From Acidobacteriaceae bacterium (lineage in GTDB: Bacteria; Acidobacteriota; Terriglobia; Terriglobales; Acidobacteriaceae), in contig JANXUC010000141.1 of the NCBI GenBank assembly GCA_025352065.1, forward strand, positions 1 to 56,582: 56,582 nucleotides of DNA, read 5' to 3'. Of this stretch, positions 1 through 56,582 are shown one piece after another (within the stretch, counting starts at the first letter, position 1; every line of letters starts with the position of its first letter). Made by a program: the position numbers and the translations under genes. A model generated the notes under the pieces. It saw nothing but the letters and a program-made list of their open reading frames with translations, did not search any database and had not been told where the DNA came from.

Positions 1-317
1 TCAAAGAAAATGGCATCGCCATCAGCAGGGACGGTCGTGGCCGATGGCGCGACAATGTTTTCGTCGAGCGGGTCTGGAAGTCCATCAAGTATGAAGAGGT
101 CTATCTCCACGCCTACGAGTCTGTGCATCAGGCCAGAACCTTGATCGGGAAGTACATCGAGTTCTACAACTCCATCCGTCCGCATTCCAGCCTGCAAGCG
201 CTCACGCCCGATCCGGTACACCTCAACCGCTGGCCAGAATCCTTGGCAGCATAAACCAAGAACAAGAACTTCCACTTAAGAAAGAACAAAAACTGTCCGA
301 ACAACCGGACCACCTCA
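1..317 (+). mobile_element. Right end of an IS3-family insertion sequence, cut by the window edge
   Basis: The first 254 bases encode the C-terminal part of an IS3-type transposase. About 55 bp after its stop codon comes a terminal-repeat-like stretch (roughly 290-317) that reads ctgtccgaacaaccggacca and then ends in cctca, as is usual for right ends of this IS family. The left end lies outside the window, so the target duplication and the exact boundary cannot be checked. The 317 boundary is an estimate. Confidence 0.65.
3..254 (+). CDS. IS3-family transposase OrfB, C-terminal 83 residues (partial)
   Basis: The open frame enters from the left edge and stops with TAA at 252-254. It reads as the end of an rve integrase-core domain. 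The motif RWRDNVFVERVWKSIKYE carries the last catalytic glutamate of the DDE triad, and FYNSIRPHSSL is the usual C-terminal signature of IS3 OrfB proteins. The enzyme cuts and joins DNA during copy-out paste-in transposition. No frameshift or stop is seen in the visible part, so it could belong to an intact element, but the N-terminal two thirds are outside the window. Confidence 0.85.
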   Translation, partial: KENGIAISRDGRGRWRDNVFVERVWKSIKYEEVYLHAYESVHQARTLIGKYIEFYNSIRPHSSLQALTPDPVHLNRWPESLAA

Positions 318-700
318 CCAGGGCGTTTGAATGTCGGGACCATCCCGGCAACAGACTGAACCCCAATTGCACCCAAATCCTCTGAGGCCTCAATCTATTT
401 CTGATGGTAATCGAGTATGTGGTGGGATTGCTCGCCGTGCTGCTCGGTCCCCGTACTTTCTGTTCCGGCGGCGATCTCAGCACTGAAGCATGATGACCAG
501 TATCGACGATTCGGGATAGGAAGGGCTTCGATGTTTCTATGTCCCGGTTCCCAGCCGTGCGCCGAAGTGGGCGCGGCGGTGTTGATCTATACGATTCAAG
601 ATTGAGTGGAATCGGAGGAGCGTCATCAAAGTCGTTGTACAAATACTGTACGAAACAAAAGGGCGTCAACCCAAATCACTGATTTTTATGGAGATGAAAG
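318..700. other. Non-coding scar between the IS end and the tmRNA/tRNA remnant
   Basis: No convincing gene is seen here. Short open frames on both strands have no recognisable domain and biased composition. Near the right side lies a pair of GTACAA-like boxes (637-653), listed separately, which also occurs near the other two tmRNA/tRNA scars. I read the stretch as degraded mobile-element DNA. Confidence 0.4.
637..653 (+). repeat. GTACAA-like box pair with 11-bp period, copy 1
   Basis: GTACAA at 637 is followed exactly 11 bp later by GTACGA at 648. The same arrangement occurs at 27502 and 48036. In each case a tmRNA/tRNA 3'-end fragment lies close by: about 104 bp to the right here, and 83-84 bp to the left in the other two copies. 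One helical turn of spacing fits paired protein-binding boxes, for example integrase arm sites or an operator. The function is inferred. Confidence 0.4.
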
Positions 701-720
701 CGGCGGGTTGGAGGCCGCCG
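701..720 (-). terminator. GC-rich hairpin behind the tmRNA/tRNA 3' end, copy 1
   Basis: CGGCGG (701-706) and CCGCCG (715-720) form a stem with an 8-nt loop. It lies just 3' of the orphan tmRNA/tRNA end read on the minus strand and matches in position the hairpin at 47871-47888. There is no clean T-run, so termination would be weak. It is probably the original terminator of the tmRNA/tRNA gene carried along in the displaced flank. Confidence 0.4.
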
Positions 721-756
721 TAACGCTTGCAAGATTCTGATAATAAACGAGATAGC

Positions 757-781
757 TGGTGGAGGAGGCGGGAGTTGAACC
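757..781 (-). pseudogene. Orphan 3' end of a tmRNA/tRNA gene (att-like remnant 1)
   Basis: On the minus strand this reads GGTTCAACTCCCGCC then TCCTCCACCA: the T-loop, the 3' side of the T-stem, the acceptor strand and an encoded CCA. The 5' half is missing, because the sequence upstream on that strand cannot pair with the T-stem or acceptor and lacks D and anticodon arms. The E. coli ssrA 3' end is very similar in form, so tmRNA is my preferred source, but a long-arm tRNA is possible. Site-specific elements integrate at such ends, and a lone 3' fragment is what a displaced attachment site leaves. Confidence 0.6.
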
Positions 782-870
782 TCTTCGAAGTGCCATGCCT
801 TGGACCCATGCTTAGCAACAGCGCCCGACGGTCCATGCGTTACCTGGTCACTCATAGCCACGTTCAGTGT

Positions 871-2478
871 TCAAGGGATTTCGGTCGCGGTCGCTGCGCG
901 GGAAGGAGCATTGGAATTCGCCGGGTGACGCGGAAACTTCAGATATGGCAGACGCACACCGTTGATTACAACCTGATCGGCGCGAATAGCGTCGGGTGCG
1001 GTGAAGCCCTGTGCGCCGCCGTTTGTAACGTAGTCATCCTGGTCTACGCCGTCGCCGCTCACTCCTAGGCCGCCTACCAAAATTCCATTCTTGTAGAGCG
1101 GTACGCTCCCAGGAAAAAAGACAACTCCATTTTGATTGGGATTCGTCGGCTGCGATCCTTGTGTACAAGGCTGTGCCAAGTCCGCAAGGAAGAGAGGGAA
1201 GAATGGCCCCGGTCCCGAGCCATCAATACCCGGAGGAAACCGGGGCTGCGCACCGAAGCCTAGGGTGCGATTAGTCACAGCAGTGCCCGAGGGAATTCCC
1301 GGCAGGTCGGGCGTGGCTGGAGGATTACTATAGAAGATCACGTTGCGGGCCTTAGCCACAGCTACATCAATGCTGAAGACAGTTGCGTCGGGCATACGGT
1401 GCAGGGCCAAGATGGTGCCGTCGAGGTCCGCGACGGCGATGGTCATGCGCGTCGGCGAACTGGCGGGTAAGCGGAGGACCGCGCGGGTGGCTTCGGCAGT
1501 CGCTACCGCTTGGCTAACGATGGTTGCAACCTCGCTCTGGGTCAGTCTGAACGTTCCAGCATTTGGTCCGACTAGGTCGTCGACCGGAGCCAGAGCTCCC
1601 GCTACAGGGCCGACGAGGTAGGTTCCAGTTGTGGATCCCGTGCCCACACCCGGGAGCGCCGTGGTTTGATTTACCAAGGGCAGAGCGATTCCGCCAATGA
1701 TCACAACTCCCGGCGGAGGGAGCTGTGCAGCGGTGGGGAGGAACCCGGAGACTGACGCTCCGGAAAATGCAGCGTACTCGGCAATGTCCGTAACGGAGCT
1801 GACGACGCCCACGCCACCGACGGCGTAGCCATTCTTGAAGAGCGGGACTCCACCGGGATTCACCGCGGTGGAGTTGCTATCGGATGTATCCAGTTTGCCG
1901 GTCAGGATTCCCAATCCTAGATTCGCGCCATTGATGGAACGGGCGGGCGGAACGCTTTTGCCTGGGAGGAAAGTTGCGTTGAGAGGACAGCCGCGGTTCG
2001 TGTTCTCGATTCCGTAAAGGTCAGCATTCGGAGCATCGGCGACACCTGGCGGGAAATGGATTCCACTAATAAAGCGGACGGTACGACTCGATATTGGCGC
2101 CTGATTGTTGCTGAAAAGAGCGGCTGTGCGCGCGAGCGCGACTGCCAGTTCGTTGGCATCCACCACCGCGCCGAAGTTTCCCAGGGAAGTTGTGGGGGCG
2201 GTCGGATTTCGGAACACAGCAAGGATATTCCCCACCCGGTCGGAAACCGCGATGGCGAGAGGCGCATTCGCGGACAGCGCCGCATTCTGCACTACGAGTT
2301 GAACGTCCGCCGCTGTGAGAGGGGCTTCCACGGGAGGAGGAGTTGTGACAGCGGGCGTGTGACCACCGCCGCAAGAGGTGCCATTGCATATAATAAGAAG
2401 AGCGGCGAAAAGGAGAAGGAGCGTGTTCGCGGGTAAATATCTCGCGCTCGTGGGACCGGATTGCGGACGGTAGGTCAT
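871..2478 (-). CDS. Putative lipoprotein with two DUF336 (GlcG/HbpS-like) domains
   Basis: The 535-residue product starts with a hydrophobic export signal (about residues 19-32) followed by GTSC at Cys36 and a proline- and threonine-rich linker, which suggests a lipoprotein. Two DUF336 units follow, at about 55-240 and 300-520. Each opens with a helix (LTAADVQLVV, LTQSEVATIV) and then a strand pattern such as MTIAVADLDGTILALHR. Members of this family bind or sense haem, or occur beside glycolate oxidase genes as GlcG. Tandem duplication in one exported protein is less usual. I chose the ATG at 2476-2478 because the 42 upstream residues of the longer frame do not look like a signal. It is transcribed away from the redox cluster, and no substrate can be named. 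Confidence 0.75.
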   Translation of the reverse strand: MTYRPQSGPTSARYLPANTLLLLFAALLIICNGTSCGGGHTPAVTTPPPVEAPLTAADVQLVVQNAALSANAPLAIAVSDRVGNILAVFRNPTAPTTSLGNFGAVVDANELAVALARTAALFSNNQAPISSRTVRFISGIHFPPGVADAPNADLYGIENTNRGCPLNATFLPGKSVPPARSINGANLGLGILTGKLDTSDSNSTAVNPGGVPLFKNGYAVGGVGVVSSVTDIAEYAAFSGASVSGFLPTAAQLPPPGVVIIGGIALPLVNQTTALPGVGTGSTTGTYLVGPVAGALAPVDDLVGPNAGTFRLTQSEVATIVSQAVATAEATRAVLRLPASSPTRMTIAVADLDGTILALHRMPDATVFSIDVAVAKARNVIFYSNPPATPDLPGIPSGTAVTNRTLGFGAQPRFPPGIDGSGPGPFFPLFLADLAQPCTQGSQPTNPNQNGVVFFPGSVPLYKNGILVGGLGVSGDGVDQDDYVTNGGAQGFTAPDAIRADQVVINGVRLPYLKFPRHPANSNAPSRAATATEIP

Positions 2479-2741
2479 TGGATATCGAAACGCAGCCGAC
2501 GGCTTCTGAAACCGCAGTCGGAGCACAACTGTCTGGTCCGAATGTAATACGGCGCGCCTGGAAGAGCCACCATACGGTGACTTTGGTGTAATCAAACTGG
2601 TCACCTAGGGGCTCAGTAACGTTGAACAATTCCTTGCGCTCTGGCAGAATTTCCTTCAGGGCAGCGGAGTTTTGGCGCATGCGGAAGCAAGAAAGATCTC
2701 AGCACTGGGAACGATAGATAGTGAAGAGAAGAGGACCACTC

Positions 2742-3557
2742 GTGACATTTATACAGCGTTACCTTGCAGTTACCTTGTGCTTGTTGATTTCGCCGGTACC
2801 CGCCGTGCTTGCTGCCCCTGCGGATACGCAGCCTGCAGGTCAGATCAACGCATTGATCCCAGCCGCTACGCTGAACGCCAAGACGGCGAAGGCCAAGGAC
2901 TTGCTGCAATGGAACGATCTGCTCAAGACACAGCACACGGGCCGTCTACGTGTCGGGCTGACGGACGGTTCCATGCTGAGCCTGGGATCGGATAGCGAAC
3001 TCAAGGTTGTGCAGCACGACACGGCCACGCAACAAACCGCACTGGAAATGAATTTTGGCAAGATCCGTAGCCAAGTGGTAAAGGTTACACAGCCTGGTGG
3101 CAAGTTTGAAGTGAAGACGCCGAATGCGGTTATCGGCGTTATCGGCACTGATTTCTACGTTGGCTACTCGAATGGTCAAACGACTGTGATCTGCTATACC
3201 GGAAAGGTTTGGGTTTTGCCGTCGGGAAACGCTAAGGTCGACAGGAAGCCAGCGGAAGCGAGTGCTGCCGAGGGAACGATTTTGGTTAGTGCCGGACAGA
3301 TGGTCGTTATTAGCGACGCGCCTCCGGTCGCGGGCTACCAGTCCGGTCCCACGCCGCGGATGGTGCAGCAGACCAGCATCGAAGCGACCGATACGCAGCC
3401 TCCTCCTGGCGTGGCGGCTCATGCGCCAGCTCATATTTTGCGCTACGTACTTCTCGGCACTGGTATTGTTGGAGCGCTAGCGGGCGCAGCTTTCGGTGCA
3501 ATTGCGGCGACCCGCAAATCAAAGCGGTGTAATCCAAAGACTGGCCAGTGCGGTTAG
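2742..3557 (+). CDS. FecR-domain exported or membrane protein
   Basis: The 271-residue product has a signal sequence (about 7-24), a FecR domain in the middle (about 60-150, with GRLRVGLTDGSMLSLGSDS and TPNAVIGVIGTDFYVG) and a hydrophobic glycine/alanine-rich segment near the C-terminus (about 235-260) followed by a basic tail. FecR domains sit in the periplasm and pass signals to partners. The C-terminal anchor suggests membrane attachment rather than secretion. The GTG at 2742 is preferred because AGAAGAGGA lies 7 nt upstream; a GTG at 2721 in the same frame has no ribosome-binding site. The gene is 91 bp upstream of a CHASE2 adenylate cyclase, a pairing seen in other bacteria. A role as its periplasmic partner is inference. 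Confidence 0.8.
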   Translation: MTFIQRYLAVTLCLLISPVPAVLAAPADTQPAGQINALIPAATLNAKTAKAKDLLQWNDLLKTQHTGRLRVGLTDGSMLSLGSDSELKVVQHDTATQQTALEMNFGKIRSQVVKVTQPGGKFEVKTPNAVIGVIGTDFYVGYSNGQTTVICYTGKVWVLPSGNAKVDRKPAEASAAEGTILVSAGQMVVISDAPPVAGYQSGPTPRMVQQTSIEATDTQPPPGVAAHAPAHILRYVLLGTGIVGALAGAAFGAIAATRKSKRCNPKTGQCG

Positions 3558-3560
3558 ATT

Positions 3561-3595
3561 TTTGCCAACCACTCGTTAGAGGCAGGTTTGGCAAA
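3561..3595 (+). promoter_or_regulatory. Intergenic hairpin between the FecR and cyclase genes
   Basis: TTTGCCAA (3561-3568) pairs perfectly with TTGGCAAA (3588-3595), with two further G-C pairs across a one-base bulge. It begins only 3 nt after the FecR stop codon and has no T-run on the plus strand after the stem. It could slow read-through into the cyclase gene or protect the upstream mRNA. Confidence 0.4.
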
Positions 3596-3648
3596 GCCAG
3601 AATCAATCGTGACGTGAGGTTGCACGGACGCGGAGGTAGAAGTTCACC

Positions 3649-6009
3649 ATGACACCTCCGCAAGAGCACTGGTCACGATGGCTGGGCCGGGTTTCCACCC
3701 GACAGGTTGATCTTGCCATTGCCGTTCTGGTGACTATTGCAGGTCTTCTGCTGTTCGCGTTTGCTGGCATCGGAGGCAGCCGCCGCGCGGGCTTCCGTTT
3801 TCTTCAGAACATTGAGCAGCGCTCCCTCGATCTGCGTTTTGAGCTGCGCGGCCAGCGCCCGCACGATGATCGCGTGGTCATCGTTGGAATCGACGAGAAA
3901 ACGCTGCAAGCCACCGGTTCCTATCCACTTCCACGGAACCGCTATGCCGCGCTCGTCGACCGTTTCAGTGCGGGAGGTGCGCGTGTTGTGGCCTTCGACG
4001 CCACCTTCCCGACGCCCGAGAGTAATTCTGCCTGGCAGGCGCTCCAGACCTTGCAGCAAGGCTCAGGCCCGAATGTGCCGCTTCCGGTCAGAAAGAAGAT
4101 TCTCGAACTGAAGAGAGCCAGTGATCAGGATGCTGCTTTTGCCGAATCGTTGAAGCGTTCTGGCACCGTCGTCTTGGGACATGTGTTTCTGAATGCGGAA
4201 CGAGCAAGAGCCAACGATCCTAAGGCGGCCGAGGACTACTTCAATATTGTCTGGGCCAAAGTATTCCCGCAGGTCCTGAAAGTCAAATCGAAAGACGGGC
4301 GCGATTTCGATCTCGGCAAGGCGTGGGTGGAACATGGAGGAACGGTGGCTGCCGGGGTCGAAGCGAACATCGCGAAACTGGCGGAATCAGCGGCTTCCTA
4401 TGGGTTCATCGATATCAATCCAGACCCCGATGGCACGCTGCGACACGCGCTGCTCATTGTACGGTATCAGGACCAAGACTTCTTCCCATCCCTGGCGCTG
4501 CAATCCATTCGGGAGTACGAAAGCATCCCGGATCAAGAGATCAAGGCGTTCATCTCCGAGAACGGTTTGGAGCGGATTCAATTCGGGCGCCACCTGATTG
4601 AGCGTTGCCGTGACGGCACAGCGCTCATCAACTATGTTGGTCCTTACGGCTCGTATGCGCACTACTCCATGTCGGACGTAATCAGTGGAGCAGTTCCTGC
4701 GGGCACATTCAATGGCAAAATCGTGCTGATGGGCGCCACCGCTATCGGCATCGGCGATTTGCGCAATACGCCGTTCCAAAATGGTGGCACCCCATACATG
4801 GGCGTGGAAGTTCATGCCAACATCATCGACAACCTGCTGCACAGCGGCGAGACAGGCCGCAGCTTCCTAACGCGCGGTTTCCGCGAAGAAGCGACCGACG
4901 CTGGTTTTATCCTGCTGTTTGGCACCGTGTTCGGATTCTGGTTCAGCCGCGTCAAACCCCTGTATTCGACGCTCTCCCTGGTGGTGGCGCTGGCGGCATT
5001 TTCGTGGTTTGTGTATTTCAGCTTTGCGCACTGGGGACAGTGGCTTAGTTTCGTAATTCCCGCAGGAACGCTGGTCGCAAATTATGCCGCTATCACCAGC
5101 TTCCGCATGGTCTTTGAGGAACGCGAAAAGCGGAAGATCCGCAAGACATTTTCGCAATACCTGTCTCCTGGCGTGATCGCCCTCATCGAGAAAAACCCAC
5201 AAAAATACATTCGGCCCGGCGGAGAGACCAAGGAACTCACGGTAATGTTCAGCGACATCCGCGATTTCACCACGCTTTCGGAAGGGCTGACCGCGGACGA
5301 ACTCGTACATTTGCTCAACGAATACCTGGGTGCCATGACCGATACGCTCTTTCGCAATCTGGGGACCTTGGACAAGTACATTGGCGACGCAATCATGGCA
5401 TTCTGGGGATCGCCGTACCCGCAGGAAGATCATGCTCTGAGCGCGTGCAACTGCGCCCTTGAGATGATTCGCGTGTTAGAACAGCTCAATAAGAAATGGC
5501 AGGCGGAAGGCCGACGCCAAATTGCTATCGGAGTCGGGCTGAATACCGGGCCCGTGAACGTCGGCAACATGGGATCGAACAAACGTCTTGCTTGGACGGT
5601 GATGGGCGACAATGTGAATCTGGCGTCCCGTCTGGAAGGCCTGACGCGGCAGTACAACGTGAAGATCGTAATTGGCGAGGGAACCTGGCGGCAGGTAGAA
5701 AAAAAGTATGTGGGACGCGAACTGGACAAGATTCGCGTGAAAGGAAAGTTGCAGCCCGTCAACATTTATGAGCTGATCGATGTGGCTGCGGAGAGATCGA
5801 AATACGAAGCTCTGCTTGCGGGCTTCGACTATGCCATGCGGACTTACCGTGAGCAAAAATGGAGCGAATCTACTATCCTGTTCAGCCAACTCGCGGAGAC
5901 GTTCCCGGAAGATGGTCCGACGCAGGTTTTCCTGCGACGGGCGCGCGAATTCGCAGAAACGCCTCCCCCAGCGGGCTGGGATGGGGTGTACGTCATGAAA
6001 ACGAAATGA
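3649..6009 (+). CDS. CHASE2-domain class III adenylate cyclase
   Basis: The 786-residue protein has an N-terminal membrane segment (about 22-40), an extracytoplasmic CHASE2 sensor (about 55-400), three more membrane segments (about 418-490) and a cytoplasmic class III cyclase domain (about 530-700). The metal-binding aspartates are Asp536 in FSDIRDF and Asp580 in KYIGDAIMAFWG. Lys576 and the Thr of TVMGDNVNLASR fit ATP rather than GTP as substrate. The transition-state Asn and Arg are in the same motif. A 75-residue helical tail follows. The protein should make cAMP in response to an outside or membrane signal. The only obvious cyclic-nucleotide-binding protein in the window is the iron-sulfur protein at 14478-16655, which makes this gene a plausible regulator of that complex. 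Confidence 0.93.
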   Translation: MTPPQEHWSRWLGRVSTRQVDLAIAVLVTIAGLLLFAFAGIGGSRRAGFRFLQNIEQRSLDLRFELRGQRPHDDRVVIVGIDEKTLQATGSYPLPRNRYAALVDRFSAGGARVVAFDATFPTPESNSAWQALQTLQQGSGPNVPLPVRKKILELKRASDQDAAFAESLKRSGTVVLGHVFLNAERARANDPKAAEDYFNIVWAKVFPQVLKVKSKDGRDFDLGKAWVEHGGTVAAGVEANIAKLAESAASYGFIDINPDPDGTLRHALLIVRYQDQDFFPSLALQSIREYESIPDQEIKAFISENGLERIQFGRHLIERCRDGTALINYVGPYGSYAHYSMSDVISGAVPAGTFNGKIVLMGATAIGIGDLRNTPFQNGGTPYMGVEVHANIIDNLLHSGETGRSFLTRGFREEATDAGFILLFGTVFGFWFSRVKPLYSTLSLVVALAAFSWFVYFSFAHWGQWLSFVIPAGTLVANYAAITSFRMVFEEREKRKIRKTFSQYLSPGVIALIEKNPQKYIRPGGETKELTVMFSDIRDFTTLSEGLTADELVHLLNEYLGAMTDTLFRNLGTLDKYIGDAIMAFWGSPYPQEDHALSACNCALEMIRVLEQLNKKWQAEGRRQIAIGVGLNTGPVNVGNMGSNKRLAWTVMGDNVNLASRLEGLTRQYNVKIVIGEGTWRQVEKKYVGRELDKIRVKGKLQPVNIYELIDVAAERSKYEALLAGFDYAMRTYREQKWSESTILFSQLAETFPEDGPTQVFLRRAREFAETPPPAGWDGVYVMKTK

Positions 6010-6149
6010 TGGCCCCTTACTTTTTGAACCTGCCCGAAAGGTGTAAATGAACTGCACCCGTTAACGGATTCAAGTCCTCCCCCGCAGGTGCCTTGTATGC
6101 AGGCAATGGCTATGGTACGAAGAAGGAGTCTCTCTTTGGAAGGTGGCGA

Positions 6150-8387
6150 TTGCGGACAGGCCGACGTGTGCGTGGATGGTATCGCGGCGGCTGGCTGGTA
6201 ATTTTTGGCTTGGCGTGGTGGTTACTGTTTTTTCCAACGCGGATTGTGGCGCTGGCACCCATCTCGGTCGTAGGTCAGCAGATCGGTGAACAAGAGCGTG
6301 GCAATCCGACTATCGTTGAGCAAAGTTCGTCCCTTCGCCGGATTCCGGAACATACTCTCTCGGCTGCGGCAGTTCTTCAGGGTGTAGTTCGCGATCAGTA
6401 TGGGCGCGCCGTTCCCGGAGCCTCTCTCGAACTTGCTCTTGTTGGCGGACCAGGCTACGCCACGGGTACCGATGTCGAAGGAATTTTCCGCCTGCGTGGG
6501 ATTCGCCTCGGTCGATATGAACTCAAGATCATGTGCGAAGGCTTTCAAGCGTTGGGAATTTCGGATCTCGATTTGAACAGTCCCCACTCGTTTGCTATCG
6601 AACTCACAATGCAGTCGCTCAACGCGCCGACATGGCAAGGCAATTCCGGGTCTGGTCTGCCAGGGGCTGAACGGATGCCACCTCTAGAAATTGTCCCAGG
6701 AGAACCCTATCCGGGATTACGCAGTCCTTCCAGCGAAGCAGCGGAGCCTGCACCGGAGGAGATTCCACCCGCGTCCGCGAATTTTTCTCCTACGCCGGAT
6801 CGCTGGGATATCGCCTTGCCCGAATGGCAGCGTTATGAGAAGCAGCGAGACGTCCCTTTCGTGACGGGGCATTGGTACGATCCTTTCAATCGCAATAAGC
6901 TCAAAGGCGACTACCCGATCTTTGGGCAACGTTGGTTTTTCAATTTTACCGGCACGAGTGAAACTGGATTCGAAGGGCGCCGTTTACCGGTGCCGAGCGG
7001 ACTCGACTCGGTGAACCGGGGCGAGAGCGGCTTTTTTGGCCGCGGTGAGCAGATTTTTGCCTCCGAGAACCTGCGACTCTCCTTCGATCTGTTTCGCGGC
7101 GATACCAGTTTTCGTCCAGTGGACTTTCGCATTCGCTTCACGCCGGAAGTAAGCTTGAACTTTCTACAGGCGCGCGAGCGGGGGATCGTGAACGTTGATC
7201 CGCGTAAGGGCACGACTCGCTTCGATACGCACATCGGATTGCAGGAAGGCTTCGTCGAAGCCAAGCTGCACGATCTTGGTCCTAGCTATGACTTTGTTTC
7301 TGTCCGCGCTGGCATTCAGCAGTTCAACAGCGATTTTCGCGGCTTTCTATTCTCCGAGGAGCAGCCCGGTGTGCGTATCTTCGGCAACCTTCGCTCCAAC
7401 CGTTATGCCTACAACGCGGCCTGGTTTTATTTCCTGGAAAAGAACACCAATAGCGGTCTCAACACGTTCCAAAAACGGCAACAGCAGGTCTACTTGGCGA
7501 ACCTGTACATTCAAGACTTCCTCGCCAAGGGCTATACAGCGCAATTCAGTTTCCACTTCAACCGCGATTACGGCGGCATTCACTACGATGACAATGGCTT
7601 TCTGGTGCGACCAGCTCCTGTGGGAGGTGTGATCAACGGAAAGATTAACACGCACAACATCCATGCGTACTACCTGGGCTGGACCGGCAACGGACATATT
7701 GGCCGCATCAATGTGAGCAATGCTTTCTACCAAGCCTTGGGGCAGGATGACTTCAACGCCATCGCTGGCCGACGTGTGGACATCAACGCGCGCATGGGTG
7801 CGCTGGAACTCTCCGTGGACAAAGACTGGGTGCGGTATCGGGCGTCGGTCTTTTATGCCACGGGTGATTCCAGCAATCGCTCGGGGTCGTCCCGCAGGGA
7901 CGGCACGGCGCATGGTTTTGATTCCATCGTGGATAACACGCACTTTGCAGGCGGCGATTTCAGCTTTTGGGACAGCGAAGGCATCCGGCTGACGGGGACA
8001 GGCGTGGGGCTGGTCAGTCCGGGCAGTCTACTGCCCAGCTTACGATCCAATAAAGAAGAAGGTCAGGCGAACTTCGTGAATCCGGGACTCATGCTGTTTA
8101 ATCTCGGTGTGGATTTTATCCTCACGCCGAAGCTTCGGACGTTTGTGAACGCGAACTACTTGCGCTTTGATCGCACCGAATCGCTGGAACTGTTGTTATT
8201 CCAAAACCATATTCGACATGGAATTGGAACTGATTTCGGTGCGGGCGTGGAATACCGTCCGCCACTGAGCGAAAACATCGTGATTCGCGGCGGCGCTTCA
8301 GCGCTGGTGCCCGGCCAAGGCTTCAAAGATATCTACAACGGGCGAACGCTTCTCTCCCTCTTCGCGAATGTGAAGTTTCAATTCTGA
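6150..8387 (+). CDS. Outer-membrane beta-barrel-like protein with carboxypeptidase-regulatory domain
   Basis: The product begins with a basic N-terminus and a hydrophobic signal segment ([14 protein letters not shown]). It then has a carboxypeptidase-regulatory-like beta-sandwich ([21 protein letters not shown]), a proline-rich linker, and about 480 residues of alternating polar and hydrophobic strands with frequent aromatic ends that finish in FANVKFQF, the C-terminal aromatic typical of outer-membrane barrels. TTG at 6150 is preferred because GGAAGG lies 6 nt upstream; a TTG at 6093 is in frame but gives a long basic extension. The stop codon is 2 nt before the ATG of the multihaem cytochrome gene, so the two are probably co-translated. 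This arrangement resembles porin-cytochrome conduits, although the barrel does not resemble MtrB or a known Geobacter porin that I can name. Confidence 0.7.
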
Positions 8388-8389
8388 GT

Positions 8390-11300
8390 ATGAAGAGAAC
8401 TTTTCTCAAGACGGGTTGCACAGTCAGCGAAATTGCTTTGCTGAGCTTCATCTGGGCAAGTCCAGCTCGTCCTGCACAAGTGGAGCCCGTGCCAGAGCAG
8501 ATGCTTTTACTGCAATCCCAAGCGGATGCTGACCAAAAATCCACTGGATGCCTGACCTGCCATACTTCGACCGATAGCCCCACCATGCATACAACCGGGA
8601 CCGTAAGGTTGGGATGTATGGACTGTCACGGAGGGAATAGCGACATCCGGATCACTGCAGGCGTAGTCAGCACCTCTGCGGAATATCAGGGCGCAAAAAG
8701 CCAGGCACATCCCCAACGGCGCAAGTCGCACGGGCCAGAATCCTCCGCCAACGCTGTGCGTGCCTACACGAACTGGCTACAAGAAGACTGGGACTATGTG
8801 CGTTTTGTAAATCCAGGCGATCTTCGTGTAGCGGAGAAGACGTGCGGTTCCTCGGGATGCCATACCGCGGAAGTGCGGAAAGTCCAGACCAGCATGATGA
8901 CGCACGGCGCCATGTTGTGGGGCGCGGCTCTTTATAACAATGGGGCGTTTCCGCTGAAGTCCCCGCGTTTTGGAGAGAGTTACGGTCCCGATGGCAAACC
9001 CCAACGGCTTACGACATTCCCCGCACCCACAGCGGAGGAAATCACCAGGAAGGGAGTTCTCCCCTATCTCGATCCGCTAGAACGTTGGGAGATTTCCCAA
9101 CCAGGAAACGTTCTCCGTGTGTTCGAACGTGGAGGAACGAAGCGCCCCGAACTCGGGAATCCCGACTTGCTCGAAGACCCAGGCAAGCCTGAAATAAAAT
9201 TGAGTGAACGCGGGTTTGGAACAGGATTGCGAACCGATCCAGTCTTCCTGGGGCTACAGAAGACGCGGCTGCTGGACCCGCTTCTTTCGCTGCCTGGAAC
9301 GAACGACCAGCCTGGCGACTATCGTGCCAGCGGCTGCAGCGCGTGCCACGTGGTCTATGCTAATGACCGGTCGCCAGAGCACTCCGGACGTTACTCGGAA
9401 GCTGGCAATCTCGGTCAGAGCGCGACGAACGACCCCACAATCCCACGCAACGAGTCGGGACACCCGATTCGCCACGAGTTCACGCGTTCCATTCCGTCGA
9501 GCCAGTGCATTGTGTGCCACATTCATCCCGGCACAAATATGGTGGCAACGTATTTTGGCTACACATGGTGGGATAACGAAATGGATGGCGAACACATGTG
9601 GCCTACCGAGCAGCACAACCCCAGCGCGAAAGAGCAGAGCCAGGTGCAGGCCAAGAATCCCGAAGCGGCCGCCGCTCGCGGTCTTTGGTCCGACGAGAAG
9701 TTTCTTGAAAAAACTGGCACGCCTGAATTTAACCGCCAATTGCAACATACGCAGTTCGGTGATTTTCATAGCCACGGCTGGATCTTCCGCGCTGCCTTTA
9801 AGCATGATCGTCAGGGAAAGTTGCTCGATCAGAACGACAATGTTGTACCCTTCAACGATCCGGAAAAATTCAACAAAGCCGTGCATCTGAAGGATATTCA
9901 TCTTGAAAAAGGCATGCACTGTATCGATTGCCATTTCGAGCAGGACAGCCATGGCAACGGCAAGCTTTATGGAGAGACGCGCAACGCTATTGAGGTGGAC
10001 TGCGTCGATTGCCACGGCACGATCCAGCAGAGGGCGAAGCTGGTTACCTCAGGAACTGCCGCCCCGGTTGGCGGCACAAATTTAGCACGCCTGCAAACGC
10101 CGTGGCTGGAAAAGCGCTTTTATTGGAAAGACAACCTCCTTTATCAGCGTTCCATGCTCGAAAAGGACAAAGAGTGGGAAGTGGTTCAGGTACGGGATAC
10201 GATCACACCCGGCAGCCAGCACTACAGCGAGAAGTCGCGCCTGGCAAAGACTGTGCAGCAAGACGGACAAAGCTGGGGAAGCGCGCCGTTGGATGAATCC
10301 AAACTCGCGCACCAAAACAGCAAGATGACTTGTTATACCTGCCACTCCTCCTGGGCTCCGACCTGTTACGGCTGCCATCTTTCGATGACCGCGAACCAGA
10401 AGACGCCCATGTTGCACAACGAGGGCCTCACTACACGCAACTGGACTGCGTACAACTTTCAGGTGTTGCGCGACGATATTTACACGCTCGGAATCGACGG
10501 CACGGTCACTGGACATCGGGTCGCGCCAGTGCGATCCGCGTGTGCGGTGCAGGTGAGTTCGCAGAATAGTGACCGCGACTGGCTCTACTATCAGCAACAA
10601 ACGATTTCGGCGGAAGGCTTCAGCGGCCAGGCCTTCAGCACGTTTGTTCCACATACGGTTCGTGCGAAAGAAACCAAGGGTTGCACCGACTGCCATGTGT
10701 CTCGCAATAACGACAATAATGCTTGGATGGCGCAACTGCTTCTTGAAGGCACGAACTTCATGAATTTTATGGGTCGCTACGTCTACGTGGCAGATGGCGT
10801 CGAAGGCTTTGAAGCGGTGGCTGTAGCCGAACATGAGGAGCCTCCCGCGGTGATTGGCAGTGATTTCCAGAAAATTGCTTATCCAGACAATTTCAAAAAA
10901 CATGTGGACAATAGCGGACAATTGAAAGAAGCGCATAGGCACGCCGGAAGGGAAGTACTCGATCTGCAAGCGCGCGGCGAATACCTCTACGCGGCGATGG
11001 GAAAGGGTGGCTTCCGAATCTACGACATCGCGAATGTCGACAACAAAGACATTTCCGAGCGCATGGTTACCGCGCCGGTATCACCCTTGGGGCAGCGGTT
11101 CTACCTGCCGACAAAATATGCGACCGCCGTCGCTACGCCTACCACGCTCGGCGTTGATCCACTACGAGCGCATTTAAAGGAAAACGAAGAGCAGGCGATT
11201 CACCCGATGTACGGATTTCTCTACGTCGCCGACAAGTATGAGGGACTCATCGTTGTCGGCGACCCGAATCTCAACGCCAAAAGTCCAGGCGTTGGAACAC

Positions 11301-12139
11301 TGCTTGATGGCAATCCCGCGAATAACTTCTTGAAACGCGCCGTTACCTTCAACCCAGAAGGCAGGCTGAACGGCGCTCGGCGCATCACGATTGCGGGCAC
11401 GTACGCCTACGTTTTGTGCGACGGGGGACTGGTCGTGGTCGATCTGGCGAATCCCATCCAGCCCAAGATTACAGCGGAAATCGGAGCTCCATTTCTCCAT
11501 CAGCCGCGCGGGCTTGCCGTGCAGTTCCGCTATGCGTTCGTGGTGGATCGCGAAGGGCTGAAGGTTCTAGACGTGACCCATCTCGATAGTCCCAAGGTGG
11601 TGCAGGGTGCGCAGGTCCAATTGCCGGATGCTCGCAATATTTACGTCGCACGGACCTACGCTTACATTGCTGCCGGCAAGCAGGGACTCGTCATCATTGA
11701 CGTTGAGCGTCCTGAACATCCGGAATTGGGACAGGTGTTCAACGCGAATGGAGCCCTCAAGGATTCCAACGATGTGAAGCTTGGCATGGTGAGTTCGAGC
11801 CTGTTTGCGTATGTTGCCGACGGGGATGCGGGATTGCAGGTTGTGCAGTTGTTTTCCCCTGTTGACAATCCAGCCTTTAGCGGCTTTAGCCCTCGTCCTA
11901 CGCCAAAACTCATCGCCACCTACCGTACTCGCGGTCCAGCACTGGCGATTTCCAAAGGAATCGATCGGGACCGCGCTGTGGATGAGAGCGGAAATCAGTT
12001 GGCGGTATTTGGCCGCCGTGGCGCCCGCCCCTTCAATCGCGAAGAGATGGAACGCCTGTACCTACGCAACGGACAGATGTTTACCCTGACCGACGAGGCG
12101 CCCAACGCACCGGAGAATGACAAGTCTTCACAACGTTGA
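8390..12139 (+). CDS. Ten-haem cytochrome c fused to an LVIVD beta-propeller
   Basis: The 1249-residue protein has a weak signal sequence (about 1-29). Residues 54-770 carry nine CXXCH haem motifs (Cys54, 76, 316, 373, 511, 538, 648, 659, 765) and one CX4CH motif (CGSSGCH, Cys152). From about 785 to 1200 there are at least six LVIVD-type blades, for example [36 protein letters not shown] and [17 protein letters not shown], which should close into a propeller. LVIVD repeats are found in surface proteins. The haem wire plus propeller suggests an exported electron-transfer protein with a substrate- or partner-binding head. It lies directly behind the barrel gene and converges with the NADH-linked operon 20 bp away. 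No lipobox is seen. Confidence 0.88.
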
Positions 12140-12159
12140 GTCCAAACGGAGAAGAGGCG

Positions 12160-13524
12160 CTAAGGATTGTTGGGTCGTGTACTCCCGATGAGTTCTGGAA
12201 TCGTAAAGCGCCCCTTGGTCGGTTGAGCCTCGCTCCAGTTGTGATACCGATGGCACTCGAAGCAGCGCCCCTCAGCCGCCTCTTTCGAGGGTTCATGGTG
12301 GCACTTCTGGCAAGTCTGTACACCGGGTAAAAGAACATCCGAAGTCTCGTGGCTTTCCGGTGCGCGTGTGTGGCAGGAAGTGCAGGTCATCATGCGGTGG
12401 GCGGTGTGGTCGAAGCTGGCGTGATTGAGCCAGCGTGCAGTGATATTCGACTCCGCAATTTTCGGAAGTGAACTCGCGGAAGGCTGAATCTCGTGGCACT
12501 GCTTGCAGGTTTTGGCCCAAAGCAGCCCTTCCGCATCGGCAACGCGGAACTCGATCCAGTCTTTCTGTGAAGTTGCGATTCGCAGTGGCCGGATCCGCTC
12601 AGGGATCTCACGATTCGGCGGTTCAACCTCATGCACTTGCGAGGGATGCGTCGCAATATATTCGCTGAATCGCTTCGCAAGAAAAGCATGCACGACGTCC
12701 GGCTTGTCGTGAGGAACCTGTTCGTTGCCAAACCGCTTGTCGAACTGCAAGGTGTGGCAGCCCGCGCAATGGTTGGCGAATTCCGGAGGAGCTATCAAAG
12801 CTCGGTATGAGGCTAGCCGAAGAAAAGGCTTCTGCCCAGATGGATCTTTGCCAGCCGCCTTCGTCCCAGAATAGGGCCACGCCTTATTCGTGTCTATCGT
12901 TGCAACCTTTACGCGATGGCAGTCGTCGCACTGTAATTGCACGCGCGCGTTGTTCGGACCCACCAGGCCCGCCTGCATGTGAAGGTAGTGATTCAGACGA
13001 ATCCGGCCCGCGTCCGTCGCCCCAGGGGCCAGCGCGGAGAATTCTGGATGCTGCGCAAAGCTAGAAATAGAAGTCGCGAAATGTGGGTGGCCCTCCCGCG
13101 TCTGCAGATTGCTATGACACTGCGTGCATGCGGCATCCGCCGTCGCTTTTAGGCGTAACGCGCCGTTATGCTCCACATGACACGAGCCGCACGTGGGAGT
13201 GGATGTCTGGTTCGCATGGTGCGCCGGCGCATCGTGGCACGTAAGACAAGCTTGATCGCTGGCGTGTTCGAAGAGCGCTCCCGCTTTTTGCGTATGGCAC
13301 AGGCTGCACTGCTGCGTGAATACGGCATGCGCTTGCGCCAAGGGGCCACTGGAATAGGTTTTCTTGCCGCCTTCCACCCTCTGCACCGCAAACCAGAGCA
13401 AAGCAACCACCGGAACTACAACGGACAGCCAAAATCGCCAACTCCGCAATGCATGCGGGCGCGTGAAGTATTGCAGGTCAATTCGTCGGGCGAGTTGTTT
13501 GGTGGTCCGCGCGCGTCGCAACAT
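12160..13524 (-). CDS. Membrane-anchored ten-haem cytochrome c (cytochrome c3/c7-like)
   Basis: The 454-residue product has a basic N-terminus, a single membrane segment (about 31-47) that would hold it in the inner membrane, and a periplasmic part with ten CXXCH motifs: CSLCH, CLTCH, CGSCH, CTQCH, CDDCH, CAGCH, CKQCH, CTSCH, CQKCH and CFECH. Many extra histidines fit bis-His ligation. It is the last gene of a four-gene operon and starts 30 bp after the b-type membrane protein, so it is the natural periplasmic exit for electrons leaving that complex. It converges with the decahaem-LVIVD gene. Confidence 0.9.
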   Translation of the reverse strand: MLRRARTTKQLARRIDLQYFTRPHALRSWRFWLSVVVPVVALLWFAVQRVEGGKKTYSSGPLAQAHAVFTQQCSLCHTQKAGALFEHASDQACLTCHDAPAHHANQTSTPTCGSCHVEHNGALRLKATADAACTQCHSNLQTREGHPHFATSISSFAQHPEFSALAPGATDAGRIRLNHYLHMQAGLVGPNNARVQLQCDDCHRVKVATIDTNKAWPYSGTKAAGKDPSGQKPFLRLASYRALIAPPEFANHCAGCHTLQFDKRFGNEQVPHDKPDVVHAFLAKRFSEYIATHPSQVHEVEPPNREIPERIRPLRIATSQKDWIEFRVADAEGLLWAKTCKQCHEIQPSASSLPKIAESNITARWLNHASFDHTAHRMMTCTSCHTRAPESHETSDVLLPGVQTCQKCHHEPSKEAAEGRCFECHRYHNWSEAQPTKGRFTIPELIGSTRPNNP

Positions 13525-13554
13525 GTTGGTTGAAAAACGTGTTCTAAGAACTGT

Positions 13555-14475
13555 CTAAAACTTCAAAGCCACCACCGCATGCCAGGCTCCCAAAAGCAGC
13601 AGCGCGTACGACAGCGGAACGTGGACCAGAAGCCAGCCGTGAAGAACCTTGTGCAACTGGCTCTGTTGGTCAAGCTGCCGCTTCTCTTCGCAGACGTTTT
13701 CCAGATCGTCGATGTTCGGATGCAGAGTAGGAGGGAGCAGTACACGTACCTGCTGAAACATAGCGCGCGCCTGCGCCGGGTTGCCCAGCCGGCTCGCGCG
13801 GGTTCCCGCCCTGTCAAGGTAGGGTTGTATTTCATTTTCCAGAAACTGGCGCAGTTCATTGCTCGCCTGATCGCCAATTTGCAACCCGAAAAGGATCGTC
13901 AGATTTGCCGTGACTCCCGCGCCTGCGGCGGCTGCCCGCTGACGTTCGCTGGAGCGCGAGACTTCGCCTTCAAGAGCGCCACAGGTCTCGTCCACGAGTT
14001 GTCGAGCCTCGGTTGCCAGTTGGACACGAACCCGGTCAATCTGTTCGTAGATCGTCTCCATCGGAAGTTGCGCAGTGTGAATTCTAGGAATGAAATGTTG
14101 TAGCGCCGCCCCCAGCAGTCCGCTGATAAATACAAAAATAAAGAGCCACATGAGCGTGCGCGTCAGCGGGCCGCCAAAGTGAAATCCGCCGTGGAAAAGG
14201 ATCAGCGGGAAGCTGAGAAATCCGAACCAGAGATGGCCGCGCATCCACCAAGAGGCCCGTCCTACACGCCACACAGGGAATTTTTTGCGCAAGCCCAGCA
14301 CTCCCACAAACAGCATGAACGCAAACCCAACGCTTCCGTAGACAAGTCCTAGCGAGCTGCTGCCCTTCGGTCCTTGCGGAGCGTGCAGGCTGTACGGGAC
14401 GTAGACGGACGTTGCCAGCGCCAGCCCGAGTGCGCAGCCGCCAAACCATTTGCGATGGGTCGCGTCGATGAGCAC
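13555..14475 (-). CDS. b-type cytochrome-like integral membrane protein
   Basis: The 306-residue product has about five membrane segments (near 11-28, 43-61, 80-100, 107-126 and 280-304) and a long soluble helical loop (about 140-270). Histidines inside or near the segments (His81, His95, His99, His127, His279, His285, His299) could ligate one or two b-haems, much as in ferric-reductase-like or cytochrome b561-like proteins. It lies between the iron-sulfur protein gene (end 14478) and the decahaem cytochrome gene. This position argues that it carries electrons across the membrane. No exact family is recognised, and haem binding is inferred. Confidence 0.7.
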   Translation of the reverse strand: MLIDATHRKWFGGCALGLALATSVYVPYSLHAPQGPKGSSSLGLVYGSVGFAFMLFVGVLGLRKKFPVWRVGRASWWMRGHLWFGFLSFPLILFHGGFHFGGPLTRTLMWLFIFVFISGLLGAALQHFIPRIHTAQLPMETIYEQIDRVRVQLATEARQLVDETCGALEGEVSRSSERQRAAAAGAGVTANLTILFGLQIGDQASNELRQFLENEIQPYLDRAGTRASRLGNPAQARAMFQQVRVLLPPTLHPNIDDLENVCEEKRQLDQQSQLHKVLHGWLLVHVPLSYALLLLGAWHAVVALKF

Positions 14476-14477
14476 AG

Positions 14478-16655
14478 TTACCTCTTCGGAGGATTCGACT
14501 TCAGGGGATTTGACTGTTTCAGCACTCCCGCAAAAAATTCCGGAGGATTTACGCGATGTGCCGCATCATGCGGGCAGGCATAGACGCAACTGGGTTCCTC
14601 ATGGTCGTGACACAAATCGCACGAAGTTGCTTTTACGCGCGTGCTGGCGATCTTGCGTCCTGGCATTACGGGGTCGTCGAGTTCCACTGGGAAAGGATGC
14701 AGATTGATATTGCCGTAAGGGCAATTGCTGGCGCAAAGGCCACAACCGATGCACCAGTCTTCAATGATGACCTCCAGCGAGTTCCGTCGCCGGATCGAGC
14801 CCACCGGGCAGCCGACCATGCACAAGGGATCTCGGCATTGGCGGCAGGAAGTGGCCACCAGATATTTGTCGAACCGCACGCCCTCGCGCACCAGACGGCT
14901 GACGCCGTCGTGAGCGTCCGCACAAGCGCGCACGCATTGGTCGCATCGAGTGCAACGGTCGAGGTCGAGCACGAGAAGACTCTGAGCTTCCATCAGCCCA
15001 TTGGCCAGGAACTGATCGATGGGAACGTTCTGGACCTGGGTCGCGCGGAGGCGGTTCGCGTCGAGACGTTCGTGCGCAATGGTTTCCAGGCTATGACGTA
15101 CTTCAGGGAAGCGGTCGAGCATCAAGCGGAAATCCTCGCCGGCGATGCGCACCACCTCTACGTGGTCGAGGGCTGTGCAGGTCGCAGTACGTGGGCTGCC
15201 CGTAAGCAACGCGATCTCGCCAAAATAGCCGCCACGAGCCAGATAGGCGAGTACCAGATCTCCCCCGGGGCGCTCCTCGGAAACCTTCACAAAGCCGATG
15301 CGCACCAGATAAAAACTATCTGCCACTTCACCTTGGCGGCAGATGACCTGTCCAGGATTGAAACGAACCAACTCCACTCGGTCGCGCAGATGACCAATAA
15401 AATCCGGCGTGAGCGTGGCAAACACTGGAACGCCGCGCAGGTGCGAGTCCAAAGCGCGCTGGCGATAGTTGCGTTCCAATTGGGCTCGGAATGTTTTGTT
15501 GCGCTGTAGGATGTCGAGCACGTTGCGCAGCATCTCTAGCATTACGCAGTCAGTTTGAGCGCGTACCGTTGCTGAGCGCGGGTAGTAGCTCATGCAGGTC
15601 ATTTCGCCGAACAAGTCGCCGGGATTGAGTTGCGCGATCGGATTGTCGTAAGGGAGATCCACGGAGGCGTCGATCGGGATGAAAGGTCGGGCGGATTCTT
15701 CGCTGCGGGCATGCTCATCGCGCGGAGCCAACATGCTCTTCAGTCGACTGAAGAAGCCGTGGCTACTGCCTTCCGTCTTGACGTGAGCGATGGGACTGGA
15801 GAGAAAAACTTCCGCCGTGCCCTCGAGTATATAAAATGCGGTGGAGCCGAATTCTCCCTCGCGGCAAATGACTTCACCCGCGCGAAAGCGGCGCTTCACA
15901 ACTGCTTTCTGATTCAACTCAAGAAAGGTTCCCGATACATTCTCGAAGATCGGAAGGTGGAGCAATTCTGCGGGATCGAGGACTTCGCCCCGGCCCAGTT
16001 CCGTGCCAACGACGCGCTTTGTTGTGAGTGCGCCGGTTGGGCAGGAGACCATGCATTCTCCGCACGACACACAGGAAGACTCGCCCATGGGCAGATTGTT
16101 ATCGAACGATATGCCAGCCTGATAGCCCTTGCCGCGCCGCGCCAAAACCCAGTTATCGCGGATATCGTCGCAGCCCCGAATGCAGCGGTCGCACAGGATA
16201 CAAGCTTCATGATCCACGGCGATGACGGCGGAAGAGTCATCTTTACCACGAGGTGCCGCGCGTTGAGGGAAACGCGATTGCTCAATCCCAGCGGCGGCGG
16301 CAAGTTGTTCCAATTCACAATCGCCCGAATGCTGCTGTCTCGCGCAAGGCGACGGATGCTCGGACATCAACAACTCGACCAGAGTATGCCTGGCCGCGAG
16401 AACCGGTTCCGTGCTGGTTTTGACGGTCATACCCGCTTCGGCTTGCCTAATGCAAGAGGCGGCATAGACGCGCTGGCCAATATCCACCACGCATACGCGA
16501 CACACGCCCACCGGATTTTCGTTCTGCTGGTGGCAAAGCGTTGGAATTGGAATGCCGTTGAGGCGGGCAGCATCAAAAATCGTGGTCCCAGCGGGGACGG
16601 AAACGGGAGTGCCATCAATTGTCAGCTGAATTGACGCGGTAGCATTCGAACTCAT
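14478..16655 (-). CDS. Iron-sulfur electron-transfer protein with two cyclic-nucleotide-binding domains
   Basis: The 725-residue protein has an unusual domain order. A NuoG/HoxU-like [2Fe-2S] domain comes first (Cys41, 52, 55, 68). A His100/Cys104/Cys113 motif follows, in which the middle Cys of the usual NuoG pattern is Gln. Two [4Fe-4S] motifs (CILCDRCIRGC at 152, CVSCGECMVSCP at 195) come next, then cNMP domain 1 (about 235-395, with a 50-residue insert), cNMP domain 2 (about 410-535), and a ferredoxin domain with further clusters (Cys568, 604, 635 and 679 motifs). Both phosphate-binding cassettes look intact (FGEMTCMSYYPRSAT, FGEIALLTGSPRTAT). The ATG overlaps the NuoEF-like stop as ATGA. 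No export signal is seen, so it should be cytoplasmic. It probably passes electrons from the NADH module to the membrane subunit under cAMP control. Confidence 0.88.
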   Translation of the reverse strand: MSSNATASIQLTIDGTPVSVPAGTTIFDAARLNGIPIPTLCHQQNENPVGVCRVCVVDIGQRVYAASCIRQAEAGMTVKTSTEPVLAARHTLVELLMSEHPSPCARQQHSGDCELEQLAAAAGIEQSRFPQRAAPRGKDDSSAVIAVDHEACILCDRCIRGCDDIRDNWVLARRGKGYQAGISFDNNLPMGESSCVSCGECMVSCPTGALTTKRVVGTELGRGEVLDPAELLHLPIFENVSGTFLELNQKAVVKRRFRAGEVICREGEFGSTAFYILEGTAEVFLSSPIAHVKTEGSSHGFFSRLKSMLAPRDEHARSEESARPFIPIDASVDLPYDNPIAQLNPGDLFGEMTCMSYYPRSATVRAQTDCVMLEMLRNVLDILQRNKTFRAQLERNYRQRALDSHLRGVPVFATLTPDFIGHLRDRVELVRFNPGQVICRQGEVADSFYLVRIGFVKVSEERPGGDLVLAYLARGGYFGEIALLTGSPRTATCTALDHVEVVRIAGEDFRLMLDRFPEVRHSLETIAHERLDANRLRATQVQNVPIDQFLANGLMEAQSLLVLDLDRCTRCDQCVRACADAHDGVSRLVREGVRFDKYLVATSCRQCRDPLCMVGCPVGSIRRRNSLEVIIEDWCIGCGLCASNCPYGNINLHPFPVELDDPVMPGRKIASTRVKATSCDLCHDHEEPSCVYACPHDAAHRVNPPEFFAGVLKQSNPLKSNPPKR

Positions 16656-18382
16656 GCTGTCCCCCGTTGCTGTAAGCAAACGCCCGCCGGACAGCGCCGG
16701 TGTACGATGTGCTCGTCCACCACGTCCCGAAAATGCTTCAGCACGGATGCAATCGGCGCAGGGGCGATCTGGCCCAGCCCGCAGATTGACGTCAACCGCA
16801 TTGCGTTCGAGAGTTCATCCAGCAAGACCAAGTCGCCCTGTGACGCTAACCCCTGCGTCCAGCCCGTGAGCATTTCAACCATCTTCTGGGAACCTACGCG
16901 GCAGGGAACGCATTTTCCGCAGGACTCGTTGCGATAGAAGCGCACGGCATTCAGCGCCATATCCAACATACAGCGGCCCTCGGCGCAGACGATGATAGCG
17001 CCTGATCCAACCATGGAACCGGCTGCGGCCAGGGCGTTCCAGTCCAACGGGAGGTCCGCCATGGAAGCGGGCAGGTATCCTGACGAAGGTCCGGACGGTG
17101 CGAATGCGAGCAGTGCGCGATTTCCCAGAACACCACCGGCGTATTTCTGAATTAGCTCGGAATACTTCGTGCCCATGGGTACTTCGAAGACGCCGGGCCG
17201 ATTCACGTCGCCGCTAATTCCGACAAACTTCATTCCAGTAGCGCCATTCATTCCCTGTGCCTTGAACCACTCGGTGCCGCGGGCCAGGATCACGGTGGCA
17301 AAGGCAAACGTTTCCACGTTGTTGATGACGGTAGGCTGGTTCCACAAACCGTTGATCCCGGGAAAGGGAGGTTTGTTGCGAGGTTCGGAGCGCTTGCCTT
17401 CCATCGCCTCCAGCAGAGCGCTCTCTTCGCCGCAAATGTAGCCACCGGGGCTAACGAAAATTTCAAGGTCGAACGTCAGGTCGCTGCCGAGGATTTGTGA
17501 ACCCAGCAACCCCGCGCGGTAGCAACGGTCAATTTCCTCTTGTAGGACATCCCGCGGCGTTTCATACTCGTGGCGGATGTAGAGGAAACCTTGCCGCGCG
17601 CCCGTTACCAGTCCGGCGAGGATCATTCCTTCAATGACGAGATACGGCACCGCTTCCATGATGAAGCGGTCTTTGATGGTGCCAGGTTCGCTTTCGTCGG
17701 CGTTGCAGACGATGTATTTCTGGGGTGGAGCCTTGCTTGAAACAGACTTCGGTGAAAGAGACGCACTGCGGACCAGTTCCCACTTATTGCCAGTTGGGAA
17801 TCCGGCGCCACCCATGCCACGCAGCCCGCTGGCTTTGAGCGCGGCTAAGACGCCTTGCCAGTCGCGAGTTTCCACAAAGTTGCGTACGACGGAGTAATTG
17901 GGAGAACCGCTGTACGGATCTGACGCAACCGGCGTCCGAACCCGATCACGGCGTTCTGGGGGCAGTTGTCCGCTGGAAAGCGCTCCGCGCACAAGCGAAG
18001 TAGCAAGGCCCACGTCTGCGTCGCCGTAAATCTGATCGTTGATTGCAAGGGCGGGGGCTTGATCGCAACGGCCCAGACAGGAGACATCGCAAATCGAAAC
18101 TTCATCCGGGCTGGCGCCACGAAAAGCCTTTTCCACGCCAGCCTTGAGCTCCGAGCCGCCTCGCAGATGACAACTCATGTCCGCACAAATCCGAATTTCA
18201 GCGCGAGCTGGCGGAGTTAGATGAAAATGCGGATAAAAACTCGCAACCGCGTGGATTTGGCTGAGCGGTGCATCGATCTTTGTGGCCAGCGACTGCAGCT
18301 GTTCGCCGGACAGATAGCCGAACTGCCGCTGGATCGCTCTCAGTTCCTCGAACAATTCAACTCCGCCTTCGCAGCACGGCAA
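16652..18382 (-). CDS. NuoE-NuoF fusion, NADH-binding flavoprotein of a redox complex
   Basis: Residues 10-140 are a thioredoxin-like NuoE [2Fe-2S] domain (Cys66, Cys71, Cys98, Cys102). Residues 160-480 are NuoF, with the FMN motif GMGGAGFPTGNKW at 189-201, YIVCNADESEPGT, and the NADH region GGYICGEESALLEAMEGKR. An SLBB-like part follows, then the [4Fe-4S] motif SCGKCVPCRVGS (Cys488, 491, 494) with Cys534. The arrangement resembles HoxF of bidirectional hydrogenases and NAD-linked formate dehydrogenases, but no hydrogenase or formate dehydrogenase catalytic subunit is encoded nearby. The start is uncertain: the annotated TTG has no clear ribosome-binding site, and a TTG at codon 10 follows GGAG by 5 nt. 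It is the first gene of the minus-strand operon. Confidence 0.92.
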   Translation of the reverse strand: MPCCEGGVELFEELRAIQRQFGYLSGEQLQSLATKIDAPLSQIHAVASFYPHFHLTPPARAEIRICADMSCHLRGGSELKAGVEKAFRGASPDEVSICDVSCLGRCDQAPALAINDQIYGDADVGLATSLVRGALSSGQLPPERRDRVRTPVASDPYSGSPNYSVVRNFVETRDWQGVLAALKASGLRGMGGAGFPTGNKWELVRSASLSPKSVSSKAPPQKYIVCNADESEPGTIKDRFIMEAVPYLVIEGMILAGLVTGARQGFLYIRHEYETPRDVLQEEIDRCYRAGLLGSQILGSDLTFDLEIFVSPGGYICGEESALLEAMEGKRSEPRNKPPFPGINGLWNQPTVINNVETFAFATVILARGTEWFKAQGMNGATGMKFVGISGDVNRPGVFEVPMGTKYSELIQKYAGGVLGNRALLAFAPSGPSSGYLPASMADLPLDWNALAAAGSMVGSGAIIVCAEGRCMLDMALNAVRFYRNESCGKCVPCRVGSQKMVEMLTGWTQGLASQGDLVLLDELSNAMRLTSICGLGQIAPAPIASVLKHFRDVVDEHIVHRRCPAGVCLQQRGTA

Positions 18383-18644
18383 GACTCGACTTCAGGCTGC
18401 GATAGATGTTTTCAGGAATCTTACCGCGAGGGACGCGGTGAAGTAATGGCGAGATTGGGGCGCAGCCAGTGCCTCAATCCTTATTGCTTTCGCCGATTAG
18501 AAACAGTATAAGCAAGGCGAAGCTCATCGCCTGATTGTAGCCGCTGAATCGCAGGAAGAACGAGGCGAAATTATCGCAGTCAAAGCGACAAGACGAGGCC
18601 CCACAGAGCGTTTTATTCTGTGGCTGGCGATTTGCTGCGCGGCC

Positions 18645-19922
18645 GTGCCATCTGCCGCGCAGGATGTCCGCGTTGGCAAATACAATGGGCCGGGCGGATG
18701 CGCTTCCAGCAGTTGCCACGGCAGTATTCAACCGAAACAAATCACCCGAGTCTCACAAAATGAATACAGCATCTGGGTTGGCCAGGACAAACACGCGCGC
18801 GCATTTCAAGTTCTGTCGAATCCTGTATCCCTGCGCATCGCAAAAATCTTAAAGCTTGGGCGTCCCGATCAGGAACCGAAGTGTCTGGCTTGCCATGCGC
18901 TCTCTGTCCCCGCTGCTGAACGTGCGGAGTCCTTTGAACTGAACGATGGCGTGAGTTGCGAAAGTTGTCATGGCCCTGCTTCTGGATGGCTTGGCCCGCA
19001 TACGGTGAAAGACTGGCCGCACGAGCGCTCTGTTGCTGAGTTGGGAATGATCGATTTGCGCGACGTGGCGGTCCGTAGTCATATTTGTCTTCATTGCCAC
19101 CTTGGGACGGTGGAGAAATTCGTTGATCACCAGATGATCGCAGCAGGCCATCCTGATCTCACCTTCGAGCTGAATTTGTTTAGCGCGGTCATGCCGCGAC
19201 ACTGGAAGGATTCCAAAGAAGTAGGGTATTCCGGAACGAAGGAGTGGGCCGTGGGTCAGAGCATGCAGTTACGCGACAGTCTAGCCCGACTCGCTCGCCG
19301 CGCTCGCAGTTCTACCTGGCCGGAATATGCCGAATACGATTGCTTTGCCTGTCACCACAGCTTGACCAAGCCAGAAGAAAGCTGGCGTCTGACTTCCGAC
19401 AGCTATTACGCTGGCCGCAAAGCTGGGGCGCCTGCCTGGAATGCGTCGCGTTATATCGCATTTCGATATGCAGCCAAAGAAGCTGATGCCGCAACGGCGG
19501 CTAAACTTGAATCTGAAATCTCAGCCTTGGCGAGTCTGATGGGCCAACTGAACGGCGACAAGGAACAAATTGCGGTAACAGCAGAACGAGCCGAGGAGTT
19601 GTCCGGTACGCTGGCCCACGAACTCAACAGCCGCTCCTACGATCAGGTCTTTACGTTGCGGGTCATGCGTGGCATTGCGGGAGATGCACGCGCCATTTCC
19701 GAGCAGGGGCAGCGTGCCGCGGAACAGGCCGCCATGACGCTCGACTCGCTATTTGTCGCTTACAAACAAAACGGAAGCGTGCCGAATGACACGGAACTGC
19801 GTGCTGCGATCAACCAACTCTTTCAACAGCTCGATAGTCCTTCCGCCTACAGTGCCCCGCGCTTTGCTGCGCAGATGCAGAAAGTTAGCGCGCTGCTCGC
19901 GCAAGAAACCGCTAAGCCATGA
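18645..19922 (+). CDS. Exported multihaem cytochrome c (c554-like)
   Basis: The mature part carries four CXXCH motifs (CLACH, CESCH, CLHCH, CFACH) and one CX4CH motif (CASSSCH) in the first 250 residues, followed by a helical C-terminal part. This layout fits cytochrome c554-like proteins. The first usual start, GTG at 18645, falls inside what looks like a signal peptide. The open frame continues upstream and encodes [20 protein letters not shown] before it, yet no ATG, GTG or TTG exists there before the stop at 18498. An ATT at 18570, preceded by GAGG, could serve. The gene diverges from the NADH-linked operon and overlaps the glucosidase start by 4 nt. Confidence 0.82.
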
Positions 19923-22606
19923 GCAGCAAGCCTTCCATGCCGCCTCCGCAAGAATCACCTACGAAAGAGCACCAGCGGCTTGCCGAGCTCTTTTCCGGGG
20001 CTGTAGCGCCGTGGCGCAAGTGGGGGCCCTACGTCAGTGAGCGGTCGTGGGGTAGCGTCCGCGAGGACTATAGTCCGGACGGGTGCGCCTGGGAATTTTT
20101 GCCCCATGACTGGGCGCGCAGCAAGGCCTATCGCTGGGGAGAGGATGGCATTGCTGGAATCTGCGATCGCTACCAGTTGCTGGTGTTCGCGATGGCGTTC
20201 TGGAATGGACGCGATCCAATCCTGAAAGAGCGCATGTTTGGCCTCTCCGGTAACGAAGGCGTTCATGGCGAAGATGTCAAAGAATACTGGTTCTATCTCG
20301 ACAGCACACCCACGCACAGCTACATGCGCATGCTCTACAAGTATCCGCAGCGCGAGTATCCGTATGCCGAACTGATCGAGAAGAACCGCCGCAACCGTCC
20401 TGGCGGAGAATACGAGTTGCTCGATACGGGCATTTTTGACGACGACCGCTACTGGGATATTTCCATCGAGTATGCCAAGGTGGACGCCGAAGATATCTGT
20501 ATCCGTATTGAAGCTTTTAATCGCGGGCCGGAAGAAGCCGAACTGCATCTGCTTCCGCATTTGTGGTTCCGCAATACGTGGGCGTGGAACGATGCGCCGC
20601 TGCAGGAGCCCTTGATACGCCTGCTGCCAGATGGCCTGGATGAGATTTTGTTGCTGGCGGACGACACGCGCGCCACCCCGCTGAAAAATCTGCAATTTCA
20701 CTATGCGCTGGGGCAGCGCTATCTTTACGGGCCTGCGGGCGGGCAGCCCCTCTTCACCGATAATGAAACTAATACCGAACGCCTTTACGGCGCAGTCTGT
20801 CGCAAGCCGTATGTGAAAGATGCTTTTCACAGGCACATCATTCAGGGCGAAAACTGTGTCAACCCCACGCTCAGCGGAACGAAATCCTGCCTCCACTACA
20901 AAATTCGGGTGCCAGCGCATAGTTCGCATGTCCTGCGTCTGCGGCTTTCCCCGACTCCTATAAAGCGACCGCTGGATAATGTAGATGCGATTGTCGCCGA
21001 ACGAAAAAAAGAAGCCGATGAATTTTATGCGGTGATTCACCCGCCGAAAGCAACGGAAGATGAGAAGAATATTCAGCGGCAGGCCTTCGCTGGCATGTTG
21101 TGGAGCAAGCAGATTTATCTTTTCGACGTGACGCGCTGGCTGGAGGGCGACAATCCCGAGCAGCCTCCGCCGGAATCGCGCAAGCACCTGCGAAATGTCC
21201 ACTGGCGGCACTTGAATTCGATGCGTATTCTGTCGATGCCGGACAAATGGGAGTTCCCTTGGTTTGCCGCGTGGGACCTGGCGTTTCAGTGCATCACGTT
21301 GTCCCTGGTCGATTCCGAGTTCGCAAAGGAAAATCTCTGGCTGCTGTTGTTCGAGCAGTTCCAGCATCCGAACGGGCAAATCCCCGCCTACGAATGGGAG
21401 TTCTCCGACCTCAACCCGCCCGTCCATCCCTGGGCCTGTTGGCGGGTCTACCAGATTGAGAAAGAGCGCACGGGGAAAGGCGATATCGTTTTTCTCGAAA
21501 AATGCTTTCACAAGCTGCTCATCAACTTCGCCTGGTGGGTGAATCGTGTGGATAGCCAGGGCAACAACGTTTTCGAAGGCGGATTCCTTGGACTGGATAA
21601 CATCGCCGTCATTGACCGCGGGGAAAAGCTGCCCAATGGCGCGATCCTCGAGCAATCCGACGCCACCGGCTGGATGGGATTGTTCTGCCTCTACATGATG
21701 CGCATCGCGCTGGAACTGGCGCGCTACAACCTTGTCTACGAAGGGATGGCGACCAAGTTCTTCGAGCACTTCATCTACGTGGGTGCCGCGATGAAGCGAC
21801 TGGGCGGTCGCAAGTATGCCCTCTGGGATGAAAAAGATGGCTTCTTTTACGACACGCTCCGCTACCCGAATGGCGAGTTTCATAAGTTTCGATTGCGCTC
21901 GCTAGTTGGATTGATCCCGCTCTACGCTGTTGAAGTTCTGGAGCGTGAAGATATCGAGGCTTTCCCCACATTCCTCAGCGACATTGAGTGGTTCATTAAG
22001 AACCGGGCGGATCTAGTGGGGGATGCTTGCTACAAGATTGGCGACGACAAGACGCGCTATGTGCTCGCCATCGCCGATCCGAGTCAGTTCTCGCGTTTGC
22101 TGGCGCGCATGGCGGATCCCGAAGAATTCTTATCGCCTTATGGATTAAGAAGTCTCTCTAAGTTTCACAAAAATAACCCTTTCCGCTTCGGAGACAGCCA
22201 GGTCGGGTACGAGCCTGGGGAAGCCGAAGTGAACATCAAGGGCGGCAACTCAAACTGGCGTGGTCCACTCTGGTTTCCCACAACCTACTTGTTGATTCAT
22301 TCGCTGTTGCGCTTCAGCGATGCTCTGGGCAAAGATTTTGCCGTTCCCACGGCGGGGCAACCGACAACTCCACGCGGCATGGCAGGAGAAATTGCCAATC
22401 GCATGATTGGCATCTTCAAGCAGAACGCGGAAGGGAAGCGACCTGTATTTGGAGCCCATGCAAAATTCCAGCAAGACCCGCATTGGCGAGACTGCCTCCT
22501 CTTCCACGAGTACTACCATGCCGACACCGGCATGGGCCTCGGGGCCAGCCACCAAACAGGCTGGAGCGGACTGGTTGCGAACCTGATCGATGAGTGGAGG
22601 CGTTAG
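19919..22606 (+). CDS. GH63-type glucosidase
   Basis: The 895-residue protein matches the bacterial 'glucosidase' branch of the GH63 clan along its length. The N-terminal beta-rich part has [19 protein letters not shown] and [20 protein letters not shown], and the C-terminal (alpha/alpha)6 barrel has the aromatic-rich segments [20 protein letters not shown] and [14 protein letters not shown]. No signal peptide is seen, so it should act in the cytoplasm on alpha-glucosides or storage sugars. The length is normal for this group. Its ATG overlaps the stop of the upstream cytochrome gene (ATGA), which is odd for a cytoplasmic sugar enzyme behind an exported haem protein. Confidence 0.85.
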
Positions 22607-22610
22607 TCCG

Positions 22611-23651
22611 ATGGTCAAGCGCCTTTTCTTCGCCATCAGCTTACTTGTAGTTTTAATCGTTGTTGCCATGACCGGATACCGACTGCTCGGCGGACCCGGG
22701 ATCTCCTTCTTGCAGGCCCTCTACATGGCTGTCATCACGCTGGCTGGCGTGGGCTATGGGGAGATTGTAGACACCAGCCACAACCCGGCGCTGCGCATAT
22801 TTAACATTGGGATCGTTTTGATCGGTGTGGCGATGACGGTGTATGTTTTCTCCGTTGTCGCAGCGTTCCTGGTTGAAGTCGAGATCACGAATCCTTTCTG
22901 GAGACGCAGAATGCAGAAGCGTATTAACGAATTGCAGGATCATTTCATCGTCTGTGGCTTGGGGGATACGGCGCGTTATGCATTGGCGGAACTGAAGCAA
23001 ACAGGTACAGCGCATGTCGTAGTGGAGGTGTCAGAGGACAATATTCGCAAGTCGCGCGAGTTATATCCCGAGGTTTTCGAAGATCTGCTTTATGTGATCG
23101 GAGACGCTACCGAAGAAGAGGTTCTGGAAAGGGCGGGAATTGAGAGAGCGAGAGGCCTGATTGCCGCGCTGCCACACGAGAAGGATAACTTGGTTGTCAC
23201 GGTCCTGGTGCACCAGCGCTTCCCGAAAATCCGCATCGTCGTTCGTTCCGCCAGCAGAAAGTTTGCGGATCGTATGATGCGGGCCGGAGCCAATGCCACG
23301 GTTTCTCCCAGTCACATTGGGGGGCTTCGCATGGCGAGTGAAGCCATCCGTCCTCATGTGGTTGGATTCCTGGATATCATGCTGAAAGAGCAGAGCAAAA
23401 CGACGCGCATAGAAGAGATTGAGGTACGGGAGAGTTCGCCGTGGGCAGGACGTGCCTTGCAAGACCTCAATTTGAAAGGCCGCTACAATTTGCTGGTGTT
23501 GGGACTCAAGAATCCTCACGCAACGGAAGCGGAGGTAATCGTGAACCCTCCCGACCAAGCCACTGTCTTCGGTCCCAGTGTCGTGATTGCCTTGGGAGAC
23601 ACGAAAGATGTTCAGAGTGCCCGCCAAGAAGCGAATGCGCACCACCCGTAA
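22611..23651 (+). CDS. Potassium channel with TrkA-N (RCK) domain
   Basis: The product has two membrane segments (about 4-24 and 65-92) around a pore loop with the selectivity-filter-like motif TLAGVGYGE. A Rossmann-type TrkA-N domain follows (HFIVCGLGDTARYALAEL, then VIGDATEEEVLERAGI), then a TrkA-C-like end. Such proteins are dimer-of-dimer K+ channels gated by nucleotides or Ca2+. The ATG at 22611 is preferred because GGAGG lies about 10 nt upstream. An in-frame ATG at 22590 overlaps the glucosidase stop region, so the two genes are likely co-transcribed. It is followed by non-coding repeat DNA. Confidence 0.88.
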   Translation: MVKRLFFAISLLVVLIVVAMTGYRLLGGPGISFLQALYMAVITLAGVGYGEIVDTSHNPALRIFNIGIVLIGVAMTVYVFSVVAAFLVEVEITNPFWRRRMQKRINELQDHFIVCGLGDTARYALAELKQTGTAHVVVEVSEDNIRKSRELYPEVFEDLLYVIGDATEEEVLERAGIERARGLIAALPHEKDNLVVTVLVHQRFPKIRIVVRSASRKFADRMMRAGANATVSPSHIGGLRMASEAIRPHVVGFLDIMLKEQSKTTRIEEIEVRESSPWAGRALQDLNLKGRYNLLVLGLKNPHATEAEVIVNPPDQATVFGPSVVIALGDTKDVQSARQEANAHHP

Positions 23652-24284
23652 GCAGCTTGCAGGGATGAAAAGACGTCTCACTGAGTTGCGTTTGTGCGAA
23701 GCCCACGGGGGAATCGGTACAGGCGGTTTACCAGTTGCGAGGAAACTGACCGATACTGTCAATCTTTCACGAACTGGGTGAGCAGCTCAAAGCGAAAATC
23801 CCGGATCACCTCAAGACCAGATTTTGCAGGTACTGTCCGCAGAATCTTCAATGCCCTTATTCTCCAATCGGACAGGCGGCACTCCCATTGTCGCGTAGGC
23901 GGTAGCCTCATCACTCGCCCGCGCAGCTCTCTTCCTGGTAGCGACGATAAACCCGGATACTGACAGTCTCACGACCATTCGATCCTTCTGCGGAGACCTC
24001 GGTGCAATGTTCCGCATGGTGAATTTCGCGATATTGAAGCAGGCCCTTCCTGCGTCATGGGCTTTGGGCCCGAGGTGACCGCAGCGTATCGGCATTGTTT
24101 TACTTGTTCCGTAAGAAGAATACAGGCCAGCCCAGCCCAAGGCGAGGGGGGGGCAAGCTATCAGGATCTACCGGGAGGTCTTGGTCCCCTCACGGCGAGA
24201 TGTGGTTTCGCTCAATTGGAGACACGGTACAATGTGGTCTATTAGAATTCCAGACGGAAGCGCTGGTGAAAACGGAGTAGAGGA
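23652..24284. other. Non-coding stretch with dispersed repeat A
   Basis: No gene is supported. The stretch holds repeat copy A (23731-23869) and otherwise short frames without domains. A possible promoter for the downstream UPF0182 gene has the -10-like TACAAT near 24227-24232; the -35 box is weak. A good ribosome-binding site (GGAGTAGAGGA) sits just before 24285. Confidence 0.45.
23731..23869 (+). repeat. Dispersed repeat, copy A
   Basis: This 139-bp stretch aligns with 27544-27684 along its length at roughly four matches in five, including shared runs such as atctttcacgaac, gggtgagca and aagcgaaaa. The two copies are in the same orientation and bracket the UPF0182 gene. No frame is conserved well enough to name a product. 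It may be a remnant of an integrated element. Confidence 0.65.
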
Positions 24285-27095
24285 ATGCCCGAGTCTATCG
24301 AGTGGCGGGGACGAACGTCGCCACGCCGCCGGTTTGCCCTGATTCTTGCCCTCGTCGCCATCATCATTTTGGGCAGCCGGACGGTATTGTCGTATTACGT
24401 CGATGCCCTCTGGTTCGGGTCGCTCGGTTACGGGAACGTGTTCTGGAAGACACGGAGTCTTCAGGCGGCGATCTTCGCGGCATTTTTCGTCGTCACTTTT
24501 CTCGTTCTGTACGGATGGTTTCTCGCGCTCAAACGGGCGTACCAGCCCGACTTGCTCAGCGGCGGCATCATTTTCGTCGGCGGGTATCCGTTGCAGTTGC
24601 CGGTCGAGCGCATCCTGCGCCTGATTGTGCTTGTGGTTTCGCTGGTCATTGCCGTGGTAACTGGCGTCAGCATAATGGCGGAATGGCCGACGTTCGCGCT
24701 GTATTGGTATGCGCCGCGCACGACCAGCGGCGTGGTCGATCCGATCTTCGGCAGGCCGCTACACTTTTATCTATTCACCCTCCCCGTGTGGCAGTTCATT
24801 TCAGGATGGCTACTGACGCTGGCGGTGATTGCTTGTGTAGTTGCCGTCTTCTTTATTCTGATTACCGGCAGCTCCAGGGTGCTCGCTGGTCGAAGAGGCT
24901 CTTCCATCCCATTACCCTGGCGCGGATTCTCCATTGCGTTCGCGTTCCTGTTGCTGATCCTCGCGATGCGCGTGTATATCAGCCGGTTCGGGGCGCTGTT
25001 CGAGGATCATACGATCTTTGGAGGTGTTACTTACACCGATGCGCATGTCACGCTGACCGGCCTGCTCGTGCTCTGTGCAGCGCTCATTCTTGGCGCTGCC
25101 ATCGCATCCATCAATGCCGTGTCAGCGCCGCGTATGCGATGGCTGGTGGCTGCGGTCGCTCCCGCTCTGATTTGTTATTTTGCACTCCAGGTCATTGGCT
25201 GGTATGTCGGCAACTTCATCGTGAAGCCGAACGAGTTGGTACGCGAACGGCCCTACATTGCCTACAACATCGATATGACGCGGCAGGCCTACGGATTGGA
25301 CCGGATGTTGCAGCGCGAATTTCCCGCAGAGACGACAGTCGAGGCGACCGATCCGACGCACAATCAGGCTACGCTGCAAAACATTCGGCTTTGGGATTGG
25401 CGTGCGCTTCAGGACACACTGCGCCAGATCCAGGAAATCCGAACTTACTACGACTTTCCCGATATCGACATCGATCGTTATGAGATCGACGGCACCATGC
25501 GCCAGGTCATGCTTGCCACCCGCGAACTGAGCGTCGATAAGCTCCCGGAGAGTAGCCGCAACTGGATCAACGAGAAGCTCATTTACACCCACGGCTACGG
25601 CATCACCATGAATCCCGTGAATGGATTCACCTCGGAAGGGCTACCGACGTTGATTCTGAGTAACATGCCCGTCCAGAGCACAGTGAAGGGAATCGCGGTG
25701 ACCCGGCCGGAGATCTATTTCGGTGAGCTGACCAACACCGATGTATATGTGAAGACACGGCAACAGGAGTTCAACTACCCACAGGGCCAGACAAACAACT
25801 TGACGTCCTATGAGGGCAACGGCGGCATTCAACTCGGCGGGTTCTTGCGCCGGATACTCATCGCGTTCGACCAAGGTGACCTCGCGAAATTGCCGTTTAG
25901 CGACGATATCAACCAGCAGAGTCGGTTGTTGATGCGTCGTAACGTGCGTGATCGTGTGGCAGCACTGGCGCCATTGCTCAAGTACGATTCGGACCCATAC
26001 ATCGTGGTCGGTGACGATGGTCGGTTGTCGTGGATCATGGACGCGTTTACGACCTCAGACAGTTATCCGTACGCGAGCCACTATCCTCTCGCCGGCAATC
26101 CCATTAACTACATGCGAAATAGCGTGAAGGTGGTCATCGACGCCTACGATGGGACCACGACGTTCTACGTGTTCGACGCGCAAGACCCGATTATCGCGGC
26201 GTACCGCGAGATGTTTCCTTCGCTGTTCAAGGATGCGTCGGCCATGCCATCGACGCTGCGCAAACACGTACGTTATCCCGAGCTATTGCTCAAGCTGCAG
26301 GCGGCGGTTTACGGTCTTTATCACATGACCGATCCAGAGGTGTTCTACAACCGCGAGGATTTGTGGACGGTCGCTTCCGAGGTCGGCATGAGTGAGTCTG
26401 GTGAGCAGAAGACGCAGGCGATGGAGCCGAACTTCGTGCTGATGAAACTGCCGGGCGAAACCGCGGTCGAGTTCGTGGAGATTCTGCCCTTTACGCCAGC
26501 CAACCGGAACAATTTGATTGGCTGGATTGCTGGGCGCAGTGACGGCGCGCAGTACGGGACATCGGTTGTCTACGACTTCCCGAAAACGAAGCTCGTCGAT
26601 GGGCCGCTGCAGATCGAAGCGCGAATCGATCAGAACGCGCAACTCTCAGGACAATTGACGTTGTGGAACCAGCAAGGCTCCCATGTGCGGCGCGGAACTC
26701 TGCTGGTTATTCCGTGCGGGCGCGCGCTGTTGTATGCGGAGCCAATCTACCTGCAGGCTGAACGGAGCCCGATGCCGGAGCTGCGTTTGGTGGTGCTCGC
26801 GCTGCAAGACCGGCTCGCCTACGGGCCGACCTTCGAGTCAGCGATGAAGGCGCTCTTTGGCGGGGAGGTCTCGTCGCTAAGCGCTGCCGCTACCCCCATC
26901 GAATCGGGACCAAGCACAGCGCCATCCACAGGAACGACCAAGCCTGCGGCGGATCTAAACGAGCTCATCACGGGAGCCGCCAAAGACCTCGCCGACTACC
27001 AGCGTCGGACGGCAGAGGGCAAGCTCGGTGAAGCGGGGCAGAAGCTTGAGCAGCTAAAGCGCAAGCTCAACGAGTTGAACTCGCGTCACAAATAA
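24285..27095 (+). CDS. UPF0182 family membrane protein
   Basis: The 936-residue product has seven membrane segments in its first 320 residues (for example FALILALVAIIILGSRTVL near the start and WLVAAVAPALICYFALQVI last), followed by a large extracytoplasmic domain with the family signatures NPVNGFTSEGLP, RPEIYFGELTN and RNSVKVVIDAYDGTTTFYV. The C-terminus ends in a charged helical tail. Length and layout are typical for UPF0182 (COG1615), a family of unknown function. It starts after GGAGTAGAGGA. It stands alone between two copies of a diverged repeat, so it may have moved as a unit. Confidence 0.93.
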   Translation: MPESIEWRGRTSPRRRFALILALVAIIILGSRTVLSYYVDALWFGSLGYGNVFWKTRSLQAAIFAAFFVVTFLVLYGWFLALKRAYQPDLLSGGIIFVGGYPLQLPVERILRLIVLVVSLVIAVVTGVSIMAEWPTFALYWYAPRTTSGVVDPIFGRPLHFYLFTLPVWQFISGWLLTLAVIACVVAVFFILITGSSRVLAGRRGSSIPLPWRGFSIAFAFLLLILAMRVYISRFGALFEDHTIFGGVTYTDAHVTLTGLLVLCAALILGAAIASINAVSAPRMRWLVAAVAPALICYFALQVIGWYVGNFIVKPNELVRERPYIAYNIDMTRQAYGLDRMLQREFPAETTVEATDPTHNQATLQNIRLWDWRALQDTLRQIQEIRTYYDFPDIDIDRYEIDGTMRQVMLATRELSVDKLPESSRNWINEKLIYTHGYGITMNPVNGFTSEGLPTLILSNMPVQSTVKGIAVTRPEIYFGELTNTDVYVKTRQQEFNYPQGQTNNLTSYEGNGGIQLGGFLRRILIAFDQGDLAKLPFSDDINQQSRLLMRRNVRDRVAALAPLLKYDSDPYIVVGDDGRLSWIMDAFTTSDSYPYASHYPLAGNPINYMRNSVKVVIDAYDGTTTFYVFDAQDPIIAAYREMFPSLFKDASAMPSTLRKHVRYPELLLKLQAAVYGLYHMTDPEVFYNREDLWTVASEVGMSESGEQKTQAMEPNFVLMKLPGETAVEFVEILPFTPANRNNLIGWIAGRSDGAQYGTSVVYDFPKTKLVDGPLQIEARIDQNAQLSGQLTLWNQQGSHVRRGTLLVIPCGRALLYAEPIYLQAERSPMPELRLVVLALQDRLAYGPTFESAMKALFGGEVSSLSAAATPIESGPSTAPSTGTTKPAADLNELITGAAKDLADYQRRTAEGKLGEAGQKLEQLKRKLNELNSRHK

Positions 27096-27187
27096 TTTCT
27101 TTCTGAAAGGAATTCTCTGCAGACTTGCTGCCGGATCTCTAGAAAAGCCGTACCGGGCTACCGGCCGTTCATAGTCAAACTCCTAGA

Positions 27188-27235
27188 AAGTGGAATCCCA
27201 ATTCCGGCGTATACGTTCGCGGAGTGATTCCACTT
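27188..27235. promoter_or_regulatory. 10-bp inverted repeat downstream of UPF0182
   Basis: AAGTGGAATC (27188-27197) and GATTCCACTT (27226-27235) are perfect inverted copies with a 28-nt spacer. They lie 90-140 bp after the UPF0182 stop. They could form an RNA hairpin that ends transcription poorly (no T-run), or mark the end of a small mobile element. Confidence 0.4.
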
Positions 27236-27393
27236 CGGACAACGAAGACGCTTGTAATTGATGTCCGTGGAAAGAGCAGGGAGGGTAGTGGCGCGAGTAG
27301 CCGGAGAGCGTGAAATCGGCTTTTTGCTGCATCCGTCGTACGCCCTTGTACGTTTTATGTTTAATAACTACCTTATTTTCACTGAGTTATGAC

Positions 27394-27418
27394 TGGCGGG
27401 GGCGGCGGGAGTCGAACC
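27394..27418 (-). pseudogene. Orphan 3' end of a tmRNA/tRNA gene (att-like remnant 2)
   Basis: On the minus strand it reads GGTTCGACTCCCGCC then GCCCCCGCCA, the T-loop, T-stem 3' side and acceptor with CCA-like end. No matching 5' half is present. The sequence to the right (27419-27520) is related to that right of remnant 3, including GTGCCAAAAGGC and the GTACAA box pair. The left flank differs from remnants 1 and 3. Confidence 0.6.
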
Positions 27419-27501
27419 TTTCATCCCCATTTAGATTCTGTAACTTACTGACTTTGCAAACGGAAGAAAGTGCCAAAAGGCATCCACAGGCCTACCCCAT
27501 C

Positions 27502-27518
27502 GTACAATTATCGTACAA
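27502..27518 (+). repeat. GTACAA box pair with 11-bp period, copy 2
   Basis: GTACAA occurs at 27502 and again at 27513, exactly 11 bp apart, starting 84 bp to the right of tmRNA/tRNA remnant 2. The position and spacing match copy 3 at 48036 (83 bp from its remnant). Protein-binding boxes of an integrase or repressor are a possible reading. Confidence 0.45.
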
Positions 27519-27543
27519 TTTTGCTGGCTGAAAAGCCGGCAGA

Positions 27544-27684
27544 CCAGCTTGCGAAGAAAGCTGACCGGTACTGCCAGATCTTTCACGAACGGGTGAGCAA
27601 CTCGAAGCGAAAACCCCGGATCGCTTCAAGACCGGATTTTGCAGACACTGTCTGCAGAATTGCCAACGCCCGTATTCTTCAACC
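27544..27684 (+). repeat. Dispersed repeat, copy B
   Basis: This is the second copy of the repeat described at 23731-23869, in the same orientation, 3.8 kb away. It lies 26 bp after the GTACAA box pair, which copy A lacks nearby. Confidence 0.65.
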
Positions 27685-27844
27685 AGACTCCGTCTTCGGT
27701 TTTAGCAATTCAGCCAAAGCAATTTCCGTTGCCGTCGGACTGCAAATCACTTGCCCGCTCTAGGCATTGTTACGCGAGCCTTGACCTAACCCTCATAGGG
27801 CAACATCGTGCGGGGTTTGAAACCCGCGATGCGGACGATCGTTT

Positions 27845-27934
27845 TTACTCCTCGATCCAGCGCGCGATGCTCTGCTCGGCCTGATCGAAGCTCTGTCACT
27901 CGTTGAGCCACACTTCTTCTGCCCAACTCCGGCC
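27845..27934 (-). pseudogene. Transposase fragment, interrupted by stop codons
   Basis: Read on the minus strand, this translates as WAEEVWLNE, stop, QSFDQAEQSIARWIEE, stop. The pattern is that of the last part of an rve-type transposase core, where the catalytic glutamate region is followed by a helix and normally EYNxxRPH. Two in-frame stops and the loss of everything around it show a dead remnant. It belongs to a different element from the IS end at 1-317. Confidence 0.5.
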
Positions 27935-27981
27935 TTCCAAGATGGCTAAGGTCTGACAGCGCGACGTCGTTTCGATAGGAC

Positions 27982-29191
27982 TCAGGCGATGCAAAGTTTC
28001 TTTTGTATTTCTTCTAGCGAAACTCCTTTGGTTTCAGGGTATAAGAATAAGACGACCATGAACTGGCCTCCCATCATTAGGGAGAAAAATACGAAAGGAT
28101 AGCCGCCGGACTTTGCTGCCAGCAGGGAAAAGATTCCGGAGATCAAAGCGTTCATGATCCAGTGTGAGAAACTCCCAAGGCTCTGCCCTTTTGCGCGTAC
28201 TCGATTAGGGAAAACCTCGCTAAGATAGACCCAGATAACAGCACCTTGGGAAAATGCAAAGACTGCGATGTAGCCAATAAGCAGCCAGACCTGCAAATTC
28301 TGGTAGTGCCCGGTCAAGAAGATCGTCGCAATTCCTGCAAGACAGAGTGCCGTGCCGATTGAACCTAAGAGAAGTAGCTTCTTTCGTCCGATGTGATCGA
28401 TTACGGACATGGCTCGAACGGTGAAGAGCAGGTTGGTCCCACCAATCGCCACAGCCTTCAAATTCGACGAGACTTTATCGAAGCCAGCGTAGGCGAAGAT
28501 ATCGTTGCGGTAGTAGAGAATGGCATTGATGCCGGAGAGCTGGTTGAACATTGCGATAGAAATTGCCAAAAATATGGGTAGGCGATACTTCCACGAAAAG
28601 AGAGGATCGTTTACGACATGGTCGACATCGATCAAAAAACAGTGATGTCCTGCAGTTCCTCATAGTTTTCTTCGCCAGTCATGCGAAGTACGTCTCGTGC
28701 CTCAGCCACCCTTTGTTTCTTCACGAGCCAACGGGGACTACGCGGGATTCCGTACTGCATGAGAAGGAAAAACACGGCTGGGATAGCGGGTATTCCCAGC
28801 TTCCATCGCCATTCGGCAGTGCCAAAGTGCATGGTTCCCACTATGTAGTTCGAAAGGTAGGCGAGCAAAAGTCCAAACACAATATTGAACTGGAACAGCC
28901 CCACGAGGCGAACGCGCCATTTAGCAGGCGCTACTTCAGCGATATACATCGGGCCGAGTACGGAAGAGCCACGGCGGCCAATCTTGTCGCCGGGGATTCC
29001 GGCAAACATTGAGCCCAGGATTGTTCCCAGCAGCGCTGCCGAAACCGTCATACCCAATGCGGTAGCCGAAAGGTGAAAAGTATCCGTCAGCGATGGGTGG
29101 TGCTGGCAATGACGGCGGTGTCGAATCCGAAGAGAAGTCCCCCCAGGGCTGTCACCAATGTGCTTTTCAAGAGATACGGATTGAGTTTCAT
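27982..29191 (-). pseudogene. Sugar-porter MFS transporter, broken
   Basis: Three pieces of one sugar-porter (XylE/GLUT-like) gene lie in order. An N-terminal piece from the ATG at 29189-29191 reads LGGLLFGFDTAVIAS and then shifts frame near 29093. A middle piece (29057-28632) reads VSAALLGTILGSM and has GDKIGRR joined straight to SSVLGPMYIAEVAPAKWR, so about 40-45 residues covering membrane segments 3 and 4 are missing. It shifts frame again near 28633. The C-terminal half (28635-27982) reads MFNQLSGINAILYY and ends PETKGVSLEEIQ. Two frameshifts plus the deletion argue against function. It is the last gene of the glycan locus and was probably its inner-membrane sugar permease. Confidence 0.82.
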
Positions 29192-29296
29192 GCTGCCTTT
29201 CGGAGGAAGTGACGCGATGCTGTTGGCTACAGTCTCAACCGAGAATTGAAGGCGCTACCGCACTCGAGGAATTTCGGTAGCGCCGGCCCGTTTCGA

Positions 29297-30322
29297 TCAA
29301 AGTGCGGGAGCAACGGCGACGCCCACGTTTTTGTCTGCACCGCCGTAATAAAACAGCCAGCGCTTTTCTTCGCGCACAAGTCCTTCGACGAAGACAACAT
29401 TAGGAACCTGCCCAACCTTCTCCCAGTCGGGACCGGGCGAGAACATGGGACCATCGGCGCGTGCGAGAACTTTGGTCGGATCTTTCTTGTCGAACAGAAC
29501 CCAGCCGGTTGAGTACACCAGTTTGTCGTCGGCGCCGTTGTAGACCAGAAAAATGCCGTCGTCGGTTATGACTGGAGGCGGACCGGGCTCGGCGACTTGA
29601 GAATCGAACGATCCGGCGCGGCTCGATAACACCGGGTGATCTAAAGCATCTGTCCAATGCAGTAAATCTTCTGAATAGGCGACACCCATTTGAGAATCTT
29701 TTCCACGCGCATCGCCCAGAAAGTACATCCAATACTTGCCGTTGATTTTTTCCGGAACGATAGCGCCTGACTTTGTCCACTTCACATTCCACTTGCCTTT
29801 GTAGGCAGGGAGGATGATGCCTCGCCGCTCCCAATGAATCAGGTCGGTAGATGTAGCCATGCAAAGTTGCGCATCCTTCTTGTCCGGCGCTACGCCGTCC
29901 ACATTGTTGTAGCCCGTATAAGTCAGGTAGTAAGTGTCGCCGAACTTGACCAGCCGTGGATCCTCAACTCCACCACCTTTTTCGTAGGGCGTTTCAGAAA
30001 CCAGTACCGGTTCCGCGCGGCGCGTGAAGTGAACTCCGTCGTCGCTGGTGGCGTATCCCAGCGAGGAAGTACCTTTGTGGTCTTGCGCGCGATAGAGCAT
30101 GACAAATTTTCCGTTTTCTTTTACGACTGCGGGGTTGAAAGTTCCGGCGGCTTCGAAGGCTTCACCTTGAGGAGAGATAATGGGAGTCGGCGCAAGGCGG
30201 GTCCAGGCTCCGAAGGGAGGAGCGAATGGCTGTGTGGAAACAGCTGCCAGGCTGGCGAGCGCGAGGGTTAGTAAAGTAGCCTTCCAGAACAAAGCAGTTG
30301 TCAATTCAAGTTTCTTTCGCAT
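29297..30322 (-). CDS. Exported GH130-like glycosidase or phosphorylase
   Basis: The 341-residue protein has an N-terminal signal (KATLLTLALASLAAV) and a five-bladed propeller of the GH130 type. Supporting motifs are NPAVVKENGKFVMLYRA, GVEDPRLVKFGDTYYLTYTG, SGAIVPEKINGKYWMYFLGD and SQVAEPGPPPV. GH130 enzymes act on beta-mannosides, either as phosphorylases or as hydrolases. An exported member cannot rely on cytoplasmic phosphate donors and is more likely a hydrolase; that is inference. It lies 52 bp after the Tat-exported protein gene and before the broken sugar porter. Confidence 0.83.
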   Translation of the reverse strand: MRKKLELTTALFWKATLLTLALASLAAVSTQPFAPPFGAWTRLAPTPIISPQGEAFEAAGTFNPAVVKENGKFVMLYRAQDHKGTSSLGYATSDDGVHFTRRAEPVLVSETPYEKGGGVEDPRLVKFGDTYYLTYTGYNNVDGVAPDKKDAQLCMATSTDLIHWERRGIILPAYKGKWNVKWTKSGAIVPEKINGKYWMYFLGDARGKDSQMGVAYSEDLLHWTDALDHPVLSSRAGSFDSQVAEPGPPPVITDDGIFLVYNGADDKLVYSTGWVLFDKKDPTKVLARADGPMFSPGPDWEKVGQVPNVVFVEGLVREEKRWLFYYGGADKNVGVAVAPAL

Positions 30323-30374
30323 GGTGTGCGTTCCTCTTCTAAGAGCGAGTCTTGATGATTTCGAAAGTCCTACT

Positions 30375-32663
30375 TCAATATTCTGCGCGTAGTCTCACGG
30401 TTCTATGTGCCGGGATCTGCAACGTATCGCTCAACGCTTTGCCGTCTTGAGTTAACCGGACCTTGCGCCCCTGTGCTGGAGGAATCGATATGGTTGTCGA
30501 CTGACTCTCCGCAGTTGGGTTGTACAAGATAAAATTGAGTTGATTGGCAGGGAACTGCTTGGCGTCGAACGTGTCGAGCAGGTCGAGATTTACTAGCATG
30601 AGTTCGCGATTACGTACTTTGCCCAGAGCCTCAAACATGAGATACATCCAGATGGATTCCCCGGCGCCGTAGATTTCCTTGCCCACGGTTCCTGTTTGAC
30701 CGTTGAGTTCGAGCGTGCCCAGGTTTTCGAACGGAATGAACGCCATGGGCTCCCCTTGGTGGTTCGCCGAACAGTCCTGGAAGAAATAGAAATTGTTGCG
30801 CCGTTGTTGATCCATGAAGCGCAGCAGACCTTCGAAAACGATGCCACGTTTCAGAATGCCCGTCCACGGCAGGATTGCTTCTACATTTTCTTTAAAAGCC
30901 GGATACAGAATGGAGGCGGCCGCTTGAACCATCCCGCGCGTGTCGGACTTCTGGCTGGGATCGGAATACCAATAGAACATTCGCAGTTGTTCATAGAGAA
31001 GGTAGCGGGCCTCGTCCATCATCCCGAGTTCGGCGGCTGCCAGCGCTCCGTAAGCGAGTTCCTGCGGCTCATGGAAAAGGCGATCCGATGCCACCGTATA
31101 GAGAACCTGGATGGCGCGGCGGGCTTCCTGGCGATAGTGCTCGTCTTTCGTCAAACGGTGCGCGAGAATTGCAGCCCATGCATAGAGGCCCCCCACGGCA
31201 TAGTTTGTACCTGCTCCTTCGGCGCGGAGAGTGGCAACCTGGTAGTAGATGGGGAAGAGGTAGTTGTACTGGTGCGCCATTCTTTCGGCGTTCTTAAATG
31301 CGTCGAGAAATTTGTCGGTGATATCGGTCGATCCGGCGATCAAGCCGATGGTTGGATACTTGATGAGCGCATTTTCGAAGGGATACCAGGAATCAGCGCG
31401 TTCGTCGGGCGAGCGCACGAAGTCGTTGCTGACGCTGTGGACGTCGGCGTGATAAAAGCCGGGCAGGTCAGCGAGAAGCTCTTGGCACTCGGCCTCGTAA
31501 CCCGGTGACGGATGCAGCCGGTTGAACAGTAGCGATGGCCAGAGCACATCTGCCGTCGTCATGAGCTCAAAGTTGTCGGCGGGTTGCTTCCAGATTGCAG
31601 AGCTATCCTTGACGTAGGCACGCAGTCCGGCGTGTCCGTTGATTTCGACGCGAGTCGGACCTCTCTCCTGCAAATCATGAACGGTGGCGGTGGCGAAGTC
31701 TTTCCAGTTTGTGGCACAGCTTGGCCAGTCGAGTTTTTCTTCGAAGAGTGGGAGCAGTGCTGGCATCCAGCGCGCAACTGCCTCCTGCTCGGTCAGCAGG
31801 CGGGTAAGCGGCCGCTGGAGGAGATAGTAGGTGAAGCGTATTTCTCCGGCGGGGAGTGTGTCGCCGGTCGATTGATCTGCGATCAACCCTATTCCCAACC
31901 GTTGCGTTCCGTCGCGTCCAATTTGTGAAATGGTGGAGCAACGATAGACGAGAAATCGAGGGAGATTTTCGATCGACATCCAACCCATATCGCTCATGTC
32001 GAAATACATCATGGTTTCGATGCTGGCGTTTTGGTCGAGAAGATACACGGCGGGCAAATCGTTGCCGTAGGTATTCAGCGAGTTCTTGGTGGGCTGGGCG
32101 AGCAGGACGCGCCGCCAGCTTCCGGACTGGCCCTCCATGAGTGTGGATGTGGAGTTCAACCAGATGATGATCTGCGGCTCGACGCGGCCGTTCTGCTGCA
32201 AGCGGATTGGCGCCGGGAGATGGAGTGTCGTACGAAAGCGGAACCACGGCTCAGAGGGACTGTGGTCGAGAGCTGTGATTTCCGATGTCCACCCATATTC
32301 CAGTGGCTTCCCGTCCAAGCCGGATGCCGTAGCACTTCCTTCAGAGACCACGCCCGAACCCTTTCGTTGCGTCTGCGACGTAACCAGATGGAAGGAAGTG
32401 CCCGTTACGAGTGGAAGGTCAGGGAGCGTGGAAGGCTTCCATGCGTCGCCGACGCGCAAGAAGTTTTGAAACCTGAATGGCGTTCCGACGGGAGAAAGGC
32501 GGAGTTGTTGCTCTCCATTTTCGAGAATCGTTGAAGAACCGGTATCCACGCCAGCTAAGGTCGGCAACAAGATGCCGTTGCGCAGCTTGGCGTAGGCAGG
32601 GGATGCGAACGCGGCTGAAGCTAAGAAGGTCTGGACGAAGCGACGCCGGTTGAAAGGAGTCAT
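30375..32663 (-). CDS. Tat-exported protein, six-hairpin glycosidase-like, unknown function
   Basis: The 762-residue product starts with a twin-arginine signal (NRRRFVQTFLASAAFA, ending PAYA). A beta-rich N-terminal half (about 30-290) is followed by a helical half (about 300-680) with repeated aromatic helices such as YAVGGLYAWAAILAHRLTK and ELAYGALAAAELGMMDEA, which fits an (alpha/alpha)6 toroid as in several glycosidase and lyase clans. A short beta tail closes it. I do not recognise a named family. Its place between a TonB-dependent receptor and a GH130 gene suggests glycan breakdown in the periplasm. Confidence 0.72.
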   Translation of the reverse strand: MTPFNRRRFVQTFLASAAFASPAYAKLRNGILLPTLAGVDTGSSTILENGEQQLRLSPVGTPFRFQNFLRVGDAWKPSTLPDLPLVTGTSFHLVTSQTQRKGSGVVSEGSATASGLDGKPLEYGWTSEITALDHSPSEPWFRFRTTLHLPAPIRLQQNGRVEPQIIIWLNSTSTLMEGQSGSWRRVLLAQPTKNSLNTYGNDLPAVYLLDQNASIETMMYFDMSDMGWMSIENLPRFLVYRCSTISQIGRDGTQRLGIGLIADQSTGDTLPAGEIRFTYYLLQRPLTRLLTEQEAVARWMPALLPLFEEKLDWPSCATNWKDFATATVHDLQERGPTRVEINGHAGLRAYVKDSSAIWKQPADNFELMTTADVLWPSLLFNRLHPSPGYEAECQELLADLPGFYHADVHSVSNDFVRSPDERADSWYPFENALIKYPTIGLIAGSTDITDKFLDAFKNAERMAHQYNYLFPIYYQVATLRAEGAGTNYAVGGLYAWAAILAHRLTKDEHYRQEARRAIQVLYTVASDRLFHEPQELAYGALAAAELGMMDEARYLLYEQLRMFYWYSDPSQKSDTRGMVQAAASILYPAFKENVEAILPWTGILKRGIVFEGLLRFMDQQRRNNFYFFQDCSANHQGEPMAFIPFENLGTLELNGQTGTVGKEIYGAGESIWMYLMFEALGKVRNRELMLVNLDLLDTFDAKQFPANQLNFILYNPTAESQSTTISIPPAQGRKVRLTQDGKALSDTLQIPAHRTVRLRAEY

Positions 32664-32739
32664 GTGGCTTTGAGCTTAAAATTTCGAGCGGGTAATATCC
32701 TGCCCGGCAAAGTCTTTGCCAGGCAGATCGTTAGGGACG

Positions 32740-35700
32740 TTAGTACTCGATCTTTAAACCAAACTGAATGGTTCTCGGTCCGCTGGAGCCGGTGATGGCT
32801 CCGAAACCGCATGCTATCACTCCGCAGTCTTGCTTCCCGGTATTCGGATCGATGTGACCTGCGGGAAGAAAGGGATGGCTGATGTCGGCAGAGAAGCCGT
32901 CCGGAGCTGAGTAAATGTGACGGTTGAAGAGATTGAAAAAGGAAGCTTGGAAATTCAGTGTCGCACGCTCTCCAATTAGGTGCGTCTTCTTCCCAAGAGT
33001 GAAGTCTTCATTTCTTCCGCCAAACGCGCGAGCAGAAGTTAGAGACCGAGGCTCATTGCCGAATGCGAGAGGCCCAGCGGCCGTGAACGCAGCTGAGTTC
33101 CAGAAGGGAGTAGTTGCGGGGTTAAGATTGGAGCTGTTTACCTGCTTTACTCCCGGGACGACATTGACGCGAGCTATTCCCGTAAAGTGACATCCCGCGA
33201 ACAGCACATCACCTGCCGTACCGCCGCAGGGGCCGTACACCGTTGTGGGAGTTCCTGAGCTGTACTTTCCTACGCCGGACACCGACCAGCCGCCTAAGAC
33301 ATGGTCGGTTATCCCGCCATGGTTCAGGAACTGCTTACCGCGTCCGACAGGGAGCTCGTAGAAGAAACTCGCCACCAGAGACTGTGGTGTATCCAGTTGG
33401 CTGACTGCCTTTTCTGCGTGTCGATTGTAGGAATTCTGCCCGATGAAGCTGTTGGTTCCGATGAAACCGGAAACACCGGGTCCAGCGGAGTCGGCGTCGG
33501 TAATATTTTTTGAGATGGTATACGAAACGAGGAAGCTGAGCCCGTGGGAGAAGCGTTTGTTCAAACCGAGTTGCATTGCGTGGTAGGTGGAGCTACCTGA
33601 GCGATCCGGGCTGAACGAATTGTCCTCTTGGTTGAAATCGCCGTACTGCGGAAAGGGTCGGAGTATCTGGTTGATGTTGCCGGTGAAAGTAGGGTAGGGC
33701 AGAGTGATCCCCGCGGAGATTGCATTTGGGCAAGTGTTGTTAGCGAGGCACGACGCGTCCATTGTCAAATCGCTGCCGAGCGCAAGGGCGGAAGGATTTA
33801 CTTGATTCGGAATGATGTTCAAAGCTGGTAGATGACTGCCTTTCGATCCGACATAGGCAACGTTCAGAACAAGGTTCGCGACCAATTGCCGCTGTATGTT
33901 CAGGTTCCAGCTTTGAATATCGGCAGGGCGGCCACTGTTTTTCGGAACTAGAATGACTCCGTTGTTGCCATTCTGCCCTTCTGGTGTAAAGGGGCCGAGA
34001 TCAGGGAAGAGATGAACTACTCCGTTATCGATTTGCGTGGGGCCGCCGTTGCTAATGTTGACCGTCTGCTTGTTGAAGAATCCCAAGCTGTCCTGGTCCG
34101 CAAACGAGCCTTCCTTTAAGGGTTGATAGAAAATTCCATAACCGCCGCGAAGAACGGTTTTTTCGTTGATGCTGTATGCAAAGCCGATTCGTGGGCCGAA
34201 GGCCTTCTTGTAAACATCCTGTGGACGTGTTCTGCCGTTACGTCCGGTGCCTTTTCCAAAATACGTGTAGGCTCCCAGGATGTTGCCTGCCCCGGGATTG
34301 GCCAGCGTTGGATCGACTGCCGAGAAGCGGTTTTTGGCTTCGCCGGCGGGAAGGTCAAGATCGAAACGCACGCCGTAATTCAGCGTTAACTTCGATGTGA
34401 GTTTATAAGTGTCCTGGCCATAGAAGGAGTAGTCCTTGTAACGAATGCCGCTGAACCCGCCGTAGTTGAGTGTCGTAGAGTCCACCAGGCCGAAGAGCGA
34501 GCTAGCTACCGCATCGCCGCCAATGCCGTTCGCTGGGTTGCTAGTCTGTCTAGCATTGAAATCGAATTCGCCGGAGGCTTGTGTCAGACGACGTACGTTA
34601 AATTGCAGAAAACGTGCCCCCCCGCCGAACTTGAAGTTGTGTTTGCCTTTGATCCAGCTCACGGAATCATTTAATTGGTAGACGTTGTCTGCAAATTCCG
34701 AATCGCCACAATTGTTGAGCGCGCCCTCGTAAGGGGTACCCGTGAACTTTATGCAAGGGAATGTCGTGTCTCGGACCCCCGTGAGACCGATCTTAGCTGG
34801 ATATCCCAAGCCCCGACTATTGGCGCTTTCGAAGCGGAATCGACGGCTGAATCCAAACAGGAATTGGTTCACAACAGATGGACTGAAGGTGTAGTTGTCG
34901 CTGAAACGGGCATAACGGGTGTTCTGCGGCAGGTTCGATCCGAAAATCGGCCCCAGGATTGAAGTGCTGCCGGTCTTCGTATTGTCAAAGTCGAATCCGC
35001 CCGAGATGCGATGCTTTTCAGTGATGTCGTGGTCGATCTTCACGTCAATGAGGTTGGCCGTCGTGCTCGAGATCGTGCGGTCGGCGACGTTGTCCTGCAG
35101 GGTTCCGTTCGTCTTCGGAAGCAGCGCAAACACTTTCGTCATGACAGTGCTGGGCGTGAAACTGGGATCGTTCGTCAACAGGTCGCCCGGAATGGCGAGG
35201 TGAGTAGTCGGGTCAAATAGCTGGTGGGTTAAGTTGCCATTGCTATCCAGGTCATTGCAAATACCAGCGGTGAAGCCGGTAGCGCAAAGCGCGGAGAAGT
35301 CGCCACTCCGAAAGTTCTCATTGGGCAAACTCTGCTTACCCGGTCCGCCGGTTCTGAACCGGAATCCTTCGTAGGCGACAAAAAAGAAGGTCTTATCTTT
35401 CCCGTGGTAGACATGGGGAATGTAGATCGGCCCGCCTGCCGTGAACCCGAAATCGTTTTGCGTGTTGATACCCTTCTTATCCCCACGCCTGTTGTTGACC
35501 CAACTGTTGGCGTCCAAAACGCGATTGCGAAGATAGTCGTAGACAGAGCCATGAAACTGGTTGGTGCCCGATTTTAGGCTAAGGCTTATGATGCCGTCGC
35601 CGGATTCACCAAACTCAGGCGAAAAGTTACTCTGCAGCACTTTGAATTCTTGGACCGCATCCGTAGAAACTCCCTTATTCCATTGCGTATTTGGAGAAAC

Positions 35701-36300
35701 CAAAGAAATGGACACGCCATCGACGAGAATATCGGTGCCGCCTTCCTGACCGCCGTTCACTTTGAAATCGTCACTCGAGTTGCTTCCGGGGTTGTTGTCT
35801 ACTCCGCCAACGAACCCTGGGATAAGTGTAATGAACTGAACAGGATTGCGAATTGTGCCGGAAACTTGCAGTGGAAGGTTGGTCACCAAGGTCGTCTCGA
35901 CCGTGGCACCGATGTCGGAAGTGGCCGTCTCCAATTGGGAGGCGTCTGCGTTGACGACGATGTTCTCCGTCACAGCTCCCAATTGCAATTGGATATCCAG
36001 CGACACCGTAGTACCGGTTGTCACCGTGACACCTTCGCGTGAGTATTTCTTCAGGTTGGCGGCCTCAACGGTCACCGAGTAGCGCCCTGGGGGAAGGTTG
36101 GGCAAGGAATAAATACCTGCACCAGTCGTTGCAGTGGCGATGGAAAGGCCAGTATCCAGATTTCGGCCAGTTACTGTGGCTCCCGTAAGGGTCGCGCCGC
36201 TAGGGTCGGTCACAGTTCCCTGAATATTACCGCTGTTGCTCTGCCCGTATAGCGAAGCGGAAAATAGGATACAAACGAGAAAACCGAGCAAGCTTTTCAT
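32740..36300 (-). CDS. TonB-dependent receptor with N-terminal carboxypeptidase-regulatory domain
   Basis: The 1186-residue protein begins with a signal peptide (FLVCILFSASLYGQ) and a beta-sandwich domain (SGNIQGTVTDPSGATLTGAT, with LPPGRYSVTVEA). A plug-like region with EFKVLQSNFSPEFGESGDG follows, then SLKSGTNQFHGSVYDYLRN and a long barrel ending HTIQFGLKIEY-like with a terminal aromatic (FGLKIEY). This is the large receptor type common in Acidobacteriota. Such receptors import glycans or other large nutrients. It heads a minus-strand locus with an exported helical protein, GH130 and a sugar porter. GAGAGGA lies 6 nt before the ATG. A palindrome and hairpins sit 66-176 bp upstream. Confidence 0.9.
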   Translation of the reverse strand: MKSLLGFLVCILFSASLYGQSNSGNIQGTVTDPSGATLTGATVTGRNLDTGLSIATATTGAGIYSLPNLPPGRYSVTVEAANLKKYSREGVTVTTGTTVSLDIQLQLGAVTENIVVNADASQLETATSDIGATVETTLVTNLPLQVSGTIRNPVQFITLIPGFVGGVDNNPGSNSSDDFKVNGGQEGGTDILVDGVSISLVSPNTQWNKGVSTDAVQEFKVLQSNFSPEFGESGDGIISLSLKSGTNQFHGSVYDYLRNRVLDANSWVNNRRGDKKGINTQNDFGFTAGGPIYIPHVYHGKDKTFFFVAYEGFRFRTGGPGKQSLPNENFRSGDFSALCATGFTAGICNDLDSNGNLTHQLFDPTTHLAIPGDLLTNDPSFTPSTVMTKVFALLPKTNGTLQDNVADRTISSTTANLIDVKIDHDITEKHRISGGFDFDNTKTGSTSILGPIFGSNLPQNTRYARFSDNYTFSPSVVNQFLFGFSRRFRFESANSRGLGYPAKIGLTGVRDTTFPCIKFTGTPYEGALNNCGDSEFADNVYQLNDSVSWIKGKHNFKFGGGARFLQFNVRRLTQASGEFDFNARQTSNPANGIGGDAVASSLFGLVDSTTLNYGGFSGIRYKDYSFYGQDTYKLTSKLTLNYGVRFDLDLPAGEAKNRFSAVDPTLANPGAGNILGAYTYFGKGTGRNGRTRPQDVYKKAFGPRIGFAYSINEKTVLRGGYGIFYQPLKEGSFADQDSLGFFNKQTVNISNGGPTQIDNGVVHLFPDLGPFTPEGQNGNNGVILVPKNSGRPADIQSWNLNIQRQLVANLVLNVAYVGSKGSHLPALNIIPNQVNPSALALGSDLTMDASCLANNTCPNAISAGITLPYPTFTGNINQILRPFPQYGDFNQEDNSFSPDRSGSSTYHAMQLGLNKRFSHGLSFLVSYTISKNITDADSAGPGVSGFIGTNSFIGQNSYNRHAEKAVSQLDTPQSLVASFFYELPVGRGKQFLNHGGITDHVLGGWSVSGVGKYSSGTPTTVYGPCGGTAGDVLFAGCHFTGIARVNVVPGVKQVNSSNLNPATTPFWNSAAFTAAGPLAFGNEPRSLTSARAFGGRNEDFTLGKKTHLIGERATLNFQASFFNLFNRHIYSAPDGFSADISHPFLPAGHIDPNTGKQDCGVIACGFGAITGSSGPRTIQFGLKIEY

Positions 36301-36365
36301 TGAATTCCTCTCACCAGCGCAATTCTTCTTTTAGACAACAGACCGCTATGATTTATCAATAGTGG

Positions 36366-36476
36366 AACGCAAGCGTTGGTAAGGGTTCGAGCGAGGTCAG
36401 CTGCTCAAGACTCGAACCACCGGAGTCTACGAGAGACCGCCAGGCGTGTCTGGTCAAAAGTGCTCACTCTGGCGGT
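36366..36476 (-). promoter_or_regulatory. Structured region upstream of the TonB-dependent receptor gene
   Basis: Four inverted repeats are packed into 111 bp. AACGC-AA-GCGTT (36366-36377) is a LacI-operator-like palindrome. GGTTCGAG (36384-36391) pairs with CTCGAACC (36411-36418). AGACTC (36409-36414) pairs with GAGTCT (36424-36429) and shares bases with the previous stem, so the two cannot form together. ACCGCCAG (36436-36443) pairs with CTGGCGGT (36469-36476). If transcribed on the minus strand this is a switching leader. If transcription starts nearer the gene (GATAAAT on the minus strand at 36351-36357), the elements would act as DNA operators. Confidence 0.45.
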
Positions 36477-36477
36477 G

Positions 36478-36812
36478 AACCACCCCAAAATACAACACTG
36501 CAGTCAGTGCTCCCGATTTGCCGAGCGAAATCTCTGACTTTTTTAAGGAATTTACTAATGGCTGAAGAATTCAGGTCGCGGCGTAAGCAACCACTAATGT
36601 CTCTACCTGCCGCAAGCTGATGGGAGCCAAGAAACCCAGACTCGATGGATAACCTTTTACCCACCGAGAACAATCGGAGCCTACGCCTGAGGAATGCCTA
36701 TGTCAAGGATTCCTTGGGAAATCTTCTAGAAGGCTCGCCTCAAAACAAGTTTTGGGCTCGATTGATTGCTATACTTCTTTTGAATAGCACTGGGCCCTAG
36801 AGGACTCCTCAA
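36478..36812. other. Rest of the divergent intergenic region before the TPR genes
   Basis: No gene is supported. A -10-like TATACT lies at 36770-36775, about 40 bp before the TPR start, with only weak -35 candidates. AGAGGA (36800-36805) probably serves as the ribosome-binding site for the GTG at 36813. Confidence 0.35.
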
Positions 36813-38018
36813 GTGAGTTGCCGAGATTTAGCGGGCCCGCGAGCGATCAGCAGCTTCCTGCCACTCTTCCACACGTATCATCGGCGATCTGTTCCTGCCC
36901 TCCTGCGGCAGTCCGTCCATGTCGCGTGCATGGGTCTACTTGTTTTCCTGGTGGTGAAAGCTGCGAACGCACAGAATCCGGCAGCCTTGCTCGAACAGGC
37001 TCGCATAGACGAAAAGGCTGGAGACTATGTTGCGGCGGAGAAGATCTACGAGCAAGCTTTGGCCGTCGAACCGGGAAACCTCGAAACTCATAAGCGTCTC
37101 GGTGTCTTACAACAAACGGAACTGAAATTTGCCGAGTCCATCTCTCATTTCAAACGAGCGCTTGCTGGCGATCCAAAATATCCAGAAGTGAATTTCTTTC
37201 TCGGTGCCTCCTACCTGGGCGAAAATGATTTTGCCCAGGCGGTCAGCAGCTTTAAACAGGAACTTTCAACTCCGAAGCCACATCCGCGATGCCGCTACTA
37301 TCTTGCTCTGGCCCTGCAATCTCTGGGGAGGGTGGATGAGGCCATTTCTCAATTTCAGCTTGCGGTTACCGACAATCCAAAAAACGCCGACGCCCTCTAC
37401 CAGCTTGCGCGCATTTATAAGAACGCCTCGGTACAAGCTATCGATCGGCTGAAGGCTCTTGATCAGGATTCTTTTCAACTGCACGCACTCATGGGAGAAG
37501 TTCATGCAGACGAAGAGCGCTACGCGGAAGCCGTGAAAGAGTACCAGGCGGCACTCGCGAAGCGCCCCGACGCCCCAGGAATTCATTTTGCGATTGGAGT
37601 TGCTTACTGGGTCCAGCACGAGCTGGGCGAAGCGAAAAAGGAGTTTCTCGAAGCATTGAAGGAAAATCCAAATGATGCCTTCATCAATTTGTATCTGGGT
37701 GACATCGGCGTTCATGAAGCCCGCTTTGCCCAGGCCCTCACTTATTTGCAGTTAGCAAGCAAAGGGCAACCGAATATGGCGCAACTACATACGCTGATGG
37801 GGAAGTGCTACCGCGGCATGGCTCAGCCCCAAGAAGCAAAGGTAGAATTCCTTGCCGCTATCGATGCTGACCCTACAGCAGCCCAGCCGCACTACCTGCT
37901 GGCGCAGGTTTATCGCGACCTCCACAACCAGGGCGCGAGCGAAGCAGAACTTGCCCAGTTTGAAAATCTTTCGAAGCAGGAAAAAGAGAGCGCCCCTGAG
38001 AAGGGACCTAAGAACTAG
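36813..38018 (+). CDS. Exported TPR-repeat protein
   Basis: The 401-residue product has a signal or anchor segment (ACMGLLVFLVVKAANAQ) and then about nine tetratricopeptide repeats from residue 55 to 385. Clear ones are GDYVAAEKIYEQALAVEPG, KFAESISHFKRALAGDP and ERYAEAVKEYQAALAKRP. TPRs make scaffolds for protein binding. It starts with GTG 8-13 nt after AGAGGA and is 19 bp upstream of a second TPR gene, then a CRTAC1 gene, all on the plus strand. No enzymatic domain is seen. Confidence 0.85.
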   Translation: MSCRDLAGPRAISSFLPLFHTYHRRSVPALLRQSVHVACMGLLVFLVVKAANAQNPAALLEQARIDEKAGDYVAAEKIYEQALAVEPGNLETHKRLGVLQQTELKFAESISHFKRALAGDPKYPEVNFFLGASYLGENDFAQAVSSFKQELSTPKPHPRCRYYLALALQSLGRVDEAISQFQLAVTDNPKNADALYQLARIYKNASVQAIDRLKALDQDSFQLHALMGEVHADEERYAEAVKEYQAALAKRPDAPGIHFAIGVAYWVQHELGEAKKEFLEALKENPNDAFINLYLGDIGVHEARFAQALTYLQLASKGQPNMAQLHTLMGKCYRGMAQPQEAKVEFLAAIDADPTAAQPHYLLAQVYRDLHNQGASEAELAQFENLSKQEKESAPEKGPKN

Positions 38019-38037
38019 CTCAGTCCGGTTCGCACAC

Positions 38038-41031
38038 ATGAGTAGCGTGACCAATTATCCCGAGAGATGCACTGCCATCCGTTGCTGCGCTTTCGTGGTG
38101 GCTGTCTTGCTGGTGGCTAGTCCCTCGCTTGCAGAGCAATCAAATTCTGGACAAGTAGGAGGAACTTCCGGGGTAGCCGAGCACTTTGCTGCCGCCCAGG
38201 AATCCCAAAAGAATAAGGACTACGGGATGGCGGAACGCGAATACAGAGCCGTTCTCGCCATCAAGCCCGGCTTCGCCGAAGTCCATATGAATCTCGGATT
38301 GGTGTTTCAGCTGCAAGGTCGCATTTCGGAAGCGATGGCGGAGTTTCAGCTTGCCCTTAAACTAAAGCCGACTCTGACAGGCGCCAATTTCTTCCTTGGA
38401 GTGGATCATTGCAATTTGGGCGAAGGTAGCCAGGCTATCCCATTCCTGCAAGCTGCGGTTCGTCAGGAGCCTAACCGACCTGACATCCGTCCCTGGCTGG
38501 CCACGGCCCAGGAAATGGTGGGCGACATTCATGCTGAGGTTGCGACTTTAAAGCACGCCCTGAGCTTGCAACCTGAGGATGTAGATCTTCTTTATTTGTT
38601 GGGCCACGCGTACGAACGGCTAGGAAAAGAAGAAGTGACGAATCTGCAGAAAGCGGCTCCCGGATCTGCCCGTGCGGAAGAGTTGCTGGCGGAGAGTTAT
38701 GCCGCTGGCAGTGAGTGGCCCACTTCCGTGCTGCACTATCAAAATGCTCTATCTGCTTCGCCCGACATGCCGGGGCTGCACGTTGAGTTAGGCGAGGTGC
38801 TTCTGCGAGCAGGCAAGCTTCAACGGGCTGCTTGGGAATTCGATGAAGAATTGCGTCTTCATCCCAGTAGCTTACGTGCTACCGTGCGTCGGGGCGAGAT
38901 AGAACTCATACTGGGAAATGTCGAGAGTTCACTGCAGGAGTGGCAACGTGCGGTTGAACTAGATGAGCCGCAAACGGAAAGGATTCTCGGTATTCGAGAA
39001 AGTGGACTCGGAGATGCAGCTTTCGATCAGCTTCCCGATGCTTTAAGGGAAAAAGTCACCCGATTTGCTCCGGAACTGAAAATACGAGATACTCCCGCTG
39101 CGCATCTTGCTCTCTCATTTATTGCTGCGCAAAATGGAGATGTTTCTGCGGCCCGGAAGGAGGCCGCACAAGCAATACCATTTCCGGGAAAGGCTCCTTC
39201 GGTAAGCCCGTGTTCTGCAGCGCATGTTCGCGAGGCGCTGAATCATGGGGATTTATCGAGGGTCTCGCACTGCTCGCTACAGGAACTAGGGCCACGGTCG
39301 CCTGCGGAGTTTCGCGTCAGGGTGGCGAGCGCGTTGTTTGAGTCGGGCGACTACGAAGACTCCCTCAAAGCGCTCTCAGGTTTAACGCCTGCCGACCGTC
39401 ACTCACCAGAAGCGTCTTATTGGACGGCGCGTTGCTACGAAAGATTAGCCACGGAGGCGTATGTGAGTATCTCTGTGGCCGACCCAAATTCTTATCGCCT
39501 TCATCAACTGATGGGTGATTTGGAAGCTGCAAAAGGGAATGATGGAAAAGCGATTGAAGAATATCGTATGGCGATCACACTGAAGCCATCTTTGCCGAAC
39601 CTGCACTATAGTCTGGGACACCTCTTCTGGAAGGATACGAAGGTTCCAGAAGCTCGCGCAGAATTTGAGGCCGAACTCAAATTGAATCCGCGTCACTCTG
39701 GCGCACTCAATGAACTCGGCGATACTTATCTTCTGGAACACCAGCCCGACAAAGCCTTACCCTATCTGGCTCAGGCGCTCAAGGGCGAGCCGACCAATCC
39801 TGATATCCACCGTGACTTAGGCACGGCCTACTCCGAACTGCAGGATTATCGGAAGGCGGAAACGCAATTCGAGATCGCAGTCTCGGATGATCACGAAGGT
39901 TCAGTTCACTACAAGCTCGCCAGAGTGTACCAAGCGTTGGGAGAGAAAGAGAAAGCGGCTCGCGAGTTTGAGATTTCAACGACGCTCAATCGTGAATCAC
40001 ACAGCAAGCTGGAGCGACAAACTGAGCGACTGGCTGAGGTTGAGAAGTCAACTGAGGAAGTTCATGCGAATGACAATGCGGTTGGAGTGTCCACGAATGT
40101 GAGTAACGGTCCTTCCTCGCCAGCTGAACTATCGACTCGATTTGATTCTGCTCTGGCATCTCTTTCGGCGGGGAAATACGAAAGCGCCGTGGGCCAAGCT
40201 CGCTCGTACATCGGACTCTTGGGTACAACAGGTTCGAAATCCGATATCGCTCAAGGTTGGTCCTTAATTGGGATTGCGCAAGCCCACCTCAGCGACCCCG
40301 ATATTGCTGTGGATGCTTTTCGCCAAGCGGCTACGCTAGCACCGAAACAGGAGGAGTATTGGCTCAATCTGACTCGCGAGTTGATGGAACTAAGTCGCTA
40401 TAGCGAGGCGGTCTCGGCGGTGCAAGTGGGAATCGCGTCCAACCCGAATTCCTACGTATTGCAGCTTCGCCTGGGAGCGGCGAACATGGCCGCTGGCCGT
40501 TATCCGGAGGCTGAGGCTGCTTTTCGAACTCTGGTGGTTGCTGGTGATCCGCTCCCGACGAGTTCCGTTGGATTAGCGCAGGTTCTGCTCCGGACTGGCA
40601 AAGCCGAAGAAGCTGTTTCCGAACTCACCACCGCACAACAAAAGCTGGGTACAAACTTTCTTGTGAGTTACTTTCTGGGCTTGTCCCTTGATCGCGCTGG
40701 CAGACGACTGGAAGCGGTTTCTGCTTTTCAACAAGCTCTTCAGGTCAGCCCTGACAGCTCGGAGGCACATCTCGGTTTGGGAAAGACGATGCTGTCGTTG
40801 GGCCAGGGGAAGGACGCGATTGTTGAACTCAATGCGGCTCTCCGCTTAAACCCGCACGAATTACAAGCGCGGCGATTGCTGAGTCAAGCCTATCGTCGCG
40901 CTGGCGATACGGAGCGCGCGGCCAGCTACGCCGATGAGTCCTCCGAAGCTTCTCCATCAGCGGAGGTCAACTCCCTAGGTGATTTTATTGTGCCCCAGTG
41001 GCCGGTCACTCCTGAAAGCAAGAAAGACTAG
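38038..41031 (+). CDS. Large exported TPR-repeat protein
   Basis: The 997-residue product has a signal peptide (CCAFVVAVLLVASPSLA) and TPR units over nearly its whole length. Examples are DYGMAEREYRAVLAIKPG, GKAIEEYRMAITLKPS and RYPEAEAAFRTLVVAGD. A low-complexity linker lies near residues 660-700. The ATG at 38038 is chosen because the longer frame overlaps the upstream gene with no export signal. It is probably a paralogue and partner of the preceding TPR protein, and overlaps or abuts the CRTAC1 gene. Confidence 0.87.
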   Translation: MSSVTNYPERCTAIRCCAFVVAVLLVASPSLAEQSNSGQVGGTSGVAEHFAAAQESQKNKDYGMAEREYRAVLAIKPGFAEVHMNLGLVFQLQGRISEAMAEFQLALKLKPTLTGANFFLGVDHCNLGEGSQAIPFLQAAVRQEPNRPDIRPWLATAQEMVGDIHAEVATLKHALSLQPEDVDLLYLLGHAYERLGKEEVTNLQKAAPGSARAEELLAESYAAGSEWPTSVLHYQNALSASPDMPGLHVELGEVLLRAGKLQRAAWEFDEELRLHPSSLRATVRRGEIELILGNVESSLQEWQRAVELDEPQTERILGIRESGLGDAAFDQLPDALREKVTRFAPELKIRDTPAAHLALSFIAAQNGDVSAARKEAAQAIPFPGKAPSVSPCSAAHVREALNHGDLSRVSHCSLQELGPRSPAEFRVRVASALFESGDYEDSLKALSGLTPADRHSPEASYWTARCYERLATEAYVSISVADPNSYRLHQLMGDLEAAKGNDGKAIEEYRMAITLKPSLPNLHYSLGHLFWKDTKVPEARAEFEAELKLNPRHSGALNELGDTYLLEHQPDKALPYLAQALKGEPTNPDIHRDLGTAYSELQDYRKAETQFEIAVSDDHEGSVHYKLARVYQALGEKEKAAREFEISTTLNRESHSKLERQTERLAEVEKSTEEVHANDNAVGVSTNVSNGPSSPAELSTRFDSALASLSAGKYESAVGQARSYIGLLGTTGSKSDIAQGWSLIGIAQAHLSDPDIAVDAFRQAATLAPKQEEYWLNLTRELMELSRYSEAVSAVQVGIASNPNSYVLQLRLGAANMAAGRYPEAEAAFRTLVVAGDPLPTSSVGLAQVLLRTGKAEEAVSELTTAQQKLGTNFLVSYFLGLSLDRAGRRLEAVSAFQQALQVSPDSSEAHLGLGKTMLSLGQGKDAIVELNAALRLNPHELQARRLLSQAYRRAGDTERAASYADESSEASPSAEVNSLGDFIVPQWPVTPESKKD

Positions 41032-41032
41032 C

Positions 41033-42796
41033 TTGGCCTCCCTACTCAGACAAGTCGATCATAGGCGCTGTGCGATTCAGCTTGTCGCACTGCTGATACT
41101 GGCGGTTCCATTGATTCATTCTCAGCAGCCTAGCGGGACTTCCGACAAGAAAGCACCATTGCGTCTCGCCAATTTTGTGGATATCGCCGAAAAAGCCGGA
41201 CTTACCATGACCAACGTGTTTGGCGGAGTTGATACGAAGAAATTCATCATTGAGACCACAGGAACCGGCGTCGCCATCTTCGACTATGACAACGATGGAT
41301 GGCCAGATATATTTATCGTAAATGGCACAACAATCGAGGGCTTCACGCCGGATAAGGCACCGACTAACCACCTCTATCACAACAATCATAATGGTACCTT
41401 TACCGACGTTACCGATAAGTCTGGGCTAAACGCCACGGGGTGGGGACAAGGCGTGTGTGTGGGGGACTACGACAACGATGGATGGGAAGATCTCTACGTC
41501 ACCTATTACGGCAAGAACCGGCTCTACCACAATGATCATGGTGTTTTCACGGAAGTGGCAGAAAAGACTGGCGTAGCGGGAAGAGGAAAAGCGTGGGGCA
41601 CCGGTTGTGCATTTGTTGACTACAACCGCGATGGGCATCTCGATCTGATGGTCGCGAACTACGTGGACTTCAATTTATCAACGGCGCCATCTCCCGGGCA
41701 GGGGTCATCCTGCGCATGGAAAGGGATTCCCGTAATGTGCGGGCCTCGCGGACTTCCGGGTTCGAAAAATATTCTGTATGAGAATCGTGGCGATGGCACA
41801 TTCAAAGACGTAACGGCAGAAGCCCACATTGACAAAACCAGCGGTCACTTTGCTTTCAGCGTTTCTACTTTGGATTTCGATGACGATGGCTGGCCAGATA
41901 TTTACATAGCTTGCGACAGCGCACCCAGCATTCTCTATCACAATAACCGCGATGGAACGTTTACAGATGTCGCGGTCACGTCCGGCGTAGCCTTCAACGA
42001 GGATGGTCGAGAGCAAGCGGGGATGGGCACAAGTGTCGCGGATTACAACGGCGACGGCCGTTTGGATATATTCAAAACCAATTTTTCCGACGACACTCCT
42101 ACTCTATACCGCAATGACGGCGACGGAATATTCACCGATGTTACCTACGCCAGCGGTTTAGGTCTACACACACAGTATCTCGGTTGGGGGACTATGTTTC
42201 TTGACTTTGATAATGACGGCTGGCCAGATCTTATTCTGGCAAACGGCCACGTCTATCCAGAAGTGGACAAGTATCACCTTGGTAGTGGTTACAAGGAACC
42301 TCGGGTTCTCTATCACAACAACGGCGACGGAACCTTTACTGACGTATCTGCCAGTGCTGGCCCAGGCATAAGCGCAACCTCTTCCGCGCGCGGTTTGGCT
42401 GTCGGGGATCTTAGCAATGACGGCCAGCTTTCGGTCGTGATTAACAACGTCTATGACAAGCCCAGCTTGCTCGTAAATACTATGCATTCCGGAAACCATT
42501 GGATTGCATTTAGGACTGTTGGCACTAAATCCAATCGAGACGGGATCGGTGCAAAGATCTCCGTGAAGGTTGGTAAAAGAACTCTTGTCGATGAAGTGCG
42601 CAGCGGGTCCAGCTACATTTCGCAAAATGATTTGCGAGTTCATTTTGGACTGGGTTCAGCTGCGAAAATTGATTCGGTCCAAGTACGTTGGCCCAGCGGG
42701 CTAACCGAGGGATTTGCTGACCTGGCGGTAGATCAGATCCATACTTTGAAAGAAAGTTCCGGTTTAGCGCTCGGCACAGCAAAGAAGAGCAAGTAG
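41033..42796 (+). CDS. CRTAC1-family protein (VCBS/FG-GAP repeats with ASPIC/UnbV domain)
   Basis: The product has an N-terminal signal (LVALLILAVPLIHSQ), then calcium-binding VCBS/FG-GAP repeats (FDYDNDGWPDIFIVNG, GDYDNDGWEDLYVTYYG, LDFDDDGWPDIYIACD, LDFDNDGWPDLILANG) that should form a beta-propeller. A C-terminal ASPIC/UnbV domain follows (DLRVHFGLGSAAKIDSVQVRWPSG). Such proteins are exported and of uncertain function. TTG at 41033 is preferred because it gives a clean signal and starts 2 nt after the upstream stop; a GTG at 40979 overlaps the TPR gene by 53 bp. Confidence 0.85.
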   Translation: MASLLRQVDHRRCAIQLVALLILAVPLIHSQQPSGTSDKKAPLRLANFVDIAEKAGLTMTNVFGGVDTKKFIIETTGTGVAIFDYDNDGWPDIFIVNGTTIEGFTPDKAPTNHLYHNNHNGTFTDVTDKSGLNATGWGQGVCVGDYDNDGWEDLYVTYYGKNRLYHNDHGVFTEVAEKTGVAGRGKAWGTGCAFVDYNRDGHLDLMVANYVDFNLSTAPSPGQGSSCAWKGIPVMCGPRGLPGSKNILYENRGDGTFKDVTAEAHIDKTSGHFAFSVSTLDFDDDGWPDIYIACDSAPSILYHNNRDGTFTDVAVTSGVAFNEDGREQAGMGTSVADYNGDGRLDIFKTNFSDDTPTLYRNDGDGIFTDVTYASGLGLHTQYLGWGTMFLDFDNDGWPDLILANGHVYPEVDKYHLGSGYKEPRVLYHNNGDGTFTDVSASAGPGISATSSARGLAVGDLSNDGQLSVVINNVYDKPSLLVNTMHSGNHWIAFRTVGTKSNRDGIGAKISVKVGKRTLVDEVRSGSSYISQNDLRVHFGLGSAAKIDSVQVRWPSGLTEGFADLAVDQIHTLKESSGLALGTAKKSK

Positions 42797-42826
42797 GAGC
42801 GCAATTCGTGTCTCCTGAGGCTGTGC

Positions 42827-44551
42827 TTAGCGCGTCGGTTCGTCTACTTGCAGGATTTGGTCTGCTTTCACGTCCTTCAAAACTTGCCTGATCCCGCTTG
42901 GCCAATGAATTTCGATGCTCTGGGCAACACTCTCTACGCCCAGCCCAAAGTGAACTCTTTTGTCGCTGGAGGAAAGGTAGCTGCTTGCCGTAGTTACGGT
43001 TGCCATTTGAGAAAGATGTACCGTGATCACCTTCACTTCCGCTCCAATCGCATCCCTGTTGCTCTTGTGTCCGATGAGATTCAACGTCAGCCAATGGTTG
43101 GCTGTTAAGGTCTCATTTTGCAGGACATGGAGAGCCCCGTCGTTGGTCGTGACCACAGCATCCATTCGGCCATCATTATTTATGTCTCCGATGGCTAAGC
43201 CACGTCCTACCCAAGCTTCGTGAAAGACGCTTCCGGCATCGGCTGAAACGTCGACAAATCCCTGTCCGGTGTTCCGGGCTAGTAACATTGGTTCGCGGTA
43301 ATGTAGATGCGGAAACGTCACTTCAATCGTATCTAGGTCGTGACCTTGTGTTATTAGAAGATCTTCCCATCCGTCATTGTCATAGTCAAGAAAATGTACG
43401 CCCCATCCAGAGTGCGCCATTGTCATGCGACCAATACCTGACGGATAACTCTCGTAGGAAAAACTGCCAACCCCACGGTTTCGATAAACGGCATACATCT
43501 GACTCGCGAGATCGGTAACCACGAGACTCGGAAGACCGTCGTTGTTATAGTCGGCGAAATCCACTCCCATTCCCGCGTAAGTGTGACCTTCCCCGTCCAG
43601 AGCGACGCCGGACGCCAGAGCAACGTCCTCAAACGTTCCATCGCCTTTGTTGTGATAGAGAAACTCAGGCATGGAGTCGTTTGCAATAAAGATGTCAACG
43701 TGTCCGTCACGATCGTAGTCTGCAAAAGCTATGCCCAAGCCCTTGCCGGGCTTTGCCATGCCTATCTTTTGTGAAAACTCAGTGAAGTGTCCGTTGCCGT
43801 CGTTGTGATAGACGAGTGCCGCAACCGGTTTGAAGCTGTCGGGATGGCAATAGGCTCGATAGCCTTCTTTATGTTCGCCACACCACAAATCGTCAAAATC
43901 CCACTGTAGATATCGAAGAACAATCAAATCCAAAAGGCCGTCATTGTCTAGGTCGACCCAGGCTGCACTGGTGGACCACCCACTCGCGCCCACACCCGCC
44001 TTCGCGGTTACATCGGTGAAAGTGCCGTCGCCATTGTTGTGATACAGCTTGTTACCGCCGTATGCGGTTACATACAGGTCCTCGTATCCGTCGTTGTCAT
44101 AGTCGCCGACGGCGACACCCATTCCGTATCCGACGCCCGCCAAGCCAGCTTTTTCAGTGACATCTTCAAATGTACCGTTTTGCTTTTGATGATAAAGGCG
44201 ATTCCAATGTTCTGGTCCCGTCTTTTGTGGGATAGTCCCTTTAGGAGTCGGGTCGTTGACCGGGGCACCATTCACGGCGAAAACGTCCAGGCGTCCGTCG
44301 TTGTCATAGTCAAACAACGCAACGCCGGAACCCATAGTTTCAATCAGATATTTTCTTGATGTGTGCGACGCTATGTGCTGAAAACTTAATCCCAGTGTCG
44401 ACGCAACATCGGTGAACTTAGCCAGGCTTGGCTTTGCATCTTCGCTGGTCTGAGCGGGCAGTTGCTGCGCAGTGGCGACGTTCGCGCACGACGCCAGTAG
44501 TGCGACGATGAGCCAATTGTTGATTCCGAATTTGAGGAATCCCATTTCCAT
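42827..44551 (-). CDS. CRTAC1-family protein, convergent paralogue
   Basis: It has the same layout as the preceding gene: signal peptide (IVALLASCANVATAQ), VCBS repeats (FDYDNDGRLDVFAVNG, GDYDNDGYEDLYVTAYG, LDYDNDGWEDLLITQG) and an ASPIC/UnbV end (RVHFGLGVESVAQSIEIHWPSG). The two genes converge with 30 bp between stops, and they are clearly diverged, so they are not a recent duplication. A TTG at 44563 would overlap the stop of the upstream six-hairpin gene, and ATG codons at 44551 and 44545 are alternatives. It is likely co-transcribed with 44560-47157. Confidence 0.85.
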   Translation of the reverse strand: MEMGFLKFGINNWLIVALLASCANVATAQQLPAQTSEDAKPSLAKFTDVASTLGLSFQHIASHTSRKYLIETMGSGVALFDYDNDGRLDVFAVNGAPVNDPTPKGTIPQKTGPEHWNRLYHQKQNGTFEDVTEKAGLAGVGYGMGVAVGDYDNDGYEDLYVTAYGGNKLYHNNGDGTFTDVTAKAGVGASGWSTSAAWVDLDNDGLLDLIVLRYLQWDFDDLWCGEHKEGYRAYCHPDSFKPVAALVYHNDGNGHFTEFSQKIGMAKPGKGLGIAFADYDRDGHVDIFIANDSMPEFLYHNKGDGTFEDVALASGVALDGEGHTYAGMGVDFADYNNDGLPSLVVTDLASQMYAVYRNRGVGSFSYESYPSGIGRMTMAHSGWGVHFLDYDNDGWEDLLITQGHDLDTIEVTFPHLHYREPMLLARNTGQGFVDVSADAGSVFHEAWVGRGLAIGDINNDGRMDAVVTTNDGALHVLQNETLTANHWLTLNLIGHKSNRDAIGAEVKVITVHLSQMATVTTASSYLSSSDKRVHFGLGVESVAQSIEIHWPSGIRQVLKDVKADQILQVDEPTR

Positions 44552-44559
44552 TGCACCTG

Positions 44560-47157
44560 TCAACTTTTTACGAAATCAGGATCCATATCTGCTGTTCGCA
44601 ACCCCGCCAGCTCCAGCGCTTGCAGTACAAACGAGTTCCAAGCGAAGACGCGGTGATAGCCAAAGAAAGGGTGAGCGGCATCTGTCGCTAGATACTCCTG
44701 GCTGGTTGGATACTCTGGAGCGATGTTGATCTCAGCCCAGAGGCGGTTGGCGATTGCTTTCTTGGCTTTGTCCCAGCCATGCAGCATACCCGTTACATAG
44801 CCGCAGATTTCTATACGCATCCAACTCCCACCGTTGTAGTAGATGCCATCCATTGCATGCTGTCCGTAGCTTGCCGCGTATGCGTCACTCACCATGGGAT
44901 GCCACTTCTCTGTGAAGTAACTCCAGCCGGTAGCTTCTTTAGCGAGCCCGATGAAAATTGGCCGCACAGTGCCGCCCGTTTCCGGGAAAGGAGAATTCTG
45001 ACGCGGCATCATCAACGGAATTCGATCAAGGTGATGAACGACCATCTCATCCGTTAAGATTTTACAATTAAAAAGCCAAAGCGATAGATACTCAGGAAAG
45101 AGATCAGCGAAGCCAATTGCATCGTTAATGTGACGCGCCGGTTTCATGAACTTCTGCACCGGATCGTAGTAACTGCGATACGCTTCCTCAGCAGCTAGCA
45201 TGCGGTTCTCAGAAATCGATGCGCTCACTTCGGGGATGTCCAAGTTCTTGATCACGCGCAAGAGTACAGCGAGCAGTCCTTGGTTTTCGCAGATATCAGA
45301 TGTTCCCTCCGGATAGCTGATGACATCAAGCTGACCCATAACAAACTTTGCCCAGCAGATGCCATTGTGGTGAGGGTCGTAAGTCCGCAGACAATATTCA
45401 GCCGCTTTTCTAACTTTTTCCATCGGCAATTTGGTTGCGAACCGCCTATGATTCAGCAGCGCCCAGAACAGCCACAGAGGAGTGGAATCGTTGGATTTAC
45501 GCTCCAGGTTGGCCATGTTGGGCTCAACCAGAGTGTTAATGGCTCCATCTTCTCCTTGATTCTCTGACCACAAGTTGAAAACGCCTTCGTTGAGTTCACG
45601 GTTATGGATTCCGTTGAGCGCGAAAAAACTGTCGCGCAGATACATTTCGCCTGCTGCGGAATACCAGATGCTCGGAGCGAGTATTGGCCGGAATTGCTCG
45701 GTGTCCGCGTTCCAGCAAAGCATCATCAGATCGGCGTACAGAACTTTCTCTACTTGGCCGCCTTTGAAGCCGAGACCATTGGCGAGATGGATCTGGCTCG
45801 CTATTCGGTAGTCCTTGGCGGTGTCCGGCACGTTGTCATCCACAAAAATGAAAACGGTCTTCTCATCTGAGTAGTCCATTTCAAGCCGGTGATAGGGCTT
45901 GCGCGCTGTGTCCACCCGGCGTGCTTCGAGGCCTCGGAATTCAATCTTGTTCGCGTCAGTAGCATCGCTACGCTCGGTAGCTTGTTCGGAAGGCGGAATG
46001 GACACGAATAGTGCTACAACCTTTCCTCGGAGCGCGGGAACAAAAATAGTGGTTTGAAACACCGACCATTTTGACGGTGACGCGGGAGCCGAATCGTTAT
46101 AGAGAGTAATCTCCTGAAGCTTGTTTTGCTTTTCGTCCATGTCCCACAACTCGATTCCGACTGGTTGCGATGAACGATATTCTATTTGCAGCGAGTAAAT
46201 CTCACCGTCGGTCATAGGAAGTGGAATAATGGTTCCACTATTTGAATTTCCTACCACTAGGCTCAGGACACCATCACGTTCAGCGAGATTGGCGCTGCCT
46301 TGTTTACTCCAGGTAGGGACTGCCGGTAATGCGATGCGATCAGCAGGAGCCTCGCGTCCGGTCTGATCAAGAACCTCTCCAAATGTCTGTTGAACGAAGT
46401 ACTGTCCTTTGGCCCGATCTTGGCCGCTGGAAACTTCATACAAGAACGCGTCAGGAATTCCTTTGGCGGCAGGCTTGACTGGCTTCCCATCCCGCCGAAT
46501 GGTCCGGCTCCATTGATTTCGATAACCCGAATCCGTTAGAAGACCCACGCAGAGAGTATTCGCGGCTCGGAATCCCGCGGCAGGAAAATACTCGCGCAAC
46601 GCCCCGCCCCGGCAATCGACCTGATCAAAGCTCCAGAACTTTTTGGGAGGATCGATAGGCTCCAACCGATTGCTTACCTGGTAAAGCAGGAGAAACATAT
46701 CGACCTGACGAAGTCTAATTCTTTTGCGCACAACGTGAGCGTCAACTACGTCGTATTCCACTTGCGTAAAAACTGTTGCCGCAGTATTTACGAGCTTGCA
46801 CTCGCCTCGAAGCGCCACGTGAGTGGAATCGCCGGACCATGAGCTAGCCTTCCAGTTTTCAATACGGTCTTCCAGGCTTCTTTCGCCGTTCTGAAAGACT
46901 GCCGAAAATTCCCCTCCCGCGTTGTGTCGAGCTACAGGCTGACCCCGAAACAAGATTTCGACGCTGTAACCCCGCTCACTATCACCGACAACCTTGAGTG
47001 ATATGCCATCCGAAGCGATTGAACCTGCACCGGCGGCGAGTGGCGCAATTGCCCAGCCCAAACCAGCGACCAGAGTGCCAGCCGCCGATTGCTCCAGGAA
47101 TTGACGTCGGGACGATCTTCCGTCGGACGTGCCTGCTTCTCGACGGGAACTTTTCAT
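44560..47157 (-). CDS. Tat-exported six-hairpin glycosidase-like protein
   Basis: The 865-residue product has a twin-arginine signal (SSRRQFLEQSAAGTLVAGLG), a beta-rich N-terminal half (about 50-430) and an (alpha/alpha)6-type C-terminal half (about 470-850). The latter carries WYSAAGEMYLRDSFFALNG, YLSLWLFNCKILTDEMVV and HPFFGYHRVFAWNSFVLQALE. The MYLRDSFF and NQGEDGAINT segments sit where glycoside hydrolases of this fold place acids, but no family number can be assigned from sequence alone. It is followed closely by a CRTAC1 gene on the same strand. Confidence 0.75.
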   Translation of the reverse strand: MKSSRREAGTSDGRSSRRQFLEQSAAGTLVAGLGWAIAPLAAGAGSIASDGISLKVVGDSERGYSVEILFRGQPVARHNAGGEFSAVFQNGERSLEDRIENWKASSWSGDSTHVALRGECKLVNTAATVFTQVEYDVVDAHVVRKRIRLRQVDMFLLLYQVSNRLEPIDPPKKFWSFDQVDCRGGALREYFPAAGFRAANTLCVGLLTDSGYRNQWSRTIRRDGKPVKPAAKGIPDAFLYEVSSGQDRAKGQYFVQQTFGEVLDQTGREAPADRIALPAVPTWSKQGSANLAERDGVLSLVVGNSNSGTIIPLPMTDGEIYSLQIEYRSSQPVGIELWDMDEKQNKLQEITLYNDSAPASPSKWSVFQTTIFVPALRGKVVALFVSIPPSEQATERSDATDANKIEFRGLEARRVDTARKPYHRLEMDYSDEKTVFIFVDDNVPDTAKDYRIASQIHLANGLGFKGGQVEKVLYADLMMLCWNADTEQFRPILAPSIWYSAAGEMYLRDSFFALNGIHNRELNEGVFNLWSENQGEDGAINTLVEPNMANLERKSNDSTPLWLFWALLNHRRFATKLPMEKVRKAAEYCLRTYDPHHNGICWAKFVMGQLDVISYPEGTSDICENQGLLAVLLRVIKNLDIPEVSASISENRMLAAEEAYRSYYDPVQKFMKPARHINDAIGFADLFPEYLSLWLFNCKILTDEMVVHHLDRIPLMMPRQNSPFPETGGTVRPIFIGLAKEATGWSYFTEKWHPMVSDAYAASYGQHAMDGIYYNGGSWMRIEICGYVTGMLHGWDKAKKAIANRLWAEINIAPEYPTSQEYLATDAAHPFFGYHRVFAWNSFVLQALELAGLRTADMDPDFVKS

Positions 47158-47202
47158 TTGCCACCACTTTCACAGGATGCAGCATCACGCGAGGCCCCTT
47201 GA

Positions 47203-47234
47203 GATAAGTTTTAATGCCCGAGAAAAGACTTATC
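47203..47234. promoter_or_regulatory. Inverted repeat upstream of the six-hairpin gene
   Basis: GATAAGTTTT (47203-47212) and AAAAGACTTATC (47223-47234) are inverted copies except for one extra G. They lie 46 bp upstream of the ATG at 47157 in the divergent region with the SnoaL-like gene. An operator is possible. Confidence 0.35.
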
Positions 47235-47343
47235 CAACCAGTGGAGCGATCATACAGCCTCAGGCCCTGGCGCGGTACTCGGCCAACCAAGACTGTCTCG
47301 CAACACCAACAACTGGAAATAAGTAAGAGGAAGGGGAACAACG

Positions 47344-47751
47344 GTGAGCGATTCAAGAGCGGACAGGAACAAGACGATCATACTCGAAGCTTTCGAGGCT
47401 CTCGAGGCTCTCTTTAACAAACGAAATTATGTTGCCGCAGAGCGATTCTGGTCGCCCAACTATATCCAGCACAGCGCCCATATCGGGCCTGGTCGAGATG
47501 GATTATTCAACCTAATCAAGGGCATTCCGTCGACGTTGACGTATGAACCGGGAACGATTGTGGCGGAGGGAGATTTCGTGATGATCCATGGGCGGTATTC
47601 CAGCACCGGTCTGCCTGCGAATTGGATCGTGGCTGACATCATCCGCATGAAAGATGGTGTTCTCCTAGAACACTCGGACGTCACTCAGGATGAAGCTACG
47701 CAGGCTAGTCCAAGAGATGCAATCCCAAGTTCGTCCCTCGTACCGGAATAA
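47344..47751 (+). CDS. SnoaL/NTF2-like small protein
   Basis: The 135-residue product fits the cone-shaped alpha+beta NTF2-like fold. An N-terminal helix (ILEAFEALEALFNKRN) leads to FWSPNYIQHSAHIGPGRDG, then strands with EGDFVMIHGRYSS and IVADIIRMKDGVLLEHSDV. This pattern is typical of SnoaL-like proteins, which include small isomerases, cyclases and many proteins of unknown role. The GTG start follows GAGGAAGGGG by about 8 nt. No partner is evident; it stands alone between oppositely directed genes. Confidence 0.8.
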   Translation: MSDSRADRNKTIILEAFEALEALFNKRNYVAAERFWSPNYIQHSAHIGPGRDGLFNLIKGIPSTLTYEPGTIVAEGDFVMIHGRYSSTGLPANWIVADIIRMKDGVLLEHSDVTQDEATQASPRDAIPSSSLVPE

Positions 47752-47854
47752 GCGCTGAGTAAAATCGTTCAACGAAGTTAATGCAAAAGGGTATCGCGAA
47801 AAAATCGAGAATTGTACGAAGCGGCAAGACTCCAAGCTGAAATAGCCGATCTTT

Positions 47855-47888
47855 GAAAAACCGTGCGCGCGGTGGGCCGGAACCCACC
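47855..47888 (-). terminator. Terminator-like hairpin behind tmRNA/tRNA remnant 3
   Basis: GGTGGG (47871-47876) and CCCACC (47883-47888) form a stem. On the minus strand it is followed after about ten bases by five T residues (47856-47860). Its position relative to remnant 3 matches the hairpin at 701-720 relative to remnant 1. Confidence 0.5.
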
Positions 47889-47930
47889 GTAAACTTGTTG
47901 CAAACTCTATTGATAATAAACAAGATAACT

Positions 47931-47953
47931 TGTGGAGGCGGCGGGAGTCGAAC
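47931..47953 (-). pseudogene. Orphan 3' end of a tmRNA/tRNA gene (att-like remnant 3)
   Basis: On the minus strand it reads GTTCGACTCCCGCC then GCCTCCACA, so the T-loop, T-stem 3' side and acceptor are kept and CCA is altered. The left flank (47868-47930) aligns with 700-756 near remnant 1, including TGATAATAAAC. The right flank (47954-48055) aligns with that of remnant 2. It is thus the only remnant with both flank types. Confidence 0.62.
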
Positions 47954-48187
47954 TAAGCAACTCATTGATTCTACGTAAGTTATTGGTTCTTCAAGAGGCG
48001 ACAAATGCCAAAAAGGCCAGTCTGCCGGGTCGGCGGTACAAAAACGGTACAAACTTTCTTATCCGACGTGATGCTCCGACTAGCGCCCCTGAGATCACGC
48101 TGTACCGGATGCTGCGCCAGAAAGCAGCATACCGCAAAATTCGAACAGGTTTATTTTCAAAATGCCCAACCATCAAAAATAAAGGAG
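47954..48187. other. Element-like non-coding flank of remnant 3
   Basis: Sequence such as TGCCAAAAAGGC and the GTACAA pair is shared with the flank of remnant 2. Short open frames beginning GGGVEL or MPKRPVC are chance translations of the tmRNA/tRNA end and flank. No integrase gene is recognisable. Confidence 0.45.
48036..48052 (+). repeat. GTACAA box pair with 11-bp period, copy 3
   Basis: GTACAA occurs at 48036 and 48047, 11 bp apart, starting 83 bp to the right of remnant 3. This matches copy 2 in spacing and distance. Confidence 0.45.
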
Positions 48188-48370
48188 TCAGCTATTTTCG
48201 ACTAGTTTTCTCAGAAGTTCCTGAACCTCCGCATCCTCCAGATGAGCACCGCGTTCCAGCTCTAGAAACCCAGATGGGCTAAAATTGGGTTCCGGCAGGT
48301 CCTTCGGCACAATACCATTTTTCAGTCGATCCTTGTTTGATCGTTCGATCCGACCCATTTCTAGCTCCAA
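48188..48370 (-). CDS. Small hypothetical protein (60 residues)
   Basis: The frame overlaps the end of the GH30 gene by 10 bp on the same strand. The product is charged, with a helical C-terminus (HLEDAEVQELLRKLVENS) and a proline-containing middle (GIVPKDLPEPNFSPSGFLEL). No family is recognised. The composition looks protein-like, but it sits beside a recombination scar and could be a gene fragment. Confidence 0.4.
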   Translation of the reverse strand: MELEMGRIERSNKDRLKNGIVPKDLPEPNFSPSGFLELERGAHLEDAEVQELLRKLVENS

Positions 48371-49809
48371 ATCAGCGTAGCCAACGAGTCTTTTTTGAGG
48401 CTCACGTCGGCCAGCATCGCAGTCATTTGCAGGGTTATGGTTCTGTCGGTGCCAGAATTGCTCAACACCAGCACGTGCTGTCCGTCGGGATTCGTCAGCG
48501 CTACGTGATCAAGATCCTGCAGGGTGCTTTCAGAGTTGAAGCGGCAAGCACCTCTCCGAATGAAGCGCGAGAAGTGTGCCAGAGCCCAGAACTGGCCGCT
48601 ACGCTGAATTTCTTTCGTCTTGGAATCAACGGTAACGACGCCACCGCAAGGGAACGGGCCGATATTCGGACGTCCTTTCTCGTCGAGCGCCAGATTCCAA
48701 CCTGTGATGGATTCACACCAATTGCGGAGCGCAGCAGTGAAGATGTTGCCCCACTTTGTCCAGTCGGTAAGGTAGTCGGGTTTGGTGTAGTCAGGGCCGC
48801 CTTCCGTCCAGTGCATGGCCACGTCCGGATGAGCCTCGTGAACTCTGTTGATTGCGTCCGGCTCGCCAACGTACCCGTGCCACGCTACATCCCGGCAGTA
48901 CTTGCGCAAACCGGGATCGTCTAGCTCGCAGATGGCGCGTCCCCATAGGTTGTAGTTGTGGTCGAGAATCCAAATCTTTGTTGCCAGGCCATTCTGCTCA
49001 AGCAACGGGCCCAGCAATTTTACGAACTGGATCTCGTACTCTTGCGGCCAGATGCACGCAGGCATGCGGCCGTCCTGATCGGTATCTACTTCGTTTTGCG
49101 GAGTGACGGCTTCCACGGGCACCCCCTCGGCGGCATAGGCTTGCAGGAATTTCAAAAAATATTGCGAGTAAGCTGGCAAATATTTTCGGCGCATGGATCC
49201 GCCTAACATGGATCCACTGGATTTCATCCACCCGGGAGGGCTCCACTGCGTGGAGAAGAGAAATAGTTCTGGGTTTATCTTCCGGGCCTGACGCAAGATT
49301 GGCAAAATGTATTCGCGGTCGTGTTCGACGGAGAAGCGCGCCAGATCTGGATCAGGCCCGCCTTCGTCATAGCTATAGACCTTGGTTGAGTAGTCGCTCG
49401 CGCCCATGCAAGTGCGGCAAACGTTCAAGCCCATCTCCGAAGAATGGAACATCTCGTGGAACAACGCTTCTCGCTCCGGCTCACGAAGCTGGTTAAACAT
49501 GTAACAAGCAGCATCGGTAAAGGCGGCGCCAAAACCAAGGATTGTTTGAAACTTCTTGCTGGGGTCCAAAACAATGCCGGGCTCCGAGGACATGCCCCGT
49601 CGCCAGGTGACGCCTTGAGCTGGAGCGCGGCGGGACTGCGGATCCGTCACCCACACGCTGATAGTGTCGCCAGATTCTGGATCTGGCGATCCGAAAGAAG
49701 AAGGGATTGAAGCCGCAGGTGCGGACGCCGCAATCTTGGAGGAGGCAACTGTACCGATGCCTGCTGCAGATAGTTTCAGAAATGTACGGCGCGTCGATTC
49801 GGGGGCCAT
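48361..49809 (-). CDS. Tat-exported GH30 glycoside hydrolase
   Basis: The 482-residue product has a twin-arginine signal (STRRTFLKLSAAG) and a GH30 (alpha/beta)8 barrel with a beta side domain. The acid/base is Glu240 in TPQNEVDTDQ and the nucleophile Glu336 in HWTEGGPDY. FQTILGFGAAFTDAACY and LFSTQWSPPGWMKS are further family marks. GH30 enzymes of this layout include beta-1,6- and other beta-glucosidases (glucosylceramidase-like). ATG at 49809 is chosen because the twin-arginine region then begins at residue 7. A divergent GH16 gene 138 bp away suggests joint work on beta-glucan. Confidence 0.9.
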   Translation of the reverse strand: MAPESTRRTFLKLSAAGIGTVASSKIAASAPAASIPSSFGSPDPESGDTISVWVTDPQSRRAPAQGVTWRRGMSSEPGIVLDPSKKFQTILGFGAAFTDAACYMFNQLREPEREALFHEMFHSSEMGLNVCRTCMGASDYSTKVYSYDEGGPDPDLARFSVEHDREYILPILRQARKINPELFLFSTQWSPPGWMKSSGSMLGGSMRRKYLPAYSQYFLKFLQAYAAEGVPVEAVTPQNEVDTDQDGRMPACIWPQEYEIQFVKLLGPLLEQNGLATKIWILDHNYNLWGRAICELDDPGLRKYCRDVAWHGYVGEPDAINRVHEAHPDVAMHWTEGGPDYTKPDYLTDWTKWGNIFTAALRNWCESITGWNLALDEKGRPNIGPFPCGGVVTVDSKTKEIQRSGQFWALAHFSRFIRRGACRFNSESTLQDLDHVALTNPDGQHVLVLSNSGTDRTITLQMTAMLADVSLKKDSLATLIWS

Positions 49810-49947
49810 TTTCTTTTCGAGAACCTCAAATGCTTCGGTGAATATACCATCCAATCAGAAGCGGGCAAATACGTCTGCCCAAAACACTCGCAGAAATGAG
49901 CGCGGATGTGCTTGAATGTGAAGCAATTCAGGTTGAAGGAGTCTGTT

Positions 49948-50811
49948 ATGAGCAAGGTCCGAACGGAATTAATATTTCTTGTCGGCGTGTTACTGGTGTC
50001 TAGCGGCGGTTTTGGCCGAAGCAACTCCCCTGCACAGGACAAGACGAAATCGCAAGATAAGAAATGGGTCTTGGTCTGGAGTGACGAATTCAACGCTCCC
50101 AGCGGATCGGTGGTGGATCCTGCGAAGTGGGTCTTAGAAACCGGCGCAGATAAATGGGGGAACGCAGAGCTGGAATACTACACAGATCGGCCGCAGAATT
50201 CGCACATCGAGGATGGGAATTTGGTCATTGAGGCGCGAGCCGAAAAATACAAAGGCGACTCTGGCACGACGAAAGACTATACATCTGCGAGGCTCAAGAC
50301 CGCCGGCAAGTTTTCCCGGGTCTACGGAAGATTTGAAGCGCGCATCAAGATTCCTTTCGGACAGGGCTTATGGCCGGCGTTCTGGATGCTCGGAGACGAC
50401 ATTGAGAAAGTCGGCTGGCCTGCATGCGGCGAGATAGACATCATGGAAAATATCGGCAAGGAACCCTCTAAGAACCACGGTTCCATCCATGGTCCCGGCT
50501 ATGTAGGCGCCGATGGGATCGAGGCAAACACCTCGTTGGTGGACGGGAAAAAGTTGTCGAACGACTTTCACATCTACGCAGCCGAATGGGAGCCCGACGA
50601 GATTCGCTTTTACCTGGACGATCAACTCTATGCAACCCAAACTCGCGTCAGCCTGAAGCCTGGGCAGAAGTGGGTGTTCGACCATCCGTTCTTTCTGCTG
50701 CTGAATGTTGCGGTGGGAGGGGACTGGCCGGGGAATCCGGACGCCTCGACAGTCTTCCCGCAGACAATGCTGGTGGACTACGTGCGGGTCTATGCCCACC
50801 CAGGCGAGTAG
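49948..50811 (+). CDS. Exported GH16 beta-glucanase (laminarinase-like)
   Basis: The 287-residue protein has a signal (LIFLVGVLLVSSGGFG) and a GH16 jelly-roll. The catalytic motif is GEIDIMENIG with Glu162, Asp164 and Glu167. WSDEFNAPSG, RFEARIKIPFGQGLWPAFWM and HIYAAEWEPDEIRFYLD are typical. The EIDIME form, with an extra residue between the acids, fits the beta-1,3-glucanase (laminarinase) group. GAAGGAG lies 6 nt before the ATG. It is followed after 41 bp by a histidine kinase gene, so expression may be linked. Confidence 0.92.
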   Translation: MSKVRTELIFLVGVLLVSSGGFGRSNSPAQDKTKSQDKKWVLVWSDEFNAPSGSVVDPAKWVLETGADKWGNAELEYYTDRPQNSHIEDGNLVIEARAEKYKGDSGTTKDYTSARLKTAGKFSRVYGRFEARIKIPFGQGLWPAFWMLGDDIEKVGWPACGEIDIMENIGKEPSKNHGSIHGPGYVGADGIEANTSLVDGKKLSNDFHIYAAEWEPDEIRFYLDDQLYATQTRVSLKPGQKWVFDHPFFLLLNVAVGGDWPGNPDASTVFPQTMLVDYVRVYAHPGE

Positions 50812-50852
50812 ACTACTTTTTGCGGGCACAAAGGGTTTGGGAGTCCGAAGGA

Positions 50853-52988
50853 ATGTCCAACGAGAGTTCGTCGCGATATTGTTCGAGGGTGGGAGCCAAG
50901 CTCTTGCACGGCTGTTTTCAACTGCTGCCGTTGATTGTGTTTGTATCTGGCATGCGTGGGCAAGATGTTTCAGCCGCGTCGCTTCCGACGTTGACCAGCG
51001 CGGAGCAGGTAAGGCGACTCACTCCGGACCAGGCAACGCTCGGTTATCCCGTGCGGATTCGTGGCGTCGTCACCGATGATGTCCCAGCGCCGGACTTCTT
51101 CATTCAGGATTCCACTGCTGGAATCTATGTGGAGGGGAGTCATTCTCCCGAGTTTGCGCACGTCTTCGGAGACGAAGTCGAAGTGGAAGGAATTAGCGGG
51201 CCAGGAAAATATGCTCCTGTAGTGCGTGAGCGCAGCGTCCGTGTACTTGGGAAAGGCGTTCTGCCCGAAGCGCATCTCTACACATTCAATGAACTCGCGA
51301 ACGGCCAACTGGATAGTCAGCGAGCGCAAGTGCGCGGCATTGTTCGTTCTGTTTCCATAGACCGCACATCGTGGCGCGAGACGGCTCTCGCAATGAACGT
51401 AGCGTCAGGGAACGGCCAGATCAACGTACGAGTTCCCATCGAAAACAGCGAACAAGATTTTTCTTCTTGGGTCGATAGCGAAGTCTTGATTGAAGGAGTG
51501 TGCGGCAGTCTGTTCAATGGCGAGCGCCAGTTGGTCGGTGTGCTGTTTTACGTTCCCAAACTGAGTTTTATCAAAGTCGAATCTGCGGCGAAAGAGTTAC
51601 CGTTCGCGGCGCTGCTGCGTTTTTCTCCCGATCAAGGCGCCGGCCACAGAGTGCGGGTCCGTGGCGTGGTCACCTACCAGCAGCTTGGCATTGCTTTGTT
51701 CCTGCAAAGTCAGGGCAAGGGGCTCAGAGTGGTGACGCGGCAGAACACTCGAGTCGACGTCGGCGATGAAGTGGATGTCAATGGGTTTCCAGCAGTCGGA
51801 GAATCGGCGCCGTACTTGGAAGATGCTGCGTTTCGCCGTGTGGGTCACGAACTGCCCCCCGGCCCTGTTCAACTCGACCTGGATTCTCCTTGGGAGACCT
51901 ACGATGGAGCGTTGATCACCACAGATGCAAAAGTTGTTCAACACGAACAGCGTTCAGATGGGTTGACAGATCTTGTGTTACAGCATCAGAACGGAACTCT
52001 GTTCAACGCAACACTGTCCGGGCAGGACTCTGCGCAGCGTTTAATGGCAATTCCACTGAACAGCGAAGTGCGCATCCGGGCCATTTGCCTGGTGCGCAGC
52101 GGAGGGTTGTGGGAACTGCCGGAATCGATTCGCCTGTTGGTTCGCTCCTCCGACGATGTGGTTGTTCTGAAGGCTAGTTCCTGGTGGAATTTGCGCCACA
52201 CTTTGCAGTTGTTAGGCGTGACTGTTGCAGCATTACTCGTGGTGTTGCTGTGGACCCTGGTATTGCGCCGGCAGCTGCGCGAACAGATGGAGATGGTTCG
52301 CCGCAAGTTGCGCGCCGGAGCTGTGCTTGAAGAACGCACCCGAATTGCCCGCGAGCTGCATGACACGCTGGAGCAGGAGTTGGCAGGCATCACGATGCAG
52401 CTCGATTTGGCCGCCGACAGTTTTCAACGTTCTCCGCGGGTGGCGCAACAAGCCTTAAAAGTTGCTCGTAGCATGACTCGCCATAGCATGAGGGAGGCGC
52501 GCCGCTCCGTGTGGGATCTGCGCTGCCATCTGCTCGAAAATGGCGATCTCGTTTCTGCTCTACGACAGGCGGTTGGACCCGCCGTGATGGGCAACCAGGT
52601 AAAAGTTGAAATTAGCGTGGCAGGACCGCCTCGGCGACTGACCGTGCCGGTTGAGATGAACCTCTTACGCATCGGTCAAGAAGCTGTCACCAACGCGATC
52701 AAGCATGCGCACGCCCAACGCATCACGCTCCATTTGCGGTATGATCCCGAAACTGTCTGCCTTCGGGTCACGGACGATGGCCGGGGTTTTTCCGAAAACG
52801 AAATTGCGCTATCCGGAAACGGGCATTTTGGATTGCTGGACATGCGGGAACGTGCGCAGGCGCTCGGCTGCAATCTGCTTGTAAAGAGCGAACCCGACTG
52901 CGGCACGAGTATTGAAGTGCGAGTTGCGGCGAACGCGAAAGAGTTATCGAATGGAGAGCTCCAAGCCCATACGTATTTTGGTAGTTGA
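50853..52988 (+). CDS. NarL-type sensor histidine kinase with tandem OB-fold-like sensor
   Basis: The 711-residue product has a signal segment (about 15-35). A long exported region (about 40-445) looks like four OB-fold-like repeats, for example YPVRIRGVVTDDVPAPDFFI and GHRVRVRGVVTYQQLGIALF, each ending in a GDEVDVNGF-type strand. One membrane segment follows (about 450-472), then HisKA_3 with phospho-acceptor His503 in RIARELHDTLEQELAG, and an HATPase_c domain (NAIKHAHAQ, DDGRGF, GHFGLLDMRERA). The ATG at 50853 is preferred because the frame upstream is an overlap with GH16. The downstream regulator starts inside its last 38 bp. Confidence 0.9.
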   Translation: MSNESSSRYCSRVGAKLLHGCFQLLPLIVFVSGMRGQDVSAASLPTLTSAEQVRRLTPDQATLGYPVRIRGVVTDDVPAPDFFIQDSTAGIYVEGSHSPEFAHVFGDEVEVEGISGPGKYAPVVRERSVRVLGKGVLPEAHLYTFNELANGQLDSQRAQVRGIVRSVSIDRTSWRETALAMNVASGNGQINVRVPIENSEQDFSSWVDSEVLIEGVCGSLFNGERQLVGVLFYVPKLSFIKVESAAKELPFAALLRFSPDQGAGHRVRVRGVVTYQQLGIALFLQSQGKGLRVVTRQNTRVDVGDEVDVNGFPAVGESAPYLEDAAFRRVGHELPPGPVQLDLDSPWETYDGALITTDAKVVQHEQRSDGLTDLVLQHQNGTLFNATLSGQDSAQRLMAIPLNSEVRIRAICLVRSGGLWELPESIRLLVRSSDDVVVLKASSWWNLRHTLQLLGVTVAALLVVLLWTLVLRRQLREQMEMVRRKLRAGAVLEERTRIARELHDTLEQELAGITMQLDLAADSFQRSPRVAQQALKVARSMTRHSMREARRSVWDLRCHLLENGDLVSALRQAVGPAVMGNQVKVEISVAGPPRRLTVPVEMNLLRIGQEAVTNAIKHAHAQRITLHLRYDPETVCLRVTDDGRGFSENEIALSGNGHFGLLDMRERAQALGCNLLVKSEPDCGTSIEVRVAANAKELSNGELQAHTYFGS

Positions 52989-53583
52989 CGACCACTTCAT
53001 GGTTCGTATGGGCCTGTGCGCGTCGCTCAATGTCGAACCCGACATGGAGGTCGTCGCCGAAGTTGGTAACGGCGAGAGCGCGCTGGAAACCTACCGCAAG
53101 TATGCCCCTCTGCTCGTGATCATGGATGTCCGTCTCCCCGGCATGAGCGGCTCCGAAGCCACCGCAGCCATCCTCCACGAGTTTCCCGATGCGCAGATTC
53201 TGATGCTCTCTACGCATTCCAGCGAAGAGGAAGTTTACCGCGCCCTCCAAGCGGGAGCTCGCGGCTATGTTCTAAAAAGCGTTATCCGCGAAGAACTGCT
53301 CCGAGCCATCCGAGAAGTGCACGAAGGCCGCCAGTATCTGGATTCTGTGGTTGCTCCTCTCTTGGCCCAGCGCGCCGGACATCGATCCTTGACCACGCGA
53401 GAGCTTGAGGTTCTGCGCCTCGTTGCAAAGGGAATGGGGAACAAAGAAATTGCGGCCGCACTGAGTATCGCCGAAGTGACCGTCAAGTTGCATGTGAGCC
53501 ACGTCTTCGACAAGCTGAATGTGAAGGACCGCACCGAAGCGGCTACAGCTGCGATTCAGCGTGGCATTATCGCACTCGAGTAG
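52951..53583 (+). CDS. NarL/LuxR-type response regulator
   Basis: The 210-residue product has a receiver domain with acidic residues Asp13-Asp14, phospho-acceptor Asp59 in VIMDVRLPG, and Lys near 109 in GYVLKSVI. A LuxR-type HTH follows (LTTRELEVLRLVAKGMGNKE, then ALSIAEVTVKLHVSHVFDKL). It overlaps the kinase gene by 38 bp, so translation is coupled. A likely target is the TonB-dependent receptor gene 245 bp downstream or the GH16 gene upstream; this is inference. Confidence 0.93.
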   Translation: MESSKPIRILVVDDHFMVRMGLCASLNVEPDMEVVAEVGNGESALETYRKYAPLLVIMDVRLPGMSGSEATAAILHEFPDAQILMLSTHSSEEEVYRALQAGARGYVLKSVIREELLRAIREVHEGRQYLDSVVAPLLAQRAGHRSLTTRELEVLRLVAKGMGNKEIAAALSIAEVTVKLHVSHVFDKLNVKDRTEAATAAIQRGIIALE

Positions 53584-53610
53584 CCTCACCCGAGCGAAAA
53601 ATACCAAGAC

Positions 53611-53692
53611 TCATACATTTCATATGAGATTTTGTATGAAGTGCTCCCCCACAACTCGAACGTACGGATTCGCTCGTCAGCCTATACGTTCG
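53611..53692. promoter_or_regulatory. Two inverted-repeat pairs upstream of the second receptor gene
   Basis: TCATACA (53611-53617) and TGTATGA (53633-53639) flank the self-complementary TCATATGA (53620-53627). CGAACGTA (53657-53664) and TACGTTCG (53685-53692) form a second pair. They lie between the response regulator gene and the receptor gene and could be regulator binding sites. No promoter could be fixed with confidence. Confidence 0.4.
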
Positions 53693-53827
53693 TACAGTAT
53701 CGAGCCGCATTCTTTGCATGATAAATTTCGATGTTGCTGATTAAAGAGTGTGTTCTGTCCGCGACTTCGGCGGCGGCAAACTAAAATTTTCCTGGTTCTA
53801 AAGTCGTGAAATGGGAGAGGTAAAACC

Positions 53828-56582
53828 ATGAGCAGGTTCGGTTTAGGCATAAAGTCCCTCATCATCTCGTTGGTTGTTCTAATTGCGGCTTTGCCTTCTT
53901 TCGCGCAAGTCACGTCAGGTTCCATATACGGAAGCGTAAAAGATCCCAGCGGTGCCTTCGTCAACAGCGCCACGGTCACCGTTGCAAATCCCGACAACGG
54001 GATTACTCGCAAAGTCACGACGTCGGACTTGGGCGAATTTGTCGCCACCGGACTCTATCCGGGAACGTACACGGTCACGGTGGAAGCGCCAGGCTTTAAG
54101 AAGCTGGTGTCCCCCGGCGTCATTCTCAGCGCGGCCGACAAATTGAATGCCGGGCAGTTCGTCCTCACGGTAGGAACCGCGAGCGAGTCGATGACGGTGA
54201 CGGCGGACGCTGGCCAGGTGCAACTGCAGGCGAACTCGGGCGAACGCTCTGACCTGATCACAAGCAAACAGTTGAATAGCGTTGCTATGAACGGTCGGAA
54301 CGTTTTGGACTATCTGAAACTGGTTCCCGGCGTCTCTGGCACAATCGATGCTCACCAATCCGGAACCGGCCACCTCTCCGATTACAACATCAACGGCACG
54401 CGCGGGAACCAGCACGAGTTTACGATCGACGGCGCTTCCAACGTGGATACCGGGGACAACGGGGGCACTCACGTCACACTCAATACCGATGCCATCGAAG
54501 AAGTGAAAATTCTAACTTCGAACTACCAGGCGGAATTCGGCAAGGCGGCTGGCGGGCAGATTGCAATTACCACCAAGAGTGGCAGCAATCAGTTTCACGG
54601 CAATGGCAGATTTTTCCACCGGAATGACGGACTCAACGCGAATGAGTATTTCAACAAGCAAAACCAGTTGTCTGGAGGCTTAAAGGACTCGCCTCGGATT
54701 TATCGCTATAACTACATGGGATACCAACTTGGCGGCCCGATCAAGAAAGATAAGCTTTTCTTTTTCTGGAGTCAGGAGATTTATCGCCAGTTGGTTCCGA
54801 TTAGTGGGGTGGACCAGTTTTACACCCCGACCGATCTTGAGCGGAACGGTGACTTCTCTCAGTCCATTGATGGCAACGGTAATCCACTCACGATCACAGG
54901 GCCAGGGATTACAAACAACAAAATTGACCCGACGCAGCTTCCCGCCGCGCAACAAGCAGTATTCGCTCAGGTTCAGAAGATCTTAAAGCTTTACCCCGAG
55001 CCCAACGTTCCCGGCTTCGGTGTGAACAATCAGAACTACAACTACTCTATAGCGCTCTCCGGCGAAGCGCCACGGCGAGAGGACATTCTCCGCGTTGATT
55101 TCCAGTTGAACGATAAGAACCGCCTTTATGGCCGCTGGATCCATAACACTGAGAACGATACTTCTCCCTTCGTGGGTTTCCCGGGGCCATTTGGTATTTT
55201 TGCCTGTGCCTCGTCGACCACCTTCACGGGCGGTTGTACTCAGAGGCACCCTGGCTGGAACTTTTCAGCCAATTTGGTTAGCACGATTACGCCAACCATA
55301 TTGAATGAGTTCTCTGTCGGGCCGAGCCACACGCTCTCGCTCGCAGAGGGAACGAATGGGAATATTTCGCGGGCTAAGAACGGCATTAATTTGCAGCTGC
55401 TTTATCCGTTGACTTCGGACCAAGCCATACCGGATATGGGATTCAGTGGACTCAACAACGTGAACTTTCAGAATCCTTATTTGGGAGCCACTCCTTGGCA
55501 TCAGGCCAATACCACGATCAACGTCAACGACAACCTGTCTTGGGTGCGTCATAACCATACATTCAAAGCGGGTATGTTCTATCAACGCAACAGAAAAGAT
55601 CAGATTGCATGGGGCAACATTAACGGCCAGTTCAATTTTGGTCCAGGTACGTTCGGAGCCTACAATCTCGCTGATCCGCTGGCTGCAGCCCTGTTGGGAT
55701 ACTTCCAGGGATTTGACCAGTCCACCGCGCGGCCGACGGGCAAGTTCCGTTACAACCAACTGGAATTCTATGTTCAGGACACATGGAAGGTTTCCAGTCG
55801 ATTAACGCTGGACTATGGCATGCGTTTCGCGTGGATTCCGCCGCAAACCGATGCTGGCAATCAGGTCGCGATTTTTACCCCATCGGCATATAAGGCGGCC
55901 AACGCGGTGACCATCGATCCGAATAGTGGCGCAATTATCGTGGCCGATGGCGGCGACCCGCTCAACGGCGTGCAGTACACGAAGAACGGAGCTATCCCAT
56001 CGGGGGCATGGAACAGTCGCGGAATCATGCCCGAGCCTCGCTTCGGATTCGCTTTTGATCTGCTCGGCAATCACAGGTCCATCCTGCGTGGCGGCGCTGG
56101 CATGATGCATGATCGTACGCAAGGCAACCTGATCTTTAACACCGTGTTCAACAACCCCGCGCTAGTGCAGACACCAAGTGTGGCCGCCAACAACATAGTG
56201 AATCTCCCTGGCCTGTCGACGTCGGGTGCTGAACTGCCCGTGCAAGGCGATGGCAGCATTCTCGGGGCGGCCAGAGACGGCAAAGTTCCGACGGTCTACA
56301 GCTTCAGCCTCGGCATACAGCAGGAAATTGGTCGCGGCACAACACTGGATTTGGCTTACGTCGGAACGCTTTCCCGCCACCTCGTAACGTCGCGCAACAT
56401 CAACGCTGTACCCTACGGCGCAAGCTTCCTGGCGGCTAACCAGGATCCAAACTGCTCCCTGTGGAACGGTGGAGGTGTGCCCGCAGTTCAACCGAACTTG
56501 CAGCAACAATACCTGGACGCGGGCTACAAGTTCAATGGTTGGTGCGCCTACGGGCATCCCTCCTACACCAACGCTTATCTAG
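53828..56582 (+). CDS. TonB-dependent receptor with carboxypeptidase-regulatory domain (partial, runs off the window)
   Basis: The frame from ATG 53828 stays open to the right edge (918 codons). It has a signal peptide (LIISLVVLIAALPSFAQ), a carboxypeptidase-regulatory domain (SGSIYGSVKDPSGAFVNSAT, with LYPGTYTVTVEAPGFKK), a plug-like region (YNINGTRGNQHEFTIDGAS, EEVKILTSNYQAEFGKAAG) and the start of the barrel (TTKSGSNQFHGNGRFFHRN). GGGAGAGG lies 8 nt upstream of the start. It is clearly diverged from the receptor at 32740-36300. The kinase-regulator pair just upstream and the beta-glucan hydrolases suggest uptake of glucan fragments; this is inference. Confidence 0.92.
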   Translation, partial: MSRFGLGIKSLIISLVVLIAALPSFAQVTSGSIYGSVKDPSGAFVNSATVTVANPDNGITRKVTTSDLGEFVATGLYPGTYTVTVEAPGFKKLVSPGVILSAADKLNAGQFVLTVGTASESMTVTADAGQVQLQANSGERSDLITSKQLNSVAMNGRNVLDYLKLVPGVSGTIDAHQSGTGHLSDYNINGTRGNQHEFTIDGASNVDTGDNGGTHVTLNTDAIEEVKILTSNYQAEFGKAAGGQIAITTKSGSNQFHGNGRFFHRNDGLNANEYFNKQNQLSGGLKDSPRIYRYNYMGYQLGGPIKKDKLFFFWSQEIYRQLVPISGVDQFYTPTDLERNGDFSQSIDGNGNPLTITGPGITNNKIDPTQLPAAQQAVFAQVQKILKLYPEPNVPGFGVNNQNYNYSIALSGEAPRREDILRVDFQLNDKNRLYGRWIHNTENDTSPFVGFPGPFGIFACASSTTFTGGCTQRHPGWNFSANLVSTITPTILNEFSVGPSHTLSLAEGTNGNISRAKNGINLQLLYPLTSDQAIPDMGFSGLNNVNFQNPYLGATPWHQANTTINVNDNLSWVRHNHTFKAGMFYQRNRKDQIAWGNINGQFNFGPGTFGAYNLADPLAAALLGYFQGFDQSTARPTGKFRYNQLEFYVQDTWKVSSRLTLDYGMRFAWIPPQTDAGNQVAIFTPSAYKAANAVTIDPNSGAIIVADGGDPLNGVQYTKNGAIPSGAWNSRGIMPEPRFGFAFDLLGNHRSILRGGAGMMHDRTQGNLIFNTVFNNPALVQTPSVAANNIVNLPGLSTSGAELPVQGDGSILGAARDGKVPTVYSFSLGIQQEIGRGTTLDLAYVGTLSRHLVTSRNINAVPYGASFLAANQDPNCSLWNGGGVPAVQPNLQQQYLDAGYKFNGWCAYGHPSYTNAYL

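Follow-up and report, generated by a model that had tools for sequence, protein, structure and literature searches.

A conserved gene set for possible cyclic-nucleotide-regulated electron export from NADH to the envelope of an Acidobacteriaceae bacterium

In the genome of an Acidobacteriaceae bacterium (GCA_025352065.1), an NADH dehydrogenase module, an iron-sulfur protein with two cyclic-nucleotide-binding (cNMP) domains, multihaem cytochromes and an outer-membrane barrel are encoded close together, which raises the question of what joins them. We analysed the window, i.e. the whole stretch of 56,582 nucleotides at positions 1 to 56,582 of the forward strand of contig JANXUC010000141.1. The host is described as a soil bacterium. 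The answer that we prefer, with chances that we put at about even, is a trans-envelope export of electrons from NADH that is regulated by a cyclic nucleotide.

Gene content and joint inheritance

All genes named in the first-pass annotation are present where it had placed them, as judged from open reading frames, motifs and Pfam (run on the ten genes described here). Four genes on the minus strand overlap or lie at most 30 bp apart: a fused NuoE-NuoF NADH dehydrogenase module (16652..18382; motifs, Pfam, profiles), an FeS-cNMP protein (14478..16679; motifs, Pfam, profiles), a DUF4405-like membrane di-haem cytochrome b (13555..14475; motifs and a Pfam match below the family cut-off) and a membrane-anchored decahaem cytochrome with 10 CXXCH motifs (12160..13524; motifs, Pfam). 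The plus strand carries an outer-membrane beta-barrel (6093..8387; Pfam, structure model), 2 bp further a decahaem cytochrome with C-terminal LVIVD repeats (8390..12139; motifs, Pfam), and a c554-like pentahaem cytochrome (18645..19922; motifs, Pfam). An HbpS-like protein (PF03928; 871..2604, minus strand; Pfam), which had been overlooked, is also a member of the set.

Of 100 related genomes, 10 have the FeS-cNMP protein, and these 10 and no others also have the LVIVD cytochrome and the HbpS-like protein; nine of them encode the barrel, none of the other 90 does, and in the tenth the contig ends beside the LVIVD gene. Homologous loci were compared as well (the best 80 of 148, with 9.5 kb of sequence flanking the match on either side in 44 of them), the locus and genome sets overlapping in L058/G044, L060/G048, L112/G043 and L127/G012. 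NuoEF, the FeS-cNMP protein, the di-haem b and the decahaem cytochrome are present together in all 44 full-flank loci; in L132 these four genes stand in a different order. The c554-like gene accompanies them in 40 of the 44, the barrel lies within 10 kb in 27 and the HbpS-like gene in 22. Gene maps of loci drawn from the longest open reading frames miss some genes found by tblastn. When no LVIVD gene lay near the operon, it was encoded elsewhere in 17 of the 20 genomes tested, which cover 20 of the 38 loci concerned. Genome G053, at first taken to be devoid of LVIVD, has it at a distance of about 41 kb within the same contig, and an apparent barrel-LVIVD fusion in L149 consists of two separate frames. 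The occurrence in 44/44 loci, together with the exact three-gene match over 100 genomes, argues that the operon grouping is not due to chance. The Poisson and 1/C(100,10) values calculated for the associations ignore kinship. NuoEF, the iron-sulfur protein, the b and decahaem cytochromes, LVIVD and the barrel are inherited as a unit, in line with the coherent NADH-to-envelope electron path that the first-pass annotation had proposed.

The input end resembles the NADH module of complex I, with NuoE, NuoF and the N-terminal part of NuoG recognised by Pfam and profiles, and the NuoEF fusion has the FMN, [2Fe-2S] and [4Fe-4S] sites. Its NuoF profile score of 430 is below the equivalog cut-off of 558.65, which marks a homologue rather than a typical NuoF. 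A fragment of complex I was rejected, as no further complex I genes were recognised alongside, and no quinone or proton-pump subunit was recognised by eye among the open reading frames of the window (at least 100 aa in 1-23000, at least 250 aa beyond). The FeS-cNMP protein begins with a HydA/HoxU/NuoG-N-like domain ([2Fe-2S] and two [4Fe-4S] clusters), followed by two cNMP-binding domains and a C-terminal ferredoxin with four [4Fe-4S] clusters; cNMP and Fer4 matches fill its C-terminal two thirds in Pfam. Each of the 24 Cys of the six [4Fe-4S] clusters is conserved in 70-73 of 73 FeS-cNMP sequences, and the middle Cys of the His-Cys3 (N5-type) cluster is missing in the window and present in 0/73 aligned. 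The HydA H-cluster and NiFe catalytic parts are absent from this protein, with HydA profiles scoring far below cut-off and matching its N-terminal Fe-S part or its ferredoxin stretches. Nor is it a CRP/FNR regulator, no helix-turn-helix family being among its Pfam matches.

Cyclic-nucleotide pockets and the neighbouring cyclase

Two intact cNMP pockets had been claimed for this protein, and both indeed hold the canonical Glu and Arg (FGEMTCMSYYPRSAT and FGEIALLTGSPRTAT). The two residues are retained in both pockets in most of the 73 sequences, the Arg of the first domain (CNB1) in 72 and that of the second (CNB2) in 68. The loci were found with the peptides FGEMTCM or IP[TV]LCHQQ, so that conservation of the CNB1 Gly-Glu is partly selection in that set; these patterns include neither the CNB1 Arg nor any part of CNB2, and nine sequences chosen without them keep the CNB1 Arg in 9/9 and the CNB2 Arg in 8/9. 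Ser or Thr mostly follows the pocket Arg, which we take to fit cAMP or cGMP alike. The CNB2 Arg is lost in the relative G044 and in five of the 73 sequences, and both pocket Arg are lost in L133 (in the alignment A2, row L151 is in a wrong frame, and the FeS tree holds 41 of 45 rows, four without an FeS open reading frame in the cluster being left out).

The cyclase (3649..6009, plus strand; Pfam, catalytic residues) joins a CHASE2 sensor to a class III catalytic domain with D536, K576, D580, T650, N657 and R661, presumably the two metal-binding Asp, the base-binding Lys and Thr/Ser of class IIIb, and the Asn and Arg. The same residues, with either T or S at the position of T650, recur in 46/46 sequences, some of them duplicates, and the protein of the window qualifies as a class III adenylate cyclase. 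A cyclase lies within 10 kb in 16 of the 44 full-flank loci, against about 0.56 expected from the measured density, and at least three class III lineages adjoin the operon in several arrangements (in a tree of 40 of the 46 sequences, truncated, duplicate or misjoined ones being left out). Of nine genomes whose flanks could be read, five have their only class III cyclase within 10 kb of the Fe-S gene. The linkage is therefore real, yet it is not obligatory: there is no cyclase within 10 kb in 28/44 loci, a match at E<=1e-60 occurs in 8 of the 10 operon genomes and is missing from 2, and such matches also occur in 17/90 genomes without the operon. Homologous operons that regularly lack cyclase and barrel would, according to the first-pass annotation, refute its reading; half of this is the case, the cyclase being a facultative partner, whereas the barrel is constant across the genomes (9/10).

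Adjacency from a shared chromosomal background alone was rejected after comparison with the surroundings of 17 cyclases that were not seen beside the operon: 12 from operon-free genomes and 5 from G028, G041, G048 and G053 (the operon contig of G041 measures 7.4 kb, so its cyclase may lie closer than it seems). TrkA was found in 0 of these stretches, GH63 in 1 and FecR in 9. FecR is present in 7 of the 12 stretches from genomes without the operon, and the FecR-domain gene of the window (2721..3557, plus strand; Pfam) belongs with the cyclase and not with the conduit.

Perhaps the same wire exists with cNMP domains that serve only structure or dimerisation, the cyclase acting on expression via CRP-type regulators. 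Four distant homologues (L149, L150, L153 and L155), with the CNB1 Arg replaced by Gln and the CNB2 Arg gone, keep the domains beside b/decahaem-type genes and in L149 also LVIVD and barrel, which indicates that canonical pockets are not needed for domain retention. The matches to the second cNMP domain include a family-2B encapsulin shell model, and for the cNMP domains of such shells no cNMP binding is known. The 10 operon genomes have 5-16 cNMP-domain matches each, those of the FeS-cNMP protein counted in, so the nearby cyclase could serve other proteins. The retention of Glu and Arg in most sequences and the several cyclase lineages beside the operon speak against this, and we consider the structural role unlikely, if a serious alternative.

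Haem proteins and the outer-membrane module

In the di-haem cytochrome b, the conserved His81, 95, 285 and 299 form two pairs with a spacing of 14; its profile gave only weak, chance-like matches to solved structures (best E 0.36). The anchored decahaem cytochrome has 10 invariant His besides its 10 CXXCH motifs (21 sequences), i.e. one candidate distal ligand per haem. Four CXXCH and one CX4CH are found in the c554-like protein, which has a signal-like sequence in frame ahead of its called start. The LVIVD cytochrome, with a signal-like N-terminus, carries nine CXXCH and one CX4CH, the latter kept in the relatives examined, hence 10 haem motifs; the structure model made for it was too poor to use (pLDDT 36). 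The barrel, with an N-terminal CarboxypepD_reg domain and a C-terminal Phe, is modelled with about 19 long strands at moderate confidence (pLDDT 69) and, among the matches listed, the best is AlgE (Z 25.2; 351 residues at rmsd 3.0), so that a haem wire inside it, or electron passage through it, is at most putative. No MtrB-type entry is among the barrel matches listed, which counts as no evidence. The HbpS-like protein has a signal- or lipobox-like N-terminus and, by eye, two repeats.

The set might instead serve a periplasmic or surface reductase of a dissolved substrate (oxyanion, metalloid or nitrogen oxide), the LVIVD cytochrome being the enzyme and the barrel a porin for substrate or product. 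The barrel model resembles Occ-type substrate porins as well as AlgE, which favours such a role. Part of the LVIVD cytochrome is weakly similar to proteins of the Geobacter Ext selenite/tellurite cluster, with 75.1, 37.7 and 37.9 bits for ExtM, ExtN and ExtO against curated cut-offs of 800, 200 and 200, i.e. about a tenth and a fifth of these when this cytochrome alone is compared, and the trace of nitrite reductase NrfA (E 0.33) is not significant. No catalytic family reaches its cut-off in this protein among Pfam and curated profiles, and we find the reductase doubtful.

Proposed electron path and known systems

In the trans-envelope export that we prefer, NuoEF would oxidise cytoplasmic NADH, and electrons would pass through the HydA/HoxU-like clusters and across the two-cNMP-domain linker to the four [4Fe-4S] clusters, then to the di-haem cytochrome b and the anchored decahaem cytochrome in the periplasm. 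The latter would feed an outer-membrane module of LVIVD decahaem, AlgE-like barrel and HbpS-like protein, in which the c554-like protein would serve as an accessory carrier, and an acceptor at the surface or outside would receive the electrons. A cyclic nucleotide, often from the nearby class III cyclase, may fill the two pockets and so control electron transfer from the input half to the output half. Flow from inside to outside without pumping would drain NADH and membrane potential, and an open wire would short-circuit respiration; a gate would thus be needed. The direction, the crossing of the outer membrane and gating by cAMP, like every functional step of this path, are inferred. The reverse, uptake of extracellular electrons towards NAD+, is highly improbable: such components would be reversible in principle, yet a donor below about -320 mV would have to work against the membrane potential, and none of the genes in the set is recognisable as an ion-pumping subunit.

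The HydABC and HoxEFU diaphorases and the N-module of complex I share with the set NuoE, NuoF and the HydA/HoxU-like domain with [2Fe-2S] and two [4Fe-4S] clusters, and the best solved matches of the input parts are HydA1 and HydB of 7q4v. Unlike them, the set has no hydrogenase or quinone module, its Fe-S domain is fused to cNMP domains and a four-cluster ferredoxin, and its N5-type ligand set is incomplete. A second-domain match of 72 bits leads to mycobacterial Pat, a cAMP-gated acetyltransferase whose cNMP domain controls the enzyme in the same chain, as may be the case here, whereas Pat is not a redox protein. In the conduits of Shewanella and Geobacter (MtrCAB, OmbB-OmaB-OmcB, ExtABCD), multihaem cytochromes and a barrel are co-encoded (PMC12307469 and PMC7399161). 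The same adjacency of barrel and multihaem cytochrome, typical of porin-cytochrome (Mtr/Pcc) conduits, is found here; however, the barrel is AlgE-like in the model and the tools applied yielded no strong known relative of the LVIVD cytochrome. Geobacter draws its electrons from menaquinol via CbcL/ImcH (PMC12307469), whereas the proposed source here is NADH. The literature searched, in listings and abstract openings that cover few subscription journals, yielded no description of such a gene set, and the impression that this composition was new is upheld within it.

One Sphingobium herbicidovorans plasmid was examined, and it carries c554, HbpS, barrel, LVIVD, decahaem and b genes, with a flavoprotein-cNMP-cNMP-4x[4Fe-4S] fusion in which a flavoprotein domain takes the place of NuoEF/HoxU. 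Both pockets have Glu and Arg, and the cNMP domains again separate the NAD(P)H input from four 4Fe-4S clusters, so the input appears swapped and the cNMP position kept; no cyclase is annotated in the 27 kb around this set. A bolder reading, which we consider less likely than not, is a family of ligand-gated, quinone-independent wires from NADH to the surface in Acidobacteriota and sphingomonads, perhaps also in other phyla, whose NAD(P)H inputs would be interchangeable. The isolates Granulicella aggregans M8UP14 and Sphingobium herbicidovorans MH carry the set, which makes it testable experimentally.

To our knowledge, second-messenger control of electron transfer in Geobacter and Shewanella acts at the level of gene expression only; the system proposed here, if true, would be an example of such control on the electron path itself. 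It would also add to known electron export a quinone-independent route from NADH via a cNMP-bearing ferredoxin to outer-membrane cytochromes, and may hint at how soil Acidobacteriota shed excess reducing power.

Gene layout and redox sites

The ten genes of the set span about 871-19922 of the window. Four of them form a minus-strand operon in the order NuoEF fusion, Fe-S/cNMP protein (14478-16679), membrane b protein and anchored decahaem cytochrome; the NuoEF and Fe-S genes overlap by 28 bp, and gaps of 2 bp and 30 bp separate Fe-S from b and b from decahaem. FecR, the CHASE2 cyclase, the barrel and the decahaem LVIVD cytochrome (8390-12139) are encoded on the plus strand, convergent to the operon as the first-pass annotation had described, with 2 bp between barrel and LVIVD. 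An HbpS-like gene (871-2604) lies left of FecR, and a c554-like cytochrome gene is divergent from NuoEF. A signal-like sequence (18560-18645) was found in frame 5' of the first ATG/GTG/TTG of the c554-like ORF, which may reflect a rare start codon or an assembly error.

NuoEF matches NADH-binding subunits of the HydB/complex I type. The N-terminal domain of the Fe-S protein most resembles HydA1, from the NADH-linked [FeFe] hydrogenases, and is followed by two cNMP domains and a C-terminal 4x[4Fe-4S] ferredoxin. Each of its [4Fe-4S] cysteines is retained in 70-73 of 73 aligned sequences, and none of the 73 has Cys as the middle ligand of the N5-type cluster. The b protein carries four conserved His in two pairs with a spacing of 14 residues, the pattern of a di-haem b. 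The anchored cytochrome has ten CXXCH motifs, and ten further His in it are invariant in 21 sequences. LVIVD begins with a signal-like stretch and contains ten haem motifs. The barrel model shows about 19 long strands preceded by an N-terminal beta-rich domain, its closest solved fold being AlgE (Z 25.2, rmsd 3.0 over 351 residues).

Co-inheritance and patchy distribution

Among 100 relatives, the Fe-S/cNMP protein was detected over its full length in 10 (split across two contigs in genome G041). LVIVD is present in exactly the same 10. The HbpS-like protein goes with the conduit without exception: it occurs in 10/10 of these genomes, even where its gene lies on a separate contig (G053, G041), and 0/90 others, and it may act in haem delivery, sensing or cytochrome protection. 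The barrel follows in 9/10 and 0/90; the exception is G041, where only about 200 bases of contig precede LVIVD, the place in which the barrel is expected, and no barrel turned up elsewhere in that genome. Within a phylum sample of 396 genomes, the long Fe-S protein was found in 5 and a version lacking the HydA-like part in another 5, hence the distribution is patchy.

The best 80 of 148 loci with a homologue were mostly from Acidobacteriota MAGs; the remainder comprised the isolate Granulicella aggregans and one MAG each under the labels Rokubacteria, Methylomirabilota, Gemmatales and others. Four records (L117, L119, L121 and L123; 62-64% identity) bear the labels Rhodanobacteraceae, Methylomirabilota, Rokubacteria and Actinobacteria, which may reflect horizontal transfer or binning errors. 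Neighbours were counted at the 44 of these 80 loci with 9.5 kb on both sides. Each of the four operon genes is present at 44/44, followed by c554 (40), LVIVD (29), barrel (27), HbpS (22), cyclase (16), GH63 (12), TrkA (6) and FecR (5). The grouping of operon, barrel and cyclase put forward in the first-pass annotation is borne out for the barrel at genome level, but only partly as close neighbourhood. Where LVIVD is not nearby, it lies elsewhere in 17 of 20 tested genomes and was not found in 3; in two of these (L120 and L125, no match at E 1e-30) a cytochrome with 15 haems is encoded near the operon, with other cytochrome genes close to it, the 15-haem protein of L120 (2087-3493) being MtrC/F-like by Pfam.

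Recruited cyclases and nucleotide pockets

Class III cyclases are few in the 10 genomes (26 Pfam matches); one lies less than 10 kb from the Fe-S gene in 7 of the 9 with readable flanks; in five (G000, G027, G012, G043, G077) the linked cyclase is the only one of the genome. None was found in the stretches read around the Fe-S gene of G053 and G028. At the measured density, about 0.56 linked loci would be expected in 44, uncorrected for kinship, against the 16 observed. The neighbouring cyclase of the first-pass annotation is in this respect a real association, but not a general one, as 28/44 loci have none within 10 kb.

At least three lineages are represented among the linked cyclases: CHASE2 proteins of 786 aa, CHASE2 proteins of about 640 aa, and FHA-GAF-cyclase. 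The third type adjoins the operon at L079 (3004-4629, by Pfam), with a close relative at L085 (3035-4645). The linked loci are spread over several distinct clades of the Fe-S tree, which does not separate gains from losses; their differences in cyclase type and gene order speak for more than one recruitment. Moreover, the window cyclase has matches at E<=1e-60 in 17/90 genomes without the operon, with FecR near them in 7/12 stretches read. Because linkage varies in lineage and order and matches exist without the operon, the cyclase is not a subunit but a neighbour that has been recruited. Catalytic residues are present in the 46 cyclases read (some duplicates), including Lys and Thr/Ser as in class IIIb adenylate cyclases.

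Four distant relatives keep the cNMP domains and have lost the pocket Arg. At L133, His replaces it in both domains; two NuoEF ORFs lie side by side on the map of this locus.

Exchanged input modules and a candidate electron path

The five homologues without the HydA-like part (L144-L148) have as neighbours a decahaem gene (5/5), b (4), LVIVD (3), barrel (2) and c554 (2); none of them showed a NuoEF neighbour, the L145 stretch beginning only 475 bases before the gene. In the distant sets L150, L153 and L155, flavoprotein-like genes adjoin. L155, the sole one scanned by Pfam, has two FHA proteins (2920-6398), one a flavoprotein that carries the domains and the other a stand-alone FHA protein, together with degenerate cNMP pockets; control may here have switched from cyclic nucleotide to phosphorylation.

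The Fe-S homologue was also found in twelve Sphingobium plasmid records, and LVIVD in twelve Sphingobium and one Sphingopyxis records, of which pMSHV of Sphingobium herbicidovorans was read gene by gene. There, one protein joins a Pyr_redox flavoprotein domain directly to two cNMP domains, both with pocket Glu and Arg, and to the ferredoxin. The b and decahaem genes come after the fusion, and c554, HbpS-like, barrel and LVIVD (46-47% identity) genes are close; no cyclase is annotated within the 27 kb read. Thus, these arrangements exchange the NAD(P)H input and leave the cNMP domains in place, between it and the ferredoxin output.

Beyond the composition, ligands, pockets, co-inheritance and cyclase linkage observed, we propose that the system would oxidize NADH and pass electrons via b to the periplasmic decahaem cytochrome and onward to the outer membrane. 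Flow would be outward, because redox drop and membrane potential both favour this direction. The boldest step, which we infer, is that a cyclic nucleotide could control flow at a hinge between the two halves of the Fe-S protein; the four relatives lacking the pocket Arg and the loci without a nearby cyclase count against it.

Complex I, hydrogenase diaphorase and the Ext operon were considered, and none fits the whole set. The first-pass annotation knew of no complex of such composition, and the literature searched, which largely excluded subscription journals, likewise gave none. The set would work like porin-cytochrome systems, with a barrel that is AlgE-like in its model. It probably represents trans-envelope electron transfer of a new form, with a putative ligand gate that is open to testing.
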